Below are positions 1-64,000 of a stretch of DNA of 64,000 bases, piece after piece. The position numbers and the translations under genes are program-made. Below the pieces are notes generated by a model, which saw only the letters and a program-made list of their open reading frames with translations, did no database searches and was not told the origin of the DNA. This DNA is from Acidimicrobiia bacterium (GTDB lineage: Bacteria > Actinomycetota > Acidimicrobiia > Acidimicrobiales > MedAcidi-G1). Every line of letters begins with the position of its first letter. Position 1 is the first letter of the stretch. The DNA is taken from positions 124,001 through 188,000 of the forward strand of contig DUCC01000034.1 in the NCBI GenBank assembly GCA_012959995.1. The letters run 5' to 3'.

Positions 1-156
1 TTTTCTCCGGCTTTGACCATTGGCGGCGGCACGTTTGCTATTCAACGCAACATTGTGGCCGAGAAAGTATTAGGGCTGCCGCGTGACCACAATGTTGAGG
101 ATGGTTTATCGTGGCGAGAAACCCATTTAGGAAAGGCAGGCCGCAATGCATTTTAG
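1..156 (+). CDS. Acyl-CoA dehydrogenase, C-terminal fragment (5' end outside window)
   Basis: The first 51 codons are open in frame 1 and end at TAG 154-156. The peptide contains IQRNIVAEKVLGLPR, the typical C-terminal helix of flavin acyl-CoA dehydrogenases (family form: a Gly-rich turn, then EIQR-I-A-R-LGLPR). The family oxidises acyl-CoA to trans-2-enoyl-CoA with FAD; the substrate cannot be told from the tail. The usual Asn-Glu before IQR is replaced by Phe-Ala, so this may be a divergent subfamily. It overlaps the next gene by 11 bp, which suggests co-transcription. Confidence 0.8.
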   Translation, partial: FSPALTIGGGTFAIQRNIVAEKVLGLPRDHNVEDGLSWRETHLGKAGRNAF

Positions 157-1177
157 TGAATTGGTAACGCCGGCTTTGGTAGCCGATTTAACGGTTTTTG
201 AAGCCAACGTGGCCACCATGGCGGCTCGGCGGCCGGGGTTGGCTTTGCGTCCCCATGTGAAGGCGTTTAAGTCCACGACGTTGGCGCAGCGTTTGGCCAA
301 GGCGGGCCATACGGCGTTTTGTTGCGCCACGGTGGCCGAGGTGGAGGGCATGGCGGCCGCCGGTTTAGGCGGGGACTTGTTGTTGGCTAACCAGGTGTTA
401 GACGCAAAACGTTTGGGGGCGTTGGTGGCTGCGGGGCCGGCGCGGGTCACGGTGGCCGTGGATTCCCCAGAGACCATTGCCGCGGCGGCGGCCGGCGGGG
501 TGCGTGAGGTGTTGATTGATGTTGATGTGGGTATGCCGCGCGGCGGTTGTGCGGTGACTGATGCCGGCCGGTTGGGTGATGCGGCTCGGGCGGCGGGACT
601 AGAGGTACGCGGCGTTATGGGTTACGAGGGGCATTTGATGCACGTGGCCGATACCGAGCGGCGGGTGTCTGGGGTGGAGCGTTCTATGGCGGTGCTTACC
701 GAAGCCCATCAAGCGGTAGGCGGCGAGGTGGTTTCGGGCGGCGGTACGGGTTCTTGGGATTGCAACCAGGTGGTGACCGAGTTGCAGGCCGGGTCGTACG
801 TGTTGATGGACACCGATTATGGCCGTTTAGATTTGCCGTTTACACAGGGCTTGTTTGTGTTGGCTTCGGTGATTTCGTTGGGTTCGGGTGGCCATGCGGT
901 GCTGGACGCCGGGTTGAAGGCGTTGGCTATGGATTCCGGCCCGCCCACTTTGGTGGGTGAGGGCGAGGTGCTTTATTGCGCCGATGAGCACACCGTGTTG
1001 GTTAATGGTTCGTGGCAGGTGGGGGACCGGGTGTTGCTGCGGCCCGCCCACATTGACCCGACTATGGCTAAACATGAAAAGATGTATATAGCGACGGAGG
1101 TTCCGGTGGCCGAGGCAGCCTTGGTTGCCGATGCTGAAGTTGTTGATGAGTGGCCGATCGATTTGCGAGGGTGGTAA
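146..1177 (+). CDS. D-threonine aldolase / D-serine dehydratase-like PLP enzyme (fold type III)
   Basis: The 343-residue protein opens with an alanine-racemase-type TIM barrel. RPHVKAFKS (about residues 35-43) holds the PLP lysine, Lys39, in the position of the RPH-K-H-K motif of D-threonine aldolases and D-serine dehydratases. Later motifs (VSGGGTGSW, then GSYVLMDTDY) fit phosphate and ring binding. Near the C-terminus PAHIDPTMAKH replaces the His-x-Cys metal pair of eukaryotic D-serine dehydratase with His-x-Asp, so metal use is uncertain. Expected chemistry is cleavage or dehydration of a D-beta-hydroxy amino acid; substrate unknown. The ATG lies inside the end of the upstream dehydrogenase gene. 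Confidence 0.8.
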   Translation: MHFSELVTPALVADLTVFEANVATMAARRPGLALRPHVKAFKSTTLAQRLAKAGHTAFCCATVAEVEGMAAAGLGGDLLLANQVLDAKRLGALVAAGPARVTVAVDSPETIAAAAAGGVREVLIDVDVGMPRGGCAVTDAGRLGDAARAAGLEVRGVMGYEGHLMHVADTERRVSGVERSMAVLTEAHQAVGGEVVSGGGTGSWDCNQVVTELQAGSYVLMDTDYGRLDLPFTQGLFVLASVISLGSGGHAVLDAGLKALAMDSGPPTLVGEGEVLYCADEHTVLVNGSWQVGDRVLLRPAHIDPTMAKHEKMYIATEVPVAEAALVADAEVVDEWPIDLRGW

Positions 1178-1181
1178 AAAA

Positions 1182-2543
1182 ATGAAAATGCCGGGCATGC
1201 ACACCGGGTTTCGTGATGATGGTTCGTGGCGCAATTGGGCGGGTAATCAGGTGGCGCATCCGGTGCGTATTGAGCGTCCTCGGTCAGAGGAAGAGGTGGT
1301 GGGGTTGGTGCGGTCGGCGGCCGCTGAGGGCCGCAAAGTTCGTGTGGTGGGGGCCGGCCATTCCTTTTCGGCTATTGCGGTAACCGACGAGGTGTTGGTT
1401 ACTTTGGATGACTTTGCTTCGGTGGTTTCGTTGGATCGTGATTCTGGTTTGGCTCGAGTTGAGGCGGGTATGCGTTTGTTTAATTTGAACCCGTTGTTAG
1501 ATGCGGCGGGTTTAGCCATGCCGAACCTGGGTGACATTGCGTACCAGTCGGTGGCGGGGGCTATTGCGACTTCTACGCATGGCACTGGTTTGGGTTTTCA
1601 AAGCATTGCTGCCGGGGTGGTGGGTTTGCGCATGGTGACCGCTGATGGTTCGGTGCTGGTGTGTGACGAGCAGCAAAACCCTGAAATGTTGCAGGTGGCT
1701 CGGGTGGGTTTGGGGGCTTTGGGCATTGTGACTGAGGTGACCTTGCAGTGTGTGCCGGCTTTTAATTTGCAGGCCCGTGAAGAGGTTATGAATATTGACG
1801 ATTTGTTAAGTAACTTCGATGAGTTCGCTGAGAACACTGACCACACCGAATTTTTTTGGATGCCCCACACCAAAAATGCTTTGTTGAAACGCAATACCCG
1901 CACCCAAGAGGAGCCGCCGCCGCCCCGCAATCGGCGCCATGCGGCCCGGCGTAAGTGGAAGCATTTTAAAAACAAAGAGTTGTTAGAAAACGTAGCTTTT
2001 GGGGCCATGAACCATTTGGGTCGGTTGCGGCCTTCGCTGGTGCCGAGGTTTAACGCCATGATGGTGCCCGATGAAGGGTCAGCGAACTACATAACTACTA
2101 GTTACGAGGTGTTTGCCAGCCCCCGCCGGGTGCATTTTTACGAAATGGAATATGCCGTGGCGCGCCAAGATGGCTTGGAGGCATTTCGCCAGGTGCAAGC
2201 GCTGATCGACACCTTGGATCATCCGGTGAGTTTTCCGCTAGAAGTTCGGGTGTTGGGTGCCGACGATATTTCTTTGTCTACGGCGTCGGGCCGGGACACT
2301 ATTTATATTGCCGTGCACGTGTTTCATGGCACGGAGTACGAACAGTATTTCCGTGGGGTGGAGGCCATCATGAACCAGTTCGAAGGCCGCCCCCATTGGG
2401 GCAAACTCCATTACCAAACCGCCGAAACCCTGGCCGGCCGTTACCCGCGTTGGGGGGAGTTTCAGGATTTACGTTCTCGCCTCGACCCAGAGGGCCGCTT
2501 CACCAACCAAGAAATAACCAAAGTCCTCGGCCCGCCCCAGTAG
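1182..2543 (+). CDS. FAD-linked aldonolactone oxidase (L-gulono/D-arabinono-1,4-lactone oxidase family)
   Basis: This 453-residue VAO-type flavoprotein has an N-terminal FAD domain with VVGAGHSFSAIAVTD, whose His is the usual covalent FAD attachment residue, and a C-terminal ALO domain ending HWGKLHYQTAETLAGRYPRW. The family oxidises sugar lactones or alditols; the mycobacterial homologue is an L-gulono-1,4-lactone dehydrogenase. I placed the start at ATG 1182 (MKMPGMHTGFRDDG), 4 bp after the upstream stop and just after a GAGGGTGG stretch. An in-frame ATG at 1125 would overlap the upstream gene by 53 bp. Codons end mostly in G/T for most of the gene but in C/A after about 2370. Confidence 0.85.
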   Translation: MKMPGMHTGFRDDGSWRNWAGNQVAHPVRIERPRSEEEVVGLVRSAAAEGRKVRVVGAGHSFSAIAVTDEVLVTLDDFASVVSLDRDSGLARVEAGMRLFNLNPLLDAAGLAMPNLGDIAYQSVAGAIATSTHGTGLGFQSIAAGVVGLRMVTADGSVLVCDEQQNPEMLQVARVGLGALGIVTEVTLQCVPAFNLQAREEVMNIDDLLSNFDEFAENTDHTEFFWMPHTKNALLKRNTRTQEEPPPPRNRRHAARRKWKHFKNKELLENVAFGAMNHLGRLRPSLVPRFNAMMVPDEGSANYITTSYEVFASPRRVHFYEMEYAVARQDGLEAFRQVQALIDTLDHPVSFPLEVRVLGADDISLSTASGRDTIYIAVHVFHGTEYEQYFRGVEAIMNQFEGRPHWGKLHYQTAETLAGRYPRWGEFQDLRSRLDPEGRFTNQEITKVLGPPQ

Positions 2544-2558
2544 GGGCGCCGCTTGCTG

Positions 2559-3350
2559 CTACCGCACTGCTACCAAGCTGACTTCGGTGAGGGGGCCAGA
2601 GATTTGGGTCAGTTCGGGGGCGTAGACGTAGCCCTCGGGGTGGGTGAAATCCGCTAGCCCGGCCGGGTCGGTGAGTTGGGTTTCCACCACGTAACGCACC
2701 AAAGCGCCCTTGAGTAGTTTGTTCCAATGGGCCACCGTCACCAGTTTGCGTTCACCGTCTTTTTCTACATCATCTACGAAACGCACCCGAATGCGAGAGC
2801 CAGCCACCGACGAATCCCAGGCCGCCGAATGCTCGTTGGGTAACAAATCCCACACACAACCCGCTGCTGGGCCGGCCAACGCCGCCGTCAACAAGGGCTT
2901 CCAAAAACGAGCCGGCGGGCCAAACCCTGGCAGTTTGGCGCCCATCTTCAGTTTGTAATCCGGTAACGCATCTTTAGGCCGCACCGCCCCCCACAGGCCA
3001 GAAAAAATCACTACCTGCTTATCTACCCGTTTGCGCAACCCAGCCGGCAACGACGAATAATCTAAAGCGTCATACAACACCCCGGTATAGCGTTCGATAG
3101 CCGGCAAGGTCGCCGCCTTATGCGCCACCAAATTAGCCGCCGTGGCCTCCGCTACCCGCTCGCCCTTAACCCCCAACAATTTGGTGCGGGCCGCTTCGTT
3201 TTCTTTCATAGCTTTACGCAGCGCCGCCAACACCTGCCGCCGCGGTTTCAATAACTCGTCAAAAGACTGCTCGGCTTTCTCCCACGCCGGCCCATCGCCT
3301 CCCGGGGCTTTTCCCTCAGAGGGAGGCAAGAGGATCAACGGAGAAGCCAT
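2559..3350 (-). CDS. yaaA: Peroxide stress protein YaaA (UPF0246/DUF328)
   Basis: The 263-residue protein begins with ILLPPSEGKAPGG, the YaaA signature, and continues with FSGLWGAVRPKDALPDYKLKM, also typical. E. coli YaaA lowers intracellular free iron during hydrogen peroxide stress and binds DNA; the biochemical activity is not fully defined. It converges on the lactone oxidase with 15 bp between stops. There is no Shine-Dalgarno sequence: TAGCGT lies 6 nt before the ATG on the coding strand, which implies a leaderless mRNA. Confidence 0.9.
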   Translation of the reverse strand: MASPLILLPPSEGKAPGGDGPAWEKAEQSFDELLKPRRQVLAALRKAMKENEAARTKLLGVKGERVAEATAANLVAHKAATLPAIERYTGVLYDALDYSSLPAGLRKRVDKQVVIFSGLWGAVRPKDALPDYKLKMGAKLPGFGPPARFWKPLLTAALAGPAAGCVWDLLPNEHSAAWDSSVAGSRIRVRFVDDVEKDGERKLVTVAHWNKLLKGALVRYVVETQLTDPAGLADFTHPEGYVYAPELTQISGPLTEVSLVAVR

Positions 3351-3373
3351 GCCCTGACGCTACCCTCGCCAAG
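3351..3373. promoter_or_regulatory. Divergent leaderless promoters for yaaA and the small acidic protein
   Basis: Only 23 bp separate two divergent start codons. On the minus strand TAGCGT (3357-3362) lies 6 nt before the yaaA ATG. On the plus strand TACCCT (3361-3366) lies 7 nt before GTG 3374. Both match the actinobacterial -10 consensus TANNNT at the distance that puts transcription start on the first base of the codon. The two boxes share the TA at 3361-3362. No -35 element is evident on either side. Confidence 0.55.
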
Positions 3374-3640
3374 GTGAACGAAGAGAACAATCCCCCCGAA
3401 CCAGAACCCAGCGAAGAAACCACGGCGGCTTTTGCCGAACCACCAGCCGACCCCGAACTGGACGCCCTCGAAGCCGACCTGGCAACGATAGAAGCCGCCA
3501 TGAACCGAGTAGCCGACGGCGACCTCGACGGCGCCGAAGAAATCATGAGCAGTCTCGCCGACAACGAGACCAGCGAACCCTCAGAGCAAGTCGGGGACCG
3601 TGCCGTCGCCCACCAAATCAACCCGATCACCGAGACGTAA
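3374..3640 (+). CDS. Small acidic protein of unknown function
   Basis: An 88-residue protein, very rich in Glu/Asp/Pro at the N-terminus, followed by a predicted amphipathic helix (about residues 28-60, ELDALEADLATIEAAMNRV and on). No Cys, signal peptide or membrane segment. The -10-like TACCCT 7 nt before GTG supports expression without a leader. The 3' end overlaps the convergent phosphatase gene by 60 bp. I do not recognise a family; the helix resembles short actinobacterial proteins annotated only as hypothetical. Confidence 0.6.
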   Translation: MNEENNPPEPEPSEETTAAFAEPPADPELDALEADLATIEAAMNRVADGDLDGAEEIMSSLADNETSEPSEQVGDRAVAHQINPITET

Positions 3641-4168
3641 CTCGCCGTCGGTTACCTCAACCCAGCGGCCCCCCAAATTAGGGATACGCACCATCGGGAT
3701 AGCCGCCCCGCCCTCCACGGCATAAATCACCCCGCCGTGAGTAACCACCAGTACCTCATCGGCCCCCGCCGTGGCCTCCACCACCCGCAACAACGCCCCG
3801 TGGGCCCGCGCTAAAACTTGTTCATCCAACTCGTAACCCTCCGGGCGATGGCCGCTCTCCAACGCCCCTGGCCAACCCTGTTCGATCTCCACCCGGGTCA
3901 ACCCCTGCCACGGCCCGGCGGAACGCTCTTGTAAATCTTCTTCCACCAACACCGGGCCCACCCCCATGGCTTCAGAAATAATGGCTGCCGTTTCGGCCGC
4001 CCGCTGCAAAGTCGACGCCACAATGGCATCAAACGCCCCCAATACCCCAGCCGCCTGTTGCGCCTGACGGCGACCCTTATCAGTCAAGGGCGGGTTAGCC
4101 TGGCCCTGCCACTTACCCAACGCATTCCACTCAGATTCACCATGGCGCACTAACAGCAGTCGAGTCAC
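3581..4168 (-). CDS. Histidine phosphatase family protein (phosphoglycerate mutase-like)
   Basis: The 195-residue protein carries the family's catalytic RHGESEWN near the N-terminus (His9 as phospho-acceptor), the GQANPPLTDKGRRQA segment, and the second catalytic His in VVTHGG. Short members are broad phosphatases or cofactor-dependent mutases; the substrate cannot be assigned. In mycobacteria a phosphoglycerate mutase gene lies near mshA, as here. The GTG start is preceded by TACCGT with a 7-nt gap and no Shine-Dalgarno sequence, so the mRNA is probably leaderless. Confidence 0.85.
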   Translation of the reverse strand: MTRLLLVRHGESEWNALGKWQGQANPPLTDKGRRQAQQAAGVLGAFDAIVASTLQRAAETAAIISEAMGVGPVLVEEDLQERSAGPWQGLTRVEIEQGWPGALESGHRPEGYELDEQVLARAHGALLRVVEATAGADEVLVVTHGGVIYAVEGGAAIPMVRIPNLGGRWVEVTDGELRLGDRVDLVGDGTVPDLL

Positions 4169-4233
4169 CCGCTTGACGGTAGCCGAAAACGGCCACTTCG
4201 CAGAGATGGGCTAACACTTCCTAGACTAAGCGA
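4169..4233. promoter_or_regulatory. Divergent promoter region with two leaderless -10 boxes
   Basis: In this 65-bp divergent gap, TACCGT (4176-4181, minus strand) ends 7 nt before the phosphatase GTG, and TAGACT (4222-4227, plus strand) ends 6 nt before the MoaD-like ATG at 4234. Neither start has a Shine-Dalgarno sequence. The arrangement predicts that both mRNAs begin at the start codon. Confidence 0.5.
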
Positions 4234-4473
4234 ATGGCAGTATTGCGACTCTTCGCCTCTATACGGGTAGCGGCCGGCACCGGCACGGCAGACTTTGACG
4301 GCGCCACAGTAGAAGAAATCATCACGGCGGCCACCCAACGCTTCGGCCCAGACTTCGCCCAGCAGCTCCCCAACTGTAAACTCTGGTTAAATGGCCACGC
4401 CACCCAACCCGACGCCCCGGTCACTGCCACCGACGAAGTGGCCTTACTGCCTCCCGTTTCAGGAGGCCGCTAA
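4234..4473 (+). CDS. MoaD/ThiS-family ubiquitin-like sulfur-carrier protein
   Basis: A 79-residue beta-grasp protein: LRLFASIRVAAGT, a helix at VEEIITAATQRFG, CKLWLNGH, then TDEVALLPPVSGGR. The NG...V..TDEVALLPPVSGG pattern is that of MoaD, the small subunit of molybdopterin synthase. Family members end in a free Gly-Gly that is adenylated and thiocarboxylated; here an Arg follows the GG, so it would need trimming or does something else. No other molybdopterin gene is in view. It overlaps mshA by one base (TAATG), so the two are co-translated. Confidence 0.8.
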   Translation: MAVLRLFASIRVAAGTGTADFDGATVEEIITAATQRFGPDFAQQLPNCKLWLNGHATQPDAPVTATDEVALLPPVSGGR

Positions 4474-5687
4474 TGCACCGCTTAGCCGTACTTTCTCTCC
4501 ACACGTCGCCGCTCATTCAACCCGGCTCCGGAGACGGCGGCGGCATGAACGTCTACGTGCGAGAACTCGTCTCCGCCCTCGCCCAAACCGGCCGGCAATC
4601 CACCGTATTCGTACGCCGAGTAGCCGCCGACTTACCCGAAGTAGTCGAAGTAGAACCCGGCTTTCGTGTGGTGCACATAACGGCCGGCGCCTTCGACCTC
4701 GCCAAAGAAGACCTCCCCGAGATCGTTGATGAGTTTGCCGACCGAGTAGCCGACTGGATACGCAACCACGGCGAATTCGACGGACTGCTGGCCAACTACT
4801 GGCTCAGCGGCGTCGCCGGCCATCGCCTCAAACACGAACTCGACCTGCCGTTAACCACGGTGTTCCACACCCTGGCTCGCGTAAAAGCCGAAACCGGCGA
4901 CCACGAGCCCCCCGGCCGCATGGAAGCCGAAACCGCGGTCATTCAATGCTCCGACGTCATCTTGGCCAACAGCGAAGAAGAAGTAAACCAACTGGTTTCG
5001 CTTTACGGCGCCAACCCAGCCCGGATAGAAGTAGTGCCCCCCGGCGTAGACCACGCCTTTTTCTCCCCCGGACACCAAGGCGGCGCCCGAGACGCCATCG
5101 GCCTCGGCCCCGACCCGGTACTACTTTTCGTCGGGCGCATCCAACCTCTCAAAGGGATCGACGTGGCCATCGAAACCCTGGCCCAACTAACCAGCCACCC
5201 CACTGCTCGCCTAATTATTGTGGGCGGAGCCAGCGGCCAAGACGGCCCAGCCACCGAAAAAGAAATACGCAACCTGGTGGCCCACCGCGGCCTCACCGAC
5301 CGAGTGCTGTTCGTGCCGCCCCAACCCCACCACCTGCTGTCTACCTGGTATCGAGCAGCCGATGTGTTAATTATGCCCAGCCGCTCCGAATCCTTTGGCC
5401 TGGTAGCCCTTGAAGCAGCAGCCTGCGGGGTTCCCGTAGTGGCCGCCGACGTCGGCGGCTTGCGCACCCTGGTAGACCCCGGCCGCACCGGGTTTCTCAT
5501 AGAAAGCCGTGACCCCGCCGACTACGCCCATGCGGTATCCGTGCTACTCGATGACCCTGGGTTAGCTACCGAAATGGCTGCCCAAGCCGCCGAACATTCG
5601 TGGTCCTACACCTGGTCGGCTACCGCCCGTCGGTTACGCAATGTTTGTGACGAGCGGTCCACCCGAGCGCTGGTTGACTGCAACTAA
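4473..5687 (+). CDS. mshA: D-inositol-3-phosphate glycosyltransferase MshA (mycothiol biosynthesis)
   Basis: A 404-residue GT4 glycosyltransferase with two Rossmann domains. LSLHTSPLIQPGSGDGGGMNVYVREL is the MshA N-terminal signature; the C-terminal domain has LFVGRIQPLKGID and the E-x7-E motif in ESFGLVALEAA. MshA transfers GlcNAc from UDP-GlcNAc to 1L-myo-inositol 1-phosphate, the committed step to mycothiol, the main thiol of actinobacteria. The following ybjN-like gene reproduces the mycobacterial order. No other msh gene is in this window. Confidence 0.9.
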   Translation: MHRLAVLSLHTSPLIQPGSGDGGGMNVYVRELVSALAQTGRQSTVFVRRVAADLPEVVEVEPGFRVVHITAGAFDLAKEDLPEIVDEFADRVADWIRNHGEFDGLLANYWLSGVAGHRLKHELDLPLTTVFHTLARVKAETGDHEPPGRMEAETAVIQCSDVILANSEEEVNQLVSLYGANPARIEVVPPGVDHAFFSPGHQGGARDAIGLGPDPVLLFVGRIQPLKGIDVAIETLAQLTSHPTARLIIVGGASGQDGPATEKEIRNLVAHRGLTDRVLFVPPQPHHLLSTWYRAADVLIMPSRSESFGLVALEAAACGVPVVAADVGGLRTLVDPGRTGFLIESRDPADYAHAVSVLLDDPGLATEMAAQAAEHSWSYTWSATARRLRNVCDERSTRALVDCN

Positions 5688-5690
5688 ACC

Positions 5691-6167
5691 ATGGACGACG
5701 CCCCGCCGCTTACTCCTCAGCAACGCAGCGCCGTTCAAACACTCATCACCGACTGGTTGGCCGCCCGCCTGGCCGACAACCCAGTACTGGCCAGCGTCGA
5801 ATACGACGCCGACCCCAGCCTCAACCAACACCGCTGGCTGGCCCGTCTACTGGGCGAAGAAAAAGAATCGATCATGCTGCACTTCACCCTGAAGCAACGC
5901 ATGGTGCACTTCGAAACCTACGTGCTGGCTCAACCCGAAGAAAATCACGCCGCCTTCTACGAATACTTTCTGCGCCGCAACCGAAAACTGGCAGGTGCTG
6001 CTTTCTCTATCGGCCACGAAGACGCCGTGTACCTCACCGGGGCTCTGCCAGCCGCAGAAGTAAACGAAGCCACCCTCGACCGCATCTTAGGAACCTTCTG
6101 GGTAGCAGTAGAAGACTGCTTTCAACCTGCCCTACGTATCGGTTTCGCTAGCCGGTTCAAGAAATAG
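5691..6167 (+). CDS. YbjN domain-containing protein
   Basis: A 158-residue soluble protein with the YbjN/secretion-chaperone-like fold pattern: LNQHRWLARLLGEEKESIMLHFTLKQRMVHFETYVL, then FYEYFLRRNRKLAGAAFSI and LDRILGTFWVAVEDCF. The mycobacterial homologue also lies directly after mshA. Function is not established; YbjN of enterobacteria is linked to stress and motility. It starts 3 bp after mshA. Confidence 0.8.
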   Translation: MDDAPPLTPQQRSAVQTLITDWLAARLADNPVLASVEYDADPSLNQHRWLARLLGEEKESIMLHFTLKQRMVHFETYVLAQPEENHAAFYEYFLRRNRKLAGAAFSIGHEDAVYLTGALPAAEVNEATLDRILGTFWVAVEDCFQPALRIGFASRFKK

Positions 6168-6216
6168 TAACTTTATATTGCATTTCAATACATTTCAGTC
6201 TACTATGCACAATGAG

Positions 6217-6278
6217 CCCGGTGACCGGGTTGGTGTTCTCGATCGGGGAAGTGCGATGACACCAACAAAGCCACCGGG
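6217..6278. other. Nested stem-loop element between ybjN and proC
   Basis: The 155-bp gap holds two nested perfect stems. The outer pairs CCCGGTG (6217-6223) with CACCGGG (6272-6278); the inner pairs TTGGTGT (6230-6236) with ACACCAA (6259-6265). There is no T-tract after it. An AT-rich stretch before it contains a repeat of CATTTCA (6181, 6191). It lies upstream of the predicted proC start, so it would be at the 3' end of the mshA-ybjN transcript, as an RNA 3' structure or terminator, or it could be a DNA site. Confidence 0.4.
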
Positions 6279-6309
6279 TTCACGTTCGTCCGAGGCCCCT
6301 CGCATCAGG

Positions 6310-6315
6310 TAGATT
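6310..6315 (+). promoter_or_regulatory. Leaderless -10 box for proC
   Basis: TAGATT ends 7 nt before the proC ATG at 6323, the spacing expected when transcription starts at the A of the ATG. A possible Shine-Dalgarno CCTCC is on the wrong strand, and none is present on the plus strand. Confidence 0.45.
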
Positions 6316-6322
6316 CCTCCAC

Positions 6323-7117
6323 ATGAACACAAGACTGCAGATCATCGGCGGAGGCAACATGGGAGAAGCCCTGCTGGGCGGCCTCGCCGCCACCGGATGG
6401 GCCAGCAACGAAACCCTGCACGTGGTTGAACTCGACGCCGACCGCCGCCAAGTCTTGGCCACCGCCCACCCCGGACTCTCCGTTGGAAGCGAACCCCTCA
6501 CCGGCGTCGACGCCCTCATCGCCGTAAAACCCCACATCGTGCCCGCCGTCTGCGCCACCCTGGCCAGCGCAGAGGCAAGCCGCGCCCTGTCCATCGCTGC
6601 CGGGGTCACCCTGGCCACCCTTGAAGCCGGCCTGGCCCCCGGCACCGCCGTAGTGCGAGCCATGCCCAACACTCCCTCCTTGGTCGGCCTGGGCGCGGCG
6701 GCCATCGCCGCCGGCACTAACGCCAGCAACGATGACCTCAACTGGGCCACCAGCATCTTGAGCTCCGTAGGCACCGTGGTAGTGGTCGACGAAACCGACC
6801 TCGACGCCGTTACCGGGCTGTCGGGCTCCGGCCCGGCCTACGTATTCCTGCTCGCCGAAGCACTCATGGCCGCCGCCCAAGCCGAAGGGCTCAGCGCCCC
6901 CATAGCCAAAGAACTCACCCAACAAACCCTGCTGGGCGCCGCCACCCTGCTAGCCACCAGCGAAGACAACGCCGCCACCCTCCGCCAAAACGTGACCTCC
7001 AAAGGCGGCACCACCGCCGCCGGCCTCGCCGTGTTCGAAGAAGCCGGCTTCGGTGACCTGATTCAACAAGTAGTAAGCGCCGCCGCCCAACGCGCCCGAG
7101 AACTCGGCGCCACCTGA
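6323..7117 (+). CDS. proC: Pyrroline-5-carboxylate reductase
   Basis: A 264-residue protein with an N-terminal NAD(P) Rossmann domain (IIGGGNMGEALLGGL, residues 7-21), AVKPHIVPAV, VRAMPNTPSLVG, and the C-terminal dimerisation domain with LDAVTGLSGSGPAYVFLLAEAL and TSKGGTTAAGLAVFEEAG, the ProC signature. It reduces 1-pyrroline-5-carboxylate to L-proline in the cytoplasm. The gene is followed after 2 bp by the SAM hydroxide adenosyltransferase gene. Confidence 0.95.
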   Translation: MNTRLQIIGGGNMGEALLGGLAATGWASNETLHVVELDADRRQVLATAHPGLSVGSEPLTGVDALIAVKPHIVPAVCATLASAEASRALSIAAGVTLATLEAGLAPGTAVVRAMPNTPSLVGLGAAAIAAGTNASNDDLNWATSILSSVGTVVVVDETDLDAVTGLSGSGPAYVFLLAEALMAAAQAEGLSAPIAKELTQQTLLGAATLLATSEDNAATLRQNVTSKGGTTAAGLAVFEEAGFGDLIQQVVSAAAQRARELGAT

Positions 7118-7119
7118 AA

Positions 7120-7983
7120 ATGGACACCAAAAACCCGGTAATCTCTTTCCTCTCTGACTACGGCACCACCGACGAATTCGTGGGCGTCGTGCACTCCGTG
7201 CTGGCCGACCTCGCCCCGCAAACCAAAGTCATCGACATCACCCACGGCATCGACGCCTACGACATACGCGCCGGCTCGCTAGCCCTGGCCCGCAGCGTCG
7301 AATACCTGTGCCCCGGCGTAGTCCTGGCCGTAGTCGACCCCGGCGTAGGCAGCGACCGCCGACCAGTAGCCGTAGAAGTCGGCGGCGGACAATCAGTATT
7401 AGTAGGCCCCGACAACGGGCTGCTGGCCCCCGCCGTAGCCATGGTGGGCGGAGCCAGCCGCGCCGTGGTGCTCAACAACACGGCAATCCACCTGGCCGGC
7501 GACGCCACCACCTTCGACGGGCGAGACATCTTCGCCCCCGCCGCTGCGCACCTAGCCAACGGCGGCGACCTCACCGACCTCGGCGACCTCATTGACCCCG
7601 GAACCCTAGTGCCCGGCGTGGTACCAGTCGCCCACACCGACACCGAAGGCCTGCACGCCGAAGTGCTCTGGATAGACCAATTTGGCAACGCTCAACTCAA
7701 CATCGGCCCCGAAGACCTGCCCGGCACATCAGCACAAATAACCGTGGCCGGCCGCCCCCGCACCGCCACCCAAGTCACCGGATTTGATCAAGTAGGACCC
7801 GGCAAACTCGGGCTCATGGTCGACGCCAGCGGCCTAATCGCCCTGGTGGTAGCCCGCGCCTCAGCAGCCGCCGACCTGGGAGTTTCTTGTGGCGACCCGG
7901 TGCTCATCACCCCCGCCGGTCAACCACCGGCCTCCTCAACCACCGGCACCCCGGTAGCCCTAACCCAACGAGAGGAAAACTAA
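7120..7983 (+). CDS. SAM hydroxide adenosyltransferase (DUF62 family)
   Basis: The 287-residue protein has the family's N-terminal FLSDYGTTDEFVGV and VIDITHGIDAYDIRAG (Asp and His positions typical of SAM hydrolases) and VVDPGVGSDRRPV, VGPDNGLL. The family relates to fluorinase and chlorinase but uses water or hydroxide, splitting S-adenosylmethionine to adenosine and methionine. Its role in the cell is poorly known. Start is ATG 7120, two bases after proC; it ends in TAATG, coupling it to a 29-codon ORF. Confidence 0.9.
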   Translation: MDTKNPVISFLSDYGTTDEFVGVVHSVLADLAPQTKVIDITHGIDAYDIRAGSLALARSVEYLCPGVVLAVVDPGVGSDRRPVAVEVGGGQSVLVGPDNGLLAPAVAMVGGASRAVVLNNTAIHLAGDATTFDGRDIFAPAAAHLANGGDLTDLGDLIDPGTLVPGVVPVAHTDTEGLHAEVLWIDQFGNAQLNIGPEDLPGTSAQITVAGRPRTATQVTGFDQVGPGKLGLMVDASGLIALVVARASAAADLGVSCGDPVLITPAGQPPASSTTGTPVALTQREEN

Positions 7984-8072
7984 TGCGCCTAGGAACCACC
8001 ATCGCCACCGCCATTTTGCTGCTGGCCATATTGGGAGCCGCCGTGCTCCAGTTTGTCGTACTCGCCAATTAA
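7983..8072 (+). CDS. 29-residue single-span membrane peptide
   Basis: The ATG overlaps the stop of the preceding gene in TAATG, the same coupling used by many genes in this window. The product starts MRLGTTIATAILLLAILGAA and ends LQFVVLAN: a two-charge N-terminus followed by about 22 hydrophobic residues, a plausible single membrane helix. AGAGGAAAAC just before provides a Shine-Dalgarno. No family is recognised. It is shorter than most gene callers allow. Its stop overlaps the convergent membrane protein gene by 4 bp. Confidence 0.55.
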   Translation: MRLGTTIATAILLLAILGAAVLQFVVLAN

Positions 8073-8770
8073 GAGCGTTTGACTCCGGTGGCCAACAAGG
8101 CGCCAGCAAAAATCAAAACAACGCCCACCACCAAAGTGACAGCAAAACCCGTCATGGCATCAAACACCGAGTTCAACACCCCACCCGAACTCAACACCAA
8201 AGCGCCGGCCACAATAGAAACATTGCCCCAAGCCCCCCGGTGCTTAACCCCGCCAAGAGCAAACAAGCGCACCGCCGAAACAGCAGAACCCACCATGATC
8301 ACCAAAGCCCCCACCGACGAAGCCACCGCAGCAGCAATACGCGGCCCCGGACCAAACACCGCACTGCCCTGCGGCAACTGGCCCGACACAAACTCGCCAA
8401 CAATTGGCGAAGCCACCACCACCCCCACCGCAAAAGCACACAGGGTTACCGTGACCGCCGCAATACGGTTAGCCACCGGCCGTGACGCCATTAAATACAC
8501 GGTGCCCAAAGCCAAAATCGGCACATTAGCCACCGCCCCAATGGCATAAAAAACTTTAAAAGGAACAGCCGACCAGCCCCCCGCCGCCCCCGCCAACAAA
8601 GCAAAAGCCGCCACCGCAAACAACAACAAAGCAGCCGTCCATGACGCATCTTGGGGACGTCGGCGATCTAACCAACGCTCAAACACCGTGGCCGTAAAAG
8701 CCAAAGCAACCAACCCGGCCGCAGCAGCGGCTGCCATTTGTGAAGTCACCCCTGCGACGGTAGAGGCCAC
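8069..8770 (-). CDS. Hypothetical multi-pass membrane protein
   Basis: A protein of about 233 residues that is Ala/Gly/Val-rich, with about seven hydrophobic segments (for example WTAALLLFAVAAFALLAGAA, AAVTVTLCAFAVGVVVASPI, FAVTLVVGVVLIFAGALLA) and short charged loops (ERWLDRRRP). No enzymatic motif seen; function unknown. The start is uncertain: GTG 8770 follows a GGAGGG stretch; GTG 8785, ATG 8737 and TTG 8821 are alternatives, the last overlapping the divergent rex start. Head-to-head placement with rex is compatible with shared control. Confidence 0.65.
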   Translation of the reverse strand: MASTVAGVTSQMAAAAAAGLVALAFTATVFERWLDRRRPQDASWTAALLLFAVAAFALLAGAAGGWSAVPFKVFYAIGAVANVPILALGTVYLMASRPVANRIAAVTVTLCAFAVGVVVASPIVGEFVSGQLPQGSAVFGPGPRIAAAVASSVGALVIMVGSAVSAVRLFALGGVKHRGAWGNVSIVAGALVLSSGGVLNSVFDAMTGFAVTLVVGVVLIFAGALLATGVKRS

Positions 8771-8797
8771 AAACCCTCCTGCCACCCCGCCAGCACC

Positions 8798-8803
8798 TAG
8801 GTT
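8798..8803 (+). promoter_or_regulatory. Leaderless -10 box for rex
   Basis: TAGGTT ends 6 nt before the rex ATG at 8810. No Shine-Dalgarno sequence precedes that ATG. I found no Rex operator here, so autoregulation is not supported by the sequence. Confidence 0.45.
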
Positions 8804-8809
8804 TGACCC

Positions 8810-9451
8810 ATGACCACCCAACTGTCGCCCGCTGTTTCGGCCGCCACGGTGTCTCGGCTGCCCGTCTACCTCCGCGGGTTAGCCGACCTTGCGGCCAGCG
8901 ACCAAAACACCGTGTCCTCAGAACAACTGGCCACCATGGTCGGAGTAAATGCCAACAACGTGCGCAAAGACCTCTCCGCCTTGGGTTTTTCAGGCACCCG
9001 CGGCGTGGGCTACCAAGTAACCACCCTGCTGCGCCAAATTGGTTTAGTACTCGGCGACGGCCAACCCTCGCCCGTAGTCATCGTAGGAGCCGGCAACCTC
9101 GGCCGAGCCCTCAGTCGCTACGACGGCTTCAACAACGGCGGGTTCCCCATAGCGGCCCTCGTTGACGTTGACCCCAAAGTAGTAGGCAAAAAAATTTCCG
9201 GCCTCAAAGTAGAACCCCTCAGCAAACTCACCCAAGTAGTAGCCCAACACCAATGCACCGTCGGCATCATTGCCACCCCCGCCGCCGCCGCCCAAGAAGC
9301 CGCCGACCAACTGGTAAAAGCCGGCGTGCGCTCGCTCCTCAACTTCGCCCCCGGGGTAGTCACCGTGCCCAACACGGTCACCGTCCGAAAAGTAGACCTG
9401 GCCACCGAACTACACATCCTGGGCTACCACCAACAACGCCAAAACAAGTGA
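8810..9451 (+). CDS. rex: Redox-sensing transcriptional repressor Rex
   Basis: A 213-residue Rex with an N-terminal winged helix (RLPVYLRGL; VGVNANNVRKDLSALGFSGTRGVGY, the DNA-reading part), an NAD(H)-binding Rossmann domain (VIVGAGNLGRAL, Gly93-Gly98) and the C-terminal domain-swap helix. Rex binds DNA when NADH/NAD+ is low and releases it when NADH rises; in Streptomyces it controls nuo, cyd and its own rex-hemACD operon. The same rex-hemA-hemC-hemD order occurs here. A strong matching operator lies at 18753-18772, ahead of the respiratory block. Confidence 0.95.
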   Translation: MTTQLSPAVSAATVSRLPVYLRGLADLAASDQNTVSSEQLATMVGVNANNVRKDLSALGFSGTRGVGYQVTTLLRQIGLVLGDGQPSPVVIVGAGNLGRALSRYDGFNNGGFPIAALVDVDPKVVGKKISGLKVEPLSKLTQVVAQHQCTVGIIATPAAAAQEAADQLVKAGVRSLLNFAPGVVTVPNTVTVRKVDLATELHILGYHQQRQNK

Positions 9452-9565
9452 CCCTTTTCTCTGCGCTCTCAAGTTGCCAAACGACCCAAAATCAGGGATG
9501 ATTGACCCCACGAAGCAAACCCGCCCCCCATTGCGTCTCGCCGCGCAGAACCAGGAGACCCGACC

Positions 9566-10825
9566 GTGTCGGTCGTAGTCGTAGGACTCAACCATCGCAC
9601 CGTGCCGCTCGATGTTTTCGAGCGCATGACCATCGCTGCTTCGCATATACCCAAAGCCCTCGCCGACCTCACCTCACGCGAACACATCACCGAAGCCGTA
9701 GTGCTCTCCACCTGCAACCGCATCGAGGTCTACGCCTTCGCCGAAAAATTCCACGGCGCTTACCAAGACATCCACAACTTTTTCTCCGAAATCGTGCACG
9801 CCCCGCCCGAACAATTTTCCGAACACCTGACCGGCCTCTACGACGCCGACGCCGTGCGCCACCTCTTCTCCGTAGCAGCCGGGCTGGACTCCGCCGTACT
9901 CGGCGAACACGAAATCCTCGGCCAAGTACGCCGAGCCTGGGAAACCTCGGCCACCGAAAATGCCGTGGGCCCCGTGCTCAACCCCATGTTTCGCCACGCC
10001 CTCGAAGTAGGCAAACGAGTACGCACCGAAACAGGAATCTCCCGCCACATCACCTCAGTATCCCAAGCCGCCGTCGCCATGGCCGACCAACGCTTAGGCG
10101 GGCTCGAAGGCCGTCGAGTACTCGTGCTGGGCGCCGGCGAAATGGGCGAAGGCCTCGCCCGAGCCCTCAACGGCGGCGGAGTAGCCGAAATACTGGTAGC
10201 CAACCGCACCTGGGACCGCGCCGTAGACGTCGCCGCCCGCCTGGGCGGCACCCCGGTGCGCCTCGACGAACTCCCCACTCACCTGGCGGAAATCGACGTA
10301 CTGCTGACCTCCACCGGCGCCTCTTCGGTCATCTTGGAACACGGCGACCTAGCTGCCGTCGTCGGCCACCGAAACGATCGTGAACTCCTGATTGTGGACA
10401 TCGCCGTGCCTCGCGACGTTGACCCCTCGGCCGGCGAAATCGACGGAGTAACCCTTTTAGACATGGACGACCTCCGCGAGTTTGCCGAACACGGCCTCAA
10501 ACAACGCCAACGCGAGGTCACCGCCGTACAAGCCATCATCGACACCGAACTGGACCGCTACGTAGACGAATCCACAGCACGATCCGTCGGCCCCCTAGTG
10601 GCCTCATTGCGCTCCCGAGCCGCCGAAGTACAAACCGGCGAACTCGACCGCTTCTCCGCCAAACTGGCCACCCTCGACGACGCCCAACGCCAAACCGTCG
10701 AAGCACTAGCCGCCGGCATCATCGGCAAACTCTTACACGAACCCACGGTGCGCATGAAAGACGCCGCCGGCACGGCCCGCGGCGAACGCTTAGCCGAAGC
10801 ACTCCGCGACCTGTTCGACCTCTAA
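9566..10825 (+). CDS. hemA: Glutamyl-tRNA reductase
   Basis: The 419-residue protein has GLNHRTVPLDVFER at the N-terminus, the catalytic Cys50 in VVLSTCNRIEVYA, GEHEILGQVRRAW, and an NADPH domain with VLVLGAGEMGEG, followed by a C-terminal dimerisation helix. It reduces Glu-tRNA(Glu) to glutamate-1-semialdehyde, the first committed step of the C5 haem pathway. The GTG 9566 start has AGGAG 9 nt upstream. A 114-bp gap after rex with no obvious operator could hold a promoter. Confidence 0.95.
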   Translation: MSVVVVGLNHRTVPLDVFERMTIAASHIPKALADLTSREHITEAVVLSTCNRIEVYAFAEKFHGAYQDIHNFFSEIVHAPPEQFSEHLTGLYDADAVRHLFSVAAGLDSAVLGEHEILGQVRRAWETSATENAVGPVLNPMFRHALEVGKRVRTETGISRHITSVSQAAVAMADQRLGGLEGRRVLVLGAGEMGEGLARALNGGGVAEILVANRTWDRAVDVAARLGGTPVRLDELPTHLAEIDVLLTSTGASSVILEHGDLAAVVGHRNDRELLIVDIAVPRDVDPSAGEIDGVTLLDMDDLREFAEHGLKQRQREVTAVQAIIDTELDRYVDESTARSVGPLVASLRSRAAEVQTGELDRFSAKLATLDDAQRQTVEALAAGIIGKLLHEPTVRMKDAAGTARGERLAEALRDLFDL

Positions 10826-10830
10826 GTTTT

Positions 10831-11724
10831 ATGCTCCTGCGGGCCGCAACGCGAGGCAGTGCGCTGGCCCTTTGGCAAACCAACCGGGTGGCCGAACTGC
10901 TGGCCCACACCAACCCCGAGGTTCAAATTGAAACCGTGGTGGTAGAAACCACCGGCGACCAAAACCAAACCACCCCCCTGCACCAAATGGGGGGCCAAGG
11001 CGTGTTCGTAAAAGAAGTACAAGCCGCCGTACTCGACGGCCGAGCCGACTTCGCCGTGCACTCCGCCAAAGACCTCCCGGCCGCCGCCACCCCCGGCCTC
11101 GTGCTGGCCGCCATACCCGAACGAGCCGACCCCCGAGACGTATTGGTAGGCGCCCGCTGGGCCGACCTGCCCGCCGGGGCAATCATCGCCACCGGCTCGG
11201 TGCGCCGCCGAGCCCACCTGGCCCACCTGCGCCCCGACCTAAACTTTGCCGAACTACGCGGCAACATCGCCACCCGGCTAGAAAAAGCTGCCGACTTCGC
11301 CGCCATCGTCATGGCCAAAGCGGCCCTCGACCGGCTGGGCCTGACCCCCGCCGTGGTCGACGTTTTACCGCCCGAAGTACTGCTGCCCCAAGTAGGCCAA
11401 GGCGCCCTAGCTATCGAATGCCGCACCGACGACGCAGCCGCCGCCACCCTGCTGGCCAGCATCAGCAACCAAGAATCAATGAACACCGTGGGCGCCGAAC
11501 GGGCCTTCCTCGCCGAACTGGGCGCCGGTTGCGACCTTCCCATAGCGGCCCATGCGGTCATGGACCACGGAGAAATATTACTCACCGGAGCAATGTCGTC
11601 TTTTGACGGCACCACCTTGCTGCGAGACAGCGGACGCAGCACCGACGGCCTAACCCTGGGCGCCTCGCTGGCCCGGTGCCTACGCGACGACCAAGGCGGC
11701 GGCGCCCTGCTGGACCAATCATGA
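10831..11724 (+). CDS. hemC: Porphobilinogen deaminase (hydroxymethylbilane synthase)
   Basis: A 297-residue HemC with RAATRGSALALWQT, GQGVFVKEVQ, VHSAKDLPA (catalytic Asp81) and VGQGALAIECR. Cys234 in LGAGCDLPIAAHA binds the dipyrromethane cofactor. It condenses four porphobilinogen molecules into hydroxymethylbilane. It starts 5 bp after hemA and its stop overlaps hemD by ATGA. Confidence 0.95.
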   Translation: MLLRAATRGSALALWQTNRVAELLAHTNPEVQIETVVVETTGDQNQTTPLHQMGGQGVFVKEVQAAVLDGRADFAVHSAKDLPAAATPGLVLAAIPERADPRDVLVGARWADLPAGAIIATGSVRRRAHLAHLRPDLNFAELRGNIATRLEKAADFAAIVMAKAALDRLGLTPAVVDVLPPEVLLPQVGQGALAIECRTDDAAAATLLASISNQESMNTVGAERAFLAELGAGCDLPIAAHAVMDHGEILLTGAMSSFDGTTLLRDSGRSTDGLTLGASLARCLRDDQGGGALLDQS

Positions 11725-12446
11725 ACACCCCGCTGGCCGGCCGCACCCTGGTAGTAACCCGGGCCGCCGACCAAGCACCAGAGTTAATCCAGCAACTGGT
11801 TGCCTGGGGCGCCACCGTGGTGGCCTTACCGCTCAGCAAAATCAAGGAACCCGCCGACGGGGGAGCAGCACTAAAAACGGCGTTAGCCCAGGCCGCCCAG
11901 TACGACTGGATCATCGCCACCTCACCCAACGGAGCCCAACGCCTGGCCAACGCCCTTACTGGCTTGCCGACCCACACCCGCTTAGCCGCCGTGGGGCCCC
12001 AAACCGCTCGGCAGCTCACCGACGCCGGATGGCCGGTAGATTTTGTGCCCCAAAGCTTTGTGGCCGACGCCCTGGTGGCCGAGTTCCCCGCCGGGCCCGG
12101 CCGGGTGCTTTGGGTACGCGCCGAAACCGCTCGGGCGACTGTGGCCGACGGCCTCCAAGCCGCCGGGTGGCAAGTCGACCAAATAGTGGCCTACCGCAAC
12201 ACCGAAGTTACTGTGCAACCCGCCGCCCTCGCCCCCGCCCAAAACGCCGACGCCGTGCTCTTTACCTCGGCCTCCTCAGTAGAGCGCTACCGCAAACTAT
12301 GCAGCAAGCCCCAGCCACTGGTGGCTTTGTGCATGGGCCCGGTAACCGCCGCCGCTGCCCAAAAACACGGTTTTGAAACCCATCAAGCCGATGAATTCTC
12401 TTTGTCTGGTCTCTTGGATTTGGCCCAACAGTGGGCTACGGGTTGA
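11721..12446 (+). CDS. hemD: Uroporphyrinogen-III synthase
   Basis: A 241-residue protein with the weakly conserved HemD two-domain pattern: LAGRTLVVTRAADQAPEL, WIIATSPNGAQRLANAL, LAAVGPQTARQL at the domain hinge, GRVLWVRAETARATVADGL and VLFTSASSVERYRKL. It cyclises and inverts ring D of hydroxymethylbilane. ATG 11721 overlaps the hemC stop; an in-frame ATG at 11676 would lie deep in hemC. Context between hemC and hemB makes the call firm. Confidence 0.9.
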   Translation: MNTPLAGRTLVVTRAADQAPELIQQLVAWGATVVALPLSKIKEPADGGAALKTALAQAAQYDWIIATSPNGAQRLANALTGLPTHTRLAAVGPQTARQLTDAGWPVDFVPQSFVADALVAEFPAGPGRVLWVRAETARATVADGLQAAGWQVDQIVAYRNTEVTVQPAALAPAQNADAVLFTSASSVERYRKLCSKPQPLVALCMGPVTAAAAQKHGFETHQADEFSLSGLLDLAQQWATG

Positions 12447-12453
12447 ATCTTCG

Positions 12454-12459
12454 TAGAAT
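12454..12459 (+). promoter_or_regulatory. Leaderless -10 box for hemB, internal to the hem cluster
   Basis: TAGAAT ends 6 nt before the hemB GTG at 12466 and overlaps nothing coding (hemD ends at 12446). It suggests a separate promoter for hemB-hemL inside the cluster, giving a leaderless transcript. Confidence 0.45.
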
Positions 12460-12465
12460 CGCGCC

Positions 12466-13440
12466 GTGATCGAACGCCGCCCCCGCCGCCTCCGCCAAAC
12501 CGCTGCCCTGCGCCGCCTAGTAGCCGAAACCCAACTTTCGGTAAACGACCTGGTGGCCCCCCTGTTTGTGCGCCAAGACATAACCGACCCCCAACCCATC
12601 GGCTCACTACCCGGCGTGGTGCAACACACCCGCCAAAGCCTGGTCGAAGAAGCCCGGCAACTCCGCGACCTGGGCGTACCGGCGCTCATCTTGTTTGGTA
12701 TCCCCGAACACAAAGACGCCGTGGGATCCGAAGCCTGGAACCCCGACGGCATCGTGCAACAAGCCCTACGAGACCTGCGTGACGAACTGGGCGACGACAT
12801 GGTGCTCATGGCCGACCTGTGCGTCGACGAATACACCGACCACGGCCACTGCGGCATCGTCACCGCCCAAGGCACGGTCGACAACGACGCCACCCTAGAG
12901 CTCTACCAACAAGCGGCCATCGCCCAAGCCGACGCCGGTGCCCACCTGACCGCCCCCTCCGGGATGATGGACGGCCAAGTAGCGGCCATCCGCTCCGCCC
13001 TAGACAGCGCCGGCCACTTAGACACGGCAATCCTGGCCTACGCCGCCAAATACGCTTCGTCGCTCTACGGGCCTTTCCGCGACGCAGTCGATGTAGAAAT
13101 AGCCGACGGCGGCGACCGCAAGGGCTACCAACAAGACCCCGCCAACGCTCGAGAATCCATGATGGAAGTATTCCTCGACATTTCTGAAGGCGCCGACATG
13201 GTCATGGTCAAACCAGCCATGGCTTACCTCGACGTCATCACCAAAGTTCGCGCCGAAGTAGACGTACCGCTGGCCGCCTACCACGTAAGCGGCGAATACG
13301 CCATGATCAAAGCGGCCGCCGCTAACGGGTGGATAGACGGCGATGCCGTAGCCATGGAACACCTGTTGTCTATAAAACGAGCTGGTGCCGACTTCATTCT
13401 TACCTACCTCACTCGGTGGGCCGCCGAGGCTCTGCAGTGA
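12466..13440 (+). CDS. hemB: Delta-aminolevulinic acid dehydratase (porphobilinogen synthase)
   Basis: A 324-residue HemB with both Schiff-base lysines: Lys195 in AAKYASSLYGPFRDA and Lys249 in MVMVKPAMAYLDVI. The metal segment reads ADLCVDEYTDHGHCG (Cys119, Asp121, Cys129): two of the three zinc cysteines of the mammalian/yeast enzyme remain and the middle one is Asp, a hybrid between Zn- and Mg-type enzymes that occurs in actinobacteria. It joins two 5-aminolevulinate molecules into porphobilinogen. The GTG start follows TAGAAT; the stop overlaps hemL in GTGA. Confidence 0.95.
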   Translation: MIERRPRRLRQTAALRRLVAETQLSVNDLVAPLFVRQDITDPQPIGSLPGVVQHTRQSLVEEARQLRDLGVPALILFGIPEHKDAVGSEAWNPDGIVQQALRDLRDELGDDMVLMADLCVDEYTDHGHCGIVTAQGTVDNDATLELYQQAAIAQADAGAHLTAPSGMMDGQVAAIRSALDSAGHLDTAILAYAAKYASSLYGPFRDAVDVEIADGGDRKGYQQDPANARESMMEVFLDISEGADMVMVKPAMAYLDVITKVRAEVDVPLAAYHVSGEYAMIKAAAANGWIDGDAVAMEHLLSIKRAGADFILTYLTRWAAEALQ

Positions 13441-14798
13441 CCAGCAACGCTGAACTTTTTGCCCGAGCCCAAAAAGTTATTCCCGGAGGAGTCAACTCGC
13501 CAGTACGGGCCTTCGGCTCAGTAGGCGGCACCCCTTATTTTGTTACCCACGCCAAAGGCCCCCACATTTTTGACGCCGAAGGGCGCCAATACATTGACTA
13601 CGTGCAGTCCTACGGGCCCGGCATATTAGGCCACGCCCACCCCAAGGTCATCGAAGCCATCACCACGGCAGCCGCCAAAGGAACCACCTACGGCGCACCC
13701 ACCGAAGCCGAAATTGTCTTGGCCGAAATGGTGGTGGACCGCATCGCCGGCCTGGAATCAGTGCGCTTTGTCTCCAGCGGAACCGAAGCCACCATGTCGG
13801 CCCTGCGCCTGGCCCGCGGAGCCACCGGCCGAGACAAAATTGTAAAATTCGCCGGCTGCTACCACGGACACGCCGACGCCTTACTAGCCGCCGGAGGCAG
13901 CGGAGTAGCCAACCAAGGGCTCAGCGGCTGCGACGGAGTAACCGCCGGCGCAGTAGCCGACACCATCGTGGCCCCTTACAACGTGGTGCCCGAAATTGAT
14001 AACACGGTGGCCGCCATCATTGTCGAACCAGTAGCAGCCAACATGGGCTTGGTAGCCCCCGCCGAGGGCTTTCTGCAAGGCTTGCGAGATGCTTGCGACG
14101 CCGCCGGTGCGCTCTTAATTTTTGATGAAGTCATCACCGGCTTTCGCTTATCGCACGGCGGGGCCGGCGAATACTTTGGCGTCACCCCCGACCTGTGGTG
14201 CTTCGGCAAGGTCATCGGCGGCGGCCTGCCGGTAGGAGCCTTCGGCGGGCCCTGGGAAATCATGCAACACCTCGCCCCCCTCGGCGGCGTGTACCAAGGC
14301 GGGACCTTGTCGGGAAACCCCCTGGCCATGGCCGCCGGGCGGGCCACGCTCGAGCTTTTAGACCACGCCGCCCACACCCAACTCGAAGCAACCGCCGCAC
14401 GGCTAGCCGACGGATTCACCCAGGTGCTCAACCAAGCCGGCGTGGACGCCCAAGCCCCCCGAGTGGGCTCGCTGGTCGGGCTATTTTTTGGCAACACCCT
14501 GCCCACCAACTTTGACGAGGCCCAAGCCCTGGCCGAAAACGGCGTGTACCCCAAAATCTTCCACGGGTTACTCTCACGCGGCGTGGCCCTCGCCCCCGGT
14601 GCCTACGAAGCACTGTTCCCCAGCCTCTCTCACACCGACGCCATCATCGACCAAACCCTAGAAATCCTGGCCCAAGCAGCCGCCGACTGCGTTAAGAGGC
14701 AGGGGAGTGACATGGTATCTGACACCATGCCACGCAGCAAGAAAGCGATAGGGCGCAGCAAGCAGCGCCCCTACGAAGGGTTTCGCCACTCCCGGTAA
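13437..14798 (+). CDS. hemL: Glutamate-1-semialdehyde 2,1-aminomutase
   Basis: A 453-residue fold-I aminotransferase homologue. The start IPGGVNSPVRAFGSVGG is typical; FVSSGTEATMSALRLAR, FDEVITGFR and the PLP lysine Lys258 in WCFGKVIGGGLPVGAFGG identify HemL. It makes 5-aminolevulinate. GTG 13437 overlaps the hemB stop; the longer in-frame ATG at 13329 lies inside hemB. The last 30 or so residues, after ILAQAAADC, are an extra basic tail encoded by a palindrome and a second hairpin, and overlap the convergent pgi gene by 28 bp. Confidence 0.93.
   Translation: MTSNAELFARAQKVIPGGVNSPVRAFGSVGGTPYFVTHAKGPHIFDAEGRQYIDYVQSYGPGILGHAHPKVIEAITTAAAKGTTYGAPTEAEIVLAEMVVDRIAGLESVRFVSSGTEATMSALRLARGATGRDKIVKFAGCYHGHADALLAAGGSGVANQGLSGCDGVTAGAVADTIVAPYNVVPEIDNTVAAIIVEPVAANMGLVAPAEGFLQGLRDACDAAGALLIFDEVITGFRLSHGGAGEYFGVTPDLWCFGKVIGGGLPVGAFGGPWEIMQHLAPLGGVYQGGTLSGNPLAMAAGRATLELLDHAAHTQLEATAARLADGFTQVLNQAGVDAQAPRVGSLVGLFFGNTLPTNFDEAQALAENGVYPKIFHGLLSRGVALAPGAYEALFPSLSHTDAIIDQTLEILAQAAADCVKRQGSDMVSDTMPRSKKAIGRSKQRPYEGFRHSR
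14711..14729. repeat. Short palindromic element (GTC-A-GAT core) inside the hemL tail
   Basis: CATGGTATC-T-GACACCATG is a 9-bp inverted repeat with one mismatch around a single T. Read on the other strand its core is GTGTC-A-GATAC. It resembles the two larger palindromes at 51651-51687 and 54239-54277, which also centre on a lone A flanked by GAC/GTC triplets and sit at gene ends. Confidence 0.5.
14751..14770. terminator. GC-rich hairpin between convergent hemL and pgi ends
   Basis: GGGCGC (14751-14756) pairs with GCGCCC (14765-14770) around an 8-nt loop, ending one base before the pgi stop codon. There is no T-tract, so it is a weak candidate for a bidirectional terminator. Confidence 0.3.
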
Positions 14799-16369
14799 CG
14801 GGCCATCAAACTGTTAGTAGAAGAATCATGGTTGGGAGAACTCTCCGGGTCAGATAATTCGTCGGCAATACGCACCGCCAACTGTTTACCTAACTCCACC
14901 CCCCACTGATCAAACGGGTTAATACCCCACAAAACAGCCGCCGTTACCGTGCGGTGCTCATACAAAGCCACCAACTGACCCAACACCGACGGCGTCAACC
15001 GTTGCGCCAAAATCACCGTCGAAGGACGACCCCCGGCAAACGTACGGTGAGGAACCAACGCCGGAGCCACCCCGGTAGCCGCCACCTCTTGTTCACTCCG
15101 ACCAAAAGCCAAAGCCTCAGCTTGGGCCAACAAATTGGCCATCAAAGCATCATTAACCCCGCCCGCCGGCTGAGCAAAACCAATGAAATCTACCGGAATG
15201 ACCTCTGGCCCCTGATGCAACAACTGGAAAAAAGCATGCTGAGCATCGGTACCCGCCGCACCCCAAATAACCGCCCCCGTGGGGCCCTCCACCGGCCGGC
15301 CATCCACCGAAACCGACTTGCCCAAACTCTCCATCTCAAGTTGCTGCAAGTGATCAGGAAAGCGCCGCAAAGCATGACTATAAGGAACCACCGCTCGCGA
15401 GGCCGCCCCCCGAACCTGGCGATGCCAAACATCCAACAACCCCAACAACACCGGCACGCTGCGTTCCTCAGCCACTACCTGGTCATCGACCAAACGCATA
15501 CCAGTCAACATCTCACCAAACCGCTCCGCCCCAATAGCGGCCATCAAACCCAACGACACCGACGAAGCCAACGAAAAACGACCCCCCACCCACTCAGGAA
15601 AAGTAAACACTTGATCGGCCGGAACCCCCCACGCTTCCGCCCGTTCGGGGGCCGCGGTAGCCGCCGCCAAATGCGCCGACACATCGTCACCGACCCCAGC
15701 AGCCAACCAAGCCTGAGCCTGCTCAGCAGCGGCCAAAGTCTCTGCCGTGGTAAACGTTTTCGAACAAACCACCACCAGCGTCGAAGCCGGGTCAAGGCCA
15801 GCCAAAGCTTGGGTTAAATCAGCCCGATCCAAATTAGCGGCCCACCGCACCGTGAGAGGGCCAGCAAACTCTGCCAACGCCTCAGCGGCCATAGTCGGGC
15901 CTAAATGCGAACCCCCGATACCCAAACTCACCACGGCACGAATAGCGTGACCCGTCGCCCCCGTTACCTGGCCGGCCCGCAAAGCATCAGTAAAAGCAGT
16001 CATCTGGCCCAACGTCTGATGTACCTCAGGTACCACGTTGACCCCATCAACCTCAATAACCGCATCAGCCGAAGCCCGCAACGCCGTATGTAACGCCGGG
16101 CGACCCTCCGTTTGGTTCACCACCTGGCCACCAATCATGGCAGCAAAAAATTCCGGCACCCCTCGCTGCTTAGCCAAGCGAAACAACAAATCTAAAGTAG
16201 CGGCATCTATCGGATGCTTAGCGACATCAACCCACAAGTCGCCCAACGCAAAACTCAAAGACTCCGCACGCTGCGGGTCGGCCACAAAACGGTCAACCAA
16301 CGAAAGGTCAACTTGGTCGGCATTTAAGGCCACCAACTCGGGCCACACCGCAGCAGAATGAATACTCAT
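14771..16369 (-). CDS. pgi: Glucose-6-phosphate isomerase
   Basis: A 532-residue PGI with VSLGIGGSHLGPTMAAEAL, VVCSKTFTTAETL, EWVGGRFSLASSVSL, QLEMESLGKSV and the family signature GINPFDQWGVELGK near the C-terminus. It interconverts glucose-6-phosphate and fructose-6-phosphate. I chose ATG 16369 because GGGAG lies just upstream; the longer reading frame to 16516 would run into the flavoprotein gene. The gene is third in a minus-strand run after cytochrome c and the reductase. Confidence 0.95.
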   Translation of the reverse strand: MSIHSAAVWPELVALNADQVDLSLVDRFVADPQRAESLSFALGDLWVDVAKHPIDAATLDLLFRLAKQRGVPEFFAAMIGGQVVNQTEGRPALHTALRASADAVIEVDGVNVVPEVHQTLGQMTAFTDALRAGQVTGATGHAIRAVVSLGIGGSHLGPTMAAEALAEFAGPLTVRWAANLDRADLTQALAGLDPASTLVVVCSKTFTTAETLAAAEQAQAWLAAGVGDDVSAHLAAATAAPERAEAWGVPADQVFTFPEWVGGRFSLASSVSLGLMAAIGAERFGEMLTGMRLVDDQVVAEERSVPVLLGLLDVWHRQVRGAASRAVVPYSHALRRFPDHLQQLEMESLGKSVSVDGRPVEGPTGAVIWGAAGTDAQHAFFQLLHQGPEVIPVDFIGFAQPAGGVNDALMANLLAQAEALAFGRSEQEVAATGVAPALVPHRTFAGGRPSTVILAQRLTPSVLGQLVALYEHRTVTAAVLWGINPFDQWGVELGKQLAVRIADELSDPESSPNHDSSTNSLMARYREWRNPS

Positions 16370-16427
16370 CTCCCTATTGTCACCGCCCAAACAACCCGGT
16401 TGCACCATGGTGGGGAAAAAGAGAGAA

Positions 16428-17693
16428 TTAAGGGTGAATGAGCCGATCAGGCAACACCCGTACCACGGCAGAAATAGCTCGATAAGTAGCCTCCGCCATG
16501 CCCGCATCTTCCTCACGCATCAAGTTGGCCATAACTCTTAACGCCCACTCCATCAACGGTTGTGAGCGCATACCCACCCGGGTCAACTCACGAATCAAGG
16601 TCGGGTTACCAATAATACGAGCGAACAAACTGGCCACCCGAAAATAGTCGCCGTACTCCTCGTCAAGCATGCCCGGGTAACGGGTCAACACTTCTGCATC
16701 GCCACGAGCCACCGCTTCGGCAATCAAACCGGCCGCCAAACGACCCGTCTCATAGGCGTAATCAATGCCCTCGCCATTAAACGGATTCACCGAACCAGCG
16801 GCATCGCCCACCACCAACCAGTTGGGGCCCGCCTTGGGGCCCACCGAACCAGCCATAGGCAAACGCCCACCAGTCGGCGGAGCAATAGGAGAAGTCGGGT
16901 CAATCTGCCAATGCTCCGGCAACGAATAAGCAAACTCTTCAAACAAATGACTGGTGTTAATCGATTTGTAATCGCGAAAAGTGGACAACAAACCAATACC
17001 TACATTGATGGTGCCGTTACCGACCGGAAAAATCCAGCCATAACCGGGCATGGCATTACCTTGCCGGTCACGTACATCGAGCGAACTTTCAATCCACGGA
17101 TCATCATGCAACGGGCTCTCAAAATAGCCTCGAATAGCGATACCCATAGGGAAACTCTTGTCACGGGCCGTACCCAAAGCCCGGCCAAAACGAGAATTAG
17201 CGCCATCAGCGATAACCAAGTACCTGGCCCGAATTTCGTGTTCCGTATCTGAAGCTTTATCCAAAACCACGGCGCCCGTTATCTGGTCATTGGCGTCGGT
17301 CATGGGCCGCACCGCCTCGGTGCCCATCAACAACGTGGCCCCCGCCTCCACGGCATTGTCGGCCACAAAAGCATCTAAGTCGTAGCGCCGCACCACATAG
17401 CCATGACTCGGAAACACCTCATGGTCGGGCCACTTCATCTCTAACGTGCGGCCATGGGCAATAGCCCGCAAGCCATCAAACTTGTGGTACTTGGCCAACT
17501 CATCAGCCAGGCCCATCTCTTCGAGTTGATGTACGGCCCGAGGTGGCACGCCATCACCACAAGTTTTATCCCGAGGAAAAACCTTGCGCTCCACAAAAAC
17601 CACATCAAGGCCCGCCTGAGCAGCCCAATAAGCGGTAGCGGCACCCGCCGGGCCGCCGCCCACAATTAAAAGGTCGTAAACGTGTTCAGCCAT
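16428..17693 (-). CDS. Geranylgeranyl/menaquinone reductase-like FAD oxidoreductase
   Basis: A 421-residue flavoprotein with the dinucleotide motif LLIVGGGPAGAATAYWAA near the N-terminus, FPRDKTCGDGVPPRAV (the hallmark of geranylgeranyl reductases), YLVIADGANSRFGRAL and WLVVGDAAGSVNPFNGEGIDYA. The family saturates isoprenoid double bonds; the mycobacterial member MenJ saturates one isoprene unit of menaquinone. Position next to cytochrome and nuo genes favours a quinone-tail role, but archaeal-type lipid or carotenoid substrates are not excluded. Confidence 0.85.
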   Translation of the reverse strand: MAEHVYDLLIVGGGPAGAATAYWAAQAGLDVVFVERKVFPRDKTCGDGVPPRAVHQLEEMGLADELAKYHKFDGLRAIAHGRTLEMKWPDHEVFPSHGYVVRRYDLDAFVADNAVEAGATLLMGTEAVRPMTDANDQITGAVVLDKASDTEHEIRARYLVIADGANSRFGRALGTARDKSFPMGIAIRGYFESPLHDDPWIESSLDVRDRQGNAMPGYGWIFPVGNGTINVGIGLLSTFRDYKSINTSHLFEEFAYSLPEHWQIDPTSPIAPPTGGRLPMAGSVGPKAGPNWLVVGDAAGSVNPFNGEGIDYAYETGRLAAGLIAEAVARGDAEVLTRYPGMLDEEYGDYFRVASLFARIIGNPTLIRELTRVGMRSQPLMEWALRVMANLMREEDAGMAEATYRAISAVVRVLPDRLIHP

Positions 17694-17745
17694 GAGACAA
17701 AACCTGCATTAGTAAGCCGCCCCCCAAAGGGAGGGCCACCATGGG

Positions 17746-18474
17746 TTAGTGGTCGCTGGCCAAAGGGGCCAGCAACTCGTGAAGTTCTTCAACAGTGCTG
17801 GATGCCGGGTCAAAATGTTCCGGCAAGTCAATGGTGCCACCAGCCACTGCGTGGTCAATGGCCTCAGCCAAAGCAACTGCTTTCGCTGACCCACCCAAGA
17901 CGCCCCGCTCGTAAAGCGTGACCCCGAGTAGTTCTTCTGCGGTAAGGACATCGCCCCAACCAGGCATGCCCCCGTTGACGGTACGGCCCTCGCCGTAAGC
18001 ATTGCCCGAGCCGTAGCCATCGGAACCCTTAACAATCCAATCAATTTGATCGGCTACATCTGGGAAAACGGTGACTAAGTCGCCGCTATCAAAAGCAGGA
18101 CCAACCCCACCGGAACCGGTCGCACCGTGGCAAGAAGCGCAACGAGCACCATAAATAAGTTCACCCTCCGCCAAGACGCCATGTGATTCTTCTGGCGGTC
18201 GTTCAAGCGTGCCCACGTAAGCAAAAGCCCACAACGGCAACAAAATAAGGGCGCTGGCTGCCCACCAAGGAATCTTCTTGCGAGCATTGGCGGCCGCAAC
18301 ATAAGGGGCAACGGGCGCCGGAGGGGCTTCCTCGACAGGAGCGGCCGGCGTTGGCGCAGCAGCCGCTGGAGTTTCTACAACTTTGCTATCGGCCGCAGTA
18401 TCAGCCGGGGCATCAGACTTATCGCCGCGCGCTTTTTTTGAACGCTTCAATAGGTGCTCAGGTATTTCAGTCAA
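17746..18474 (-). CDS. Membrane-anchored mono-haem cytochrome c
   Basis: A 242-residue protein: N-terminal motif MTEIPEHLLKRSKKARG, an Ala/Pro/Glu-rich linker, one membrane span (about residues 69-88, WWAASALILLPLWAFAYVG), then a cytochrome c domain with CASCH (112-116) and a probable Met ligand in GGMPGWGDVLTAEEL. I placed the start at TTG 18474 because GGAGAA lies 8 nt upstream and the sequence then matches the N-terminus of the cytochrome b C-terminal protein at 20523; the frame stays open to 18594. It probably carries electrons from the bc complex to an oxidase. Confidence 0.8.
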   Translation of the reverse strand: MTEIPEHLLKRSKKARGDKSDAPADTAADSKVVETPAAAAPTPAAPVEEAPPAPVAPYVAAANARKKIPWWAASALILLPLWAFAYVGTLERPPEESHGVLAEGELIYGARCASCHGATGSGGVGPAFDSGDLVTVFPDVADQIDWIVKGSDGYGSGNAYGEGRTVNGGMPGWGDVLTAEELLGVTLYERGVLGGSAKAVALAEAIDHAVAGGTIDLPEHFDPASSTVEELHELLAPLASDH

Positions 18475-18805
18475 CGTGTTCTCCGGGGCGACGGTTTTAA
18501 TGATGGACGGTAGGTCGAAACTTACCGTTAGGCACGTTCGGCAGGGTAGCGGGGACGGTAGGCCAAATGGTGTCTTAATGACCACCTCGGCCAAAAGAGT
18601 TCAAAAAGAAGTTGCAAGAGAATGCGTGGCAGAGGTGGTAGGGGCCACCTGCCGCGTGATAGAACTTGGACGTAAGAAAAAGAAGTCGACAGAGTTCTCT
18701 TGGCAAGTTGCCTTGGATCCCACTCGGTCGGTTACGCTGGTGTTCGCACCGGTTTGTGCAATATTTCACAAAGTCCCTATTCGTCTTGCGAGGAGTACCA
18801 ACGAC
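18475..18805. promoter_or_regulatory. 331-bp divergent control region of the respiratory cluster
   Basis: This gap separates the minus-strand cytochrome c gene from the plus-strand bc/nuo block. It contains a hairpin (GGCAG-AGGTGG to CCACC-TGCC, about 18629-18656), the Rex operator at 18753-18772, and a GCGAGGAG ribosome site before ATG 18806. A -10-like TACGCT is at 18733-18738. No ORF here looks real. Confidence 0.6.
18753..18772. promoter_or_regulatory. Rex operator (ROP) upstream of the cytochrome bc / nuo block
   Basis: TTTGTGCAATATTTCACAAA is a 20-bp inverted repeat with a single mismatched pair. It fits the Rex consensus TTGTGA-N6-TCACAA with one departure (C for A at the sixth core position). 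It ends 33 bp before the start codon at 18806, a repressing position near the transcription start. Rex itself is encoded at 8810-9451. Confidence 0.85.
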
Positions 18806-19261
18806 ATGGTCGCGTTTGCCGCATCCATCATTGTCACCATGTTGCTCGTCTGGGGCGTCAACTGGTACCAAAAACGTTGCCCTCAAGACAAAGTCTTTAC
18901 CTGGGGCGAAGCCATGGCCTTCGCCACCTACGTCTTCCTCATCCTCTTCTGGGTCTACGGCGTCGTACCCCACCAATGGCTCACCTGGGCCGACAGCGAA
19001 CTCAACTGGCGCCCCGACCGCTACGTAGTCGGACCCACCCTCTTCTGGACCGGCGACCAAGGCATCGTGGAATGGGCCCTCCCCTTCACCACCACCTACC
19101 AACTACTCCGCGACTTCATCGCCGTCGGCATCTACATAGGGATCCTCGCCGGCAACGTTTCGATGTGGCGCTCTTGGCAAGAACGTGGCCAAGAAACAAC
19201 CGCCCCCACCCCAACTTCAGAATACGGCCGCCCCTTGCTCAAAGAAGGAGCAGGTGCGTGA
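18806..19261 (+). CDS. Small membrane protein heading the cytochrome bc cluster
   Basis: A 151-residue protein with three likely membrane spans (about residues 2-18, 36-55 and 104-122) and an unusually Trp/Tyr-rich middle (QWLTWADSELNWRPDRYV). Start ATG 18806 follows GAGGAG; the frame is open much further upstream but without a better start. No family recognised. Being first in the Rex-controlled block and overlapping the ferredoxin gene (GTGA) suggests an accessory or anchor subunit of the quinol-cytochrome c complex. Confidence 0.75.
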   Translation: MVAFAASIIVTMLLVWGVNWYQKRCPQDKVFTWGEAMAFATYVFLILFWVYGVVPHQWLTWADSELNWRPDRYVVGPTLFWTGDQGIVEWALPFTTTYQLLRDFIAVGIYIGILAGNVSMWRSWQERGQETTAPTPTSEYGRPLLKEGAGA

Positions 19262-19674
19262 GCCTCGTAGACGCCAACCCGCCACTTCCTACCTTCATCG
19301 ACGACTACGTCCTTCATCAGGTAGATGCCGACTGGCTGCTCAAATCGGTTAAACCCAAACAGTTCATTCACATCGACCAAGCCGAATGCATCATGTGCGA
19401 AGGCTGCGTCGACATCTGTCCATGGAAATGCATCCACATGGTGCAACCCGGGGCCATCGCTGAAGCCAACGGCACCGAACTTCCCGGTGACGACCCCAGC
19501 GACCACGTAATCTTCACCATCGACGACGATGCCTGCACCCGGTGTGCACTCTGCGTCGACCGGTGCCCCACTGGGGTAATCATTCTGGGTAAAATCAGCG
19601 CCGCCGGCGCCGACGGAGATGCCCATCAGCGCACCAACACTCATGGCTACGGCTATGGGATGCGGTTGGGTTAA
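19258..19674 (+). CDS. 2[4Fe-4S] ferredoxin-type protein
   Basis: A 138-residue protein with two cluster motifs: Cys44-x2-Cys47-x2-Cys50-x3-Cys54 (CIMCEGCVDICP) and Cys93-x2-Cys96-x2-Cys99-x3-Cys103 (CTRCALCVDRCP), separated by an acidic insert and flanked by a His/Gly-rich tail. GTG 19258 overlaps the preceding stop. Such proteins sit with bc genes in some actinobacteria; it may carry electrons to or from the bc complex. The 11-subunit complex I lower in the same block lacks an NADH module and would need such a donor, but that link is inference. Confidence 0.85.
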   Translation: MSLVDANPPLPTFIDDYVLHQVDADWLLKSVKPKQFIHIDQAECIMCEGCVDICPWKCIHMVQPGAIAEANGTELPGDDPSDHVIFTIDDDACTRCALCVDRCPTGVIILGKISAAGADGDAHQRTNTHGYGYGMRLG

Positions 19675-19719
19675 CACACAAAACTATCTAAATAACTTCT
19701 GCAGGGGAAAGAGAAAACG

Positions 19720-20508
19720 GTGGCCGAAGAAAACGGCAAGAAATCAACTGGGCAGGCGCTCCAAGAGCGCATGGGTCAGATGGGTGAACAGATGAAGGGC
19801 TCACAAGCCTGGGCGTCTATCTTCCGTCCTGGCTCAATCTTCCGCAAGGGCTACAGCGATAGCCCCCGGAACCGCTCATACGTGATCATGAACAGCGTGC
19901 TCTACCACCTTCACCCGGTGAAGGTAAAGCGCCACGCCGTCAAAGTCAGCTACACCCTTTGCCTCGGCGGGTTGAGCTTCTTTTTGTTCATCCTGCTCAC
20001 CGTGACCGGCATTTTCTTAATGTTCTTCTACCGCCCCACCGCCGCACAGGCCTGGGACGACATCCAAATCTTGCAAACCGCCGTCGGTTTCGGCCTCTTG
20101 GTACGAAATATGCACCGCTGGGCCGCCCACCTCATGGTCATCTCGGTGTTCCTACACATGGCTCGAGTCTTCTACCACGGCGCCTACAAGCCACCGCGTG
20201 AATTCAACTGGGTCATCGGCGTCATGTTGCTGCAATTCACCCTGCTGCTTTCCTTCACCGGCTACCTCTTGCCCTGGGACCAACTCGCTCTCTGGGCGGT
20301 AACGGTAGGGACCAACATGATGGGCTTTACCCCGGTATTTGGTCAACAAGTACGTTTCGTCCTCTTGGGCGGCGTAGAAATCGGCACCGACACATTGTTG
20401 CGGTGGTACGTATTACACGTACTGATGTTGCCCTTTGTCCTGGTCATATTTATGGCTATCCACTTCTGGCGCGTCCGTAAAGACGGCGGCATCTCTGGAC
20501 CTCTTTAG
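19720..20508 (+). CDS. Cytochrome b, N-terminal (b6-type) subunit
   Basis: A 262-residue membrane protein with four spans and the b-haem histidines in RNMHRWAAHLM and RWYVLHVLML, plus FLHMARVFYHGAYK. GYLLPWDQLALWAVTVGTNM is the Qo-side signature. It stops after the fourth helix, like cytochrome b6, where Streptomyces and Mycobacterium QcrB is one long fused protein. It oxidises menaquinol within the membrane. The GTG 19720 start has GGGGAAAGAG upstream; a hydrophilic 55-residue N-terminus precedes the first span. Confidence 0.93.
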   Translation: MAEENGKKSTGQALQERMGQMGEQMKGSQAWASIFRPGSIFRKGYSDSPRNRSYVIMNSVLYHLHPVKVKRHAVKVSYTLCLGGLSFFLFILLTVTGIFLMFFYRPTAAQAWDDIQILQTAVGFGLLVRNMHRWAAHLMVISVFLHMARVFYHGAYKPPREFNWVIGVMLLQFTLLLSFTGYLLPWDQLALWAVTVGTNMMGFTPVFGQQVRFVLLGGVEIGTDTLLRWYVLHVLMLPFVLVIFMAIHFWRVRKDGGISGPL

Positions 20509-20522
20509 GCCGAGGAGACACC

Positions 20523-21245
20523 ATGACTGAGATACCCGAACACCTCCGCAAACGAGCCGAAGAAGCTCGAGCAAAAGCCGCAGCCGCCCAAGGAGGCGAC
20601 GCTCCAGCAGCCGACGCCCCCGCAGCCAGCGGCGACGCACCAGCCAGCGGAGACAAAATCCCCGCCAACCTCTTAGATCGCACCACACCAGCCACTGGTC
20701 AAGCAGTTCCAGCAGGCGACGGCGCCCCAGCCATGGGCAGCGGCCCCGACGGGCACACTCAACGCTTGTTGACCGTCGTAAAATCCGGGTCGATTCAAGA
20801 CGTAAAAATGACCCCGCAAGACAAGGTCCACGTATGGCCCCACTTGCTGGTCATCGAATTCTTGGCCGCCCTAGCGATAACCCTGTTCACCACCCTGTTC
20901 TCCATCTTCGTCAACGCTCCCTTGCTGGAGTTAGCCGACTTCAACAAAACCCCCAACCCCTCGAAAGCCCCTTGGTATTTCTTGGGTCTGCAAGAACTGT
21001 TGACCATGTTCCACCCCATGGTGGCCGGGGTAACCATCCCCGGTATGGGCTTGATCCTTTTGGTCATGGCCCCCTACATGGATAAAAACCCTTCCAAGAA
21101 GCCAGAAGATCGCAAGTTCGCTATCTCGCTTATGACCGTGCACTTCATGTTCTGGGCCGTGCTGGTCATGATCGGATCGTTCTTCCGTGGCCCTGGATTC
21201 AACTTCGTGTTCCCCTGGAACGCCGGCCTCTTCTTCGAACTGTGA
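20523..21245 (+). CDS. Cytochrome b, C-terminal (subunit IV-type) protein
   Basis: A 240-residue protein with three spans and KAPWYFLGLQELL, the equivalent of the PEWY loop of the Qo site. The first 90 or so residues are a soluble extension: MTEIPEHLRKRAEEARAKAAA, then an Ala/Pro/Asp-rich linker. The extension begins with the same motif as the cytochrome c at 17746-18474. GAGGAGACACC precedes the ATG. It completes cytochrome b with the preceding gene. Confidence 0.92.
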   Translation: MTEIPEHLRKRAEEARAKAAAAQGGDAPAADAPAASGDAPASGDKIPANLLDRTTPATGQAVPAGDGAPAMGSGPDGHTQRLLTVVKSGSIQDVKMTPQDKVHVWPHLLVIEFLAALAITLFTTLFSIFVNAPLLELADFNKTPNPSKAPWYFLGLQELLTMFHPMVAGVTIPGMGLILLVMAPYMDKNPSKKPEDRKFAISLMTVHFMFWAVLVMIGSFFRGPGFNFVFPWNAGLFFEL

Positions 21246-22123
21246 GCACTATGTCTATTATCGCCATCATCATCCTGGCCGTTTTGGCCGTCGCCGTTTT
21301 GGTCGGAGCATCAAAGCGCCGCGACCGCAGCGCAGCCGGCTTATCTAAAGAAGCTCGCCGCAACGATAAAGCCAACCCCGCTTTGGCCGATGCAGATGCC
21401 GACACCGGCCCAACCGGCCGTGAAGTAGAAGCCGCCGCCGTAACCGCCCGCAACGAAGCCGACGCCCCGGTAGTGCCCTCGGCCCCCGACGAGCCCTTCG
21501 TAACCCCCGACCCAGTAGCCCTCGGGGTTACCCGCCGACAATTCTTCAACCGCAGCCTGGTAGGCATGATGGGCTTCGGCCTCAGTGGCTTCGGCGCCGC
21601 CTGCATCGCCTTCCTCTGGCCACAAGGGGTCAGCGGCTTCGGCTCAAAAATTAAAGTCGGCAACATTATTGAAATCTTGGCCGAAATCAAAACTAACAAC
21701 GGGTTCCTCTACAAACCCGAAGGCCGCATGTGGATTACCGCCTACCCCAACGGTGCCGTAGAAAAAGCCCGCAACACATACTCTGCCGTAGAACTCACCG
21801 GCATGACCGTTGGCGTAGACCAAGGCTTTGACGCCGGCGTAATTGCCCTCTACCAAAAATGCCCCCACCTGGGCTGCCGAGTACCCAACTGTGTGTCATC
21901 CCAATGGTTCGAATGCCCCTGCCACGGCTCGCAATACAACCAGGTTGGCGAAAAACGAGGCGGCCCCGCCCCGCGCGGCATGGACCGATTCGCCGTTTCC
22001 GTCGACGGAGGCGTGCTCACCGTAGATACCGGAACCATCGTCCAGGGCCCACCCATCGGGACCAACACCACCGGCCAAGAAGCCGAAGGACCCAACTGTA
22101 TTAGTGAGGCAGGCGGCCACTAG
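21242..22123 (+). CDS. Rieske [2Fe-2S] protein
   Basis: A 293-residue protein with a first membrane span (about residues 4-22), a long acidic linker, a TAT-like TRRQFFNRS (98-105) before a second span, then the Rieske fold with CPHLGC (207-212) and CPCHGS (225-230) ligating the cluster. It passes electrons from menaquinol to cytochrome c. GTG 21242 overlaps the previous stop; ATG 21251 is an alternative. Two spans before the cluster domain resemble the multi-span actinobacterial QcrA. Confidence 0.93.
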   Translation: MSTMSIIAIIILAVLAVAVLVGASKRRDRSAAGLSKEARRNDKANPALADADADTGPTGREVEAAAVTARNEADAPVVPSAPDEPFVTPDPVALGVTRRQFFNRSLVGMMGFGLSGFGAACIAFLWPQGVSGFGSKIKVGNIIEILAEIKTNNGFLYKPEGRMWITAYPNGAVEKARNTYSAVELTGMTVGVDQGFDAGVIALYQKCPHLGCRVPNCVSSQWFECPCHGSQYNQVGEKRGGPAPRGMDRFAVSVDGGVLTVDTGTIVQGPPIGTNTTGQEAEGPNCISEAGGH

Positions 22124-22156
22124 GCCCGCCTTGTCCAGGAGAACCTCGAGAACCAC

Positions 22157-23371
22157 ATGACTTCACTTATCCTCGCCGCCAGCACCCAACGATCCATAGG
22201 TTGGGTCCTCGCCACCATCGTGGTGGTGGGCTTTGCCGTCTACCTGCTCTTCAGCTTCCGCATTGGCAAGCAAGAACTCGGATCAGAAATAGACACCGCC
22301 GCCAACCGCGTCCCCCACTACGACGACGACGAACTCGAAACCCGCCGTTTGGACTCTCACCTCGGCTGGTCGCTGGTAACCCTGGCCGCCGTATCAATGA
22401 TCCTGCCCTTGTACTGGCTCATGGAACCGGCCCGCCAAGAAAACGCAGCCGAAACCTGGGTACGTCGCTTCGAAAGCCGCGGCGGACAAGAATTTGAAAG
22501 CGCCTGCTCAAGCTGTCACGGCCCCGGCGGCGTAGGCGGTGTAGCGGCCTTCACCCTGGTAGACAGCGACGGCGGATTCGTCGCCCAAGTGGACTGGAAA
22601 GCCCCGGCCCTAACCACCGTGCTTTCCCGCTACGACGAATCCGAAGTCGAGTTCATTTTGAACTACGGCCGGCCCGGCACCCCCATGCCCGCTTGGGGCC
22701 TTCCCGGTGGTGGCCCACTGACCGAACAACAAATTCACCAACTGGTGGTCTATCTGCGGTCTATTCAACTTGACCAAGACGAAGCCACCGCAGAAATCGC
22801 CTCCGGCATAGAAACCGGCGTTCGCAACATCGTGATGATGGATGCAGCAGCCGCCATAGACGCCGACGACATCGACGCTGCCGTAGCTGCTTGGCTCGAA
22901 GATGCGGTTGACCCGTCAAGCGACAATTACTTGGCTTACGGCGAACTTCTCTTCAATAACCCGGCCGCCCAAGGCGCCAACAGTTGTGCACGCTGCCACA
23001 CACCCGGGTTCTCCTACGGAGCCACCAACGCCGACAGCACCGACGCCCTTTTAGCCGAGTGGCCGGGCCTTAGCGAAGGCGGACTACTCACCGGATGGCA
23101 ACCCGGCGCCGGCCACGTAGGCCCCAGCCTCTCTGGCGTAGAAGCGCATTTCCCCACCGCCGATGGCCAAACCGACTTCGTGCTTTCTGGCTCTGAAGTA
23201 GGCGTGGGCTACGGCAACGCCCGCAGCGGCACCGGCATCATGCCGGGCTTTGGAGGCCGGGTCGACGACGACCTGCTCGACAAAGAAACCGGTAAATCCG
23301 TTAACTACAGCCAACTGCTGACCCGTGAACAAGCCGCTGCCATAGTGGCTTACGAGAGGAGCCTCCGATGA
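22157..23371 (+). CDS. Dihaem cytochrome c of the bc complex
   Basis: A 404-residue protein with two membrane spans (about 14-33 and 70-88) and two haem motifs, CSSCH (117-121) and CARCH (277-281), each in a cytochrome c domain (GTPMPAWG and GIMPGFGG supply likely Met ligands). Actinobacterial QcrC is likewise dihaem and lets the bc complex hand electrons directly to the oxidase; this protein probably does the same. AGGAGAACC precedes the ATG. It overlaps the next gene by ATGA. Confidence 0.88.
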   Translation: MTSLILAASTQRSIGWVLATIVVVGFAVYLLFSFRIGKQELGSEIDTAANRVPHYDDDELETRRLDSHLGWSLVTLAAVSMILPLYWLMEPARQENAAETWVRRFESRGGQEFESACSSCHGPGGVGGVAAFTLVDSDGGFVAQVDWKAPALTTVLSRYDESEVEFILNYGRPGTPMPAWGLPGGGPLTEQQIHQLVVYLRSIQLDQDEATAEIASGIETGVRNIVMMDAAAAIDADDIDAAVAAWLEDAVDPSSDNYLAYGELLFNNPAAQGANSCARCHTPGFSYGATNADSTDALLAEWPGLSEGGLLTGWQPGAGHVGPSLSGVEAHFPTADGQTDFVLSGSEVGVGYGNARSGTGIMPGFGGRVDDDLLDKETGKSVNYSQLLTREQAAAIVAYERSLR

Positions 23372-24378
23372 GCGCCCTACTTATTTTGGGCGGCATCGCC
23401 TGGGACCCAACCATTGCCGGCGCCTTAGTGGTCGCCACCGGGGTAGCCACCTTCATGGGTTCCATTTGGTTGATCCTGTCAACCAACACCGGCATTCGGG
23501 TCGGCACCTTGATCTCTTTCGCCGCCTTCTTCGGCTGGATGACTATTTTGGCCGTCACCTGGTGGATGTACGGTTCGGGCTGGAAAGGTGAAAGCCCCTC
23601 CTGGCAAGTGATTGACATCAACGTGGGCGACCTCGGCCAAAGCGCACTTTTGGAAGCCCGTTTGCTCCCCAACCTTGAAGACCTCAAAAGCGGCTACGAG
23701 TTGGTCTTAGAATCCGGCGACGCCACCGCCATGGCCGAATTCGCCACCCTGCCTTCCGCCGCCGACAACCCGGACCTTTCCGACGCCGAGTTGGCCGCCT
23801 TGCAGGCCTCACGCCAACTCCGCAACGAAACTATCACCCACTCAGAATTGGCTACCGTGGCGCCCAACGTGACCGACGCCGCCGGGTTTAACGACTTCAA
23901 CGACTGGCATTTGTTAGCCACCACCCAAGCCGGCGATGCGCAAGCCCAAGCAATAGCCGACATATTGAACCACCCCTCCATGGGGTTCACCTCAAGCGCT
24001 GATTTTAAAATGTTGGACACCTACACCATGGGTGGCAAACCCACCCTGCAAGAAAACCCCAACCGTCTTGACCGCATCACCCACTGGATAACCAGTTCGG
24101 CTCGACTTACGCACCCCGTGCGCTACACGGTGGTGCAGTTGCAAGAAGTTGTTCACGTCACCGTGGCCCCCGGGGAAACCCCCACCCGCCCGGTGATTGA
24201 CGAAGCCAAATCAGTGGTCTCCGTGATCATGGTTCGTGACCTCGGTTCGGTGCGTTTGCGCCCCGCTTTGGTTGCCTTGGGCTCATTGTTTATCTTTATC
24301 GCACTGTGTTATTGGCTCCACGTACGGGACAAAGAGGTTATGGCCCGTCGTGAGGAGTTCGAAAAAAACGGGAACTGA
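23368..24378 (+). CDS. Unknown membrane protein between the bc genes and nuoA
   Basis: A 336-residue protein with two N-terminal spans (about 15-38 and 44-66), a soluble domain of about 230 residues without Cys or obvious cofactor motif, and one C-terminal span near residues 297-315 followed by a charged tail. I recognise no family. ATGA overlap with the dihaem cytochrome c gene and position directly ahead of nuoA argue that it is a structural or assembly partner of the respiratory complexes. Confidence 0.75.
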   Translation: MSALLILGGIAWDPTIAGALVVATGVATFMGSIWLILSTNTGIRVGTLISFAAFFGWMTILAVTWWMYGSGWKGESPSWQVIDINVGDLGQSALLEARLLPNLEDLKSGYELVLESGDATAMAEFATLPSAADNPDLSDAELAALQASRQLRNETITHSELATVAPNVTDAAGFNDFNDWHLLATTQAGDAQAQAIADILNHPSMGFTSSADFKMLDTYTMGGKPTLQENPNRLDRITHWITSSARLTHPVRYTVVQLQEVVHVTVAPGETPTRPVIDEAKSVVSVIMVRDLGSVRLRPALVALGSLFIFIALCYWLHVRDKEVMARREEFEKNGN

Positions 24379-24420
24379 CCAGGTGACCGCCCCCGCAGTC
24401 GCCGCCTCGCAGGTGTTGAG

Positions 24421-24927
24421 ATGATTGGTCAATACTTACCCATCATCGCTTTAGGCACCTTGGCGACCCTCTTTGCCGCCTTGAGTTTCGTGGCCTCCAA
24501 ATTGTTGGCGCCCCGCAGCCCCAACGACAAAAAACTTGCCCCCTACGAATGTGGCATCATCCCAGAAAAAGAAGCCCCCGAACGCTTCCCCGTGCGTTTC
24601 TTTTTGGTGGCCATGATCTTCATCGTGTTCGACATAGAGATCATCTTCTTCTACCCCTGGGCCATAGCCCACCGCCAAATCGGCCTCTTTGGTCTCATAT
24701 CGGTAGTCATTTTTTCGGCCGCCGTATTTGAATCTTTTATCTACCTCATAGGCAACGGAGCATTGGAATGGGGCCCCGTCCGTCGACAGCGCTTTGCTGA
24801 AAGCCCCACTGGGCTGATTTCGGCCGGGCGCACCGTGGAATCAACCATTCGCCGGACCAACTCGGCGGAAGCCGGCATTCGAGTCGTAGGCACCGAAGGC
24901 CGCTTTAACGAAAACGAGCTGACCTAA
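24421..24927 (+). CDS. nuoA: NADH-quinone oxidoreductase subunit A (first copy)
   Basis: A 168-residue NuoA with three spans; [11 protein letters not shown] and [23 protein letters not shown] are the family motifs (the conserved Cys loop lies near the quinone site). A C-terminal extension of about 45 hydrophilic residues follows the last span. It begins the 14-gene cluster, 42 bp after the unknown membrane protein, and overlaps nuoB by TAATG. Confidence 0.95.
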
Positions 24928-25538
24928 TGCCTCAACTCCCCATTTTGGGCAACACCCAGAACATCGCCAACGACGGCCTCGAAGGCCTCGACCACAACTT
25001 CGTTACCGCTCGCATCGAAGACCTCGTCAAATGGTCACGGGCTCGCAGCTGTTGGCCCGCCACTTTCGGCTTGGCCTGCTGCGCTCTTGAAATGATGGCC
25101 ACCGGTGCCGCCCACTACGACCTGGCTCGCTACGGCATGGAGGTTTTTCGGGCCTCTCCTCGCCAAGCCGACTTGATGATCGTGGCCGGTCGTGTCTCAC
25201 AAAAAATGGCCCCCGTGCTGCGGCAAATTTATGACCAAATGATGGAACCCAAATGGGTGATCTCCATGGGGGTATGTGCCTCCAGCGGCGGCATGTTTAA
25301 CAACTACGCCATTGTGCAAGGAGTCGACCAAATAGTACCAGTCGACGTCTACGCCCCCGGTTGCCCTCCCGGCCCCGAAACCCTCATGCACGCCATCTTG
25401 ACCCTGCACGAAAACATTCAAAATGGCGAACTAACCCGCCGCCGTGACGCCAACCAAGGCGGCGCAGCCATCGACCTCGCCCCCCTCGCCCCCACCGCAA
25501 ACCAGTCGGTAGAACTGGGCGAAAAGGAGGGAGCATGA
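24927..25538 (+). CDS. nuoB: NADH-quinone oxidoreductase subunit B (first copy)
   Basis: A 203-residue NuoB holding cluster N2: Cys51-Cys52 in [10 protein letters not shown], Cys117 in MGVCASSGG and Cys146 in [11 protein letters not shown]2 passes electrons to quinone. A hydrophilic tail of about 40 residues follows the conserved core. Overlaps nuoC by ATGA. Confidence 0.95.
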
Positions 25539-26077
25539 CCGAAGAAAACACCGCTCCCCCAGAAGAAACCGACCAAGAAACCGTTGAAGAAGTTGACCTT
25601 GGACCGGTGGCCTACGGGGTACCGGTCACTGAATCCTTTGGCCAAACCGTGCTTCACCCCGCCCCCGACCAACTCATCGAAACGGTCACAGTCCTCCAGC
25701 AAGATGGATTTTGCATGGTTATCGATTTAACTGTCGTGGACTACCTGACCCACCCCGGGCGCACCGACTTGCCGGCCGCCGTAACCCCCCAACGCTTCGA
25801 AGTAGTGGTGGCGCTCATCAACCACCAACAAAGCACCCGCATTCGCCTCCGAGTACAAGCCGGCAACAACCAACCCACCGTGCCATCGTTGTTTGATCTA
25901 TTCCCCGGCACCGAAGCCATGGAACGCGAAGCCTGGGACCTCTTCGGCGTAACCTTCACCGACCACCCCGACCACTCCCGCATCTTGATGCCCGACGACT
26001 GGGAAGGGCACCCCCTGCGCAAAGACCACGCCGTGGGCGATATCCCCGTGCAGTTCTCCACCACGGTAGGAAATTGA
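25535..26077 (+). CDS. nuoC: NADH-quinone oxidoreductase subunit C (first copy)
   Basis: A 180-residue NuoC. After an acidic N-terminal 25 residues come the core and [35 protein letters not shown], the family signature. It is a peripheral-arm subunit without cofactor. The ATG follows GGAGGGAGC and overlaps the nuoB stop. Confidence 0.94.
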
Positions 26078-27372
26078 TGACCGCCGACGACCTCACCTTG
26101 GCCCTCGGTGACCCCGAACGAGTACACCGCCGCGAACAAAGCGCCGTACTACGCATGAACGAAAACGACGCCGAAGCCCTAACCGGCGACCCAGAAAACC
26201 CCGAAGACGATCACCGCATGATCCTCAACATGGGCCCCCAACACCCCTCAACCCACGGGGTACTGCGCCTCATGCTGGAAATGGAAGGCGAAACGGTCAT
26301 GCGCTCCAAGCCGGTCATCGGCTACCTGCATACCGGCATGGAAAAAACCGCCGAAGGCCTGACCTACCTGCAGGGGCCCACCAACGTGACCCGCATGGAC
26401 TACGCCGCCCCGCTTTTTTCTGAACTGGCCTTCTCGCTGACCGTAGAAAAACTCTTAGGTATCGAAGTACCGGCCCGCGCCACTTGGATACGAATGCTGA
26501 TGTGCGAACTCAACCGAGTGTCATCGCACCTGCTATTCCAAGCCACCAACGGCATGGACTTAGGCGCCGTTTCCATGATGATTTACGGGTGGCGCGAACG
26601 AGAAGAAATACTGCGCTTCTTCGAAAAAGTTACCGGCCTGCGCATGAACCACAACTACATTCGCCCCGGCGGGGTAGCGGCCGACCTACACGACGGATGG
26701 CGCCAAGACGTACGAGAACTCCTCGACATGCTGCCCGCCCGCCTCAAAGAATACGACACCCTGCTCACCAACCAGCCCATCTTTCAAGAACGGCTCCAAG
26801 GCGTCGGGGTACTCAACCCGGCAGAAGCGCTAGCACTTTCGGCCACCGGACCCATCTTGCGTTCCACCGGCTACTCCTGGGACCTCCGCCGTCACGCCCC
26901 CTACATGTTCTACGACCAAGTGGACTTCGACGTAGTAGTCGGCACCTGGGGTGACTGCTTCGACCGTTACGCCATCCGCCAAAACGAAATACGCGAATCG
27001 CTGCGCATCATCGAACAAATACTCGACCTCATGCCCGAAGGCGACTACCGGGTACAAAACAAAAAAGTAACCCCCCCACCCCGTGTACGCATTGACGAAT
27101 CAATGGAAGCACTCATCCATCACTTCAAAATCTTCACCGAAGGTTTTCATGTGCCCGAAGGCGAAGCGTACGTAGCGGTAGAAAGCCCCCGCGGCGAGTT
27201 GGGCTGCTACATCGTTTCCGACGGCACCCCCAAGCCCTACCGCATGCACATCCGTGGCCCCAGTTTTGTAAATTTACAAACCCTGCCCCACCTGATGGAA
27301 GGCGGGCTCATCGCCGACGGGGTAGCCGTAATTTCTTCGGTAGACCCCATCATGGGCGAGGTGGACCGCTAA
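26077..27372 (+). CDS. nuoD: NADH-quinone oxidoreductase subunit D (first copy)
   Basis: A 431-residue NuoD. The quinone-site His is in PQHPSTHGVLR (His60) and the quinone headgroup Tyr in TRMDYAAPL (Tyr109). The residue 26 positions after the His, Arg in mitochondrial and many bacterial homologues, is Thr86 here (YLHTGMEK). ATG 26077 overlaps the nuoC stop (TGATG). The first 47 residues are a hydrophilic extension. Confidence 0.95.
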   Translation: MTADDLTLALGDPERVHRREQSAVLRMNENDAEALTGDPENPEDDHRMILNMGPQHPSTHGVLRLMLEMEGETVMRSKPVIGYLHTGMEKTAEGLTYLQGPTNVTRMDYAAPLFSELAFSLTVEKLLGIEVPARATWIRMLMCELNRVSSHLLFQATNGMDLGAVSMMIYGWREREEILRFFEKVTGLRMNHNYIRPGGVAADLHDGWRQDVRELLDMLPARLKEYDTLLTNQPIFQERLQGVGVLNPAEALALSATGPILRSTGYSWDLRRHAPYMFYDQVDFDVVVGTWGDCFDRYAIRQNEIRESLRIIEQILDLMPEGDYRVQNKKVTPPPRVRIDESMEALIHHFKIFTEGFHVPEGEAYVAVESPRGELGCYIVSDGTPKPYRMHIRGPSFVNLQTLPHLMEGGLIADGVAVISSVDPIMGEVDR

Positions 27373-28019
27373 TGAGCCACTTCACCGAACTCAATGCTCG
27401 TCGAGCCCACGAAATCATCAGCCACTACCCCCGGGCCCGCTCGGCCATTATTCCCCTTCTGCACCTTGCCCAAGAACAAGAGGGGTGGATCACCAACGAC
27501 GCCATGACCCAAATAGCAGAACTCACTGGTGCCACTGCCGCCGAAGTCCTCGGCACCGGCAGCTTCTACGAAATGTTCAAATTCCACCCGGTAGGTCGCT
27601 ACCTAGTGAACGTCTGCACCAACATCTCTTGCCAACTACTGGGCGGCGAAGAACTCCTCGAACACGCCGAAACCGCCCTGGGGATCACCGACGGGCAAAC
27701 CTCCGACGACGGATTATTTACCCTAGAAGACGTGGAATGCGTGGCTGCCTGCACCGAAGCCCCTTGCTTCACCGTCAACTACCGGTACTTCCACCGGGCC
27801 ACCCCCGAAACCTTCAGCGAAGTAGTGGCCGAATTACGAGCCGGCCGCAGTCCCATGGAAAAAGGCCAACAAGGCGACCGAGGAGAAATCCCCGACCACG
27901 GCACACTGTCTCGCACCCTGCAACACATACCCGCCGACCGTAAAGCGGGCATCGTGGCCCCCGAAGAAGCCGCCCAAGCCCCCGGCTGGATGCCTACCGA
28001 AACGGGGGAAAACGCATGA
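27372..28019 (+). CDS. nuoE: NADH-quinone oxidoreductase subunit E
   Basis: A 215-residue thioredoxin-like NuoE with its [2Fe-2S] ligands Cys82, Cys87 (VCTNISC) and Cys123, Cys127 (VECVAAC). Part of the NADH-oxidising module with F and G. Only one copy of E, F and G exists in the window, all in this first cluster. TAATG overlap with nuoD; ATGA overlap with nuoF. Confidence 0.94.
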   Translation: MSHFTELNARRAHEIISHYPRARSAIIPLLHLAQEQEGWITNDAMTQIAELTGATAAEVLGTGSFYEMFKFHPVGRYLVNVCTNISCQLLGGEELLEHAETALGITDGQTSDDGLFTLEDVECVAACTEAPCFTVNYRYFHRATPETFSEVVAELRAGRSPMEKGQQGDRGEIPDHGTLSRTLQHIPADRKAGIVAPEEAAQAPGWMPTETGENA

Positions 28020-29425
28020 CCGCCGAGGCCCCCGCTTTCGCCGCCGGTTTCATAAACAACGAAGGCCCCAAGCTCATCACCGGCCGCTTCGCCCTCGAAG
28101 ACTCGTTCACCCTCGAACGTTCGCTGGCCACCGGCGGCTACGACGGGCTCAAAAAAGCACTCGCTCGCCCCCCCGCAGACGTACACCGCGAAGTACGAGA
28201 CGCCGTACTGCTAGGCCGCGGCGGCGCAGGTTTCCCCGCTGGAGTCAAATGGGGATTCTGTCCCGAAGGCGTATGGCCCCGCTACCTGGTGGTCAACGGC
28301 GACGAAAGCGAACCCGGCACCTACAAAGACCGTCTCCTGATGGAACGCGACCCCCACCAACTCATCGAAGGCTGCCTCATCGCCTGCTACGCCCTGGGCC
28401 TCTCCCAATGCTTTCTCTACGTACGCGGCGAAATGGCTTTAGCCCAAGAACGCATCGCCACCGCCCTCAACGAGGCCTACGCCGACGGCCGAGTAGGCCG
28501 CAACATCATGGGCACCGATTTTTCCGTGGACATCGTGTTGCACTGGGGAGCCGGCGCTTACATCGTGGGCGAAGAAACAGCCCTCATCGAAAGCCTGGAA
28601 GGCAACCGCGGCATGCCCCGCCTCAAGCCCCCGTACTTTCCGGCGGCCATCGGCCTCTACGGCCAACCAACCATTGTCAACAATGTAGAAACCTTGGCCA
28701 ACCTGCCTTGGATCATGGACAACGGAGCCGAGGCCTACAAAACCATGGGCTCCGAAACCTCCCCCGGGACCCGGCTCTTCGCCGTCTCGGGCCACGTCAA
28801 CCGGCCCGGCGTATACGAAGTAGAACAAGGAGTCACCACCTTTCGTGACCTGTTCTACGGCGATAATTTCTGCCAAGGCATACGCAACGGAAACGACCTC
28901 AAAGCGTTCATCCCGGGCGGCGGGTCAGCCCCCTGGTTTTTTGAAGAACACCTCGACCTCCCCCTCGAAGCCCGCCCCGTAGGAGCCGCCGGCTCCATGC
29001 TGGGTTCCGGCGCCATCGTGGTCATGGACCACACCACCGACGCCGTTAAAGCCTGCCTACGCCTGGTGCGCTTCTACGCTCGGGAATCCTGCGGCAAATG
29101 CGCACCGTGTCGAGAAGGCACCACCTGGGAAGAAAAAGTCTTACGCCGCATCTACGAAGGCCAAGGCCGCCCCAGCGACCTCGACTTGTTAGAAGACATC
29201 GGCGACAACATCAGCCCCGGACCCTACCCAGTGGCCTCCTTCGCTGACCAAGACCTCGAAGCAGTGCCCTTCCCGCCCAAACAAACCACCATCTGCCCAC
29301 TCGGGCCCTCATCGGTGGCTCCTATTTCTTCAGCCCTACGCCGTTTCCGCCCCGAATTCGAAGCACTCATCACCTTGCGCGACAGCATTGCCGTCAGCGC
29401 CGCCCCCACCCCGGAGGACGTATGA
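28016..29425 (+). CDS. nuoF: NADH-quinone oxidoreductase subunit F
   Basis: A 469-residue NuoF with the FMN/NADH motif LGRGGAGFPAGVKW, NGDESEPGTYKDRLL, GAGAYIVGEETALIESLEG, and the N3 [4Fe-4S] ligands in ESCGKCAPCREGT plus TTICPLG near the C-terminus. It oxidises NADH and feeds electrons into the chain of clusters. Confidence 0.95.
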   Translation: MTAEAPAFAAGFINNEGPKLITGRFALEDSFTLERSLATGGYDGLKKALARPPADVHREVRDAVLLGRGGAGFPAGVKWGFCPEGVWPRYLVVNGDESEPGTYKDRLLMERDPHQLIEGCLIACYALGLSQCFLYVRGEMALAQERIATALNEAYADGRVGRNIMGTDFSVDIVLHWGAGAYIVGEETALIESLEGNRGMPRLKPPYFPAAIGLYGQPTIVNNVETLANLPWIMDNGAEAYKTMGSETSPGTRLFAVSGHVNRPGVYEVEQGVTTFRDLFYGDNFCQGIRNGNDLKAFIPGGGSAPWFFEEHLDLPLEARPVGAAGSMLGSGAIVVMDHTTDAVKACLRLVRFYARESCGKCAPCREGTTWEEKVLRRIYEGQGRPSDLDLLEDIGDNISPGPYPVASFADQDLEAVPFPPKQTTICPLGPSSVAPISSALRRFRPEFEALITLRDSIAVSAAPTPEDV

Positions 29426-31890
29426 GCGACGAAACCTCCCCCGGGGTAGAAATCACCCTCAATGGCGAAACGGTGCTGGCCCACCCCGGCGAACTCCTTA
29501 TCGACGCCGCCGAACGCATGGGCACAGAAATCCCACGCTTCTGCCACCACACCCGCCTCAAGCCGGTCGGCATGTGCCGCATGTGCCTCGTCGAAGTCGA
29601 TACCGGACGCGGCTCAGCCCTACAACCCTCCTGCATGGTGACCTGCACCCCCAACATGGTGGTCGACACCGAATCAGAAACCGTAGCCAAAGCCCAAGAC
29701 GGCGTGCTGGAATTCCTGCTTATCAACCACCCCTTGGATTGCCCGGTTTGCGACAAAGGCGGCGAATGCCCCCTCCAAGACCAAACCATGGCGTACGGCC
29801 CCGGCGAAAGCCGCTTCGTAGAAGAAAAACGCCGCTACGAAAAACCAATTCCCCTCAACGAAAATGTGTTCATGGACCGCGAACGGTGCATTTTGTGCGA
29901 CCGTTGTACCCGTTTCGCCGGCGATGTCGCAGGTGACCAACTCATCCACTTCCAAGGCCGGGGCGCCCAAACCGAAGTCAACACCTTCCCCGAAGAACCC
30001 TTTAGCTCATACTTCAGCGGCAACACCGTACAAATTTGCCCCGTCGGCGCATTAACGGCCAAGCCCTACCGCTTCAAAGCCCGCCCCTGGGACCTCAACG
30101 AAACCGAATCAACCTCCATGGTGGACTCCGTTGGCAGTCGCATCTCTATTGAATCTTCACGCGGCCAGGTGCTTCGCTTGCAAGGCGTAGATTCCGACGC
30201 CGTCAACTGGGGCTGGTTATCCGACAAAGAACGCTTCATCTTCGAGGCCTACGAACACCCCGAACGTCTCGTCACCCCCCTGATGCGTAACGGCGAAACC
30301 GGCAACCAAGAACCCACCTCATGGGACCACGCCCTCGAAGCCGCCGCCGAACTACTCGCCAACACCGACCCCGACCGTCTTGCGGTAATCGGCGGCGCAC
30401 GCTTAACCAACGAATCGCAATACGCCTGGGCCAAATTGGCCAAAGGCGTGTTAGGCACCGACCACGTGGACGCGCAACTCTGCGACGGCCTCCCTGCACA
30501 CTTCATGCTGGGCCTGCCCCGAGCCACCATTGATCAGGCCTGCACTCCCGGAGGCACGGTGGTCTTAATGGGCCCCGACCCCAAAGAAGAACTGGGCGCC
30601 CTTTATCTGCGCCTGCGTCACGCCGTGGTTCACGACGGGGTGACCCTCATAGAACTCACCCCCCGAGCCACCGGCCTCACCCCTTACGCCGCGCATTCGC
30701 TACGGGTACGCCCCGGCGAAGCCGCCGAAGCGATTCGGGCCATGTTCGGTGAAGGCGGCGTGGCCCCCAGCGGCGGCATCACCCCCGAAACCGCACAAGC
30801 CGCCGGAGCCTTACTGCAGGCCGCCGACACGGTCACCGTGTTGTTGGGCCGAGCATCTTTAGCCGAAGCCGAAGGCCCAGTTATGGACGCTGCTCTGGCG
30901 CTCCACGACCGCTTGCCTGAGGTTCGTTACCTCTCGCTGTTGCGCCGCTCCAACGTACACGGCGCCATCGATATGGGTCTGGCCCCCGGTCTATTGCCGG
31001 GCCGCACCACCCTGGTAGCAGGCCGCACCAACCTGGCTCAAGCCTGGCCCGGTCTGCCCAAAGAAACCGGACGTTCCACACAAAAGACTCTCGAAGCCGC
31101 CGCCGACGGCCAAGTCGACGTCTTAATTCTGTTAGGGGCCGACCTTCTGGCCGATGTGCCCGACGGAGACCTGGCCCGGCGAGCCTTAGAAAAAGCCGGC
31201 ACGGTGATTGCCTTAGACCTCTTTGACACGGCCACCGTGGCCCAAGCCGATCTGGTACTTCCCGCCGCCGGCCCTACCGAAGTAAACGGCACCTTCACCA
31301 ACCTCGAAGGACGAGTCAGCCCAGTTTCTCGCCAAGTGACCCCACCGGGAACCGCCCGCCCCGATTGGATGATCGCCGTGGACTTAGCCGAGCGGTTAGG
31401 CACCGACCTGGGCTTCACCAGTCCTGAAAAAATATGGCAAGAAATAACCGAAGTATCAGCGGCCCACACCGGCCTCACCGAACAACTGGCCGCCGACCCG
31501 CTCCAAGGAGCCTTGGCCACCGGTGCTCTGGCCCTTTATCGTCCTGAACCCACCGAGGTAGCCCGCCACGATGCGTATTCTTTCCGTTTGGTGGTCTCTC
31601 GCTCGATGTACGACCAAGGGGTGTTCACCGCCCACAGTCGCTCACTGTCTGGTTTGGCTCCTACCACTTGCCTCGCTTTTGAACCCACCGACTTTGCCGC
31701 TTTAGGCATCGAAGCCGGCCAAAGCGTTGAGACCACCGGCCCGCGAGGCACGATGGCCGTTACCGTCGGCATCGACCCTCGAGTAGCCAAGGGCACGGTC
31801 CACCTTGGCTTCAACCAAGCCGGAGCCACCGCCACCGAGTTCATCGATTCCTCGGTGCCAGTAACCGACCTTACGGTGGTGCCCAAATGA
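29422..31890 (+). CDS. nuoG: NADH-quinone oxidoreductase subunit G
   Basis: An 822-residue NuoG. N-terminal [2Fe-2S] (GMCRMCLVEVD and nearby Cys), His-liganded N5 (NHPLDCPVCDKGGECPLQD) and N4 (CILCDRCTRF, then QICPVGAL) are intact, followed by a molybdopterin-oxidoreductase-like domain. Where many bacterial NuoG proteins have the N7 motif C-x2-C-x3-C, this one reads STSMVDSVGSRIS, and the later WLC is WLS: all four N7 ligands are missing. Confidence 0.94.
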   Translation: MSDETSPGVEITLNGETVLAHPGELLIDAAERMGTEIPRFCHHTRLKPVGMCRMCLVEVDTGRGSALQPSCMVTCTPNMVVDTESETVAKAQDGVLEFLLINHPLDCPVCDKGGECPLQDQTMAYGPGESRFVEEKRRYEKPIPLNENVFMDRERCILCDRCTRFAGDVAGDQLIHFQGRGAQTEVNTFPEEPFSSYFSGNTVQICPVGALTAKPYRFKARPWDLNETESTSMVDSVGSRISIESSRGQVLRLQGVDSDAVNWGWLSDKERFIFEAYEHPERLVTPLMRNGETGNQEPTSWDHALEAAAELLANTDPDRLAVIGGARLTNESQYAWAKLAKGVLGTDHVDAQLCDGLPAHFMLGLPRATIDQACTPGGTVVLMGPDPKEELGALYLRLRHAVVHDGVTLIELTPRATGLTPYAAHSLRVRPGEAAEAIRAMFGEGGVAPSGGITPETAQAAGALLQAADTVTVLLGRASLAEAEGPVMDAALALHDRLPEVRYLSLLRRSNVHGAIDMGLAPGLLPGRTTLVAGRTNLAQAWPGLPKETGRSTQKTLEAAADGQVDVLILLGADLLADVPDGDLARRALEKAGTVIALDLFDTATVAQADLVLPAAGPTEVNGTFTNLEGRVSPVSRQVTPPGTARPDWMIAVDLAERLGTDLGFTSPEKIWQEITEVSAAHTGLTEQLAADPLQGALATGALALYRPEPTEVARHDAYSFRLVVSRSMYDQGVFTAHSRSLSGLAPTTCLAFEPTDFAALGIEAGQSVETTGPRGTMAVTVGIDPRVAKGTVHLGFNQAGATATEFIDSSVPVTDLTVVPK

Positions 31891-33092
31891 ATCTGCTGGC
31901 CCTTGACCCACTGCTCAGCGGTGACATTGACCTGACCATCGTGCTCATCGTGCTGCTCAAAGCGGGAATTGCTTTCACCTTCTTGCTGATCTCCGTCATG
32001 CTTATGGTTTGGTTTGAACGCAAGCTCATCAGCGACATGCAAAACCGTATCGGCCCCGACGTGGCCGGACCGTGGGGCATTTTGCAAACCCTGGCCGACG
32101 GCATCAAGTTGTTCTTTAAGGAAGATTTGATCCCCGAACGAGCCGACCGGTTTGTTTTCAAACTGGCCCCCTATCTCTCCTTAGTGCCGGCCTTTTTGGT
32201 TTTCGCTGTCGTGCCCATTGGGGGAGACTTCCGCAACGACGCCGGCGGGGTGGTGACCTGGTTCGGTCACCAAACCTTGCTTCAAGTAGCCGACCCACCG
32301 GTAGGCATCCTCTTTTTCTTAGCCATGTCATCAATCGCCGTTTACGGCGTCATGTTGGCCGGCTGGGCCTCGGGCTCTAAATACCCACTGCTGGGTGCGG
32401 TACGAGCCTCGGCACAAATGATCAGCTACGAAGCCGCCTTGGGCCTCGCCATGGCCACGGTATTTTTGATGAGCGGCACCCTGTCTACCAACGGCATCGT
32501 GGCCGACCAAGCCACCTGGAACTGGAACGCCGTGACCACCGGGATCGTGCCCTTTATTATCTTCTTGCTGGCCGGCACCGCCGAACTCAACCGCCCACCC
32601 TTTGACTTGGTAGAAGCCGAACAAGAACTGGTAGGTGGTTTTCACACCGAATACAGTTCACTACGTTTCGCCCTGTTTTTCTTGGCCGAATTTATGAACG
32701 TCATCACCATGTCGGCCATCGCGGTAACCCTGTTCTTAGGCGGACCCAACGGCCCGATCCTCATCGAATCAATAGCTTGGCTCTGGCCACCGCTCTGGTT
32801 CTTTGCCAAAGTAGGGGTCTTCCTCTTCACCTTCGTGTGGCTTCGTGCCACCCTGCCTCGTTTTCGCTACGACCAACTCATGGACCTCGGCTGGAAAATG
32901 CTGATCCCCGCCGCCTTAGGTTGGTTCCTGCTGATTGCCGCCTTAAACATCGGCGGCGACCGAGGCTGGCCCACCTGGGCTGTGGTCGGAACCGGCATGG
33001 TGGTTGGGGTGCTGGGCTATTTTGCTCTCACCGGTGCCATACGCAAAGCCACACTGGACCGAGCTGGCCAAGACTTTGAAGGAGTGAACTAA
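31887..33092 (+). CDS. nuoH: NADH-quinone oxidoreductase subunit H (first copy)
   Basis: A 401-residue, eight-span NuoH with VWFERKLISDMQNRIGPDVAG, DGIKLFFKEDLIP and AGTAELNRPPFDLVEAEQELVGG, which line the quinone tunnel. The C-terminus is longer than usual, with two further hydrophobic segments. ATGA overlap with nuoG, TAATG with nuoI. Confidence 0.95.
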   Translation: MNLLALDPLLSGDIDLTIVLIVLLKAGIAFTFLLISVMLMVWFERKLISDMQNRIGPDVAGPWGILQTLADGIKLFFKEDLIPERADRFVFKLAPYLSLVPAFLVFAVVPIGGDFRNDAGGVVTWFGHQTLLQVADPPVGILFFLAMSSIAVYGVMLAGWASGSKYPLLGAVRASAQMISYEAALGLAMATVFLMSGTLSTNGIVADQATWNWNAVTTGIVPFIIFLLAGTAELNRPPFDLVEAEQELVGGFHTEYSSLRFALFFLAEFMNVITMSAIAVTLFLGGPNGPILIESIAWLWPPLWFFAKVGVFLFTFVWLRATLPRFRYDQLMDLGWKMLIPAALGWFLLIAALNIGGDRGWPTWAVVGTGMVVGVLGYFALTGAIRKATLDRAGQDFEGVN

Positions 33093-33694
33093 TGGGGTAC
33101 TTCCAAGGCTTCGCCATTACCTTTAAAAAACTTTGGGAAAAACGGGTCACCGTGCCCTACCCCGAACAAAAACGCGACAAACCAGCCCGCCTGCACGGCC
33201 GCCACGTACTCAACCGTTACGAAGACGGCATGGAAAAATGCATCGGCTGCGAACTCTGCGCCGGGGTATGCCCCGCCAACTGCATTTACGTGCGAGGCGC
33301 CGATAACCCGCCCGATCACCCGGTCTCGCCGGGGGAGCGCTACGGCTTTGTCTACGAAATCAACTACCTGCGTTGCATTCATTGCGACCTGTGTGTTGAA
33401 GCCTGCCCCACCCAAGCCATTACCGAAACAAAACTCTTCGAGTTTTCGTTCACCAACCGCACCGACGCCGTCTATACCAAAGACGAACTGATGGTCGACG
33501 CCGCAACCGGCCAACCCCAGCACTTGCCGTGGGAAGACTGGCGACCCGGAGAAGACCAAGACACCTCAGGCTGGATGCGCGCTACCTCACCTAGCGGATC
33601 CGCTGAACACACCGGTTTGGTGGCTTGGACCGGCGAACTGGGCTACGGCATTCGTGCCCCCGAAACCGGCCAACGCAGCGAGAAAGAAAACTAA
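33092..33694 (+). CDS. nuoI: NADH-quinone oxidoreductase subunit I (first copy)
   Basis: A 200-residue NuoI with two [4Fe-4S] motifs: Cys50, 53, 56, 60 (CIGCELCAGVC) and Cys95, 98, 101, 105 (CIHCDLCVEAC), clusters N6a and N6b that deliver electrons to N2. Overlaps nuoJ by TAATG. Confidence 0.95.
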   Translation: MGYFQGFAITFKKLWEKRVTVPYPEQKRDKPARLHGRHVLNRYEDGMEKCIGCELCAGVCPANCIYVRGADNPPDHPVSPGERYGFVYEINYLRCIHCDLCVEACPTQAITETKLFEFSFTNRTDAVYTKDELMVDAATGQPQHLPWEDWRPGEDQDTSGWMRATSPSGSAEHTGLVAWTGELGYGIRAPETGQRSEKEN

Positions 33695-34275
33695 TGGACG
33701 CTGCAGTTTTTCTCATTAGCGCCGTGGTGGTCCTGTCAGGGGCCGTCGGCGTGCTGTTGGCCCGCAACCCGATACACGCCGCCTTGTTTCTCGTAGAAAC
33801 CCTTTTCGGCATCGCCGTACTCTTCATCTTGTTAGACGCCACCTTTTTGGCCGCCGTTCAAGTAGTGGTGTACGCCGGAGCCATCGTCATTTTGTTTCTC
33901 TTCGTCATCATGTTGCTGGGCGTCGACCGAGCCGACGATCTAGGTATCGAACCCATCGCCGGCCAACGCCCCATGGCGGCCGTCATCGGAGCCTCTTTGC
34001 TGGGCCTCACCTTGACCACCTTGTTGATCGCCGTAAACGGCCCCACCGGAGACGCCGGGACCACCGCGGTACTCGGCAACGCCGAAACTAACACCCGTCT
34101 TTTAGGCGAAGCACTTTTTACCAACCACGTTTTTGCCGTAGAACTCACCGCACTTCTGTTGACGGTGGCCATTGTGGGAGCAGTAGTGCTGGCCCGCCGC
34201 ATTAGCGGGCCCCTGCAATCTCTACCCGGCGTAGCTATCGCCGTGGCCGACGATCAAGAAACCGAGGAGAACTAA
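33694..34275 (+). CDS. nuoJ: NADH-quinone oxidoreductase subunit J (first copy)
   Basis: A 193-residue, five-span NuoJ with [29 protein letters not shown] and [22 protein letters not shown], containing the pi-bulge helix of TM3. Start ATG 33694 overlaps the nuoI stop; the longer frame from 33625 lies inside nuoI. Confidence 0.93.
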
Positions 34276-34580
34276 TGGAGGTCACCACCACCTGGTACTT
34301 GGTTTTGGGAGCGGTGCTCTTTGCTTTGGGCACGGTCGGCGTTTTAACCCGCCGCAACCCACTAGTTATGTTCATGTGCGTTGAACTCATGCTCAACGCC
34401 GTCACCCTCACCTTGGTGGCCTTTGGCGCCGCCCTCGGCGACCTGGGCGGGCAAGTATCAGTGTTCTTTGTGCTGGTAGTAGCCGCCGCCGAAGTGGTCG
34501 TCGGTTTAGCAATCATCGTGGCCATAACCCGCCGCCGTCCCGGTACCACCGTGGACGATCTCTCGGTATTAGGAGGCTAG
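34275..34580 (+). CDS. nuoK: NADH-quinone oxidoreductase subunit K (first copy)
   Basis: A 101-residue, three-span Nuo[23 protein letters not shown] and [16 protein letters not shown] contain the two conserved membrane Glu of the proton path. Confidence 0.94.
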
Positions 34581-34584
34581 GAAC

Positions 34585-36918
34585 ATGCTTGACCTAGTTT
34601 GGCTAATTCCCGCTTTTCCCCTGGCCGGGTTTCTTTTCTTAATGGTCTTCGGCCGACGCTTAGGAGAACCCAAAGCAGGCTGGGTAGCTACCGCCGCCAT
34701 AGCTGGTTCGTTCGCTGCCACCTTGGGGGTGTTTCTCGAACTGACCTCCCTTTCGGTACATGACCGCCGCTCAGTAACCACCCTGTTCGCTTGGGTACCG
34801 GCCGGCGATTTTTCGGTTGACGTAGGTTTCTTGGTGGACCCTTTATCCATCACCATGTGCCTGTTCATCACCGGGGTGGGGGCACTCATCCACCTGTACT
34901 CCATTGGCTACATGCACGGCGACCAGGACTACAACAAGTTCTTCACCTACCTCAATCTGTTTGCTTTTTCCATGCTGATGCTGGTGCTGGGCAACAACAT
35001 GTTGTTGACTTTCCTGGGCTGGGAAGGCGTCGGAGCGTGTTCTTACCTGCTGATCTCTTTTTGGTTCGATAACGAAGCCAACGCCTCGGCCGGGAAAAAA
35101 GCGTTTGTTACCAACCGCATCGGCGACTGGGGTTTCATGGTGGCCATCTTCGCCACCTTTTTCACCTTCGGAACCGTCAACTACGCCGAGGTGCTCGACG
35201 CCACCGCTTCGGGCCAACTTTTACAGTCCACGGCCACCCTGATTGCCGTGATGCTCTTCATTGGCGCCATCGGCAAATCGGCACAGTTTCCGCTTTACCT
35301 CTGGCTGCCCGACGCTATGGCCGGCCCCACCCCCGTGTCGGCACTCATCCACGCCGCCACCATGGTCACTTCAGGCATCTACCTCCTGACCCGTATTAAC
35401 CCCATCATCGCCGATGCCGCCGACTGGCTCCCTACCCTTATTGCCTGGGTCGGGGTCGGCACCGCACTGTTTGCCGCCACCATCGCCGTGGCCCAAACCG
35501 ACATTAAAAAAGTGTTGGCGTACTCCACGGTGAGCCAACTTGGTTACATGTTTTTAGCGGTGGGTACCGGGGCCTATGTGGCCGCGGTATTCCACATGAT
35601 CACCCACGCTTTTTTCAAGGCGCTGCTTTTCTTGGGTTCCGGTTCGGTCATTCACGGTATGGACGGCCATCAAGATATGCGCCACTACGGCGGGCTACGC
35701 CGGTTGCTGCCCATTACCAGCGCCACCTTCATCGTGGGCTGGCTGGCCATAGCGGGCGTGCCCCCATTTTCTGGGTTTTGGTCTAAAGACGAAATCTTGT
35801 TGTTTGCCTGGAATGAATCCCCAGCGCTTTGGGCGGTAGGTTTTGTTACCGCCATTTTGACCGCCTTCTACATGACCCGCCAAGTCATCTTGACCTTCTT
35901 TGGCCGTTACCGCTTTGGCGACGTCCGGCCAGAAGAAATTGCCACCGCTTGGGAGGCACGTTTAACTGCCGCCACCGAAGCCATCGACACGGTTGGCGCA
36001 GATACAGACAAAGCCCGTACCGCCGTTGAAGCAGCGGTAACCGCCGCCGAAGCGGCCCGCATGGCGCTAACCGAGGCCCAAGCAGTAGCCACCGCAGAAC
36101 CCCTTGAAGGCCAAGAACCCGCCGACCCTGAAGCGCTGGCCGCGGCAGTGTTGGCCGCCGAAGACGCCGTAGTGACGGCCGACCAAAAAGTAGTAGAAGC
36201 CGAACGAGGGTTAGCGGCCGCCGAGGTTGCCCACGCCGAAGCAGTGGAAGCCCATCAACAAATAGTACGCCAAGCCGCCGACCGCCCAGCGGTGCCCGAA
36301 CTTGCTTTGGCCGCCGCCCCCGATACCACTGAAGTAGCCGACCACTTGCCGGTAGAAGTAGCCCAGCGCAACGAATATCATGCCCACGAATCACCATGGA
36401 CCATGACCTTGCCGTTGGTGGTGCTGGCGGTAGCGGCCGCCACCGCCGGGGTTATGCAGCTCCCGTTCTCGCCATCACTTAAACGCCTCGAGCACTGGTT
36501 GGAGCCCTCCCTGTTTGGCAACGAAGTACACCTCTCGGTAGCGACCAGCACCATGTGGATATTGGCTTTGGTGGCCATCGCTGGCGGTATCGCTGGCATC
36601 ACCTTGGCTATTGCCGCTTACCAAAAACGCAAAGTGGACTACACCATGTTTGAGCGCCCCATTTTGGCCGAGGCTTGGCAAGTAGATCGCCGGGTCAGTG
36701 ACTTTATGGGTGGCCCCGGAACCGCCGGCTTCGAAGCCACAGCCGGTTTCGACCAACGGGTGGTTGACGGCGCTGTCAACGGCACCGGCCGCTTGGTGCA
36801 ACGCTTGGCGCAAGGAGTTCGCCGCTTTCAAAACGGTCTGGTGCGCACCTACGCCGCCGGCATCGGGGTAGGGGCAGTGCTGCTTCTGCTTTGGTTCTTC
36901 ATGAGGTCAGGTATCTAA
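34585..36918 (+). CDS. nuoL: NADH-quinone oxidoreductase subunit L (first copy, with a long inserted helix)
   Basis: A 777-residue antiporter-like NuoL: FLGWEGVGACSYLLISFW, PLYLWLPDAMAGPTPVSALIHAATMV and KKVLAYSTVSQLGYM are standard. Between ILTFFGRYRFGD (ends near 446) and HAHESPWTMTLP (starts near 599) lies a block of about 150 residues rich in Ala, Glu and Val with heptad-like spacing, predicted to be a long coiled coil or helical hairpin. Ordinary NuoL is about 610-650 residues with a short loop here. TAATG overlap with nuoM. Confidence 0.94.
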   Translation: MLDLVWLIPAFPLAGFLFLMVFGRRLGEPKAGWVATAAIAGSFAATLGVFLELTSLSVHDRRSVTTLFAWVPAGDFSVDVGFLVDPLSITMCLFITGVGALIHLYSIGYMHGDQDYNKFFTYLNLFAFSMLMLVLGNNMLLTFLGWEGVGACSYLLISFWFDNEANASAGKKAFVTNRIGDWGFMVAIFATFFTFGTVNYAEVLDATASGQLLQSTATLIAVMLFIGAIGKSAQFPLYLWLPDAMAGPTPVSALIHAATMVTSGIYLLTRINPIIADAADWLPTLIAWVGVGTALFAATIAVAQTDIKKVLAYSTVSQLGYMFLAVGTGAYVAAVFHMITHAFFKALLFLGSGSVIHGMDGHQDMRHYGGLRRLLPITSATFIVGWLAIAGVPPFSGFWSKDEILLFAWNESPALWAVGFVTAILTAFYMTRQVILTFFGRYRFGDVRPEEIATAWEARLTAATEAIDTVGADTDKARTAVEAAVTAAEAARMALTEAQAVATAEPLEGQEPADPEALAAAVLAAEDAVVTADQKVVEAERGLAAAEVAHAEAVEAHQQIVRQAADRPAVPELALAAAPDTTEVADHLPVEVAQRNEYHAHESPWTMTLPLVVLAVAAATAGVMQLPFSPSLKRLEHWLEPSLFGNEVHLSVATSTMWILALVAIAGGIAGITLAIAAYQKRKVDYTMFERPILAEAWQVDRRVSDFMGGPGTAGFEATAGFDQRVVDGAVNGTGRLVQRLAQGVRRFQNGLVRTYAAGIGVGAVLLLLWFFMRSGI

Positions 36919-38528
36919 TGTCTTTTTCCTTATTGGCCTCGGCTAGCGCAGTGACCTTCCCGGTACTTCCGGCCCTTCTTTTGGTGCCTTTTGCCGGAGC
37001 ATTGCTGGTCATGGTGTTACCTCGCCAGCGCCCCGAACTATTCAAACTGGTGGCCGTGCTGACCTCGGTAGCGGTAATGGGGATGAGCTTTTGGGTGCTT
37101 TACGCTTTCGACACCCAGCACGGTGCTGATGGGTTCCAATTTTTAAGCAACCAAACCTGGATAGCCGATCTGGGCATCTCTTGGTCGTTTGGTATCGACG
37201 GCATCTCGCTCTTTTTGGTGGTGCTCACCGGGGTATTGTTTCCTATCGCTCTGCTGGCCACCGACCCGGCCCACGACAACCGGGCCTGGTACGGCTGGCT
37301 TTTGGTGTTAGAAGGCGGGGTCATGGGGGTGTTCCTCAGCCTCGACTTGGTGATGTTCTTCATCTGTTTCGAAGTGGTGCTGGTGCCCATGTACTTCCTC
37401 ATCGGCCGTTGGGGCCACGGCAACCGCACCTACGCCGCCACCAAATTCTTTCTCTACACCATGGCCGGCTCAGCGCTCATGCTGGTGGGCATTGTGGCTT
37501 TGGCCTTTTTGCATGCCGACGCCACCGGCGGCCCATTAACTTTCAACCTGATCGAGATTGCCGAAGCCCAAAGCCTGGCCACCGGCACCGCTCGCTGGAT
37601 TTTCTTAGCTTTCGCTTTGGCCTTCGCCGTCAAGGTGCCGATCTTTCCCCTCCATACTTGGCTGCCTGATGCCCACACTGAAGCCCCTACCGCTGGGTCG
37701 GTCATCTTGGCCGGGGTCATGTTGAAACTCGGTACTTACGGGTTTTTGCGTTTCGGTTTGTACTTGTTTCCGGAGGCCTCGCATTACTTTGCCCCGGTGT
37801 TTTTGACCCTCGGGGTGGTGGGCATTATTTATGGTGCTGTGGTGGCCGCCATGCAAGGCGACCTCAAACGCTTGGTGGCGTACTCCTCAGTGGCCCACCT
37901 TGGTTTCATCATCTTGGGTACCTTCGCCCTCAACACCGAAGGCATCGAAGGTGGCTTGCTGCAAATGGTCAACCACGGGGTGTCAACCAGTGCCCTGTTT
38001 TTGTTGGTGGGCATGATCTACGAACGTCGCCACACCCGTCAAATCAGTGAACTGGGCGGCTTGCAAAGGTCAGCGCCTATTTTGGCCGCCGTATTTACTG
38101 TGGTCATGTTGTCGTCCATTGGTTTGCCGGGCCTCAACGGTTTCGTGGGCGAGTTCTTAATCTTGCTGGGTACCTTTACCGCTCACCGTTGGTGGGCCAT
38201 GGTGGCGACCGCTGGAGTGATTTTGGCGGCCCTTTATTTACTGTGGGCCTACCAACGAGTGTTCCATGGTCCGGCGACCGGCGACAACGCCGAAATGCCC
38301 GACCTGACCCTGCGTGAAGGTATGGTGCTGGCCCCCTTGCTGGCTCTTATTATCTTTATGGGGGTTTACCCTCGGCCAGTAATCGAACGCATGGAACCGG
38401 CCGTTGATTCGTTGATCGAACATATTGAACTTCACGTCGAAGGATTTCACGAACCAGTAACCCGGGGCGGCGTAGACCTCGGTGAGGCTCCGGTAGTTGA
38501 GCACGCTGATGAAGGGGAGCACGAGTAA
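36918..38528 (+). CDS. nuoM: NADH-quinone oxidoreductase subunit M (first copy)
   Basis: A 536-residue antiporter-like NuoM with FEVVLVPMYFLIGRWGHGNRTYAA, KVPIFPLHTWLPDAHTEAPTAGSVILAGVMLKLG and LKRLVAYSSVAHLGF. The C-terminus adds an acidic tail of about 40 residues. Start ATG 36918 overlaps the nuoL stop; the frame to 36891 is inside nuoL. Confidence 0.95.
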   Translation: MSFSLLASASAVTFPVLPALLLVPFAGALLVMVLPRQRPELFKLVAVLTSVAVMGMSFWVLYAFDTQHGADGFQFLSNQTWIADLGISWSFGIDGISLFLVVLTGVLFPIALLATDPAHDNRAWYGWLLVLEGGVMGVFLSLDLVMFFICFEVVLVPMYFLIGRWGHGNRTYAATKFFLYTMAGSALMLVGIVALAFLHADATGGPLTFNLIEIAEAQSLATGTARWIFLAFALAFAVKVPIFPLHTWLPDAHTEAPTAGSVILAGVMLKLGTYGFLRFGLYLFPEASHYFAPVFLTLGVVGIIYGAVVAAMQGDLKRLVAYSSVAHLGFIILGTFALNTEGIEGGLLQMVNHGVSTSALFLLVGMIYERRHTRQISELGGLQRSAPILAAVFTVVMLSSIGLPGLNGFVGEFLILLGTFTAHRWWAMVATAGVILAALYLLWAYQRVFHGPATGDNAEMPDLTLREGMVLAPLLALIIFMGVYPRPVIERMEPAVDSLIEHIELHVEGFHEPVTRGGVDLGEAPVVEHADEGEHE

Positions 38529-40015
38529 TGTTGGCGCAAATAAACCAAATCGCTACCCCTGAGGTGCTGTGGTGGGCGCTGTTGCCACTGCTGTTTTTCT
38601 CGGTAAGCGCCGTCACCTTGCTTACCGTGGCTTCCTTGAAGCGTCAGATGCCGGCCTGCTGGGCCCCCGCCTGGACCATCACCGCAGCTCTCGCCACCTT
38701 GGTTTCGTTGGTCCCTCTGTGGCAAAAAGTAATGGACGAAGGTCCACGGTCTTTCTTAGGAGGCGCCGTAGGTGTAGACGGTGCTTCGCTGTTTATCACC
38801 GGAATATTGGCGGTCACCGTCTTAGCGACTGCCCTCTTGGCGCACCCTTATTTGAAACGCCAAGACCTCCCCGGTCTTGAGTTTTATGTGTTGCTACTTC
38901 TTTCGGCGGCCGGTGGGGTAGTGATGGCTTCAGCCAACGACCTCATCGTGTTGTTCCTAGGTATCGAAGTGTTGTCTCTCGCGGTGTACGTGTTGGCGGC
39001 CTACCACTTGCGCCGCATTGAGTCGCAAGAAGCGGCGCTCAAGTACTTTATTTTGGGGGCCTTCGCTTCGGCCTTCCTGCTTTACGGCATCGCCTTGGTG
39101 TACGGCGCCGTGGGGTCAACCAACCTGTCTGACATCAACGCTTGGCTGGCTCAAAACATTTTGGTAGAAGACGGGCTTTTGCTCGCTGGCTTAGCCATGC
39201 TGCTAGTTGGCCTAGGTTTCAAAGTAGCGGCTGCCCCCTTTCATGCCTGGACGCCTGATGTGTACCAAGGTGCTCCCAGCCCCGTAGTGGCTTGGATGGC
39301 CGCCGGGGTAAAAGCTGCCGGCTTCGCTGCTTTGCTCCGCGTTTTTGTGACGACCTTCGGTTCGTTCTCTGCCGACTGGCGCCCCGCCATGGCCGTGCTG
39401 GCCGGTGCCTCGGTACTGGTCGGTTCGTTAGGCGCCGCTTTGCAAACCGACGTCAAGCGTTTGTTGGCTTACTCTTCAGTAGCGCACGCCGGGTTTTTGC
39501 TCATCGGGGTCGAAGCGGCCACCGCACGCGGCACCAGCGCAGTCTTTTCTTATCTCGCTATCTACGCCCTGTTGGCTATCGGTAGTTTTGCCGTGGTCAC
39601 CTTGATGGGTGGTTCCGGTGACCAAAACCATCAACTGGAGGCCTACCACGGGTTAGGGGCACGCCAACCCTGGTTGGCTGGCGCCTTCACGGTGCTTTTG
39701 CTGGCCCAAGCCGGGGTGCCGCTTACCGCTGGCTTCGTCGCCAAGTTTGGGGTTATTGCTGCTGCCGCCGATGCCGGCTCCTGGTGGTTGGCGTCAGTCG
39801 CCATGTTGGCTACAGCTATCGCTGCTTTTGCTTACCTTCGGGTGGTGGTGGCCATGTACCTCAATGACTCTGCGAGCGACGAAACGATCACCGTGGATCG
39901 CACTACCTGCTGGGTAATTTCGGTGGCAGTCGCCCTGGTGATGCTCATCGGTTTGATGCCATCAATTTTGCTTGATGTAGCGCGTCAAGCCGTCCCTGTT
40001 TTGGTGGGTGGCTAA
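38528..40015 (+). CDS. nuoN: NADH-quinone oxidoreductase subunit N (first copy)
   Basis: A 495-residue NuoN: FLGIEVLSLAVYVLAAYHLR, EAALKYFILGAFASAFLLYG, KVAAAPFHAWTPDVYQGAPSPVVAWMA and VKRLLAYSSVAHAGF. Last gene of the 14-gene cluster, 123 bp before the second nuoA. TAATG overlap with nuoM. Confidence 0.95.
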   Translation: MLAQINQIATPEVLWWALLPLLFFSVSAVTLLTVASLKRQMPACWAPAWTITAALATLVSLVPLWQKVMDEGPRSFLGGAVGVDGASLFITGILAVTVLATALLAHPYLKRQDLPGLEFYVLLLLSAAGGVVMASANDLIVLFLGIEVLSLAVYVLAAYHLRRIESQEAALKYFILGAFASAFLLYGIALVYGAVGSTNLSDINAWLAQNILVEDGLLLAGLAMLLVGLGFKVAAAPFHAWTPDVYQGAPSPVVAWMAAGVKAAGFAALLRVFVTTFGSFSADWRPAMAVLAGASVLVGSLGAALQTDVKRLLAYSSVAHAGFLLIGVEAATARGTSAVFSYLAIYALLAIGSFAVVTLMGGSGDQNHQLEAYHGLGARQPWLAGAFTVLLLAQAGVPLTAGFVAKFGVIAAAADAGSWWLASVAMLATAIAAFAYLRVVVAMYLNDSASDETITVDRTTCWVISVAVALVMLIGLMPSILLDVARQAVPVLVGG

Positions 40016-40138
40016 GGTGGTTAATTTCTTCTCAGTAACCCCTCAGAGTGCCCGCTCATCGGTTAGCCTCTTTGCCGTACCCGTAACTTGGGGTGCGATG
40101 TTGGCCTTATCCCCTCTCAATCGTTAGGTTCAGTTTCT
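40016..40138. promoter_or_regulatory. Gap between the two complex I clusters
   Basis: The only gap over 50 bp in the 26-kb double nuo block. It holds a weak hairpin (GGTTA 40019-40023 with TAACC) but no T-tract, no Rex-like palindrome and no convincing -35/-10 pair. It may contain the promoter of the second cluster; I cannot place it. Confidence 0.3.
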
Positions 40139-40504
40139 GTGTCCGACTTTCTTCGCAGCTGGTTAACGCTGGTCCTCTTTGGGGGTCTTGCCGTGCTGTT
40201 AGTTGGGGCGTTCTTAGGCCTCTCAAGTTTGATTCGCCCACAACGCGATACCGAACAAAAAGGCATCAACTATGAAAGCGGCGTGGACCCGCAAGGCGAC
40301 ATGTGGAGCCAGTCCAACATTCGCTACTACGTGTTCGCTTTGATGTTCGTCCTCTTCGACGTGGAAGCGGTATTCATTTTCCCTTGGGCCACCCGTCTAG
40401 AAACTTACGGCGTGTTCGGCTTGGTAGAAATGGCCATCTTCATTTTCATCTTGGCTTTGGGTTTGGTTTACGCCTGGCGGAAAGGCCTCCTGCGATGGGT
40501 TTAG
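40139..40504 (+). CDS. nuoA: Complex I-type subunit A (second copy)
   Basis: A 121-residue NuoA with three spans, [14 protein letters not shown] (the loop Cys of NuoA is Ser here) and [22 protein letters not shown]. Start GTG 40139 gives MSDFLRSW; an ATG at 40088 in frame lacks homology upstream. The protein lacks the C-terminal extension of the first copy. It overlaps nuoB2 by 10 bp. Confidence 0.92.
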
Positions 40505-40995
40505 TAGAAAACGGCAAACTCCCCAAGCCGCTCACCGCTTTGCTCAACGTGAGCCGCAAGTATTCTCTGTGGGTTTACCAATGGGGTTTGGCTTGCTGCG
40601 CTATCGAAATGGGCGCGGCCTTTGCTTCTCCTCGCTACGACGTGATGCGCTTAGGGGTTATCCCGTTTCCGGCCAGCCCTCGTCAAGCCGACATGGTGGT
40701 TATCTCCGGCACGGTGACCGACAAAATGGCTCCGGTAGTGCGCCGCCTCTACGAGCAAATGCCGGAACCAAAATATGTGATCTCCATGGGTTCATGCGCT
40801 AACTGTGGCGGCCCCTACTGGGACAGTTACTCGGTAACCAAAGGCGTGGATCAAGTTATTCCGGTAGATGTTTACGTCCCCGGCTGCCCTCCTCGCCCCG
40901 AAGCACTCTTAGAAGGCATCGTTTTGTTGCAAGAACGCATCGCCTCAGAAGACATGACCGAACGTTGGAACGGTGATCCTCTTGTCGTCACCTGA
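40495..40995 (+). CDS. nuoB: Complex I-type subunit B (second copy)
   Basis: A 166-residue NuoB with N2 ligands Cys34-Cys35 ([10 protein letters not shown]), Cys101 and Cys131 ([10 protein letters not shown]). The middle motif is [11 protein letters not shown], with an extra Cys104 absent from the first copy ([10 protein letters not shown]). Start ATG 40495 lies in the end of nuoA2. Confidence 0.93.
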
Positions 40996-41002
40996 TACGC
41001 CC

Positions 41003-41653
41003 GTGACCGAAGAAGAAACCGCAGCACCCGAGGCAGACGCCGCTCGGGATGCTTTGGTAGCCACCCTGGCCGAAGCCTTAGGCGACGGCCTGGTAGCCAG
41101 CGAAGTAAAAGCCGGGGTCGACGTTTGGGTACGAGTAACCAGCCAGGCTTGGGTCGAAACCGCTCAGGTGTTGCGCAACCAGTGCGGCATGAAGTACTTC
41201 AACTTCCTTTCGGTTATTGACTGGCTGCCTTCGCCCTTTGGCCGCGACATGGACGCCCAAGTTGACCAACCCGACCCCGTGGAACCCGGCGAAATGACCT
41301 GGGGTATCACCGGCGGGCAAACCCGTTTTCAAATGCTGGCTCGTTTGCACGACCCCGTGAACCACGTAGGCATCAACATCAAAGCAGACATTGATGATGA
41401 ACAACTCGCTGTTGACTCTTGGATAGCGGTTTACCCCGGCGCCGACTGGCACGAACGCGAAGCCGCCGAAATGTTTGGCGTGCACTTCACCGGTCACCCC
41501 AACTTGACCAAGCTGTACTTGCCGGGAGCCTTCGAAGGAAACCCCATGCGTAAAGACTTCCCCCTGCTGGCCCGACGGGTAAAACCGTGGCCCGGCTTGG
41601 TGGACGTTGAACCGTTGCCTGGCGAAGACGATGACGAAACGGAGGCCTCATGA
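41003..41653 (+). CDS. nuoC: Complex I-type subunit C (second copy)
   Basis: A 216-residue NuoC with CGMKYFNFLSVIDWLPSPFGRD and WHEREAAEMFGVHFTGHPNLTKLYLPGAFEGNPMRKDFPL. I prefer GTG 41003 (MTEEETAAPEAD), which parallels the first copy's [11 protein letters not shown] and lies 7 bp after nuoB2; GTG 40973 (226 residues, overlapping nuoB2) is possible. ATGA overlap with nuoD2. Confidence 0.9.
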   Translation: MTEEETAAPEADAARDALVATLAEALGDGLVASEVKAGVDVWVRVTSQAWVETAQVLRNQCGMKYFNFLSVIDWLPSPFGRDMDAQVDQPDPVEPGEMTWGITGGQTRFQMLARLHDPVNHVGINIKADIDDEQLAVDSWIAVYPGADWHEREAAEMFGVHFTGHPNLTKLYLPGAFEGNPMRKDFPLLARRVKPWPGLVDVEPLPGEDDDETEAS

Positions 41654-42822
41654 ACAAGGCCACCGACACCCAGCAGCTGGCCTACATCGCCGGCCAAGCA
41701 GCCGACGCTCGGGTTAATTTAGAAATTGAAACCGAGGGCATGATCCTCAACATCGGCCCGCAGCACCCGGCCACTCACGGCACCCTGCGCATCATTGTAA
41801 AACTTGATGGTGAACAAGTAATGTCGGCCGACCCCATGATGGGTTACATGCATCGGGGCTACGAAAAGCTTTCCGAAGTACGCACCTACCCGCAGGTCAC
41901 GGCCCTCATTAACCGCATCGACTGGTTGGGGAGTTTCGCCAACGAGGTGCCGTTCATTCAGGCCGCCGAAAACCTTATGGAAGTTGAAGCTCCGCCTCGC
42001 GCCCAGTGGATACGTACCGCATTGTTCGAAATGTCTCGCATCGCCAACGTGGTGTTGTTCTTAGGCGACATGGGCGTGCAACTCGGTGCGGTGACCCCCG
42101 TGTTCTTCGCTTTCCGGGACCGCGAGTTCATTCTCAACCAAATCGAAGCAGTAACCGGCGGGCGTTTTCACCCCAACTTCAACCGCATCGGCGGCCTTAA
42201 AGACGACCTGCCCAAGGGTTGGATCGAAGAAACCCGAGGCGTGCTCGGCCGCATCCGCGACTTCTGCGACGAAATCGAAACCCTGGTCGCCGGCAACGAA
42301 ATCTTCCAAGCCCGTACCCGCGGCATTGGTATTATCCCGGCCGACGTGGGCTTGGCCTACGGCTTGTCGGGCGCCAACATTCGCTCCAGCGGCGTTGATT
42401 GGGACATTCGCCGCGACGGAGGCATCGGCTTGGTGCACAACGAACTGGACTGGAAAGTCTGGACCCACCCCGATGGCGACTCTTTTGCTCGTTTCTGGGT
42501 GCGTCTGCAAGAAGTACGCGAATCATGCACCATGATCGAACAAATCTTGGATGGCATTCCTGCCGGGCCTGTTATGGCCAAAGTGCCTCGCATTATCAAA
42601 GTGCCGGCCGGTGAATCTTACGTAGAAACCGAAAACCCATTGGGGGTTATGGGCTACTACATCGTTTCTCAAGGTGACCTCACCCCATTTCGCGTCAAGA
42701 TCCGTTCGGCTTCGTTTAACAACGTGTCTATTACCCCGTGGCTCCTTAAAGGGGTCTACGTGCCCGACGTGGTTTCCATTCTGGCCAGCCTGTATTTCAT
42801 CCTCGGAGATATCGACCGATGA
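41650..42822 (+). CDS. nuoD: Complex I-type subunit D (second copy) with Trp at the quinone Tyr position
   Basis: A 390-residue NuoD: PQHPATHGTLR holds the quinone-site His43. Forty-nine residues on, where NuoD proteins keep an invariant Tyr (Tyr109 in the first copy), the sequence is NRIDWLGSF, so Trp92. Twenty-six residues after the His, MGYMHRGYEKL has Arg69, the equivalent of the Arg methylated by NDUFAF7 in mammalian NDUFS2; the first copy has Thr. This is thus a distinct quinone site. The methyltransferase gene closes the same cluster. Confidence 0.94.
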   Translation: MNKATDTQQLAYIAGQAADARVNLEIETEGMILNIGPQHPATHGTLRIIVKLDGEQVMSADPMMGYMHRGYEKLSEVRTYPQVTALINRIDWLGSFANEVPFIQAAENLMEVEAPPRAQWIRTALFEMSRIANVVLFLGDMGVQLGAVTPVFFAFRDREFILNQIEAVTGGRFHPNFNRIGGLKDDLPKGWIEETRGVLGRIRDFCDEIETLVAGNEIFQARTRGIGIIPADVGLAYGLSGANIRSSGVDWDIRRDGGIGLVHNELDWKVWTHPDGDSFARFWVRLQEVRESCTMIEQILDGIPAGPVMAKVPRIIKVPAGESYVETENPLGVMGYYIVSQGDLTPFRVKIRSASFNNVSITPWLLKGVYVPDVVSILASLYFILGDIDR

Positions 42823-43850
42823 CGCTGATTCTGGCCGAGATGGCTTACTGGCAAGAAACCTCTATCCGCTTGTTAGTCGGCCTGGCTGCCGTATTGCTGC
42901 CCGCCGGCACGCTGGTTTACCTCTTCTTGTTCAAAATGATGAGCTTCATGCAGAGCCGTTTGGGCCCTATGGAAGCCGGCCCTTACGGGTCGATGCAGTT
43001 GCTGGCCGAGGTCGGTAAATTCTTGCAAAAAGAAGACATCATCCCTCGCGCCGCCGACCGTTTGGTCTTCAAACTGGCGCCCTTCGTGGTGCTGGTTTCT
43101 ACCTTTTTGTTGGTGCTGGTTATTCCTGCCGGCCCCGACCTGTGGTTCATTGACGTGGACACCGGCATCTTCTTAGCCTTAGCCGTGTCTTCCATTTCGG
43201 TTATCGGCATCTTGATGGCCGGGTGGGCTTCGGCCTCTAAATATTCTTTGATGGGCGCATTGCGGGCCACCGGTCAACTCATTGCTTACGAACTTCCCAT
43301 GGTGCTTGCCGTGGTTGGGGTGGTTATTCAAGCGGGCACCCTCAACGTGCAAAATATTGTCCTGGCTCAAGCAACCGGCGAAATATTTGGCTTCGGCGGC
43401 ATCGGCAACCCATTTATTTTCACTCAGTTCTTAGGTTTTGCGATCTTTTTGATTGCCGTCCAAGCAGAACTCACCCAGCCTCCTTTCGACATGCCGGTCG
43501 CTGAATCAGAGTTAGTAACCGGCTACCTCACCGAATATTCGGGTTTGCGTTTCTTGATGTTCTTCATTGGCGAATTCGCCACCGCCGGTATTTTCTCGGC
43601 CCTGGCCGCCACCTTGTTCTTAGGCGGCTGGTACGTGCCGGGCTTAGACCCCACCGATGGTTTGTTTAACGTCATCGGCCCTGCGGTGCTTTTCGCCAAA
43701 ATGCTGCTGGTGGCTTTCTTGATATTCTGGTTCCGCTTCACCTACCCTCGCTTTCGTGAGGACCAACTGCAAAAGTTGGCTTGGAAGGTGCTTATCCCAT
43801 TGTCGTTGATCAACATTGTGATCACCGGCGTGTTGAAGGTGATGTTCTAA
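42819..43850 (+). CDS. nuoH: Complex I-type subunit H (second copy)
   Basis: A 343-residue, eight-span NuoH with [36 protein letters not shown] and [27 protein letters not shown]. It differs from the first copy in the tunnel loop ([13 protein letters not shown] versus NRPPFDLVEAEQE). ATGA overlap with nuoD2: no E, F or G lies between D and H. Confidence 0.94.
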
Positions 43851-44359
43851 TGGCGACCAAAATCAAAATCCCCGGGATGATCAAGGGCCTCGGGGTTACC
43901 TTCAAAACGATGGTGCGTACCTTGACCAAAGGTTCACACACCGTGCAATACCCGCACGTAAAAGAAGCCCCCACTGCTCGAGCCCGTGGGGTAATTGCCC
44001 TCCACGAAGAAAACTGCACCTCATGCATGCTGTGCGCCCGTGAATGCCCCGACTGGTGTATCTACATCGAAGGACACAAATACAAAGCGCCACCCCGTCG
44101 CCCCGGCGGCAAGCCCCGTAAAAAGAACGCCCTCGACCGCTTCGACATTGACTACTCGTTGTGCATGTACTGCGGTATTTGCGTAGATGTGTGTCCCTTC
44201 GAAGCCTTGTTCTGGACCCCCGAATACGAATATTCCGAACTAAAAATTGCCAACTTGTTGCACGACAAAAACCAGTTAGGTAAATGGATGGAAACGGTGC
44301 CTGAGTTCGAAGACTACGAAGCAGGCAGCGAAGCCAAGAAAGCCCAGGTGCCCAAGTGA
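43850..44359 (+). CDS. nuoI: Complex I-type subunit I (second copy)
   Basis: A 169-residue NuoI with cluster motifs Cys56, 59, 62, 66 ([11 protein letters not shown]) and Cys105, 108, 111, 115 ([11 protein letters not shown]). Between them lies a basic segment ([14 protein letters not shown]) absent from the first copy, which could be a docking surface for an acidic electron donor. Start ATG 43850 (TAATG). Confidence 0.93.
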
Positions 44360-44901
44360 ACCTGTTGGCCCAAGTGAACGATTTCAACCCTCTGTTGAGC
44401 GGCGAAGTGGTGGTGGCGCAAAATATTGCTTTCACCATTTTGGCGGCCATCATGCTGGTTAGTGCCTTGCGTTTGGTCACCACCCGCAACGTGGTCCACG
44501 CCGCTCTGTACCTGGTGTTGGTGTTGGCCGGAGCGGCCGGCATCTTTATTTTGTTGGGCGCCGAGTTTGTGGGCGTTACCCAAATAATGGTTTACATCGG
44601 GGCCATCGTGGTGCTGTTTTTGTTCGGCATCATGTTGACCCGGGGTGCCCTAGGCACCGAAGAAGAAGGCAACAAAGAACCCCGCCTGATGGCTTCTTTG
44701 GTCGCCGGCTTGTTGGTAGTTGTTATGGGCGGTGCGCTCATCGATACCTTCGGCGACGCCGAGTTGTTGCGTTCCGCACCCAGCACGACCGCCGAAATTA
44801 GTGACAGTATTTTTAGCCAGTACATCGTGCCGTTCGAAGCAACCTCGGTGTTGTTGTTGGCGGCTTTAATTGGGGCCATCGTGGTGGCCAGAAAGGACTG
44901 A
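44356..44901 (+). CDS. nuoJ: Complex I-type subunit J (second copy)
   Basis: A 181-residue NuoJ, five spans, with [32 protein letters not shown] and [27 protein letters not shown] 44356 overlaps the nuoI2 stop. Confidence 0.93.
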
Positions 44902-44902
44902 C

Positions 44903-45202
44903 ATGTTTTTGAACCAGTTCCTTCTGCTTTCTGTGGCACTTTTTGCTATTGGCGTGTACGGCGTGTTGGCTCGCCGCAACGGGGTCATGGTGCTCATGTC
45001 TATTGAGCTGATCCTGAACGCCGTCAACATCAACTTGGTTTCTTTCGCTGCTTTCACCGAAAACATAGCGGGCGAAGTATTTGCTCTCTTCGTGGTCGCC
45101 GTAGCGGCCGCCGAAGTAGGGGTGGGCTTAGCCATGATCTTGCTCTTGTACCGCAACCGACGAAACATTGATCTCACCGAGATCGATCTGATGAAGGGTT
45201 AA
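44903..45202 (+). CDS. nuoK: Complex I-type subunit K (second copy)
   Basis: A 99-residue, three-span NuoK with LARRNGVMVLMSIELILNAVNINLV and AAAEVGVGLAMILLLYRNRR, containing both conserved membrane Glu residues. ATG 44903 follows nuoJ2 by 1 bp. Confidence 0.93.
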   Translation: MFLNQFLLLSVALFAIGVYGVLARRNGVMVLMSIELILNAVNINLVSFAAFTENIAGEVFALFVVAVAAAEVGVGLAMILLLYRNRRNIDLTEIDLMKG

Positions 45203-45206
45203 TGCT

Positions 45207-47474
45207 ATGACCGACCTATTCATCTTCGCTTCGGCTACCGCTGAGCTTGCAGAAACCGTTTTACCTTTGGGTATCACCGAAGGCGGAGCGTGGTTGCTGC
45301 GCAACGCTTGGATAATCCCGTTGATACCTGCCCTGTCTTTCGTAGGCATTTTGTTCTTTGGCAAGCGCATGCCTCGCCAAGGCGCCGAACTGGGCGTGGC
45401 GGCTATCGGTATCGCTTTTGTTTTAGCGGTACTCACCGGCGCCGCTTGGATGGATCACCGCGACAACTATCAGGGCGACGAGGTAACTCAAGCGGTGATA
45501 GTGGCCGACCACGGCGAGGCTGCCGATCACGATGAAGGGCACGCCCCCGAGCATCCTTCGCTGGCCGTAAGCAACACCGTGACTTGGTTCCAGGTGGGCG
45601 GCATGACCATATCGGTGGGCGTTCTGGTCGACGGCTTAGCGGTCATGATGCTTTTCGTGGTGACCTTAGTGTCGCTCTTGGTGCACGTTTACTCCACTGA
45701 TTACGTCAGCGGCGATAGGCGCTACACCCATTACTTTGCTTTCCTGTCGCTGTTTAGTGCCTCCATGCTGACCCTGGTTATTTCAGAAAACACCCTGCAA
45801 CTCTTGGTGGCTTGGGAACTTGTTGGCGTGTGTTCGTTTGCCCTCATTGGCCACTGGTGGGAAGAAAAACCCAACAGCGATGCTGCGTTGAAAGCTTTCT
45901 TAACCAACCGGGTAGGCGACATGGGCCTCTTGGTAGGCATCACCGTGCTGTTCTTCTCCGTTGGTTCGGCGCTGCCTGACGCTTTCGGCTCGTTCTCTAT
46001 CGCCACCACCAACACGCTGGCCAACTCGGGCCTGTTATCGCACACCGCTCTGTTGGTATCGGCGACCTGCCTTATGGCTGCCGTTATGTCTAAGTCTGGC
46101 CAGTTTTTCTTACACACCTGGTTGCCCGACGCTATGGCCGGGCCCACCCCTGTTTCGGCCCTCATCCACGCCGCCACCATGGTGGTAGCCGGGGTATTCA
46201 TGATCGCTCGCCTGTACGGCGTGTTCTTCGAAGGGTTCTCCATTGGCGGGTCATCCATCAACCTGATGGCCGTAGTGGGCGGGCTTACTACTTTGGTCGG
46301 TGCTTCGCTGGCTTTCGTGCAACGCGACATCAAAAAAGTTTTGGCCTACTCCACCATTTCTCAATTGGGTTACATGGTGTTGGCTTTGGGCGTCGGGGCC
46401 TGGACAGCCGCCGTGTTCCACTTGTTCACCCACGCTTTCTTTAAGGCCTGCTTGTTCTTGGGCTCCGGTTCGGTAGCTCACGCCGTGCACAGTTTCGACA
46501 TGAAATCCGACATGGGTGGCATGCGTAAAGCCATGCCGCAGACCTACCGGACCTTCGTCATCGGTTCTATCGCCTTGGCTGGGTTGCCTCCGTTGGCCGG
46601 CTTTTGGTCGAAAGACGAAATCTTGGCCGGCACCGGCGGTTGGGGCCTCTTTGGAGGCACCGGCGGTAACGGGGCCTACACCGGCATGCTGATCATGGGC
46701 ATGGTGACCGCCGCATTGACCGCTGCCTACATGACCCGAGTCATTTACTTAACCTTCTTTGGCGACTTCCGCGGCCACGGCGAACTCCACGAATCTGGCC
46801 CCCGCATGGTGGTGCCTTTGTGGATTCTGGCCGGTTTGGCCATGGTGGCCGGTTTATTCAACCTGCCTTCCGGCTTTCAACTGGTGCCCGAATCAATGCA
46901 AGAACGTTTCGGCCATTACGTTGAACCAGCGGCCGCTTACTTCCCGGGCATTAGCCACGCCTCACCTTCATGGTCGCTGGCTATTTTCTCCACTTTGGTG
47001 GTGATGGCCGGTGCGGGCTCCGCTTACTGGTACTACTTTGTCAAAGTGGATGCCGCCGCCCAAGCCTCGGGCCAAAGCCTGACCGAACTTAGCAACGGCC
47101 CTACCAGTCGTTGGCCGCTGGCCAAAATGGGCCACAACCTGCTCGAGAACAAGTACTACCTCGACCATCTCTACACCGGCATTATCGCCGGAGGCACCAA
47201 GGGACCGCTGGCCCGTGCCGTCTACCGCTTCAACCAACAGGTCATTGACCGCACTGTCGACAAAGTCGGCGAAACTGCGGTGGTGTCTGGTCAGTTTGTC
47301 TACGACAAAATTGACCAATTGTTAGTTGACGGTGCCGTTAATACCTCGGGGCGTCTTGCTTCTGAGGCTGGCGGAGAACTTCGTAAAATTCAATCCGGGA
47401 AGGTCCAAAGCTACGCAGCGATATTGTTTGCTGCCGCTACGGTACTCGCCGGGATTTTGATCGTCATCGTTTAG
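45207..47474 (+). CDS. nuoL: Complex I-type subunit L (second copy)
   Basis: A 755-residue NuoL with VAWELVGVCSFALIGHWW, LHTWLPDAMAGPTPVSALIHAATMV and KKVLAYSTISQLGYM. It lacks the coiled-coil block of the first copy. Instead an external loop near residues 100-115 is dense in His, Asp and Glu (DHGEAADHDEGHAPEHP). A long amphipathic C-terminal part (about residues 610-740) ends in a final span, as in NuoL with its lateral helix. Confidence 0.94.
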   Translation: MTDLFIFASATAELAETVLPLGITEGGAWLLRNAWIIPLIPALSFVGILFFGKRMPRQGAELGVAAIGIAFVLAVLTGAAWMDHRDNYQGDEVTQAVIVADHGEAADHDEGHAPEHPSLAVSNTVTWFQVGGMTISVGVLVDGLAVMMLFVVTLVSLLVHVYSTDYVSGDRRYTHYFAFLSLFSASMLTLVISENTLQLLVAWELVGVCSFALIGHWWEEKPNSDAALKAFLTNRVGDMGLLVGITVLFFSVGSALPDAFGSFSIATTNTLANSGLLSHTALLVSATCLMAAVMSKSGQFFLHTWLPDAMAGPTPVSALIHAATMVVAGVFMIARLYGVFFEGFSIGGSSINLMAVVGGLTTLVGASLAFVQRDIKKVLAYSTISQLGYMVLALGVGAWTAAVFHLFTHAFFKACLFLGSGSVAHAVHSFDMKSDMGGMRKAMPQTYRTFVIGSIALAGLPPLAGFWSKDEILAGTGGWGLFGGTGGNGAYTGMLIMGMVTAALTAAYMTRVIYLTFFGDFRGHGELHESGPRMVVPLWILAGLAMVAGLFNLPSGFQLVPESMQERFGHYVEPAAAYFPGISHASPSWSLAIFSTLVVMAGAGSAYWYYFVKVDAAAQASGQSLTELSNGPTSRWPLAKMGHNLLENKYYLDHLYTGIIAGGTKGPLARAVYRFNQQVIDRTVDKVGETAVVSGQFVYDKIDQLLVDGAVNTSGRLASEAGGELRKIQSGKVQSYAAILFAAATVLAGILIVIV

Positions 47475-47486
47475 GAGACGGCCAGT

Positions 47487-49127
47487 ATGGAAAATTTGCT
47501 TGACAGTTGGGGCTTAACGGCCGCCACCTTCGTACCAATGTTGGGGGTGGCGCTCATGATGTTCGTCCCCAAAGAAAAAGAGGATCTGCATAAAAAGATC
47601 GCTCTGGCCACCTCGTTGGTGGTGGCTGCCATTGGGGTGCTGCTCTTAGTGCAGTTTGATCTTGGTGCCACGGGGCAGTTGCAGTTTGCTGTGGACCACA
47701 TGTGGATCGACGTCATAAACAGCCACTACGCCATGGGCCTCGACGGCATGTCGCTGCCGTTGGTGTTGCTAACCATGCTGGTGGTGCCTTTGTGCATCGT
47801 CTACTCGTGGGATCATTTCCCGTCCCCATCTAACCCCAAAGCCTTCTTGATGCTGATCTTGGTTCTAGAAACCGGCATGATCGGCACCTTTATGGCTCAA
47901 GACTTGGTGCTGTTCTTCGTGTTCTTCGAAGTGGTGCTGTTGCCCATGTTCTTCATGATCGCCGTGTGGGGCGGCGAAGACCGCCGCTACGCCTCGTTGA
48001 AGTTCTTCTTGTACACCTTGTTCGGTTCAGCACTTATGTTGGTGAGCTTCTTGTCGCTGTACTTTTTGTCGGGTGCCGAATCGTTCGTTCTCACCGACCT
48101 CGCCCAGGCAGTAGCCGAGAACGGTATTTCTCGCACCGCCGGACTATGGATCTTTGGCGGCATGTTGTTGGGCTTCGGCATCAAGGTACCTATGTTCCCC
48201 TTCCACACCTGGTTGCCTGACGCTCACACTCAGGCCCCGACCGTCGGTTCGGTCATCTTGGCCGCCGTGTTGTTGAAACTCGGCACCTACGGCTTTATTC
48301 GCATCGCTATTCCCGTGTTGCCAGAAGCCGCCGTGGAATGGGCTCCTTGGATCGGCCTGTTGGCGGTAGTGGGCATCATCTACGGTGCCTTGGGCTGTTT
48401 GGCACAAACCGACATGAAGCGCCTGATCGCTTTTTCATCGGTCGCTCACATGGGTTTCGTCATGTTGGGCATTTCTACCCTCACTGATTTCGGCATTAAC
48501 GCCGCCATCATGGGCATGGTGGCCCACGGTTTGATCACCGGCATGTTGTTCTTCATCGCTGGGTCGATCAAAGAGCGCTACCACACCTTAGATATTGCCC
48601 GCTTGGGTGGCTTGTTGCTTAAAGCCCCTCGTATGGGTTGGATTCTCGGTTTGAGCGTTATGGCTTCGTTGGGTCTGCCTGGTTTGGCTGGCTTCTGGGG
48701 CGAGTTCCCTGCCATTTTGTCCACCTACAACCCGGCTAACGGCCTGCCTGTAGAGACCTTCCGCACTTACATGGTGATCTCTGCTTTGGGCACCGTGTTG
48801 GCCGCCGGCTACCTGCTGTGGCTATTGCAACGCACCGCCTTTGGTACCCCCACCGAAGAGTTTGCTGACCTAGATATTCCTGACGTAACCCGTCACGAGT
48901 GGATTGCCTGGACCCCTATGATCGCTTTGATCTTAGCTATCGGTATTTACCCCAACTTGATTTTCCGGGTGACTGATGGGGCGGTAGATGCTTCGCTTAA
49001 CGAATGTTTGCAAGTAAACACCCAAGAAATGTCGGCCGAAGATATCGAAGCTTTGCATTGCGCCCCGGTTTACAACTTGGGTAGCGGCGGGCATGTGGTA
49101 GATGAACACGCAGTGAGCGGAGACTGA
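47487..49127 (+). CDS. nuoM: Complex I-type subunit M (second copy)
   Basis: A 546-residue antiporter-like NuoM with FFEVVLLPMFFMIAVWGGEDRRYA, KVPMFPFHTWLPDAHTQAPTVGSVILAAVLLKLG and MKRLIAFSSVAHMGF. TTTAGGAGACGG precedes the ATG. The C-terminal tail (EMSAEDIEALHCAPVYNLG) is longer than usual. Confidence 0.94.
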   Translation: MENLLDSWGLTAATFVPMLGVALMMFVPKEKEDLHKKIALATSLVVAAIGVLLLVQFDLGATGQLQFAVDHMWIDVINSHYAMGLDGMSLPLVLLTMLVVPLCIVYSWDHFPSPSNPKAFLMLILVLETGMIGTFMAQDLVLFFVFFEVVLLPMFFMIAVWGGEDRRYASLKFFLYTLFGSALMLVSFLSLYFLSGAESFVLTDLAQAVAENGISRTAGLWIFGGMLLGFGIKVPMFPFHTWLPDAHTQAPTVGSVILAAVLLKLGTYGFIRIAIPVLPEAAVEWAPWIGLLAVVGIIYGALGCLAQTDMKRLIAFSSVAHMGFVMLGISTLTDFGINAAIMGMVAHGLITGMLFFIAGSIKERYHTLDIARLGGLLLKAPRMGWILGLSVMASLGLPGLAGFWGEFPAILSTYNPANGLPVETFRTYMVISALGTVLAAGYLLWLLQRTAFGTPTEEFADLDIPDVTRHEWIAWTPMIALILAIGIYPNLIFRVTDGAVDASLNECLQVNTQEMSAEDIEALHCAPVYNLGSGGHVVDEHAVSGD

Positions 49128-49129
49128 CC

Positions 49130-50635
49130 GTGACTGCGCAACTGCTCGCCTTGGCCTTTGAAAGGCCAGCCATTGATTGGCATGCGGTGGCCCCCGAGTT
49201 GGTGCTGTTAACCGCCGGGTGTCTCATCACCTTGGCCGACATCATCTTTTTAGAAAAAGCCCGGTCCTTTACCGCTGCTTTGGCCGGGTTGGGTGTGCTG
49301 GCTACCGCCATTCCGCTCATTACCTTGGCCAGCAGTGGCGCCGACCGAGTGCTGTTCGGTGGAGCGTACGTGGTTGACGACTTTGCGCTTATCACCAAAG
49401 CTATTTTCTTAATGGCCGGTTATGTAGTGATTTTGCTCTCTACCAACTATGTGGCCGAAGGCGATTATTGGGAAAACGAATATTACGGCCTGTTGCTGGC
49501 TTCGCTTATGGGCATGATCATGATGGCCTCCTCTCGGGACTTGATTTCGATCTTCGTGGCCTTGGAACTGTTGTCGATCCCCGCTTATTTGATGGTGGCT
49601 TGGCGCAAGGGCGATGCCCGCTCCAACGAAGCCGGTTTGAAGTATTACCTCATGGGGGTGTTCGCTTCGGCGGTCATGCTCTACGGCATGTCGCTGCTCT
49701 TCGGGTTGGCGGGTTCTACCCAACTCACGGAGATCGCTACTGCGGTGGCTTCGGGTGCCGCCTCAACATCGGCCACCACTTTGGCCATTGTCTTTATCAT
49801 CGCTGGGTTTGCTTTTAAAGTTTCGGCGGCCCCGTTTCATACCTGGGCTCCTGATGTTTATGAAGGCGCCCCCACCCCGGTGACGGCGTTTCTTTCGGTG
49901 GCCTCAAAAGCTGCTGGCTTTGTGGCTATCTTGCAATTGCTTTACGTGGGTTTCTACGGTCGAGCCGATGTCTACGAACCGTTGATCTGGATTTTGGCCG
50001 CGGCGTCTATGACCTTGGGCAACCTGGTGGCTTTGCGCCAAACCAACATGGTGCGCCTCATGGCTTACTCCGGGGTGGCCCAAACCGGGTTTATTATCGC
50101 CCCGCTGGCCGTGGCCGGTCACGCCGGGTTAGGCGATCAAGCGTTGTCTACCGTGGTGACCTACTTGGCTATTTACGCTGCCATGAACTTGGGGGCTTTT
50201 GCGGTCATCATCACCTTGTCTCGCAAAACTGGTTCGGCAGAGCTCAGCAGCTTTGGTGGGGCCTTTAGTTACGCTCCGGGGCTGACCGTGGCCATGAGCT
50301 TCTTTTTGTTCTCGCTGGCGGGTATTCCTCCGTTGGGCGGCTGGTTCGCCAAATTTGAGGTGTTCCGAGTATTGACCTCGGCCGGCGACTTCTGGGGCTA
50401 CTCCTTAGCGGTGATCGCTGCTGTGAACTCGGTGATTGCCTTGTATTACTACGCTGGTATTGCGCGCCGCATGTGGGCCGATGACGCTCCAGAAGGCGAT
50501 TTGGCTCCGGTGCCCACCACCCCGTCGCTGGTTATCGCTTTGGCTATTTGCGCCGGCGTTACCTTGGCCTTTGGTGTGGTGCCACAAATAGTGGCTCGCT
50601 TCACCGACGTGAGCCTGCTGGCCCTCGGGGGCTGA
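49130..50635 (+). CDS. nuoN: Complex I-type subunit N (second copy)
   Basis: A 501-residue NuoN with FVALELLSIPAYLMVAWRKGD, EAGLKYYLMGVFASAVMLYG and KVSAAPFHTWAPDVYEGAPTPVTAFLSVASK. GTG 49130 lies 2 bp after nuoM2. Last subunit gene of the 11-gene cluster; the methyltransferase gene begins at its stop. Confidence 0.94.
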   Translation: MTAQLLALAFERPAIDWHAVAPELVLLTAGCLITLADIIFLEKARSFTAALAGLGVLATAIPLITLASSGADRVLFGGAYVVDDFALITKAIFLMAGYVVILLSTNYVAEGDYWENEYYGLLLASLMGMIMMASSRDLISIFVALELLSIPAYLMVAWRKGDARSNEAGLKYYLMGVFASAVMLYGMSLLFGLAGSTQLTEIATAVASGAASTSATTLAIVFIIAGFAFKVSAAPFHTWAPDVYEGAPTPVTAFLSVASKAAGFVAILQLLYVGFYGRADVYEPLIWILAAASMTLGNLVALRQTNMVRLMAYSGVAQTGFIIAPLAVAGHAGLGDQALSTVVTYLAIYAAMNLGAFAVIITLSRKTGSAELSSFGGAFSYAPGLTVAMSFFLFSLAGIPPLGGWFAKFEVFRVLTSAGDFWGYSLAVIAAVNSVIALYYYAGIARRMWADDAPEGDLAPVPTTPSLVIALAICAGVTLAFGVVPQIVARFTDVSLLALGG

Positions 50636-50636
50636 C

Positions 50637-51650
50637 ATTAATGGCTTAGCCGAACGGCTGGCCGCCCGGTGCCGCGCTGGCGGGCCGCTAGATTTTTCTG
50701 CTTGGGTTGAGGCTTGCCTGTACGACCCCGACTTTGGCTTTTATGTTTCTGGCGGTTCGGCGGGTCGCCGGGGGGATTTTATTACCAGCCCCGAAGTAGG
50801 CCCGTTGTTTGGCGCCGTGCTGGCGCGGTGGTTGGACAAACGGTGGGCGGCTATGGGGGAGCCTGATGGGTTTACGGTAGTTGAGGTAGGAGCAGGCCCA
50901 GGGACGTTGGCTCGGGCTGTTTTGGCGGCCCAACCGGCGTGCCTGGCAACCGGCCGCTACGTGACGGTAGAGGTTTCGGCAGCTCAACGGGCCCTTCACC
51001 CTGATGGGGTAGATGCCTTGGCCGAAATGCCGGCCGGGCCTCTTGTTGGGGCAGTGGTGGCCAACGAGTTGCTAGACAACTTGCCGTTCGGCGTGTTGGC
51101 GGCCGATGGAGAGTCTTGGCGGCCGGTACAGGTAACGGTGGAGGGAGATGAATTCTTCGAGGTGCTGGGCGACCCGGTGAACCCACCGGTTGCTTTGCCG
51201 CCAGTGGCCGGCCAGCGCATACCTACCCAAGCAGCGGCAGCCCAATGGGTTGCCGGGGCTTGGGCTTCACTGGCGCCTGGAAGCAGCCTGCTGGTTGTTG
51301 ACTATTGCGCGACCACAGCCCAGATGGCCCAGAAGTCCTCTTGGTTACGCACCTACCGCAACCATCAGCACGGTGGATCGCCGCTGGACTATCTAGGTAG
51401 CCAAGACATCACCACCGAAGTGGCGGTGGATCAACTCCCCGGCCAACCGGAGGTAGGCACGCAACTTGACTGGTTACAAGCCAACGGCGTCGATGACCTC
51501 GTAGCGGAAGGTCGCCGCATTTGGGAACAACGAGCCGGAGTGGCCGACCTAGCGGCCCTCAAAGCCCGCAGCCGCATCAGCGAAGCCGAAGCACTCTTAG
51601 CCCCCGACGGTCTCGGCGCCTTCCAAACCCTTACCTGGACAACCCCCTAA
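50637..51650 (+). CDS. MidA/NDUFAF7-family (DUF185) SAM-dependent methyltransferase, apparent ATT start
   Basis: About 337 residues with GPLDFSAWVEACLYDPDFGFY near the N-terminus, GDFITSPEVGPLFGAVLARW, the SAM motif VEVGAGPGTLARAVL and VVANELLDNLPF: all MidA hallmarks. In mitochondria NDUFAF7 dimethylates an Arg of NDUFS2 (NuoD) and is needed for complex I assembly. The family N-terminus lies upstream of the first ATG, GTG or TTG in frame (TTG 50805); the frame opens at 50613, and ATT 50637, one base after the nuoN stop and 6 nt after GGGG, is the best start. A frameshift or CTG 50658 are alternatives. Confidence 0.85.
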   Translation: MNGLAERLAARCRAGGPLDFSAWVEACLYDPDFGFYVSGGSAGRRGDFITSPEVGPLFGAVLARWLDKRWAAMGEPDGFTVVEVGAGPGTLARAVLAAQPACLATGRYVTVEVSAAQRALHPDGVDALAEMPAGPLVGAVVANELLDNLPFGVLAADGESWRPVQVTVEGDEFFEVLGDPVNPPVALPPVAGQRIPTQAAAAQWVAGAWASLAPGSSLLVVDYCATTAQMAQKSSWLRTYRNHQHGGSPLDYLGSQDITTEVAVDQLPGQPEVGTQLDWLQANGVDDLVAEGRRIWEQRAGVADLAALKARSRISEAEALLAPDGLGAFQTLTWTTP

Positions 51651-51687
51651 AGTTCGTGCTGTGGGGACAGTCCCCACAGCACGAACT
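51651..51687. repeat. 37-bp perfect palindrome after the MidA-like gene
   Basis: Two 18-bp arms (left arm AGTTCGTGCTGTGGGGAC) match perfectly around a single central A at 51669. It starts on the first base after the stop codon. The core GGGGAC-A-GTCCCC parallels the palindrome at 54239-54277. As RNA it would be a very stable hairpin that could end the nuo transcript, though no T-tract follows. Confidence 0.85.
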
Positions 51688-51696
51688 CTGGGTTGG

Positions 51697-51725
51697 TTGA
51701 GCCTTGGTGAGAGGTCTACTAGGGT
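51697..51725 (+). promoter_or_regulatory. Promoter for acetyl-CoA synthetase
   Basis: TTGAGC (51697-51702) and TAGGGT (51720-51725) are separated by 17 bp, a good actinobacterial housekeeping-sigma match. Predicted transcription start is about 24 nt before GTG 51756, leaving room for the GAGGAAAGG ribosome site. Confidence 0.6.
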
Positions 51726-51755
51726 CGGGCGGGTTAACCGAGGAAAGGTAATTTT

Positions 51756-53750
51756 GTGAACGAACCAACCATTGAGAACTATTACGTCGAAGACCGCACC
51801 TTCCCGCCGTCGGCTGACTTTGTGGCCTCCGCAGTAGCGGGCGACCGCTCGGATTACCAAGAAGCCGCCCTGGACTATGAGGCCTTCTGGGCCCGCCAAG
51901 CACGAGAACTTCTCACTTGGGACCAAGACTTCCACACCACGTTGGAATGGGAACTGCCCTACGCCAAATGGTTCTTAGGTGGGCAACTCAACGTTTCTTA
52001 CAACTGCTTAGACCGCCACGTAGAAGCCGGCTACGGCGACCGCATTGCTTATTTTTGGGAAGGGGAGCCCGGCGACACCCGCGAAATCAGTTACACCCAG
52101 TTGCTCGATGAGGTCAGCCGCTTCGCCAACGTACTCAAAGGCTTAGGCCTCAAAAAAGGCGACCGAGTAGCTATCTACATGCCAATGATCCCCGAACTGC
52201 CGGTAGCCATGTTGGCCTGTACCCGCATCGGGGTAGCGCACAGCGTGATCTTCGGCGGGTTCTCGCCGGACTCCATAGTGGACCGCTGCGAAGACGCCCA
52301 AGCCCGCATGGTCATCACCGCCGACGCTGGTTACCGCCGGGGAGAGCCTTCGGCCCTCAAAGTAAACGTCGACGCTGCTCTAGACTCTGGAGCCTCCTGT
52401 GTGGAACACGTAGTGGTGGTCAACCGGTGCGACACCGAAGTCACCATGAAAGAAAACCGCGACCTGTGGTGGCATGAACTTATGGCCGAAGCCTCCGCCG
52501 ACTGCCCAGCCGAACCCATGGACAGCGAACAACTGCTGTACCTGCTTTACACCTCGGGCACTACCGCCAAACCCAAAGGCATCATGCACACCACCGGCGG
52601 GTACCTCACCCAAGTGGCCTACACCCACAAAACGGTGTTCGACCTCAACCGAGACGACGACGTGTATTGGTGCGCCGCCGACATCGGCTGGGTAACCGGC
52701 CATAGTTACATCGTGTACGGGCCACTCACCAACGGCTGCACCTCGGTCATGTACGAAGGCACCCCCGACACCCCACGGCCCGAGTTTCGGAGTGACGACC
52801 GCTCAACCTGGCCCAAGGACCGCCTGTGGGACATCATCGAACGCTACGGGGTAACCCAGCTTTACACCGCCCCCACGGCCATACGTACCTTCATGAAATG
52901 GGGGAGCCAAGACCCCGAAGCCCACGACCTCAGCAGCCTGCGGGTATTGGGCACGGTCGGTGAACCCATCAACCCCGAAGCATGGATGTGGTATCACGAA
53001 AATATTGGCGGCAGCACCTGCCCCATCGTGGACACCTGGTGGCAAACCGAAACCGGCGGGCACATGATCAGCCCCCTGCCTGGGGTAACCACCACCAAAC
53101 CAGGGTCAGCCTGCCACACCATCCCTGGTGTCTTCGCCGAAGTCGTAGACGACGCCGGCCAACCCATTTCTGAAGGCGGCGGCTACCTGACCATCACCCA
53201 CCCCTGGCCGGCCATGCTGCGGGGCATTTGGGGCGACCCCGAGCGCTACCTGGAGACCTATTGGTCGACCTATGAGGGCCGCTACTTTGCCGGCGACGGA
53301 GCCAAAATCGATGCCGACGGTTACCTGTGGCTTTTGGGGCGCGTGGACGATGTCATGAACGTGTCCGGTCACCGCATCGCCACCGCCGAAGTGGAGTCCG
53401 CTCTAGTGGATCATCCGGCAGTTGCCGAAGCCGCCGTAGTGGGAGCCAACGACGAGGTCACCGGCCAAGCCATCATCGGCTACGTGATTCTGCGCGGCAC
53501 CCATGAAGCCTCCGAAGCCTTAGCCGAAGAAGTGCGCCGCCACGTGGCCACCAAGCTGGGTCCCATGGCCCGCCCCAAAGCCGTATTTTTGGTACCAGAC
53601 CTGCCTAAAACCCGCAGCGGCAAGATCATGCGCCGCTTGCTGCGAGACGTCGCCGAAGGCCGCGACCTAGGTGACACCACCACCTTGGCTGATGCCGGGG
53701 TAGTAGCGGAAATCCGCGACCGAGTGGCCGCCGACCCGCAAGAGGACTAA
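51756..53750 (+). CDS. acs: Acetyl-CoA synthetase
   Basis: A 664-residue adenylate-forming enzyme. YLLYTSGTTAKPKGIMHTTGGYL is the ATP-binding P-loop, WCAADIGWVTGHSYIVYGPL and VDTWWQTETGGHMI are the acetate-specific motifs, and KTRSGKIMRRLLRDVAEG near the C-terminus holds the catalytic, usually acetylation-controlled Lys. It makes acetyl-CoA from acetate, ATP and CoA. The GTG start is preceded by GAGGAAAGG. TAATG overlap with the next gene. Confidence 0.95.
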   Translation: MNEPTIENYYVEDRTFPPSADFVASAVAGDRSDYQEAALDYEAFWARQARELLTWDQDFHTTLEWELPYAKWFLGGQLNVSYNCLDRHVEAGYGDRIAYFWEGEPGDTREISYTQLLDEVSRFANVLKGLGLKKGDRVAIYMPMIPELPVAMLACTRIGVAHSVIFGGFSPDSIVDRCEDAQARMVITADAGYRRGEPSALKVNVDAALDSGASCVEHVVVVNRCDTEVTMKENRDLWWHELMAEASADCPAEPMDSEQLLYLLYTSGTTAKPKGIMHTTGGYLTQVAYTHKTVFDLNRDDDVYWCAADIGWVTGHSYIVYGPLTNGCTSVMYEGTPDTPRPEFRSDDRSTWPKDRLWDIIERYGVTQLYTAPTAIRTFMKWGSQDPEAHDLSSLRVLGTVGEPINPEAWMWYHENIGGSTCPIVDTWWQTETGGHMISPLPGVTTTKPGSACHTIPGVFAEVVDDAGQPISEGGGYLTITHPWPAMLRGIWGDPERYLETYWSTYEGRYFAGDGAKIDADGYLWLLGRVDDVMNVSGHRIATAEVESALVDHPAVAEAAVVGANDEVTGQAIIGYVILRGTHEASEALAEEVRRHVATKLGPMARPKAVFLVPDLPKTRSGKIMRRLLRDVAEGRDLGDTTTLADAGVVAEIRDRVAADPQED

Positions 53751-54232
53751 TGCCTGCTGGGCATCGGGTAGAAAACCAAAAACCATTACCGCCCGGTGAG
53801 GTGGTGTTGGTTGATGTAGATGGCGTGCTCTCCGATGCCTCGGGCCGTCAGTACCATTTGGATGGCCCAAAAAAGGATTGGCTGAGTTTTTTCGAAGCAT
53901 CAGCTGATGACCCGCCAATTATGGAAGGGGTGCGTTTGGTGGCGCAACTGGCCGCTAAGCACCCAGTGGTTTTGGTAACCGCCCGGCCCGGCCGCTTGGC
54001 CGACCTGACCATAAATTGGATGGAACGCCACGGGGTGTGCTGGGACCTGCTGGCCATGCGCACCGACGGCGACCACGGGGCTTCTTTTGAAGTCAAACGC
54101 CGCGTATTGGCCGGCCTGCGGGCCGACGGCTACCAACCAATATTAGCTATCGACGACGAAGCCAAAAACCTCGTCATGTACCGCTCCGAAGGCGTACCCA
54201 CCGTTTACGTCCACTCCGGCTACTACCAATAA
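53750..54232 (+). CDS. HAD-superfamily phosphatase, polynucleotide-kinase 3'-phosphatase-like
   Basis: A 160-residue HAD protein with motif I VDVDGVLSDA (Asp22, Asp24), motif II/III-like VVLVTARPGR and the late acidic motif ILAIDDEAKN. The layout without a large cap resembles the phosphatase part of phage-type polynucleotide kinases; the substrate is unknown. TAATG coupling to acs. Codon endings shift from G/T in the first half to C/A in the second. Confidence 0.75.
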   Translation: MPAGHRVENQKPLPPGEVVLVDVDGVLSDASGRQYHLDGPKKDWLSFFEASADDPPIMEGVRLVAQLAAKHPVVLVTARPGRLADLTINWMERHGVCWDLLAMRTDGDHGASFEVKRRVLAGLRADGYQPILAIDDEAKNLVMYRSEGVPTVYVHSGYYQ

Positions 54233-54238
54233 CCACCA

Positions 54239-54277
54239 AAGGTGTTTACCTGGGGTCAGACCCGGGGTAAACACCTT
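54239..54277. repeat. 39-bp imperfect palindrome after the HAD gene
   Basis: Arms of 19 bp around a central A at 54258: the outer 12 bp (AAGGTGTTTACC) match perfectly, two mismatches follow, then GGGTC-A-GACCC. It begins 6 bp after a stop codon. It shares the design of the palindrome at 51651-51687 (GGGGAC-A-GTCCCC) with a different outer stem. Confidence 0.75.
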
Positions 54278-54335
54278 GACGGCCGGAAGCGGTGGCTAGG
54301 CCGTACGATGAGAGCAGCAAACGAGGAGAACCGTC

Positions 54336-55217
54336 ATGATCAACACCTTTAAAACCTTTACCCTGCTGGCCCTTTTGGGCGGGCTATTTATTGTGGCCGG
54401 TGCAGCCTTCGGCGGCTCGAGCGGCATGACCATCGGCCTCATCATGGGCGTGGTCATGGTGGGCGGATCCTACTGGTTTAGCGACAAAGTGGCCATCAAA
54501 TCTGCTCGCGCCGTACCGGCCACCGAAGCCGAACACCCCGAGTACTACCAGGTCATGAATGAACTCACCATGGCGGCCAACCTGCCCATGCCCAAGCTTT
54601 ACATCACCCCCAACCCGCAACCCAACGCTTTCGCCACCGGCCGCAACCCCAACCACGCCGCAGTAGCGGTCACCCAAGGCCTGCTCGACCATATGAGTTG
54701 GTACGAAATGCGGGGCATCTTGGCCCATGAACTCAGCCACATTCGCAACCGCGACATCCTCATTGGTTCCATCGCCGCCACGGTCGGTATGGCCATCACC
54801 TTCGGCGCCCGCATGGTCATGTGGGGCGCCATGTTCTCCGGTGGCCGCGGCCGAGACCGTAACCCCTTCGGAGCGATCGCCATGATGATCCTGGCCCCCA
54901 TCGCCGCCGCAGTAATCCAAGCCGCCATCAGCCGCAGCCGCGAATATCAAGCCGACGCCTCAGCGGCCCGCCTTCTCGGCGACGGCGAGCCTCTGGCCCA
55001 AGCTTTAGAAAAATTAGAGTACGCCGCCCAACGAGTGCCCTCCGGAATCGACCCCAACCAAGCCAGCGCATACATCATTGACCCGCTCAAAATGCAAGCC
55101 CGAGGCGGAGGAGGGCGAAAGTTCTTCTCAACCCACCCCTCGACCGAAGACCGGGTAAAGCGTTTACGCAACCAATCTTGGAGCGGCGAAATTATCACCG
55201 GCGGCCCAATTTCTTAA
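54336..55217 (+). CDS. htpX: Zinc metalloprotease HtpX
   Basis: A 293-residue M48B membrane protease with two N-terminal spans, [20 protein letters not shown], the zinc motif HELSH (131-135) and the third ligand Glu in [10 protein letters not shown]. It degrades misfolded membrane proteins. GAGGAG lies 6 nt before the ATG, and a -10-like TACGAT is at 54304-54309 without a well-placed -35. Confidence 0.93.
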
Positions 55218-55239
55218 ACTGCCGTCAAGGCAAGCAGCG

Positions 55240-55728
55240 TTAATCTCGAAAATTGATGAACTGCAAAGGCAAATCAATGGAGGATTCTTTTAACCCGGCA
55301 ATGACCTCTTGCAAAGTGTCACGCTTTTTGCCAGTCACCCGAACCTGGTCGCCCTGCGTCTGCGACTGAATACCCTTAACCCCAAAATCTTTAATCGCTT
55401 TATTAATGGTACGGGCGTGATCACTGCTGATACCCGCTTGCAAAGTAGCGGTCTGGCGAGCTCGCATACCGCTGGCCTCTTCCACCTGGCCCCAATCCAA
55501 AGACTTCAACGAAACCTTACGCTTCACCAGTTTTTCTTCTAAGACCACTACCAAAGCGACCAAACGGTCTTCCGAAGCGGACTCCAGTTTGATAAAACCG
55601 TCCCCCAACTCGACCACCGAATCGGTGCCCTTAAAGTCAAAACGATTCCGGATTTCCCGGTCGGCTTGGTCCACCGCGTTACGGACCTCTTGCATATCAA
55701 TTTCGGATACAACATCAAAAGAAGGCAT
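55240..55728 (-). CDS. YajQ family protein (UPF0234), nucleotide-binding
   Basis: A 162-residue YajQ: FDVVSEIDMQEVRNAVDQADREI, RFDFKGTD at the N-terminus, VRVTGKKRDTLQEVI near the C-terminus. Family members bind tRNA, GTP or, in Xanthomonas, cyclic di-GMP; the role here is unknown. TAAAGT (55735-55740 on the minus strand) ends 6 nt before the ATG and there is no Shine-Dalgarno, so the mRNA is probably leaderless. Confidence 0.92.
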   Translation of the reverse strand: MPSFDVVSEIDMQEVRNAVDQADREIRNRFDFKGTDSVVELGDGFIKLESASEDRLVALVVVLEEKLVKRKVSLKSLDWGQVEEASGMRARQTATLQAGISSDHARTINKAIKDFGVKGIQSQTQGDQVRVTGKKRDTLQEVIAGLKESSIDLPLQFINFRD

Positions 55729-55734
55729 AACTGC

Positions 55735-55740
55735 ACTTTA
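55735..55740 (-). promoter_or_regulatory. Leaderless -10 box for the yajQ-type gene
   Basis: Read on the minus strand, TAAAGT is followed by GCAGTT and then ATG, so transcription should start at the codon. No -35 match is evident. Confidence 0.5.
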
Positions 55741-55785
55741 GCGGTGGTCGGCTGCCATGCCCCCGCTATCCTTCGCCTCTGCAAT

Positions 55786-55871
55786 GGGTCGGTGCCCGAG
55801 TGGCCAAAGGGAACGGGCTGTAAACCCGTCGGCGTTAGCCTACGAAGGTTCAAATCCTTCTCGGCCCACCA
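55786..55871 (+). tRNA. tRNA-Tyr (GUA)
   Basis: Acceptor GGGTCGG pairs with TCGGCCC; anticodon stem ACGGG/CCCGT encloses CTGTAAA with anticodon GTA at 55820-55822; there is a long class II variable arm; the T arm is GAAGG-TTCAAAT-CCTTC. Discriminator A and an encoded CCA end at 55871. Confidence 0.95.
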
Positions 55872-55880
55872 GCAAAGTTA

Positions 55881-55906
55881 GACGGGTCCGCTCCGGCGGG
55901 CCCGTC
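55881..55906. terminator. Hairpin terminator between tRNA-Tyr and the GNAT gene
   Basis: GACGGGTCCGC and GCGGGCCCGTC form an 11-bp stem (one G-U pair) with a TCCG tetraloop, followed on the plus strand by AACTATTTT. It sits between two converging transcripts and overlaps the stop codon of the minus-strand gene, so it may end both. Confidence 0.7.
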
Positions 55907-56441
55907 AACTATTTTCTGGCCCAGTTGGTGGATTGCTTTGCGCCGGCAACAAATTTTGCATCACCACCACATCGTGCCAACGCCCAAATTTGCGCCCCAC
56001 CTCACGCTCTACCCCCACCGAAACAAACCCGCATTTCTCATGCAAAGCAATGCTGGCTGCATTGCCGCCACCGATGCGCGCCATGACCACATGAAAGCCA
56101 CTTTGCTGGGCCACCGCTAAAAGTTCACACAAAAGACGAAAAGCCACCCCACGGCACCGCTGGTCATTTGCCACATAAACCGAGTTCTCTATCGTGGATC
56201 GATAAGCAGCTCGCTCCTTATAAGGCGACAACGAAGCAAACCCCACCAGGCAATTATTTCTCTCGGCGACCAACACACTAAAAGCCCCCGACCGCTCCTG
56301 AAGCCAAGCAACCTGCTGTTCAGCAGTACGTTCCACCAAATCAAAAGAGGCCGTAGAGGTCGCAACCTCATGGTTATAAATAGCGCGAATCGCCTCAGCA
56401 TCGGCCAAAGAAGCCAACCGGGTTGTCACCAATGAGTCCAT
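55905..56441 (-). CDS. GNAT-family N-acetyltransferase (phosphinothricin acetyltransferase-like)
   Basis: A 178-residue GNAT protein: AEAIRAIYNHEVATSTASFDLVERT at the start, LVGFASLSPYKERAAYRSTIENSVYV, the acetyl-CoA loop QRCRGVAFRLLCELL (degenerate Q-x-x-G-x-A), NAASIALHEKCGFVSVGVEREVGRKFGRWHDVVVMQ at the end. It fits the PAT/Bar group that acetylates small amines. ATG 56441 is preceded by TAACCT with an 8-nt gap and no Shine-Dalgarno; TTG 56462 is an alternative. Confidence 0.85.
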   Translation of the reverse strand: MDSLVTTRLASLADAEAIRAIYNHEVATSTASFDLVERTAEQQVAWLQERSGAFSVLVAERNNCLVGFASLSPYKERAAYRSTIENSVYVANDQRCRGVAFRLLCELLAVAQQSGFHVVMARIGGGNAASIALHEKCGFVSVGVEREVGRKFGRWHDVVVMQNLLPAQSNPPTGPENS

Positions 56442-56543
56442 AAGCCAAAAGGTTAGCCACAAAATACCTCAGAGATCACCCTTTAAGGGGTTGGCGAACG
56501 CCCACTTACCGTGGCATCCTTTGAAGCGATCAAATATGGTCTA

Positions 56544-56616
56544 GCTCCCTTAGCTCAGACGGCAGAGCGTCTCCATGGTAAGGAGAAGGTCGACAGTTCG
56601 ATTCTGTCAGGGAGCT
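56544..56616 (+). tRNA. tRNA-Thr (GGU)
   Basis: Acceptor GCTCCCT/AGGGAGC, D arm AGCTCAGACGGCAGAGC, anticodon stem TCTCC/GGAGA with loop ATGGTAA (anticodon GGT), T arm GACAG-TTCGATT-CTGTC. CCA is not encoded. Confidence 0.95.
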
Positions 56617-56620
56617 CGCT

Positions 56621-56694
56621 GGCGACGTAGCTCAGCTGGTGAGAGCGCCCGACTCATAATCGGGAGGTCGACAGTTCAAATCTGTCCGTCGCTA
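56621..56694 (+). tRNA. tRNA-Met (CAU), elongator type
   Basis: Acceptor GGCGACG/CGTCGCT (closing G-U), anticodon stem CCCGA/TCGGG around CTCATAA, T arm GACAG-TTCAAAT-CTGTC. The closed first pair and the tRNA-Thr/rpmG context indicate the elongator rather than the initiator. It starts 4 bp after tRNA-Thr. Confidence 0.93.
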
Positions 56695-56724
56695 CTAAAA
56701 AAAACTAAACACAAAGAGGCCCCC

Positions 56725-56886
56725 ATGGCATCAGATAAACGAGTTCAGGTCACTCTGGAATGTCAAGAGTGCAAACGCCGGAACTACATAACCACAAAAT
56801 CCAAAGTTAACAGCCGTGAACGCATCGAGATAAAGAAATTCTGCCGTTGGTGTCGCAGCCACGTTCCCCATAAAGAGACCCGCTGA
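56725..56886 (+). CDS. rpmG: 50S ribosomal protein L33
   Basis: A 53-residue L33 with zinc-ribbon cysteines Cys13, Cys16, Cys40 and Cys43 (CQEC, CRWC) and the C-terminal HVPHKETR. ATG 56725 follows GAGG. The Cys-bearing form is the zinc-dependent (C+) type. Confidence 0.95.
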   Translation: MASDKRVQVTLECQECKRRNYITTKSKVNSRERIEIKKFCRWCRSHVPHKETR

Positions 56887-56979
56887 TCAAATAAATCAGC
56901 GATCTCCCACCGGGAGCATCGTGAAGGGCTGGTAACCTGCGCAGCAGACCTGCCCTTCGACTCCGACACTGAGTCGGAG
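56881..56979 (+). ncRNA. Array of four stem-loops between rpmG and tRNA-Trp (function unknown)
   Basis: Four hairpins follow each other: CGCTGAT/ATCAGCG (56881-56901, starting in the rpmG stop), CTCCC/GGGAG (56904-56916), GAAGGGC/GCCCTTC (56923-56958) and CTCCGAC/GTCGGAG (56961-56979). tRNA-Trp starts at 56990. They could be terminator, tRNA 5'-processing signals or a small RNA; none has a clear T-tract. Confidence 0.4.
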
Positions 56980-56989
56980 GAACGGACAC

Positions 56990-57062
56990 AGGGCAGTGGC
57001 TCAATTGGTAGAGCATCGGTCTCCAAAACCGACGGTTGGGGGTTCGAGTCCCTCCTGCCCTG
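56990..57062 (+). tRNA. tRNA-Trp (CCA)
   Basis: Acceptor AGGGCAG/CTGCCCT with G discriminator, anticodon stem TCGGT/ACCGA around CTCCAAA (anticodon CCA), T arm GGGGG-TTCGAGT-CCCTC. CCA end not encoded. It lies 71 bp ahead of secE, as in other actinobacteria. Confidence 0.95.
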
Positions 57063-57133
57063 CAAGTGCGCGACGCGCAAATCGCCCTTATCCTTAACCT
57101 GACCGCAAATATCAACCCGAGGCTTATTAACCC

Positions 57134-57430
57134 ATGTCAATGAACCGTGAGCAAAAACGCATGCTCCAGCGCCAAGGTGAAGTAGACGCGGAAGGCGAAC
57201 CAGTACGCGAACGCCGCCAACCGCAGCAACGCTCCACCGAAGAACGAACAGGATTTCGCCAATTCGTTCGTGAAATTCGTGCCGAACTACGTAAAGTAGC
57301 TTGGCCTTCACGGTCCGAAACCACCAACTACGCTGTGGTGGTCATTATCACCATTGTGGTTATGACTGCCCTTATTGCCGGTCTCGACTGGTTCTTTTCC
57401 AACTCCATACTCGAATTGTTTGACGTCTGA
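57134..57430 (+). CDS. secE: Preprotein translocase subunit SecE
   Basis: A 98-residue SecE: a hydrophilic basic N-terminus, the amphipathic FRQFVREIRAELRKVAWPSRSET helix and one membrane span (about 65-86). It stabilises SecY in the inner membrane. It overlaps nusG by one base (TGATG). Confidence 0.95.
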   Translation: MSMNREQKRMLQRQGEVDAEGEPVRERRQPQQRSTEERTGFRQFVREIRAELRKVAWPSRSETTNYAVVVIITIVVMTALIAGLDWFFSNSILELFDV

Positions 57431-58251
57431 TGAACACACCACAAGAAATCGAAACCACCCTCGAAGAAGCCGCGGCTGACCCGGTCGTCGACGCAGCAGA
57501 ACTGTTGCCCACCGGCACCGTTGAACCTGCTCCGGTAGAAATCGACCCCGCCGACCTGGCCCCCGAAGAAGCAGCCGAGTTGCTGCCCACCGGCACGGTC
57601 ACCGAAGAAGCAGTGGTGGAAGAACCAGCCCCAGAAGAAATCGTGGACGGCTTGGTCTACGACAAACCCGAAGGCGAAGAAACCGCTCCCAAGGCGCAAA
57701 GCCCTTACGACCTGTCGGGGCGTTGGTACGTGATCCACACCCAGTCCGGCTACGAAAACAAAGTACGCAAAAACCTTGAAGCACGTATCGCTTCCATGAA
57801 CCTCGAAGAATCCATCTTGGACATCGTTATCCCTATGGAAGACGTGGTCGAGTTTCGCAACGGAAAAAAAGTAACCGTTTCTAAAAAAATGTTCCCCGGC
57901 TATCTGCTGGTTCGCTGCTGGTTGAACGACCAAAGCTGGAATGCCATTCGAGAAACCCCAGGAATCGTCAACTTCGTGGGCGCCGCCGGAAAGCCCTCTT
58001 CGCTGAAGCGAAAAGAAGTAGAAGCCTTTCTCTGGAGCGACGACGTCTCATCCGATGCTCCAAAAAAGGTTCGAGCCAAACTGGGCTTCGGTATTGGAGA
58101 AACTGTTCGCGTCAAGGGCGGCCCGTTTGCCGACTTCTCTGGCGAAGTTATCGAAATCAACGAAGAGCAACTTAAAGTCAAAGTGGTGGTCGATATCTTC
58201 GGCCGTGAAACCCCGGTTGAACTTGGGTTCTCTCAGGTAGCGCAACTCTGA
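57430..58251 (+). CDS. nusG: Transcription antitermination factor NusG
   Basis: A 273-residue NusG. The NGN domain starts at RWYVIHTQSGYENKVRKNLE (about residue 97) and includes KMFPGYLLVRC; the KOW domain has GETVRVKGGPFADFSGEV. An acidic extension of about 95 residues precedes the core and contains the 9-residue unit AELLPTGTV twice (23-31 and 49-57). E. coli NusG is 181 residues; N-terminal extensions are common in actinobacteria. Confidence 0.95.
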   Translation: MNTPQEIETTLEEAAADPVVDAAELLPTGTVEPAPVEIDPADLAPEEAAELLPTGTVTEEAVVEEPAPEEIVDGLVYDKPEGEETAPKAQSPYDLSGRWYVIHTQSGYENKVRKNLEARIASMNLEESILDIVIPMEDVVEFRNGKKVTVSKKMFPGYLLVRCWLNDQSWNAIRETPGIVNFVGAAGKPSSLKRKEVEAFLWSDDVSSDAPKKVRAKLGFGIGETVRVKGGPFADFSGEVIEINEEQLKVKVVVDIFGRETPVELGFSQVAQL

Positions 58252-58260
58252 TCACCGAAA

Positions 58261-58319
58261 GCAGGTGGCAAACCGCTCACCTGCCTCCATACTTGACCGT
58301 TCACAATTACTGAGCGGTT
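58261..58319 (+). promoter_or_regulatory. Attenuator-like leader with mutually exclusive hairpins before rplK
   Basis: GCAGGTG (58261-58267) pairs with CACCTGC (58278-58284). AACCGCTCA (58271-58279) pairs perfectly with TGAGCGGTT (58311-58319), which is followed by TT. The two pairings share bases 58278-58279 and the second also uses the loop of the first, so they are alternatives. The second hairpin with its T-run looks like a terminator. TTGACC at 58293 is a possible -35 without a good -10. Confidence 0.5.
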
Positions 58320-58352
58320 TTACCCTCAGTCCCGAAAGACGAGTTTTAAATC

Positions 58353-58778
58353 ATGGCCAAGAAAAAAGTAATGGCAATTGTAAAAATCCAGATCCCTGCA
58401 GGGCAAGCCACTCCGGCTCCGCCCGTTGGTACCGCCTTGGGTCCCCATGGTGTGGCCATCATGGACTTCTGCAAGGACTACAACGCCAAAACCGAAGACA
58501 AGCGCGGACAAATCATTCCCGTAGAAATCAGCATCTACGAAGACCGCTCCTTCACCTTCGTCACCAAAACCCCACCCACCTCGTTTTTGGTGCGTCAAGC
58601 AGCAGGCCTTGAAAAAGCATCACAAAACCCAGGCCGAGAAGAAGCAGGCACCATCACTTGGGCTCAAGTTGAAGAAATCGCTCAAACCAAAATGCCTGAC
58701 CTCAACGCCATCGACCTTGAAGGCGCCCGTCAGCAAGTTGCCGGCACCGCACGCTCCATGGGCATCGCCGTCGCTTAA
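58353..58778 (+). CDS. rplK: 50S ribosomal protein L11
   Basis: A 141-residue L11: [37 protein letters not shown], then [17 protein letters not shown] and [25 protein letters not shown]. It forms the GTPase-associated stalk base. The ribosome site is weak (GACGAG about 12 nt upstream). Confidence 0.97.
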
Positions 58779-58880
58779 CCAAATCTAAAACTCCGCCGCA
58801 AACATGCGGTTTACGTGTGGGGATCACCTCGCCCCATCGAAGGCAACGGAACACTGAGGAAGCCAGGAGGAATTGGCGCA

Positions 58881-59576
58881 ATGAGTAAATATGGAAAACG
58901 TTATGACGATGCAGCGGCCCGTGTTGACCCGCATCAACAATATGCAGGTACCGAAGCCCTAGAGCTGGTTCGTACCCTCGCCGCAGCAAAGTTTGATGAA
59001 AGCATCGACCTGGTAGTGCGCCTCGGTGTGGACCCCCGCAAAGCCGAAGAAATGGTACGGGGTACCGTCACCTTGCCTTCGGGTACCGGCAAAGACGTAA
59101 AGGTCGCAGTATTCGCTCAAGGCGAAGCAGCCACCGCCGCACAAGAAGCAGGCGCCGATTACGTAGGTGGCGACGACCTGGCCGCCGAAGTAGAAGGCGG
59201 CATGCTGGACTTCGACGTAGCCATCGCCACCCCCGACATGATGCCCACCGTTGGGCGTCTCGGCCGTGCCCTTGGCCCCCGTGGCCTCATGCCCAACCCC
59301 AAATCAGGCACCGTTACCGCCGACCCCGCCAAAGCAGTGAAAGACTTCAAAGGCGGCAAAGTGGAGTTCCGCACCGACCGTCACGCCAACGTGCAAGTAC
59401 CAGTAGGTAAAGCATCCTTTGAAACCCCGGCCCTGGTAGCCAACCTCGCTGCGGTCATCGAAGAACTGGAACGGTTAAAACCATCGTCCGCTAAAGGCCG
59501 TTACCTACGCAAAGTTTCGCTTTCCTCCACCATAGGCCCCGGCGTCAGCGTCGACCCATCACGAGTCAGCGAATAA
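58881..59576 (+). CDS. rplA: 50S ribosomal protein L1
   Basis: A 231-residue L1 with [57 protein letters not shown] and [24 protein letters not shown] 58881 has AGGAGG about 9 nt upstream; the frame from 58815 includes the leader and is not used. Confidence 0.97.
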
Positions 59577-59812
59577 CAAACCGGGCATAAGGTGGCGGTC
59601 GGCAAAGACCCCGCTAGCCTGCCCAAGACAATCGAATAACTCACCGCAGACCTCAGGGTTGTCGCGAGACAGAACAAAAGCACCTCGGTGTTTTTGCCCG
59701 AGCAGGAGAGCCTCAGGCCCCAACTGGCTTTTCGCCAGCCGCTGGTCCTCGGTGAGCAACCAAGGCTATAAAGCCGCAACCGAGAAGAAGAAATCTGAGG
59801 AGGTGAGTGAGC
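59577..59812 (+). promoter_or_regulatory. rplJ leader (L10 leader-type regulatory RNA)
   Basis: This 236-nt gap before rplJ is highly structured. The clearest element is a 10-bp stem CAAAAGCACC/GGTGTTTTTG (59675-59696); CTGGC/GCCAG with a TTTTC loop lies near 59725-59740. In many bacteria L10 binds its own leader here to repress rplJL; position and length fit, but I matched no covariance model. AGGAGG at 59797-59802 serves ATG 59813. Confidence 0.6.
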
Positions 59813-60541
59813 ATGAGTGATGTCCGCACCAAAAAAGTAGCCATCGTTGAAGAAGTCCGTAACAAGATTTCCGCTACCGAAGCAGTCATACTGACCGATT
59901 ATCGCGGTCTTAACGTGCCCGCCATGGCTGAACTGCGCAAAGTACTGCGTGAAGTTGGTGGCGAATACAAGATTTACAAAAACACTTTGGTCCGTTTAGC
60001 GGCCAAAGAACTTGACCTAGAAATTGAAGACCTGTTGGTAGGCCCAACCGCTCTTGCTTTCGTCACCGAAAAAGCCGACGGAAGCAACGGCGACGCCGCC
60101 GCTTTAGCTAAAGCCTTAAAAGAGTTTGCCACAAACCATGACGCCATGGTTATCAAAGGCGGCTTATTAGATGGCGAACTGCTGAGCACCGAACAAATCG
60201 CTGCCCTGGCTAAATTGCCTACCCGCGAAGTATTGCTGGCCCAATTGGCAGGCGCCATGGCTGCCCCTATGCAGCAATTCGCTGGCCTACTCAACGCTCT
60301 TCCCCAAAACCTTGCTTACGCCCTCAAGGCGCTTATCGAACAAGGCGGGGGAAACACTTCCGAAGCAGAAGCCATCGAGGCTCCTGTGGAAGATGCCGAG
60401 GCAACCGCAGATGCGGAACCAGCCGAAGCGACCGAAGCAGAAGCCACCGAGGCTTCTGTTGACGAGGTAGCAGCCGAAGAGGCCGCGCCTGAAACGGATC
60501 AAACCGAAGAGGCTGCGGCCGAAGAAACCGAGGAGGGCTAA
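59813..60541 (+). CDS. rplJ: 50S ribosomal protein L10
   Basis: A 242-residue L10: [55 protein letters not shown]. After the L7/L12-binding helix (about residue 180) comes an acidic tail of some 60 residues made of Ala/Glu/Thr/Asp ([20 protein letters not shown]). Standard L10 is about 165-175 residues. ATG 59813 is 10 nt after AGGAGG; GTG 59807 is too close. Confidence 0.95.
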
Positions 60542-60543
60542 TT

Positions 60544-60927
60544 ATGGCCACGAAAGAAGAAGTACTGGACGCCATCGCTGAGATGACCGTTCTTGAATTA
60601 AGCGAACTGTTGAGCGACTTTGAAGAGAAGTTCGGCGTAACCGCTGCTGCACCAGCAGCTGCTGTAGCAGCAGCTCCTGCGGGCGGCGGCGATGATGCCG
60701 GCGATGCTGAAGAGCAAGACTCTTTCGACGTTGTGTTGACAGGCTCAGGCGACAAAAAAATTCAGGTCATCAAAGAGGTTCGGGCATTGACCAACCTTGG
60801 CTTGAAAGACGCCAAAGAATTAGTAGACGGTGCCCCCAACAACGTGTTGGAAGGCGCTTCTAAAGAAGACGCAGAAAAAGCCAAAGAGTCCCTTGAGGCT
60901 GCTGGCGCTTCTGTAGAACTGAAGTAA
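60544..60927 (+). CDS. rplL: 50S ribosomal protein L7/L12
   Basis: A 127-residue L7/L12: N-terminal dimer domain [19 protein letters not shown], an Ala/Gly hinge, and the C-terminal factor-binding domain [27 protein letters not shown]. It begins 2 bp after rplJ. Confidence 0.97.
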
Positions 60928-60932
60928 CACCA

Positions 60933-60948
60933 ACCGCCTTCGGGCGGT
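60933..60948 (+). terminator. UUCG-capped hairpin after rplL
   Basis: ACCGCC-TTCG-GGCGGT: six GC-rich pairs closed by a TTCG tetraloop, 5 bp after the rplL stop. No T-tract; with the larger hairpin that follows it probably attenuates or stabilises the rplJL mRNA. Confidence 0.55.
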
Positions 60949-60950
60949 CG

Positions 60951-60992
60951 GTAAGAGCCCCGGTTCCCCGTTGTGGGGGCCGGGGCCCTTAC
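60951..60992 (+). terminator. Long GC hairpin between rplL and rpoB
   Basis: GTAAG/CTTAC, GCCCCGG/CCGGGGC and CCCC/GGGG stack into an almost continuous 16-bp stem with a GTTGT loop. As in other bacteria it may partly terminate transcription or be an RNase III cleavage site that lets rpoB be expressed at a lower level. Confidence 0.65.
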
Positions 60993-61064
60993 GCGTCTCG
61001 ACGCTTTTTGCTTAAATATTATTGAAGCAACGAAAGCGTATTTGGCAAATATTGGCGAGGGTTC

Positions 61065-61094
61065 TTGACCTGCCTACGGTTTTGCGCGTACTCT
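61065..61094 (+). promoter_or_regulatory. rpoB promoter
   Basis: TTGACC (61065-61070) and TACTCT (61089-61094) with an 18-bp spacer match the actinobacterial housekeeping promoter. It would give a leader of about 175 nt to rpoB. Confidence 0.6.
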
Positions 61095-61275
61095 GCGCGT
61101 AAGGGATCCCCGGAAATGTTCTAAAGCATCTCCTCTAGGGGTTGCGGAGCCCTGCGCGATCAGACTAGGATCACTCTTTGCTGTGACTACCCTTGTGCCC
61201 AAAGCCAAAATGGCCTTGTTTTACTTGAGTACCACAGTTGTCCCTCATCCCTCTGCCCTGGCCAGGAGTCTTTAG

Positions 61276-64000
61276 GTGTCTGTTCGCCCCCTCGTCCGGG
61301 AACGTTACTCATTCGGAAACCTCGAGGAAACCCTCGAGTTGCCCGACCTGATCGCTATTCAACGGGAATCATTTAAATGGTTCTTAGATCAGGGTATTGC
61401 CGATACGTTCCGTGATCTCAGCCCCATTACCGATTTCAGCGAAACTCTTTCACTGGAGTTTGAGTTTGACCCCAAAGACGAGGACCTCTGTCCTCCTCCG
61501 AAGTACACCGTAGAAGAGTGCCGCGAACGCGACATGACCTACGCAGCTTCTATTTTCGTACGGGCTCGATTCATGAACGCCGCCACCGGCGAAATCAAAG
61601 AACAAACCGTCTTCATGGGCGATTTCCCCGTCATGACCGAAAAAGGCACCTTCATCATCAACGGCACCGAACGTGTCGTGGTGTCTCAGTTGGTGCGGTC
61701 CCCGGGAGTCATCTTCCAACCCGGCGAGCGGTACCGCTTGCGTAACCTGTCAAAACACCAAATGGTCACCGGCACCATCCACCCCTACCGTGGTGAATGG
61801 ATCGAATTTGACGTTGAGCAAAAACCCGGCAAAGACGTTACCGCCGGCACCCGGGTGGCTCGTAAACGCCGCCTCTCTATGTTCACCTTGCTGCGAGCAA
61901 TTGGCTACGACGAAGAAAACTACCCCGGCTTCTTAGACCGCATGGTACGGCACTTCGATTTCCTCGAAGGCCAATGGGAAAAAGACAAAGAACTCCACGT
62001 CACCCAAGAAGAAGCCTTGCTGGAAATCTACAAGCGAGTACGCCCCGGCGAACCTCCTTCGGTAGAAGCGGCACGTTCTTACCTGAACAACGCTTTCTTC
62101 GAATCTCGCCGCTACGACCTTTCTCGTGTCGGTCGCTACAAGTTGAACCGCCGCTTAGGCCCAGAAATTGAAAGCATCGAGAAACTTTTCAACATTGAGT
62201 TGGAAAAACCAGATCCCGACCAAACCGTGCTCACCCAATCAGAAGTTTTGGCCACCTGCATCTACTTGTTGCATCTGGCTAAAGGCGAGCCGGGCTACCG
62301 CCTCGACGATCAAGACCACTTCGCTAACCGACGCATTCGTTCGGTAGGCGAGTTGATCCAAAACCAGGTACGTATTGGTTTGTCCCGCATGGAACGGGTA
62401 GTGCGCGAGCGCATGACCACCCAAGATGTGGAATCCATTACCCCCACCACGTTGATCAACATCCGACCGGTAGTAGCAGCCATCAAAGAGTTCTTTGGGG
62501 CCAGCCAACTCTCACAGTTCATGGATCAGGTCAACCCACTTTCTGGCCTTAACCACCGCCGTCGTTTGTCGGCGTTGGGCCCTGGTGGCTTGTCTCGTGA
62601 ACGTGCCGGCTTCGAAGTCCGCGACGTGCACTTTTCGCACTACGGCCGCATGTGCCCTATCGAAACCCCTGAAGGCCCAAATATTGGACTCATCGGCGGG
62701 TTGGCCTCTTACGGCCGGGTAAACGCCTTCGGCTTCATCGAATCCCCTTACCGCATCGTCAAAGACGGCCAGGTTACCGATGAAATCAAATACTTCGCGG
62801 CCGACGAAGAAGAAGAATACGTAGTAGCTCAGGCCAACGCCCCGTTGGACGCCAACGGCCGGTTCGAAAACGACCGAGTCCTGGTACGCCAATCACCGCA
62901 GGCCGCATCTTTGCAAGACCTCCGGTTGCAGCTAGAACGCGACGTTTTCTTCGCCGCCACCACCGAGATTTCCTACGTACCGCCTTCTGAAGTGCAGTTG
63001 ATGGATATTTCGCCCAAGCAGATCGTTTCGGTCGCCACGGCACTGATTCCCTTCTTGGAACACGACGACGCCAACCGTGCCCTCATGGGCGCCAACATGC
63101 AGCGCCAAGCTGTTCCGTTGATGAAAGCCGAAGCGCCTTACATCGGCACCGGCATCGAAGCGCGAGCCGCTCACGACGCCGCCGACATGGTGTTAGCTGA
63201 CGAAGCAGGCACCGTGCTCGCCGTTGACGGGGTCAGCATCACCGTTGACTACCGCAAAGCCGGCAAAGTCACGCACGACCTGTTCAAATTCGAACGCTCC
63301 AACCAAAACACTTGCATCAACCAGAAAGTACAAGTCGCTCCTGGCGACAAAGTAAAAGCTGGTCAACTTCTGGCTGACGGCCCTTCCACCGATGGTGGCG
63401 AGCTGGCTTTGGGCAAAAACTTGCTCGTGGCGTTCATGTGCTGGGAGGGCTACAACTTCGAAGATGCCATCATCTTGTCGGAGCGTCTAGTCAAAGACGA
63501 TGTACTCACCTCGATCCACATTCACGAACACGAAGTAGATGCCCGAGACACCAAGTTGGGCCCCGAAGAAATCACTCGAGACATCCCCAACCTTTCCGAC
63601 GAGATTATGGCCGATCTTGACGAACTGGGCATCGTGCGCATCGGCGCCGACGTCGGCCCCGGCGATGTACTAGTCGGAAAAGTAACCCCCAAGGGCGAAA
63701 CCGAACTCACCCCCGAAGAACGCCTTCTGCGGGCCATCTTCGGCGAGAAAGCCCGCGAAGTACGCGACACCTCAATGAAGGTGCCGCACGGCGAAACCGG
63801 CAAAGTTATCGACGTCAAAGTTTTCAATAGCGAAAACGGCGACGAACTTCCGCCCGGGGTTAACCAACTGGTACGGGTCTACGTGGCGCAAAAACGCAAA
63901 ATCAGCGTCGGCGACAAACTGGCCGGCCGCCACGGCAACAAGGGTGTTATCTCCAAAATCTTGCCTATCGAAGACATGCCCTACACCTCGGACGGCACCC
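61276..64000 (+). CDS. rpoB: RNA polymerase beta subunit, N-terminal part (runs off the window)
   Basis: Open from GTG 61276 ([18 protein letters not shown]) to the end: 908 complete codons, about three quarters of Rpo[21 protein letters not shown], the rifampicin region [54 protein letters not shown], and [21 protein letters not shown] identify it. Asp516, His526 and Ser531 (E. coli numbering) are the sensitive types; position 518 is Val (residue 419) instead of Asn. AGGAG precedes the start. Confidence 0.97.

Follow-up and report, generated by a model that had tools for sequence, protein, structure and literature searches.

A MidA/NDUFAF7-family methyltransferase gene beside the second complex I cluster of an actinobacterial genome, and its candidate substrate NuoD2

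The two nuo clusters and the midA gene

The window, which is the whole stretch of 64,000 nucleotides that was analysed, lies in a genome of 2.03 Mb; among named genomes, Acidimicrobiales MAGs are its nearest relatives. It carries two complete nuo clusters arranged in tandem. The genes of the second cluster overlap or are separated by gaps of 2-12 bp. Its last gene, nuoN2, is followed after one base by midA, and midA is followed after 105 bp by acs. The features are listed below in order of position.

24421..40015, + strand: nuo cluster 1, NuoA to NuoN, 14 subunits
24927..25538, + strand: nuoB1; Arg89 (codon 25191-25193) is equivalent to Thermus Nqo6 Arg83
26077..27372, + strand: nuoD1; Thr86 at the switch position, no possible substrate at that site
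40088..50635, + strand: nuo cluster 2, A, B, C, D, H, I, J, K, L, M and N (11 subunits), without E, F and G
40495..40995, + strand: nuoB2; Thr73 (codon 40711-40713) is the reciprocal partner of NuoD2 Arg69
41650..42822, + strand: nuoD2, the proposed substrate (PF00346; aligned to solved NuoD chains)
41776..41778, + strand: codon of NuoD2 His43, the quinone-site His (Thermus His38), by alignment
41854..41856, + strand: CGG codon of NuoD2 Arg69, the proposed methylation site, equivalent to bovine Arg85 and Yarrowia Arg121
50627..50639, + strand: Shine-Dalgarno-like GGGGG, nuoN2 TGA, one base and ATT start, read from the sequence
50637..51650, + strand: midA, MidA/NDUFAF7-family SAM-dependent methyltransferase of 337 aa (PF02636, phmmer, AlphaFold model)

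Two further observations concern the surroundings of these genes. NuoL1 (34585-36918) has an insertion of ~130 residues in its C-terminal half, Ala/Glu/Val-rich when read by eye, which is perhaps a long helical region. An M48 peptidase gene (54336-55217) lies downstream of the second cluster, beyond midA, acs and one HAD gene.

The initial annotation placed a MidA homologue one base past the last gene of the second cluster, and this was confirmed: the nuoN2 TGA occupies 50633-50635, midA begins at 50637, and its product matches PF02636 with 92.8 bits (cut-off 23.3; residues 61-267 on profile positions 1-233). midA is the sole PF02636 gene of the genome. A phmmer search with its product finds 1zkd, 4f3n and 5ztz, the last of which is the Dictyostelium NDUFAF7 homologue. 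The AlphaFold (AF2) model has a pLDDT of 94 and matches 4g67, 4f3n, 5ztz, 5zu0 and 1zkd with Z 31-33 and rmsd 2.4-2.5 over 311-321 residues (Z 32 for Dictyostelium MidA 5ztz), and the best unrelated methyltransferase reaches Z 13.9. The family motifs sought were the SAM-binding glycine motif, GDF.TSPE and NE..D.LP; GDFITSPE, VVEVGAGPGTLAR and ANELLDNLPF are present and conserved among relatives. Close relatives keep the SAM-binding motif EVGAGPGTLAR in their MidA. The product of midA is a true MidA-family protein.

The midA frame contains no ATG, GTG or TTG before 50805, so the start was assigned to the ATT at 50637. The ATG at 50641 was rejected as the true start, its frame ending after two codons. 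The arrangement GGGGG/GGAGG/GGGAG, CTGA, any base and ATT/ATC is found at 17 family loci from several genera (the window, L003-L016, L018 and L021), of which 8 have ATT and 9 have ATC. In sister genera, midA has an in-frame ATG at +18 or +32. Judged from these loci, a non-canonical midA start appears to be conserved, which would be unusual.

The NuoD arginine and the switch at cluster N2

NDUFAF7 methylates Arg85 of NDUFS2 early in complex I assembly and probably helps NDUFS2 to join NDUFS7 (PMC3829151). In Paracoccus denitrificans, Nqo4 is symmetrically dimethylated at the equivalent Arg65 (PMC3750175). In the window, Arg69 of NuoD2 lies within MGYMHRGYEK, 26 residues past His43, as had been described from the sequence alone. 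NuoD1 carries Thr86 (counted from the ATG at 26077; Thr87 from the upstream TTG; codon 26332-26334), again 26 residues past its own His, and this part of the description also stands. NuoD2 resembles NDUFS2 in its HRGxEK motif and in the equal spacing from the quinone His, which in the bovine protein we take to be His59, with Arg85 as far from it as Arg69 is from His43. Arg is present at this position in all 43 aligned NuoD2 sequences (42 relatives and the window). In an ungapped alignment, Thermus Nqo4 has Thr opposite Arg69 and Tyr87 opposite Trp92.

The second of these differences departs from the canonical quinone site, as Trp92 (codon 41923-41925) occupies the position of the quinone-binding Tyr87 of Thermus. 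Trp is found there in 87 of the 88 scored Arg-type NuoD sequences, and the cluster of the single sequence with Tyr (L088) has NuoF and NuoG. The 11-subunit complex may use quinone in other than the usual way.

The Arg/Thr difference is part of an inter-subunit switch. Yarrowia has NDUFS2 Arg121 with NDUFS7 Thr122, Thermus has Nqo4 Thr with Nqo6 Arg83, and the two arginines occupy one space beside N2 (PMC8042128). NuoB1 Arg89 aligns with Nqo6 Arg83 without gaps and pairs with NuoD1 Thr86, which is the Thermus state, and NuoD2 Arg69 with NuoB2 Thr73 is the Yarrowia or mitochondrial state. Reciprocity was observed in 56/56 scorable actinobacterial clusters (44 NuoB-Thr/NuoD-Arg, 12 NuoB-Arg/NuoD-Thr, none with the same residue on both subunits), a set that represents fewer than 56 independent cases owing to overlap of some loci. 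Outside this set are truncated or unscored genes and three clusters of family f53 with Trp on NuoB. The reciprocity is perfect with or without MidA; therefore, the NuoD2 Arg belongs to its N2 site type, methylated or not. On the clusters compared, Arg in NuoD goes with cluster N2 and can be dissociated from methylation. The earlier statement that only one NuoD carries the target Arg thus stood for the residues, and it had to be qualified in that the Arg/Thr pattern is mirrored in NuoB1 and NuoB2, so that the difference is not specific to methylation. At another site of NuoB, the hydroxylated Arg77 of mammalian PSST (FRASPRQ), NuoB2 has Pro (FPASPRQ) and NuoB1 retains FRASPRQ.

Distribution and position of midA in the phylum

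The survey covered 296 genomes of one phylum. The NuoD residue was called by the DNA pattern GxxH[R/T]GxEK and corrected by locus reading; MidA was called by PF02636, which is present in 78/296 genomes, and then corrected by a broader MidA profile. The resulting counts are as follows.

Arg-type NuoD with MidA: 77 genomes
Arg-type NuoD without MidA: 24 genomes (leaving out G178, with nuoD2 at a contig end)
Thr-only NuoD with MidA: 3 genomes
Thr-only NuoD without MidA: 48 genomes

The other genomes gave no match, gave hydrogenase-like matches or had unread loci, and 18 genomes with pattern matches stand outside the table. The table also excludes, as possible group 4 hydrogenases, the HRG matches of f47, f60, f67, f48 (except G069), f32 and similar families. 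Arg-type NuoD is present in 77 of the 80 MidA-bearing genomes, spread over 27 families. The Fisher odds ratio is 51 (p 1e-17) by genome and 27 (p 1e-6) when collapsed to families, so that the correlation which the initial annotation proposed to look for is present in this phylum.

Within-family contrasts weigh more than these totals because the genomes are not independent. In f29, 11 genomes have Arg and a midA unlinked to nuo2, and the sole Thr-only genome has no midA. The contrasts within f34 and f58 agree with the link, f38 is mixed, and f61 disagrees, as G128 has MidA without Arg. In the order of the window, genomes with Thr-only NuoD or without NuoD lack MidA, bar two apparent exceptions (G003 and G178). 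Several apparent exceptions were rejected. In G003 and G178, nuoD2 lies at the edge of a contig. A nuoD2 is missing from G019, where the contig stops 7 kb past nuoD1. In G062, MidA is broken into frameshifted pieces, and the MidA adjoining nuoD2 in G298 is divergent; PF02636 missed both. Six f35 genomes scored as MidA without Arg have a NuoD with HRAAEK, which is outside the DNA pattern. MidA without Arg-type NuoD is left in three genomes (G128, G235 and G282). In the last, a Thr-type NuoB2-like gene adjoins midA (L060, G282:C21) and is perhaps a remnant of a lost nuo2 cluster.

The distances of MidA and NuoD2 are also matched (Mantel r 0.90, 0/2000 permutations). Both this and the co-occurrence partly owe something to shared ancestry and one operon. 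PF02636 matches were also found in the control genomes Caulobacter, Synechococcus and Haloferax, and the family is not only proteobacterial. A 2018 Cell Reports paper reportedly describes a proteobacterial origin of MidA.

midA adjoins nuo2 through most of the window's order. Among the 80 loci of named relatives fetched by the MidA profile, midA is directly 3' of nuoN2 in 68 and farther off in 5, and 7 have no NuoN, mostly near contig ends. Other arrangements include midA between nuoN1 and nuoA2 (G040, locus L031) and midA next to a lone nuoD2, the two being encoded on one strand or on opposite strands. In Streptomyces-like f46 (genomes of 6-10 Mb; name inferred), f35, f58 and f73, nuo2 consists of A-B-C-H-I-J-K-L-M-N without nuoD, as read in eight genomes in which contig ends cut some clusters. 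The Arg-type nuoD2 of these genomes is on another contig or far off and adjoins midA in varying orientations (loci L242-L250, L252, L052-L057 and L072-L079); in G063 the pair is ~200 kb from nuo2. As nuoD2 and midA are kept together with the rest of the operon elsewhere, this arrangement suggests that MidA is partnered with NuoD2 itself and not with the complex as a whole. An enzyme-substrate pair dedicated to the 11-subunit complex had been proposed from the window; the dedication is supported by co-occurrence and linkage, and the likely partner is narrowed to NuoD2.

Arg-type NuoD is also found without MidA. Five families that are Thermoleophilia-like by inference (f37, f52, f59, f66 and f81) and genome G050 have Arg-NuoD2 in an ordinary nuo2 and no MidA by profile search; the few weak matches in these families (E ~1e-4) are short and cover the SAM-binding part. 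A Pfam scan 3' of nuo2, made at loci from G050 and from four Thermoleophilia-like genomes, found no replacement methyltransferase. An M48 peptidase is there instead at three of the loci scanned, and the Thermoleophilia-like M48 gene lies directly 3' of nuoN2 (L036:14147-15205, L045:13598-15076 and L048:5490-6368). Its presence in both settings suggests a common ancestral neighbourhood; the Thermoleophilia-like genomes may have lost midA from it. E. coli has the Arg unmethylated (PMC3750175). The 24 Arg genomes without MidA and E. coli show that Arg alone does not imply methylation; the predictor may be MidA rather than Arg. NuoD2 of these 24 genomes should be unmethylated, and the mark would then be dispensable for this type of complex, since these genomes keep Arg-NuoD2 and have no detectable MidA.

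Proposed function of MidA and its meaning

The best explanation is that MidA symmetrically dimethylates Arg69 of NuoD2, in the 11-subunit complex alone, and thereby aids NuoB2 docking and the stability of N2; we give this a probability of roughly 0.78. The family, the fold, the gene position, the residues, the NuoB/NuoD switch, the co-occurrence and the nuoD2-midA pairing behind it are direct observations. With SAM as methyl donor, MidA would act on NuoD2 that is still free or partly assembled, before it joins NuoB2. Methyl-Arg69 would help NuoD2 to dock on NuoB2, and cluster N2 would be stabilised. The 14-subunit complex would be independent of MidA because its NuoD1 carries Thr at this position and NuoB1 Arg89 provides the arginine that faces N2.

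MidA could instead be a dedicated NuoD2 assembly factor that works through binding, or through modification of a different residue of NuoD2 or NuoB2, with Arg69 not a target. This is unlikely, and it is the strongest of the alternatives. It would account for the pairing with nuoD2, which is the best-supported fact, and the Arg69 kept in Thermoleophilia-like genomes without MidA indicates that the Arg needs no methylation. However, nearly all Thr-only genomes lack MidA, which fits Arg as the target, close relatives conserve the SAM-binding motif, and the characterised relative modifies exactly that residue (PMC3829151).

A substrate unrelated to complex I, such as DNA or another protein, with the site 3' of nuoN2 reflecting operon hitch-hiking, is less probable still. 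Wolbachia MidA is reported to methylate cytosine and adenine in E. coli, a result that its authors call preliminary (PMC12455994). The three genomes that have MidA without Arg-NuoD also fit such a substrate, as do 30 of the 77 Arg+MidA genomes, which have no Arg-type nuoD within 20 kb of midA by hand count. In the other 47, however, no more than 20 kb separates midA from an Arg-type nuoD, and the varied arrangements go beyond one inherited operon. That the NuoD contrast is the N2 switch only and the MidA-nuo2 link a lineage accident is very improbable: reciprocity regardless of MidA, Arg-type complexes without MidA and the unmethylated E. coli Arg (PMC3750175) agree with it, but MidA with Arg-NuoD in 27 families and the relocated nuoD2-midA pairs would be left unexplained.

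The proposed dimethylation of Arg69 by MidA has its closest parallel in the action of NDUFAF7/MidA (PF02636, COG1565) on NDUFS2 Arg85. The enzymes are alike in family and full-length fold, and their identity is only ~20-27%. The methylation reaction is carried over here from the mitochondrial enzyme, as are its symmetry, timing and effect on N2. In contrast to the NDUFAF7 system, the complex that contains the candidate substrate has 11 subunits and lacks NuoEFG, midA adjoins the gene of its candidate substrate, and a second complex without the target Arg is encoded for the same cell. Paracoccus Nqo4 is a bacterial precedent for the symmetrically dimethylated Arg; unlike the window, it represents an alphaproteobacterial enzyme near mitochondria, and the accessible part of PMC3750175 describes no second complex with the opposite residue. 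Unlike Thermus or Yarrowia, both switch states are found here in one genome, and MidA accompanies only one of them.

Published work already covers the enzyme and the residue that it modifies, the presence of this modified residue in a bacterium, and the Arg/Thr switch. In the open-licence literature, we found no description of a nuo operon that includes midA, of a genome holding both switch states in which MidA is linked to just one, or of nuoD2 and midA relocated as a pair. The genomic evidence argues strongly that a known enzyme-substrate pair is found here in a new setting.

It is conceivable, as a tentative extension, that the two isoforms stand on opposite sides of the switch, that the methyltransferase is dedicated to the Arg-NuoD isoform and stays with nuoD2, and that methyl-Arg tunes N2 with non-standard quinone reduction, the last because this isoform has Trp for the quinone-binding Tyr. 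In mitochondria, separating the role of the arginine from that of its methylation was left for the future (PMC8042128). Actinobacteria offer natural contrasts for this, having Arg with MidA, Arg without MidA and NuoD Thr with NuoB Arg, often with two states per cell, and their midA is a separate gene adjoining its likely substrate. These findings also suggest that MidA in bacteria extends beyond the proteobacteria.
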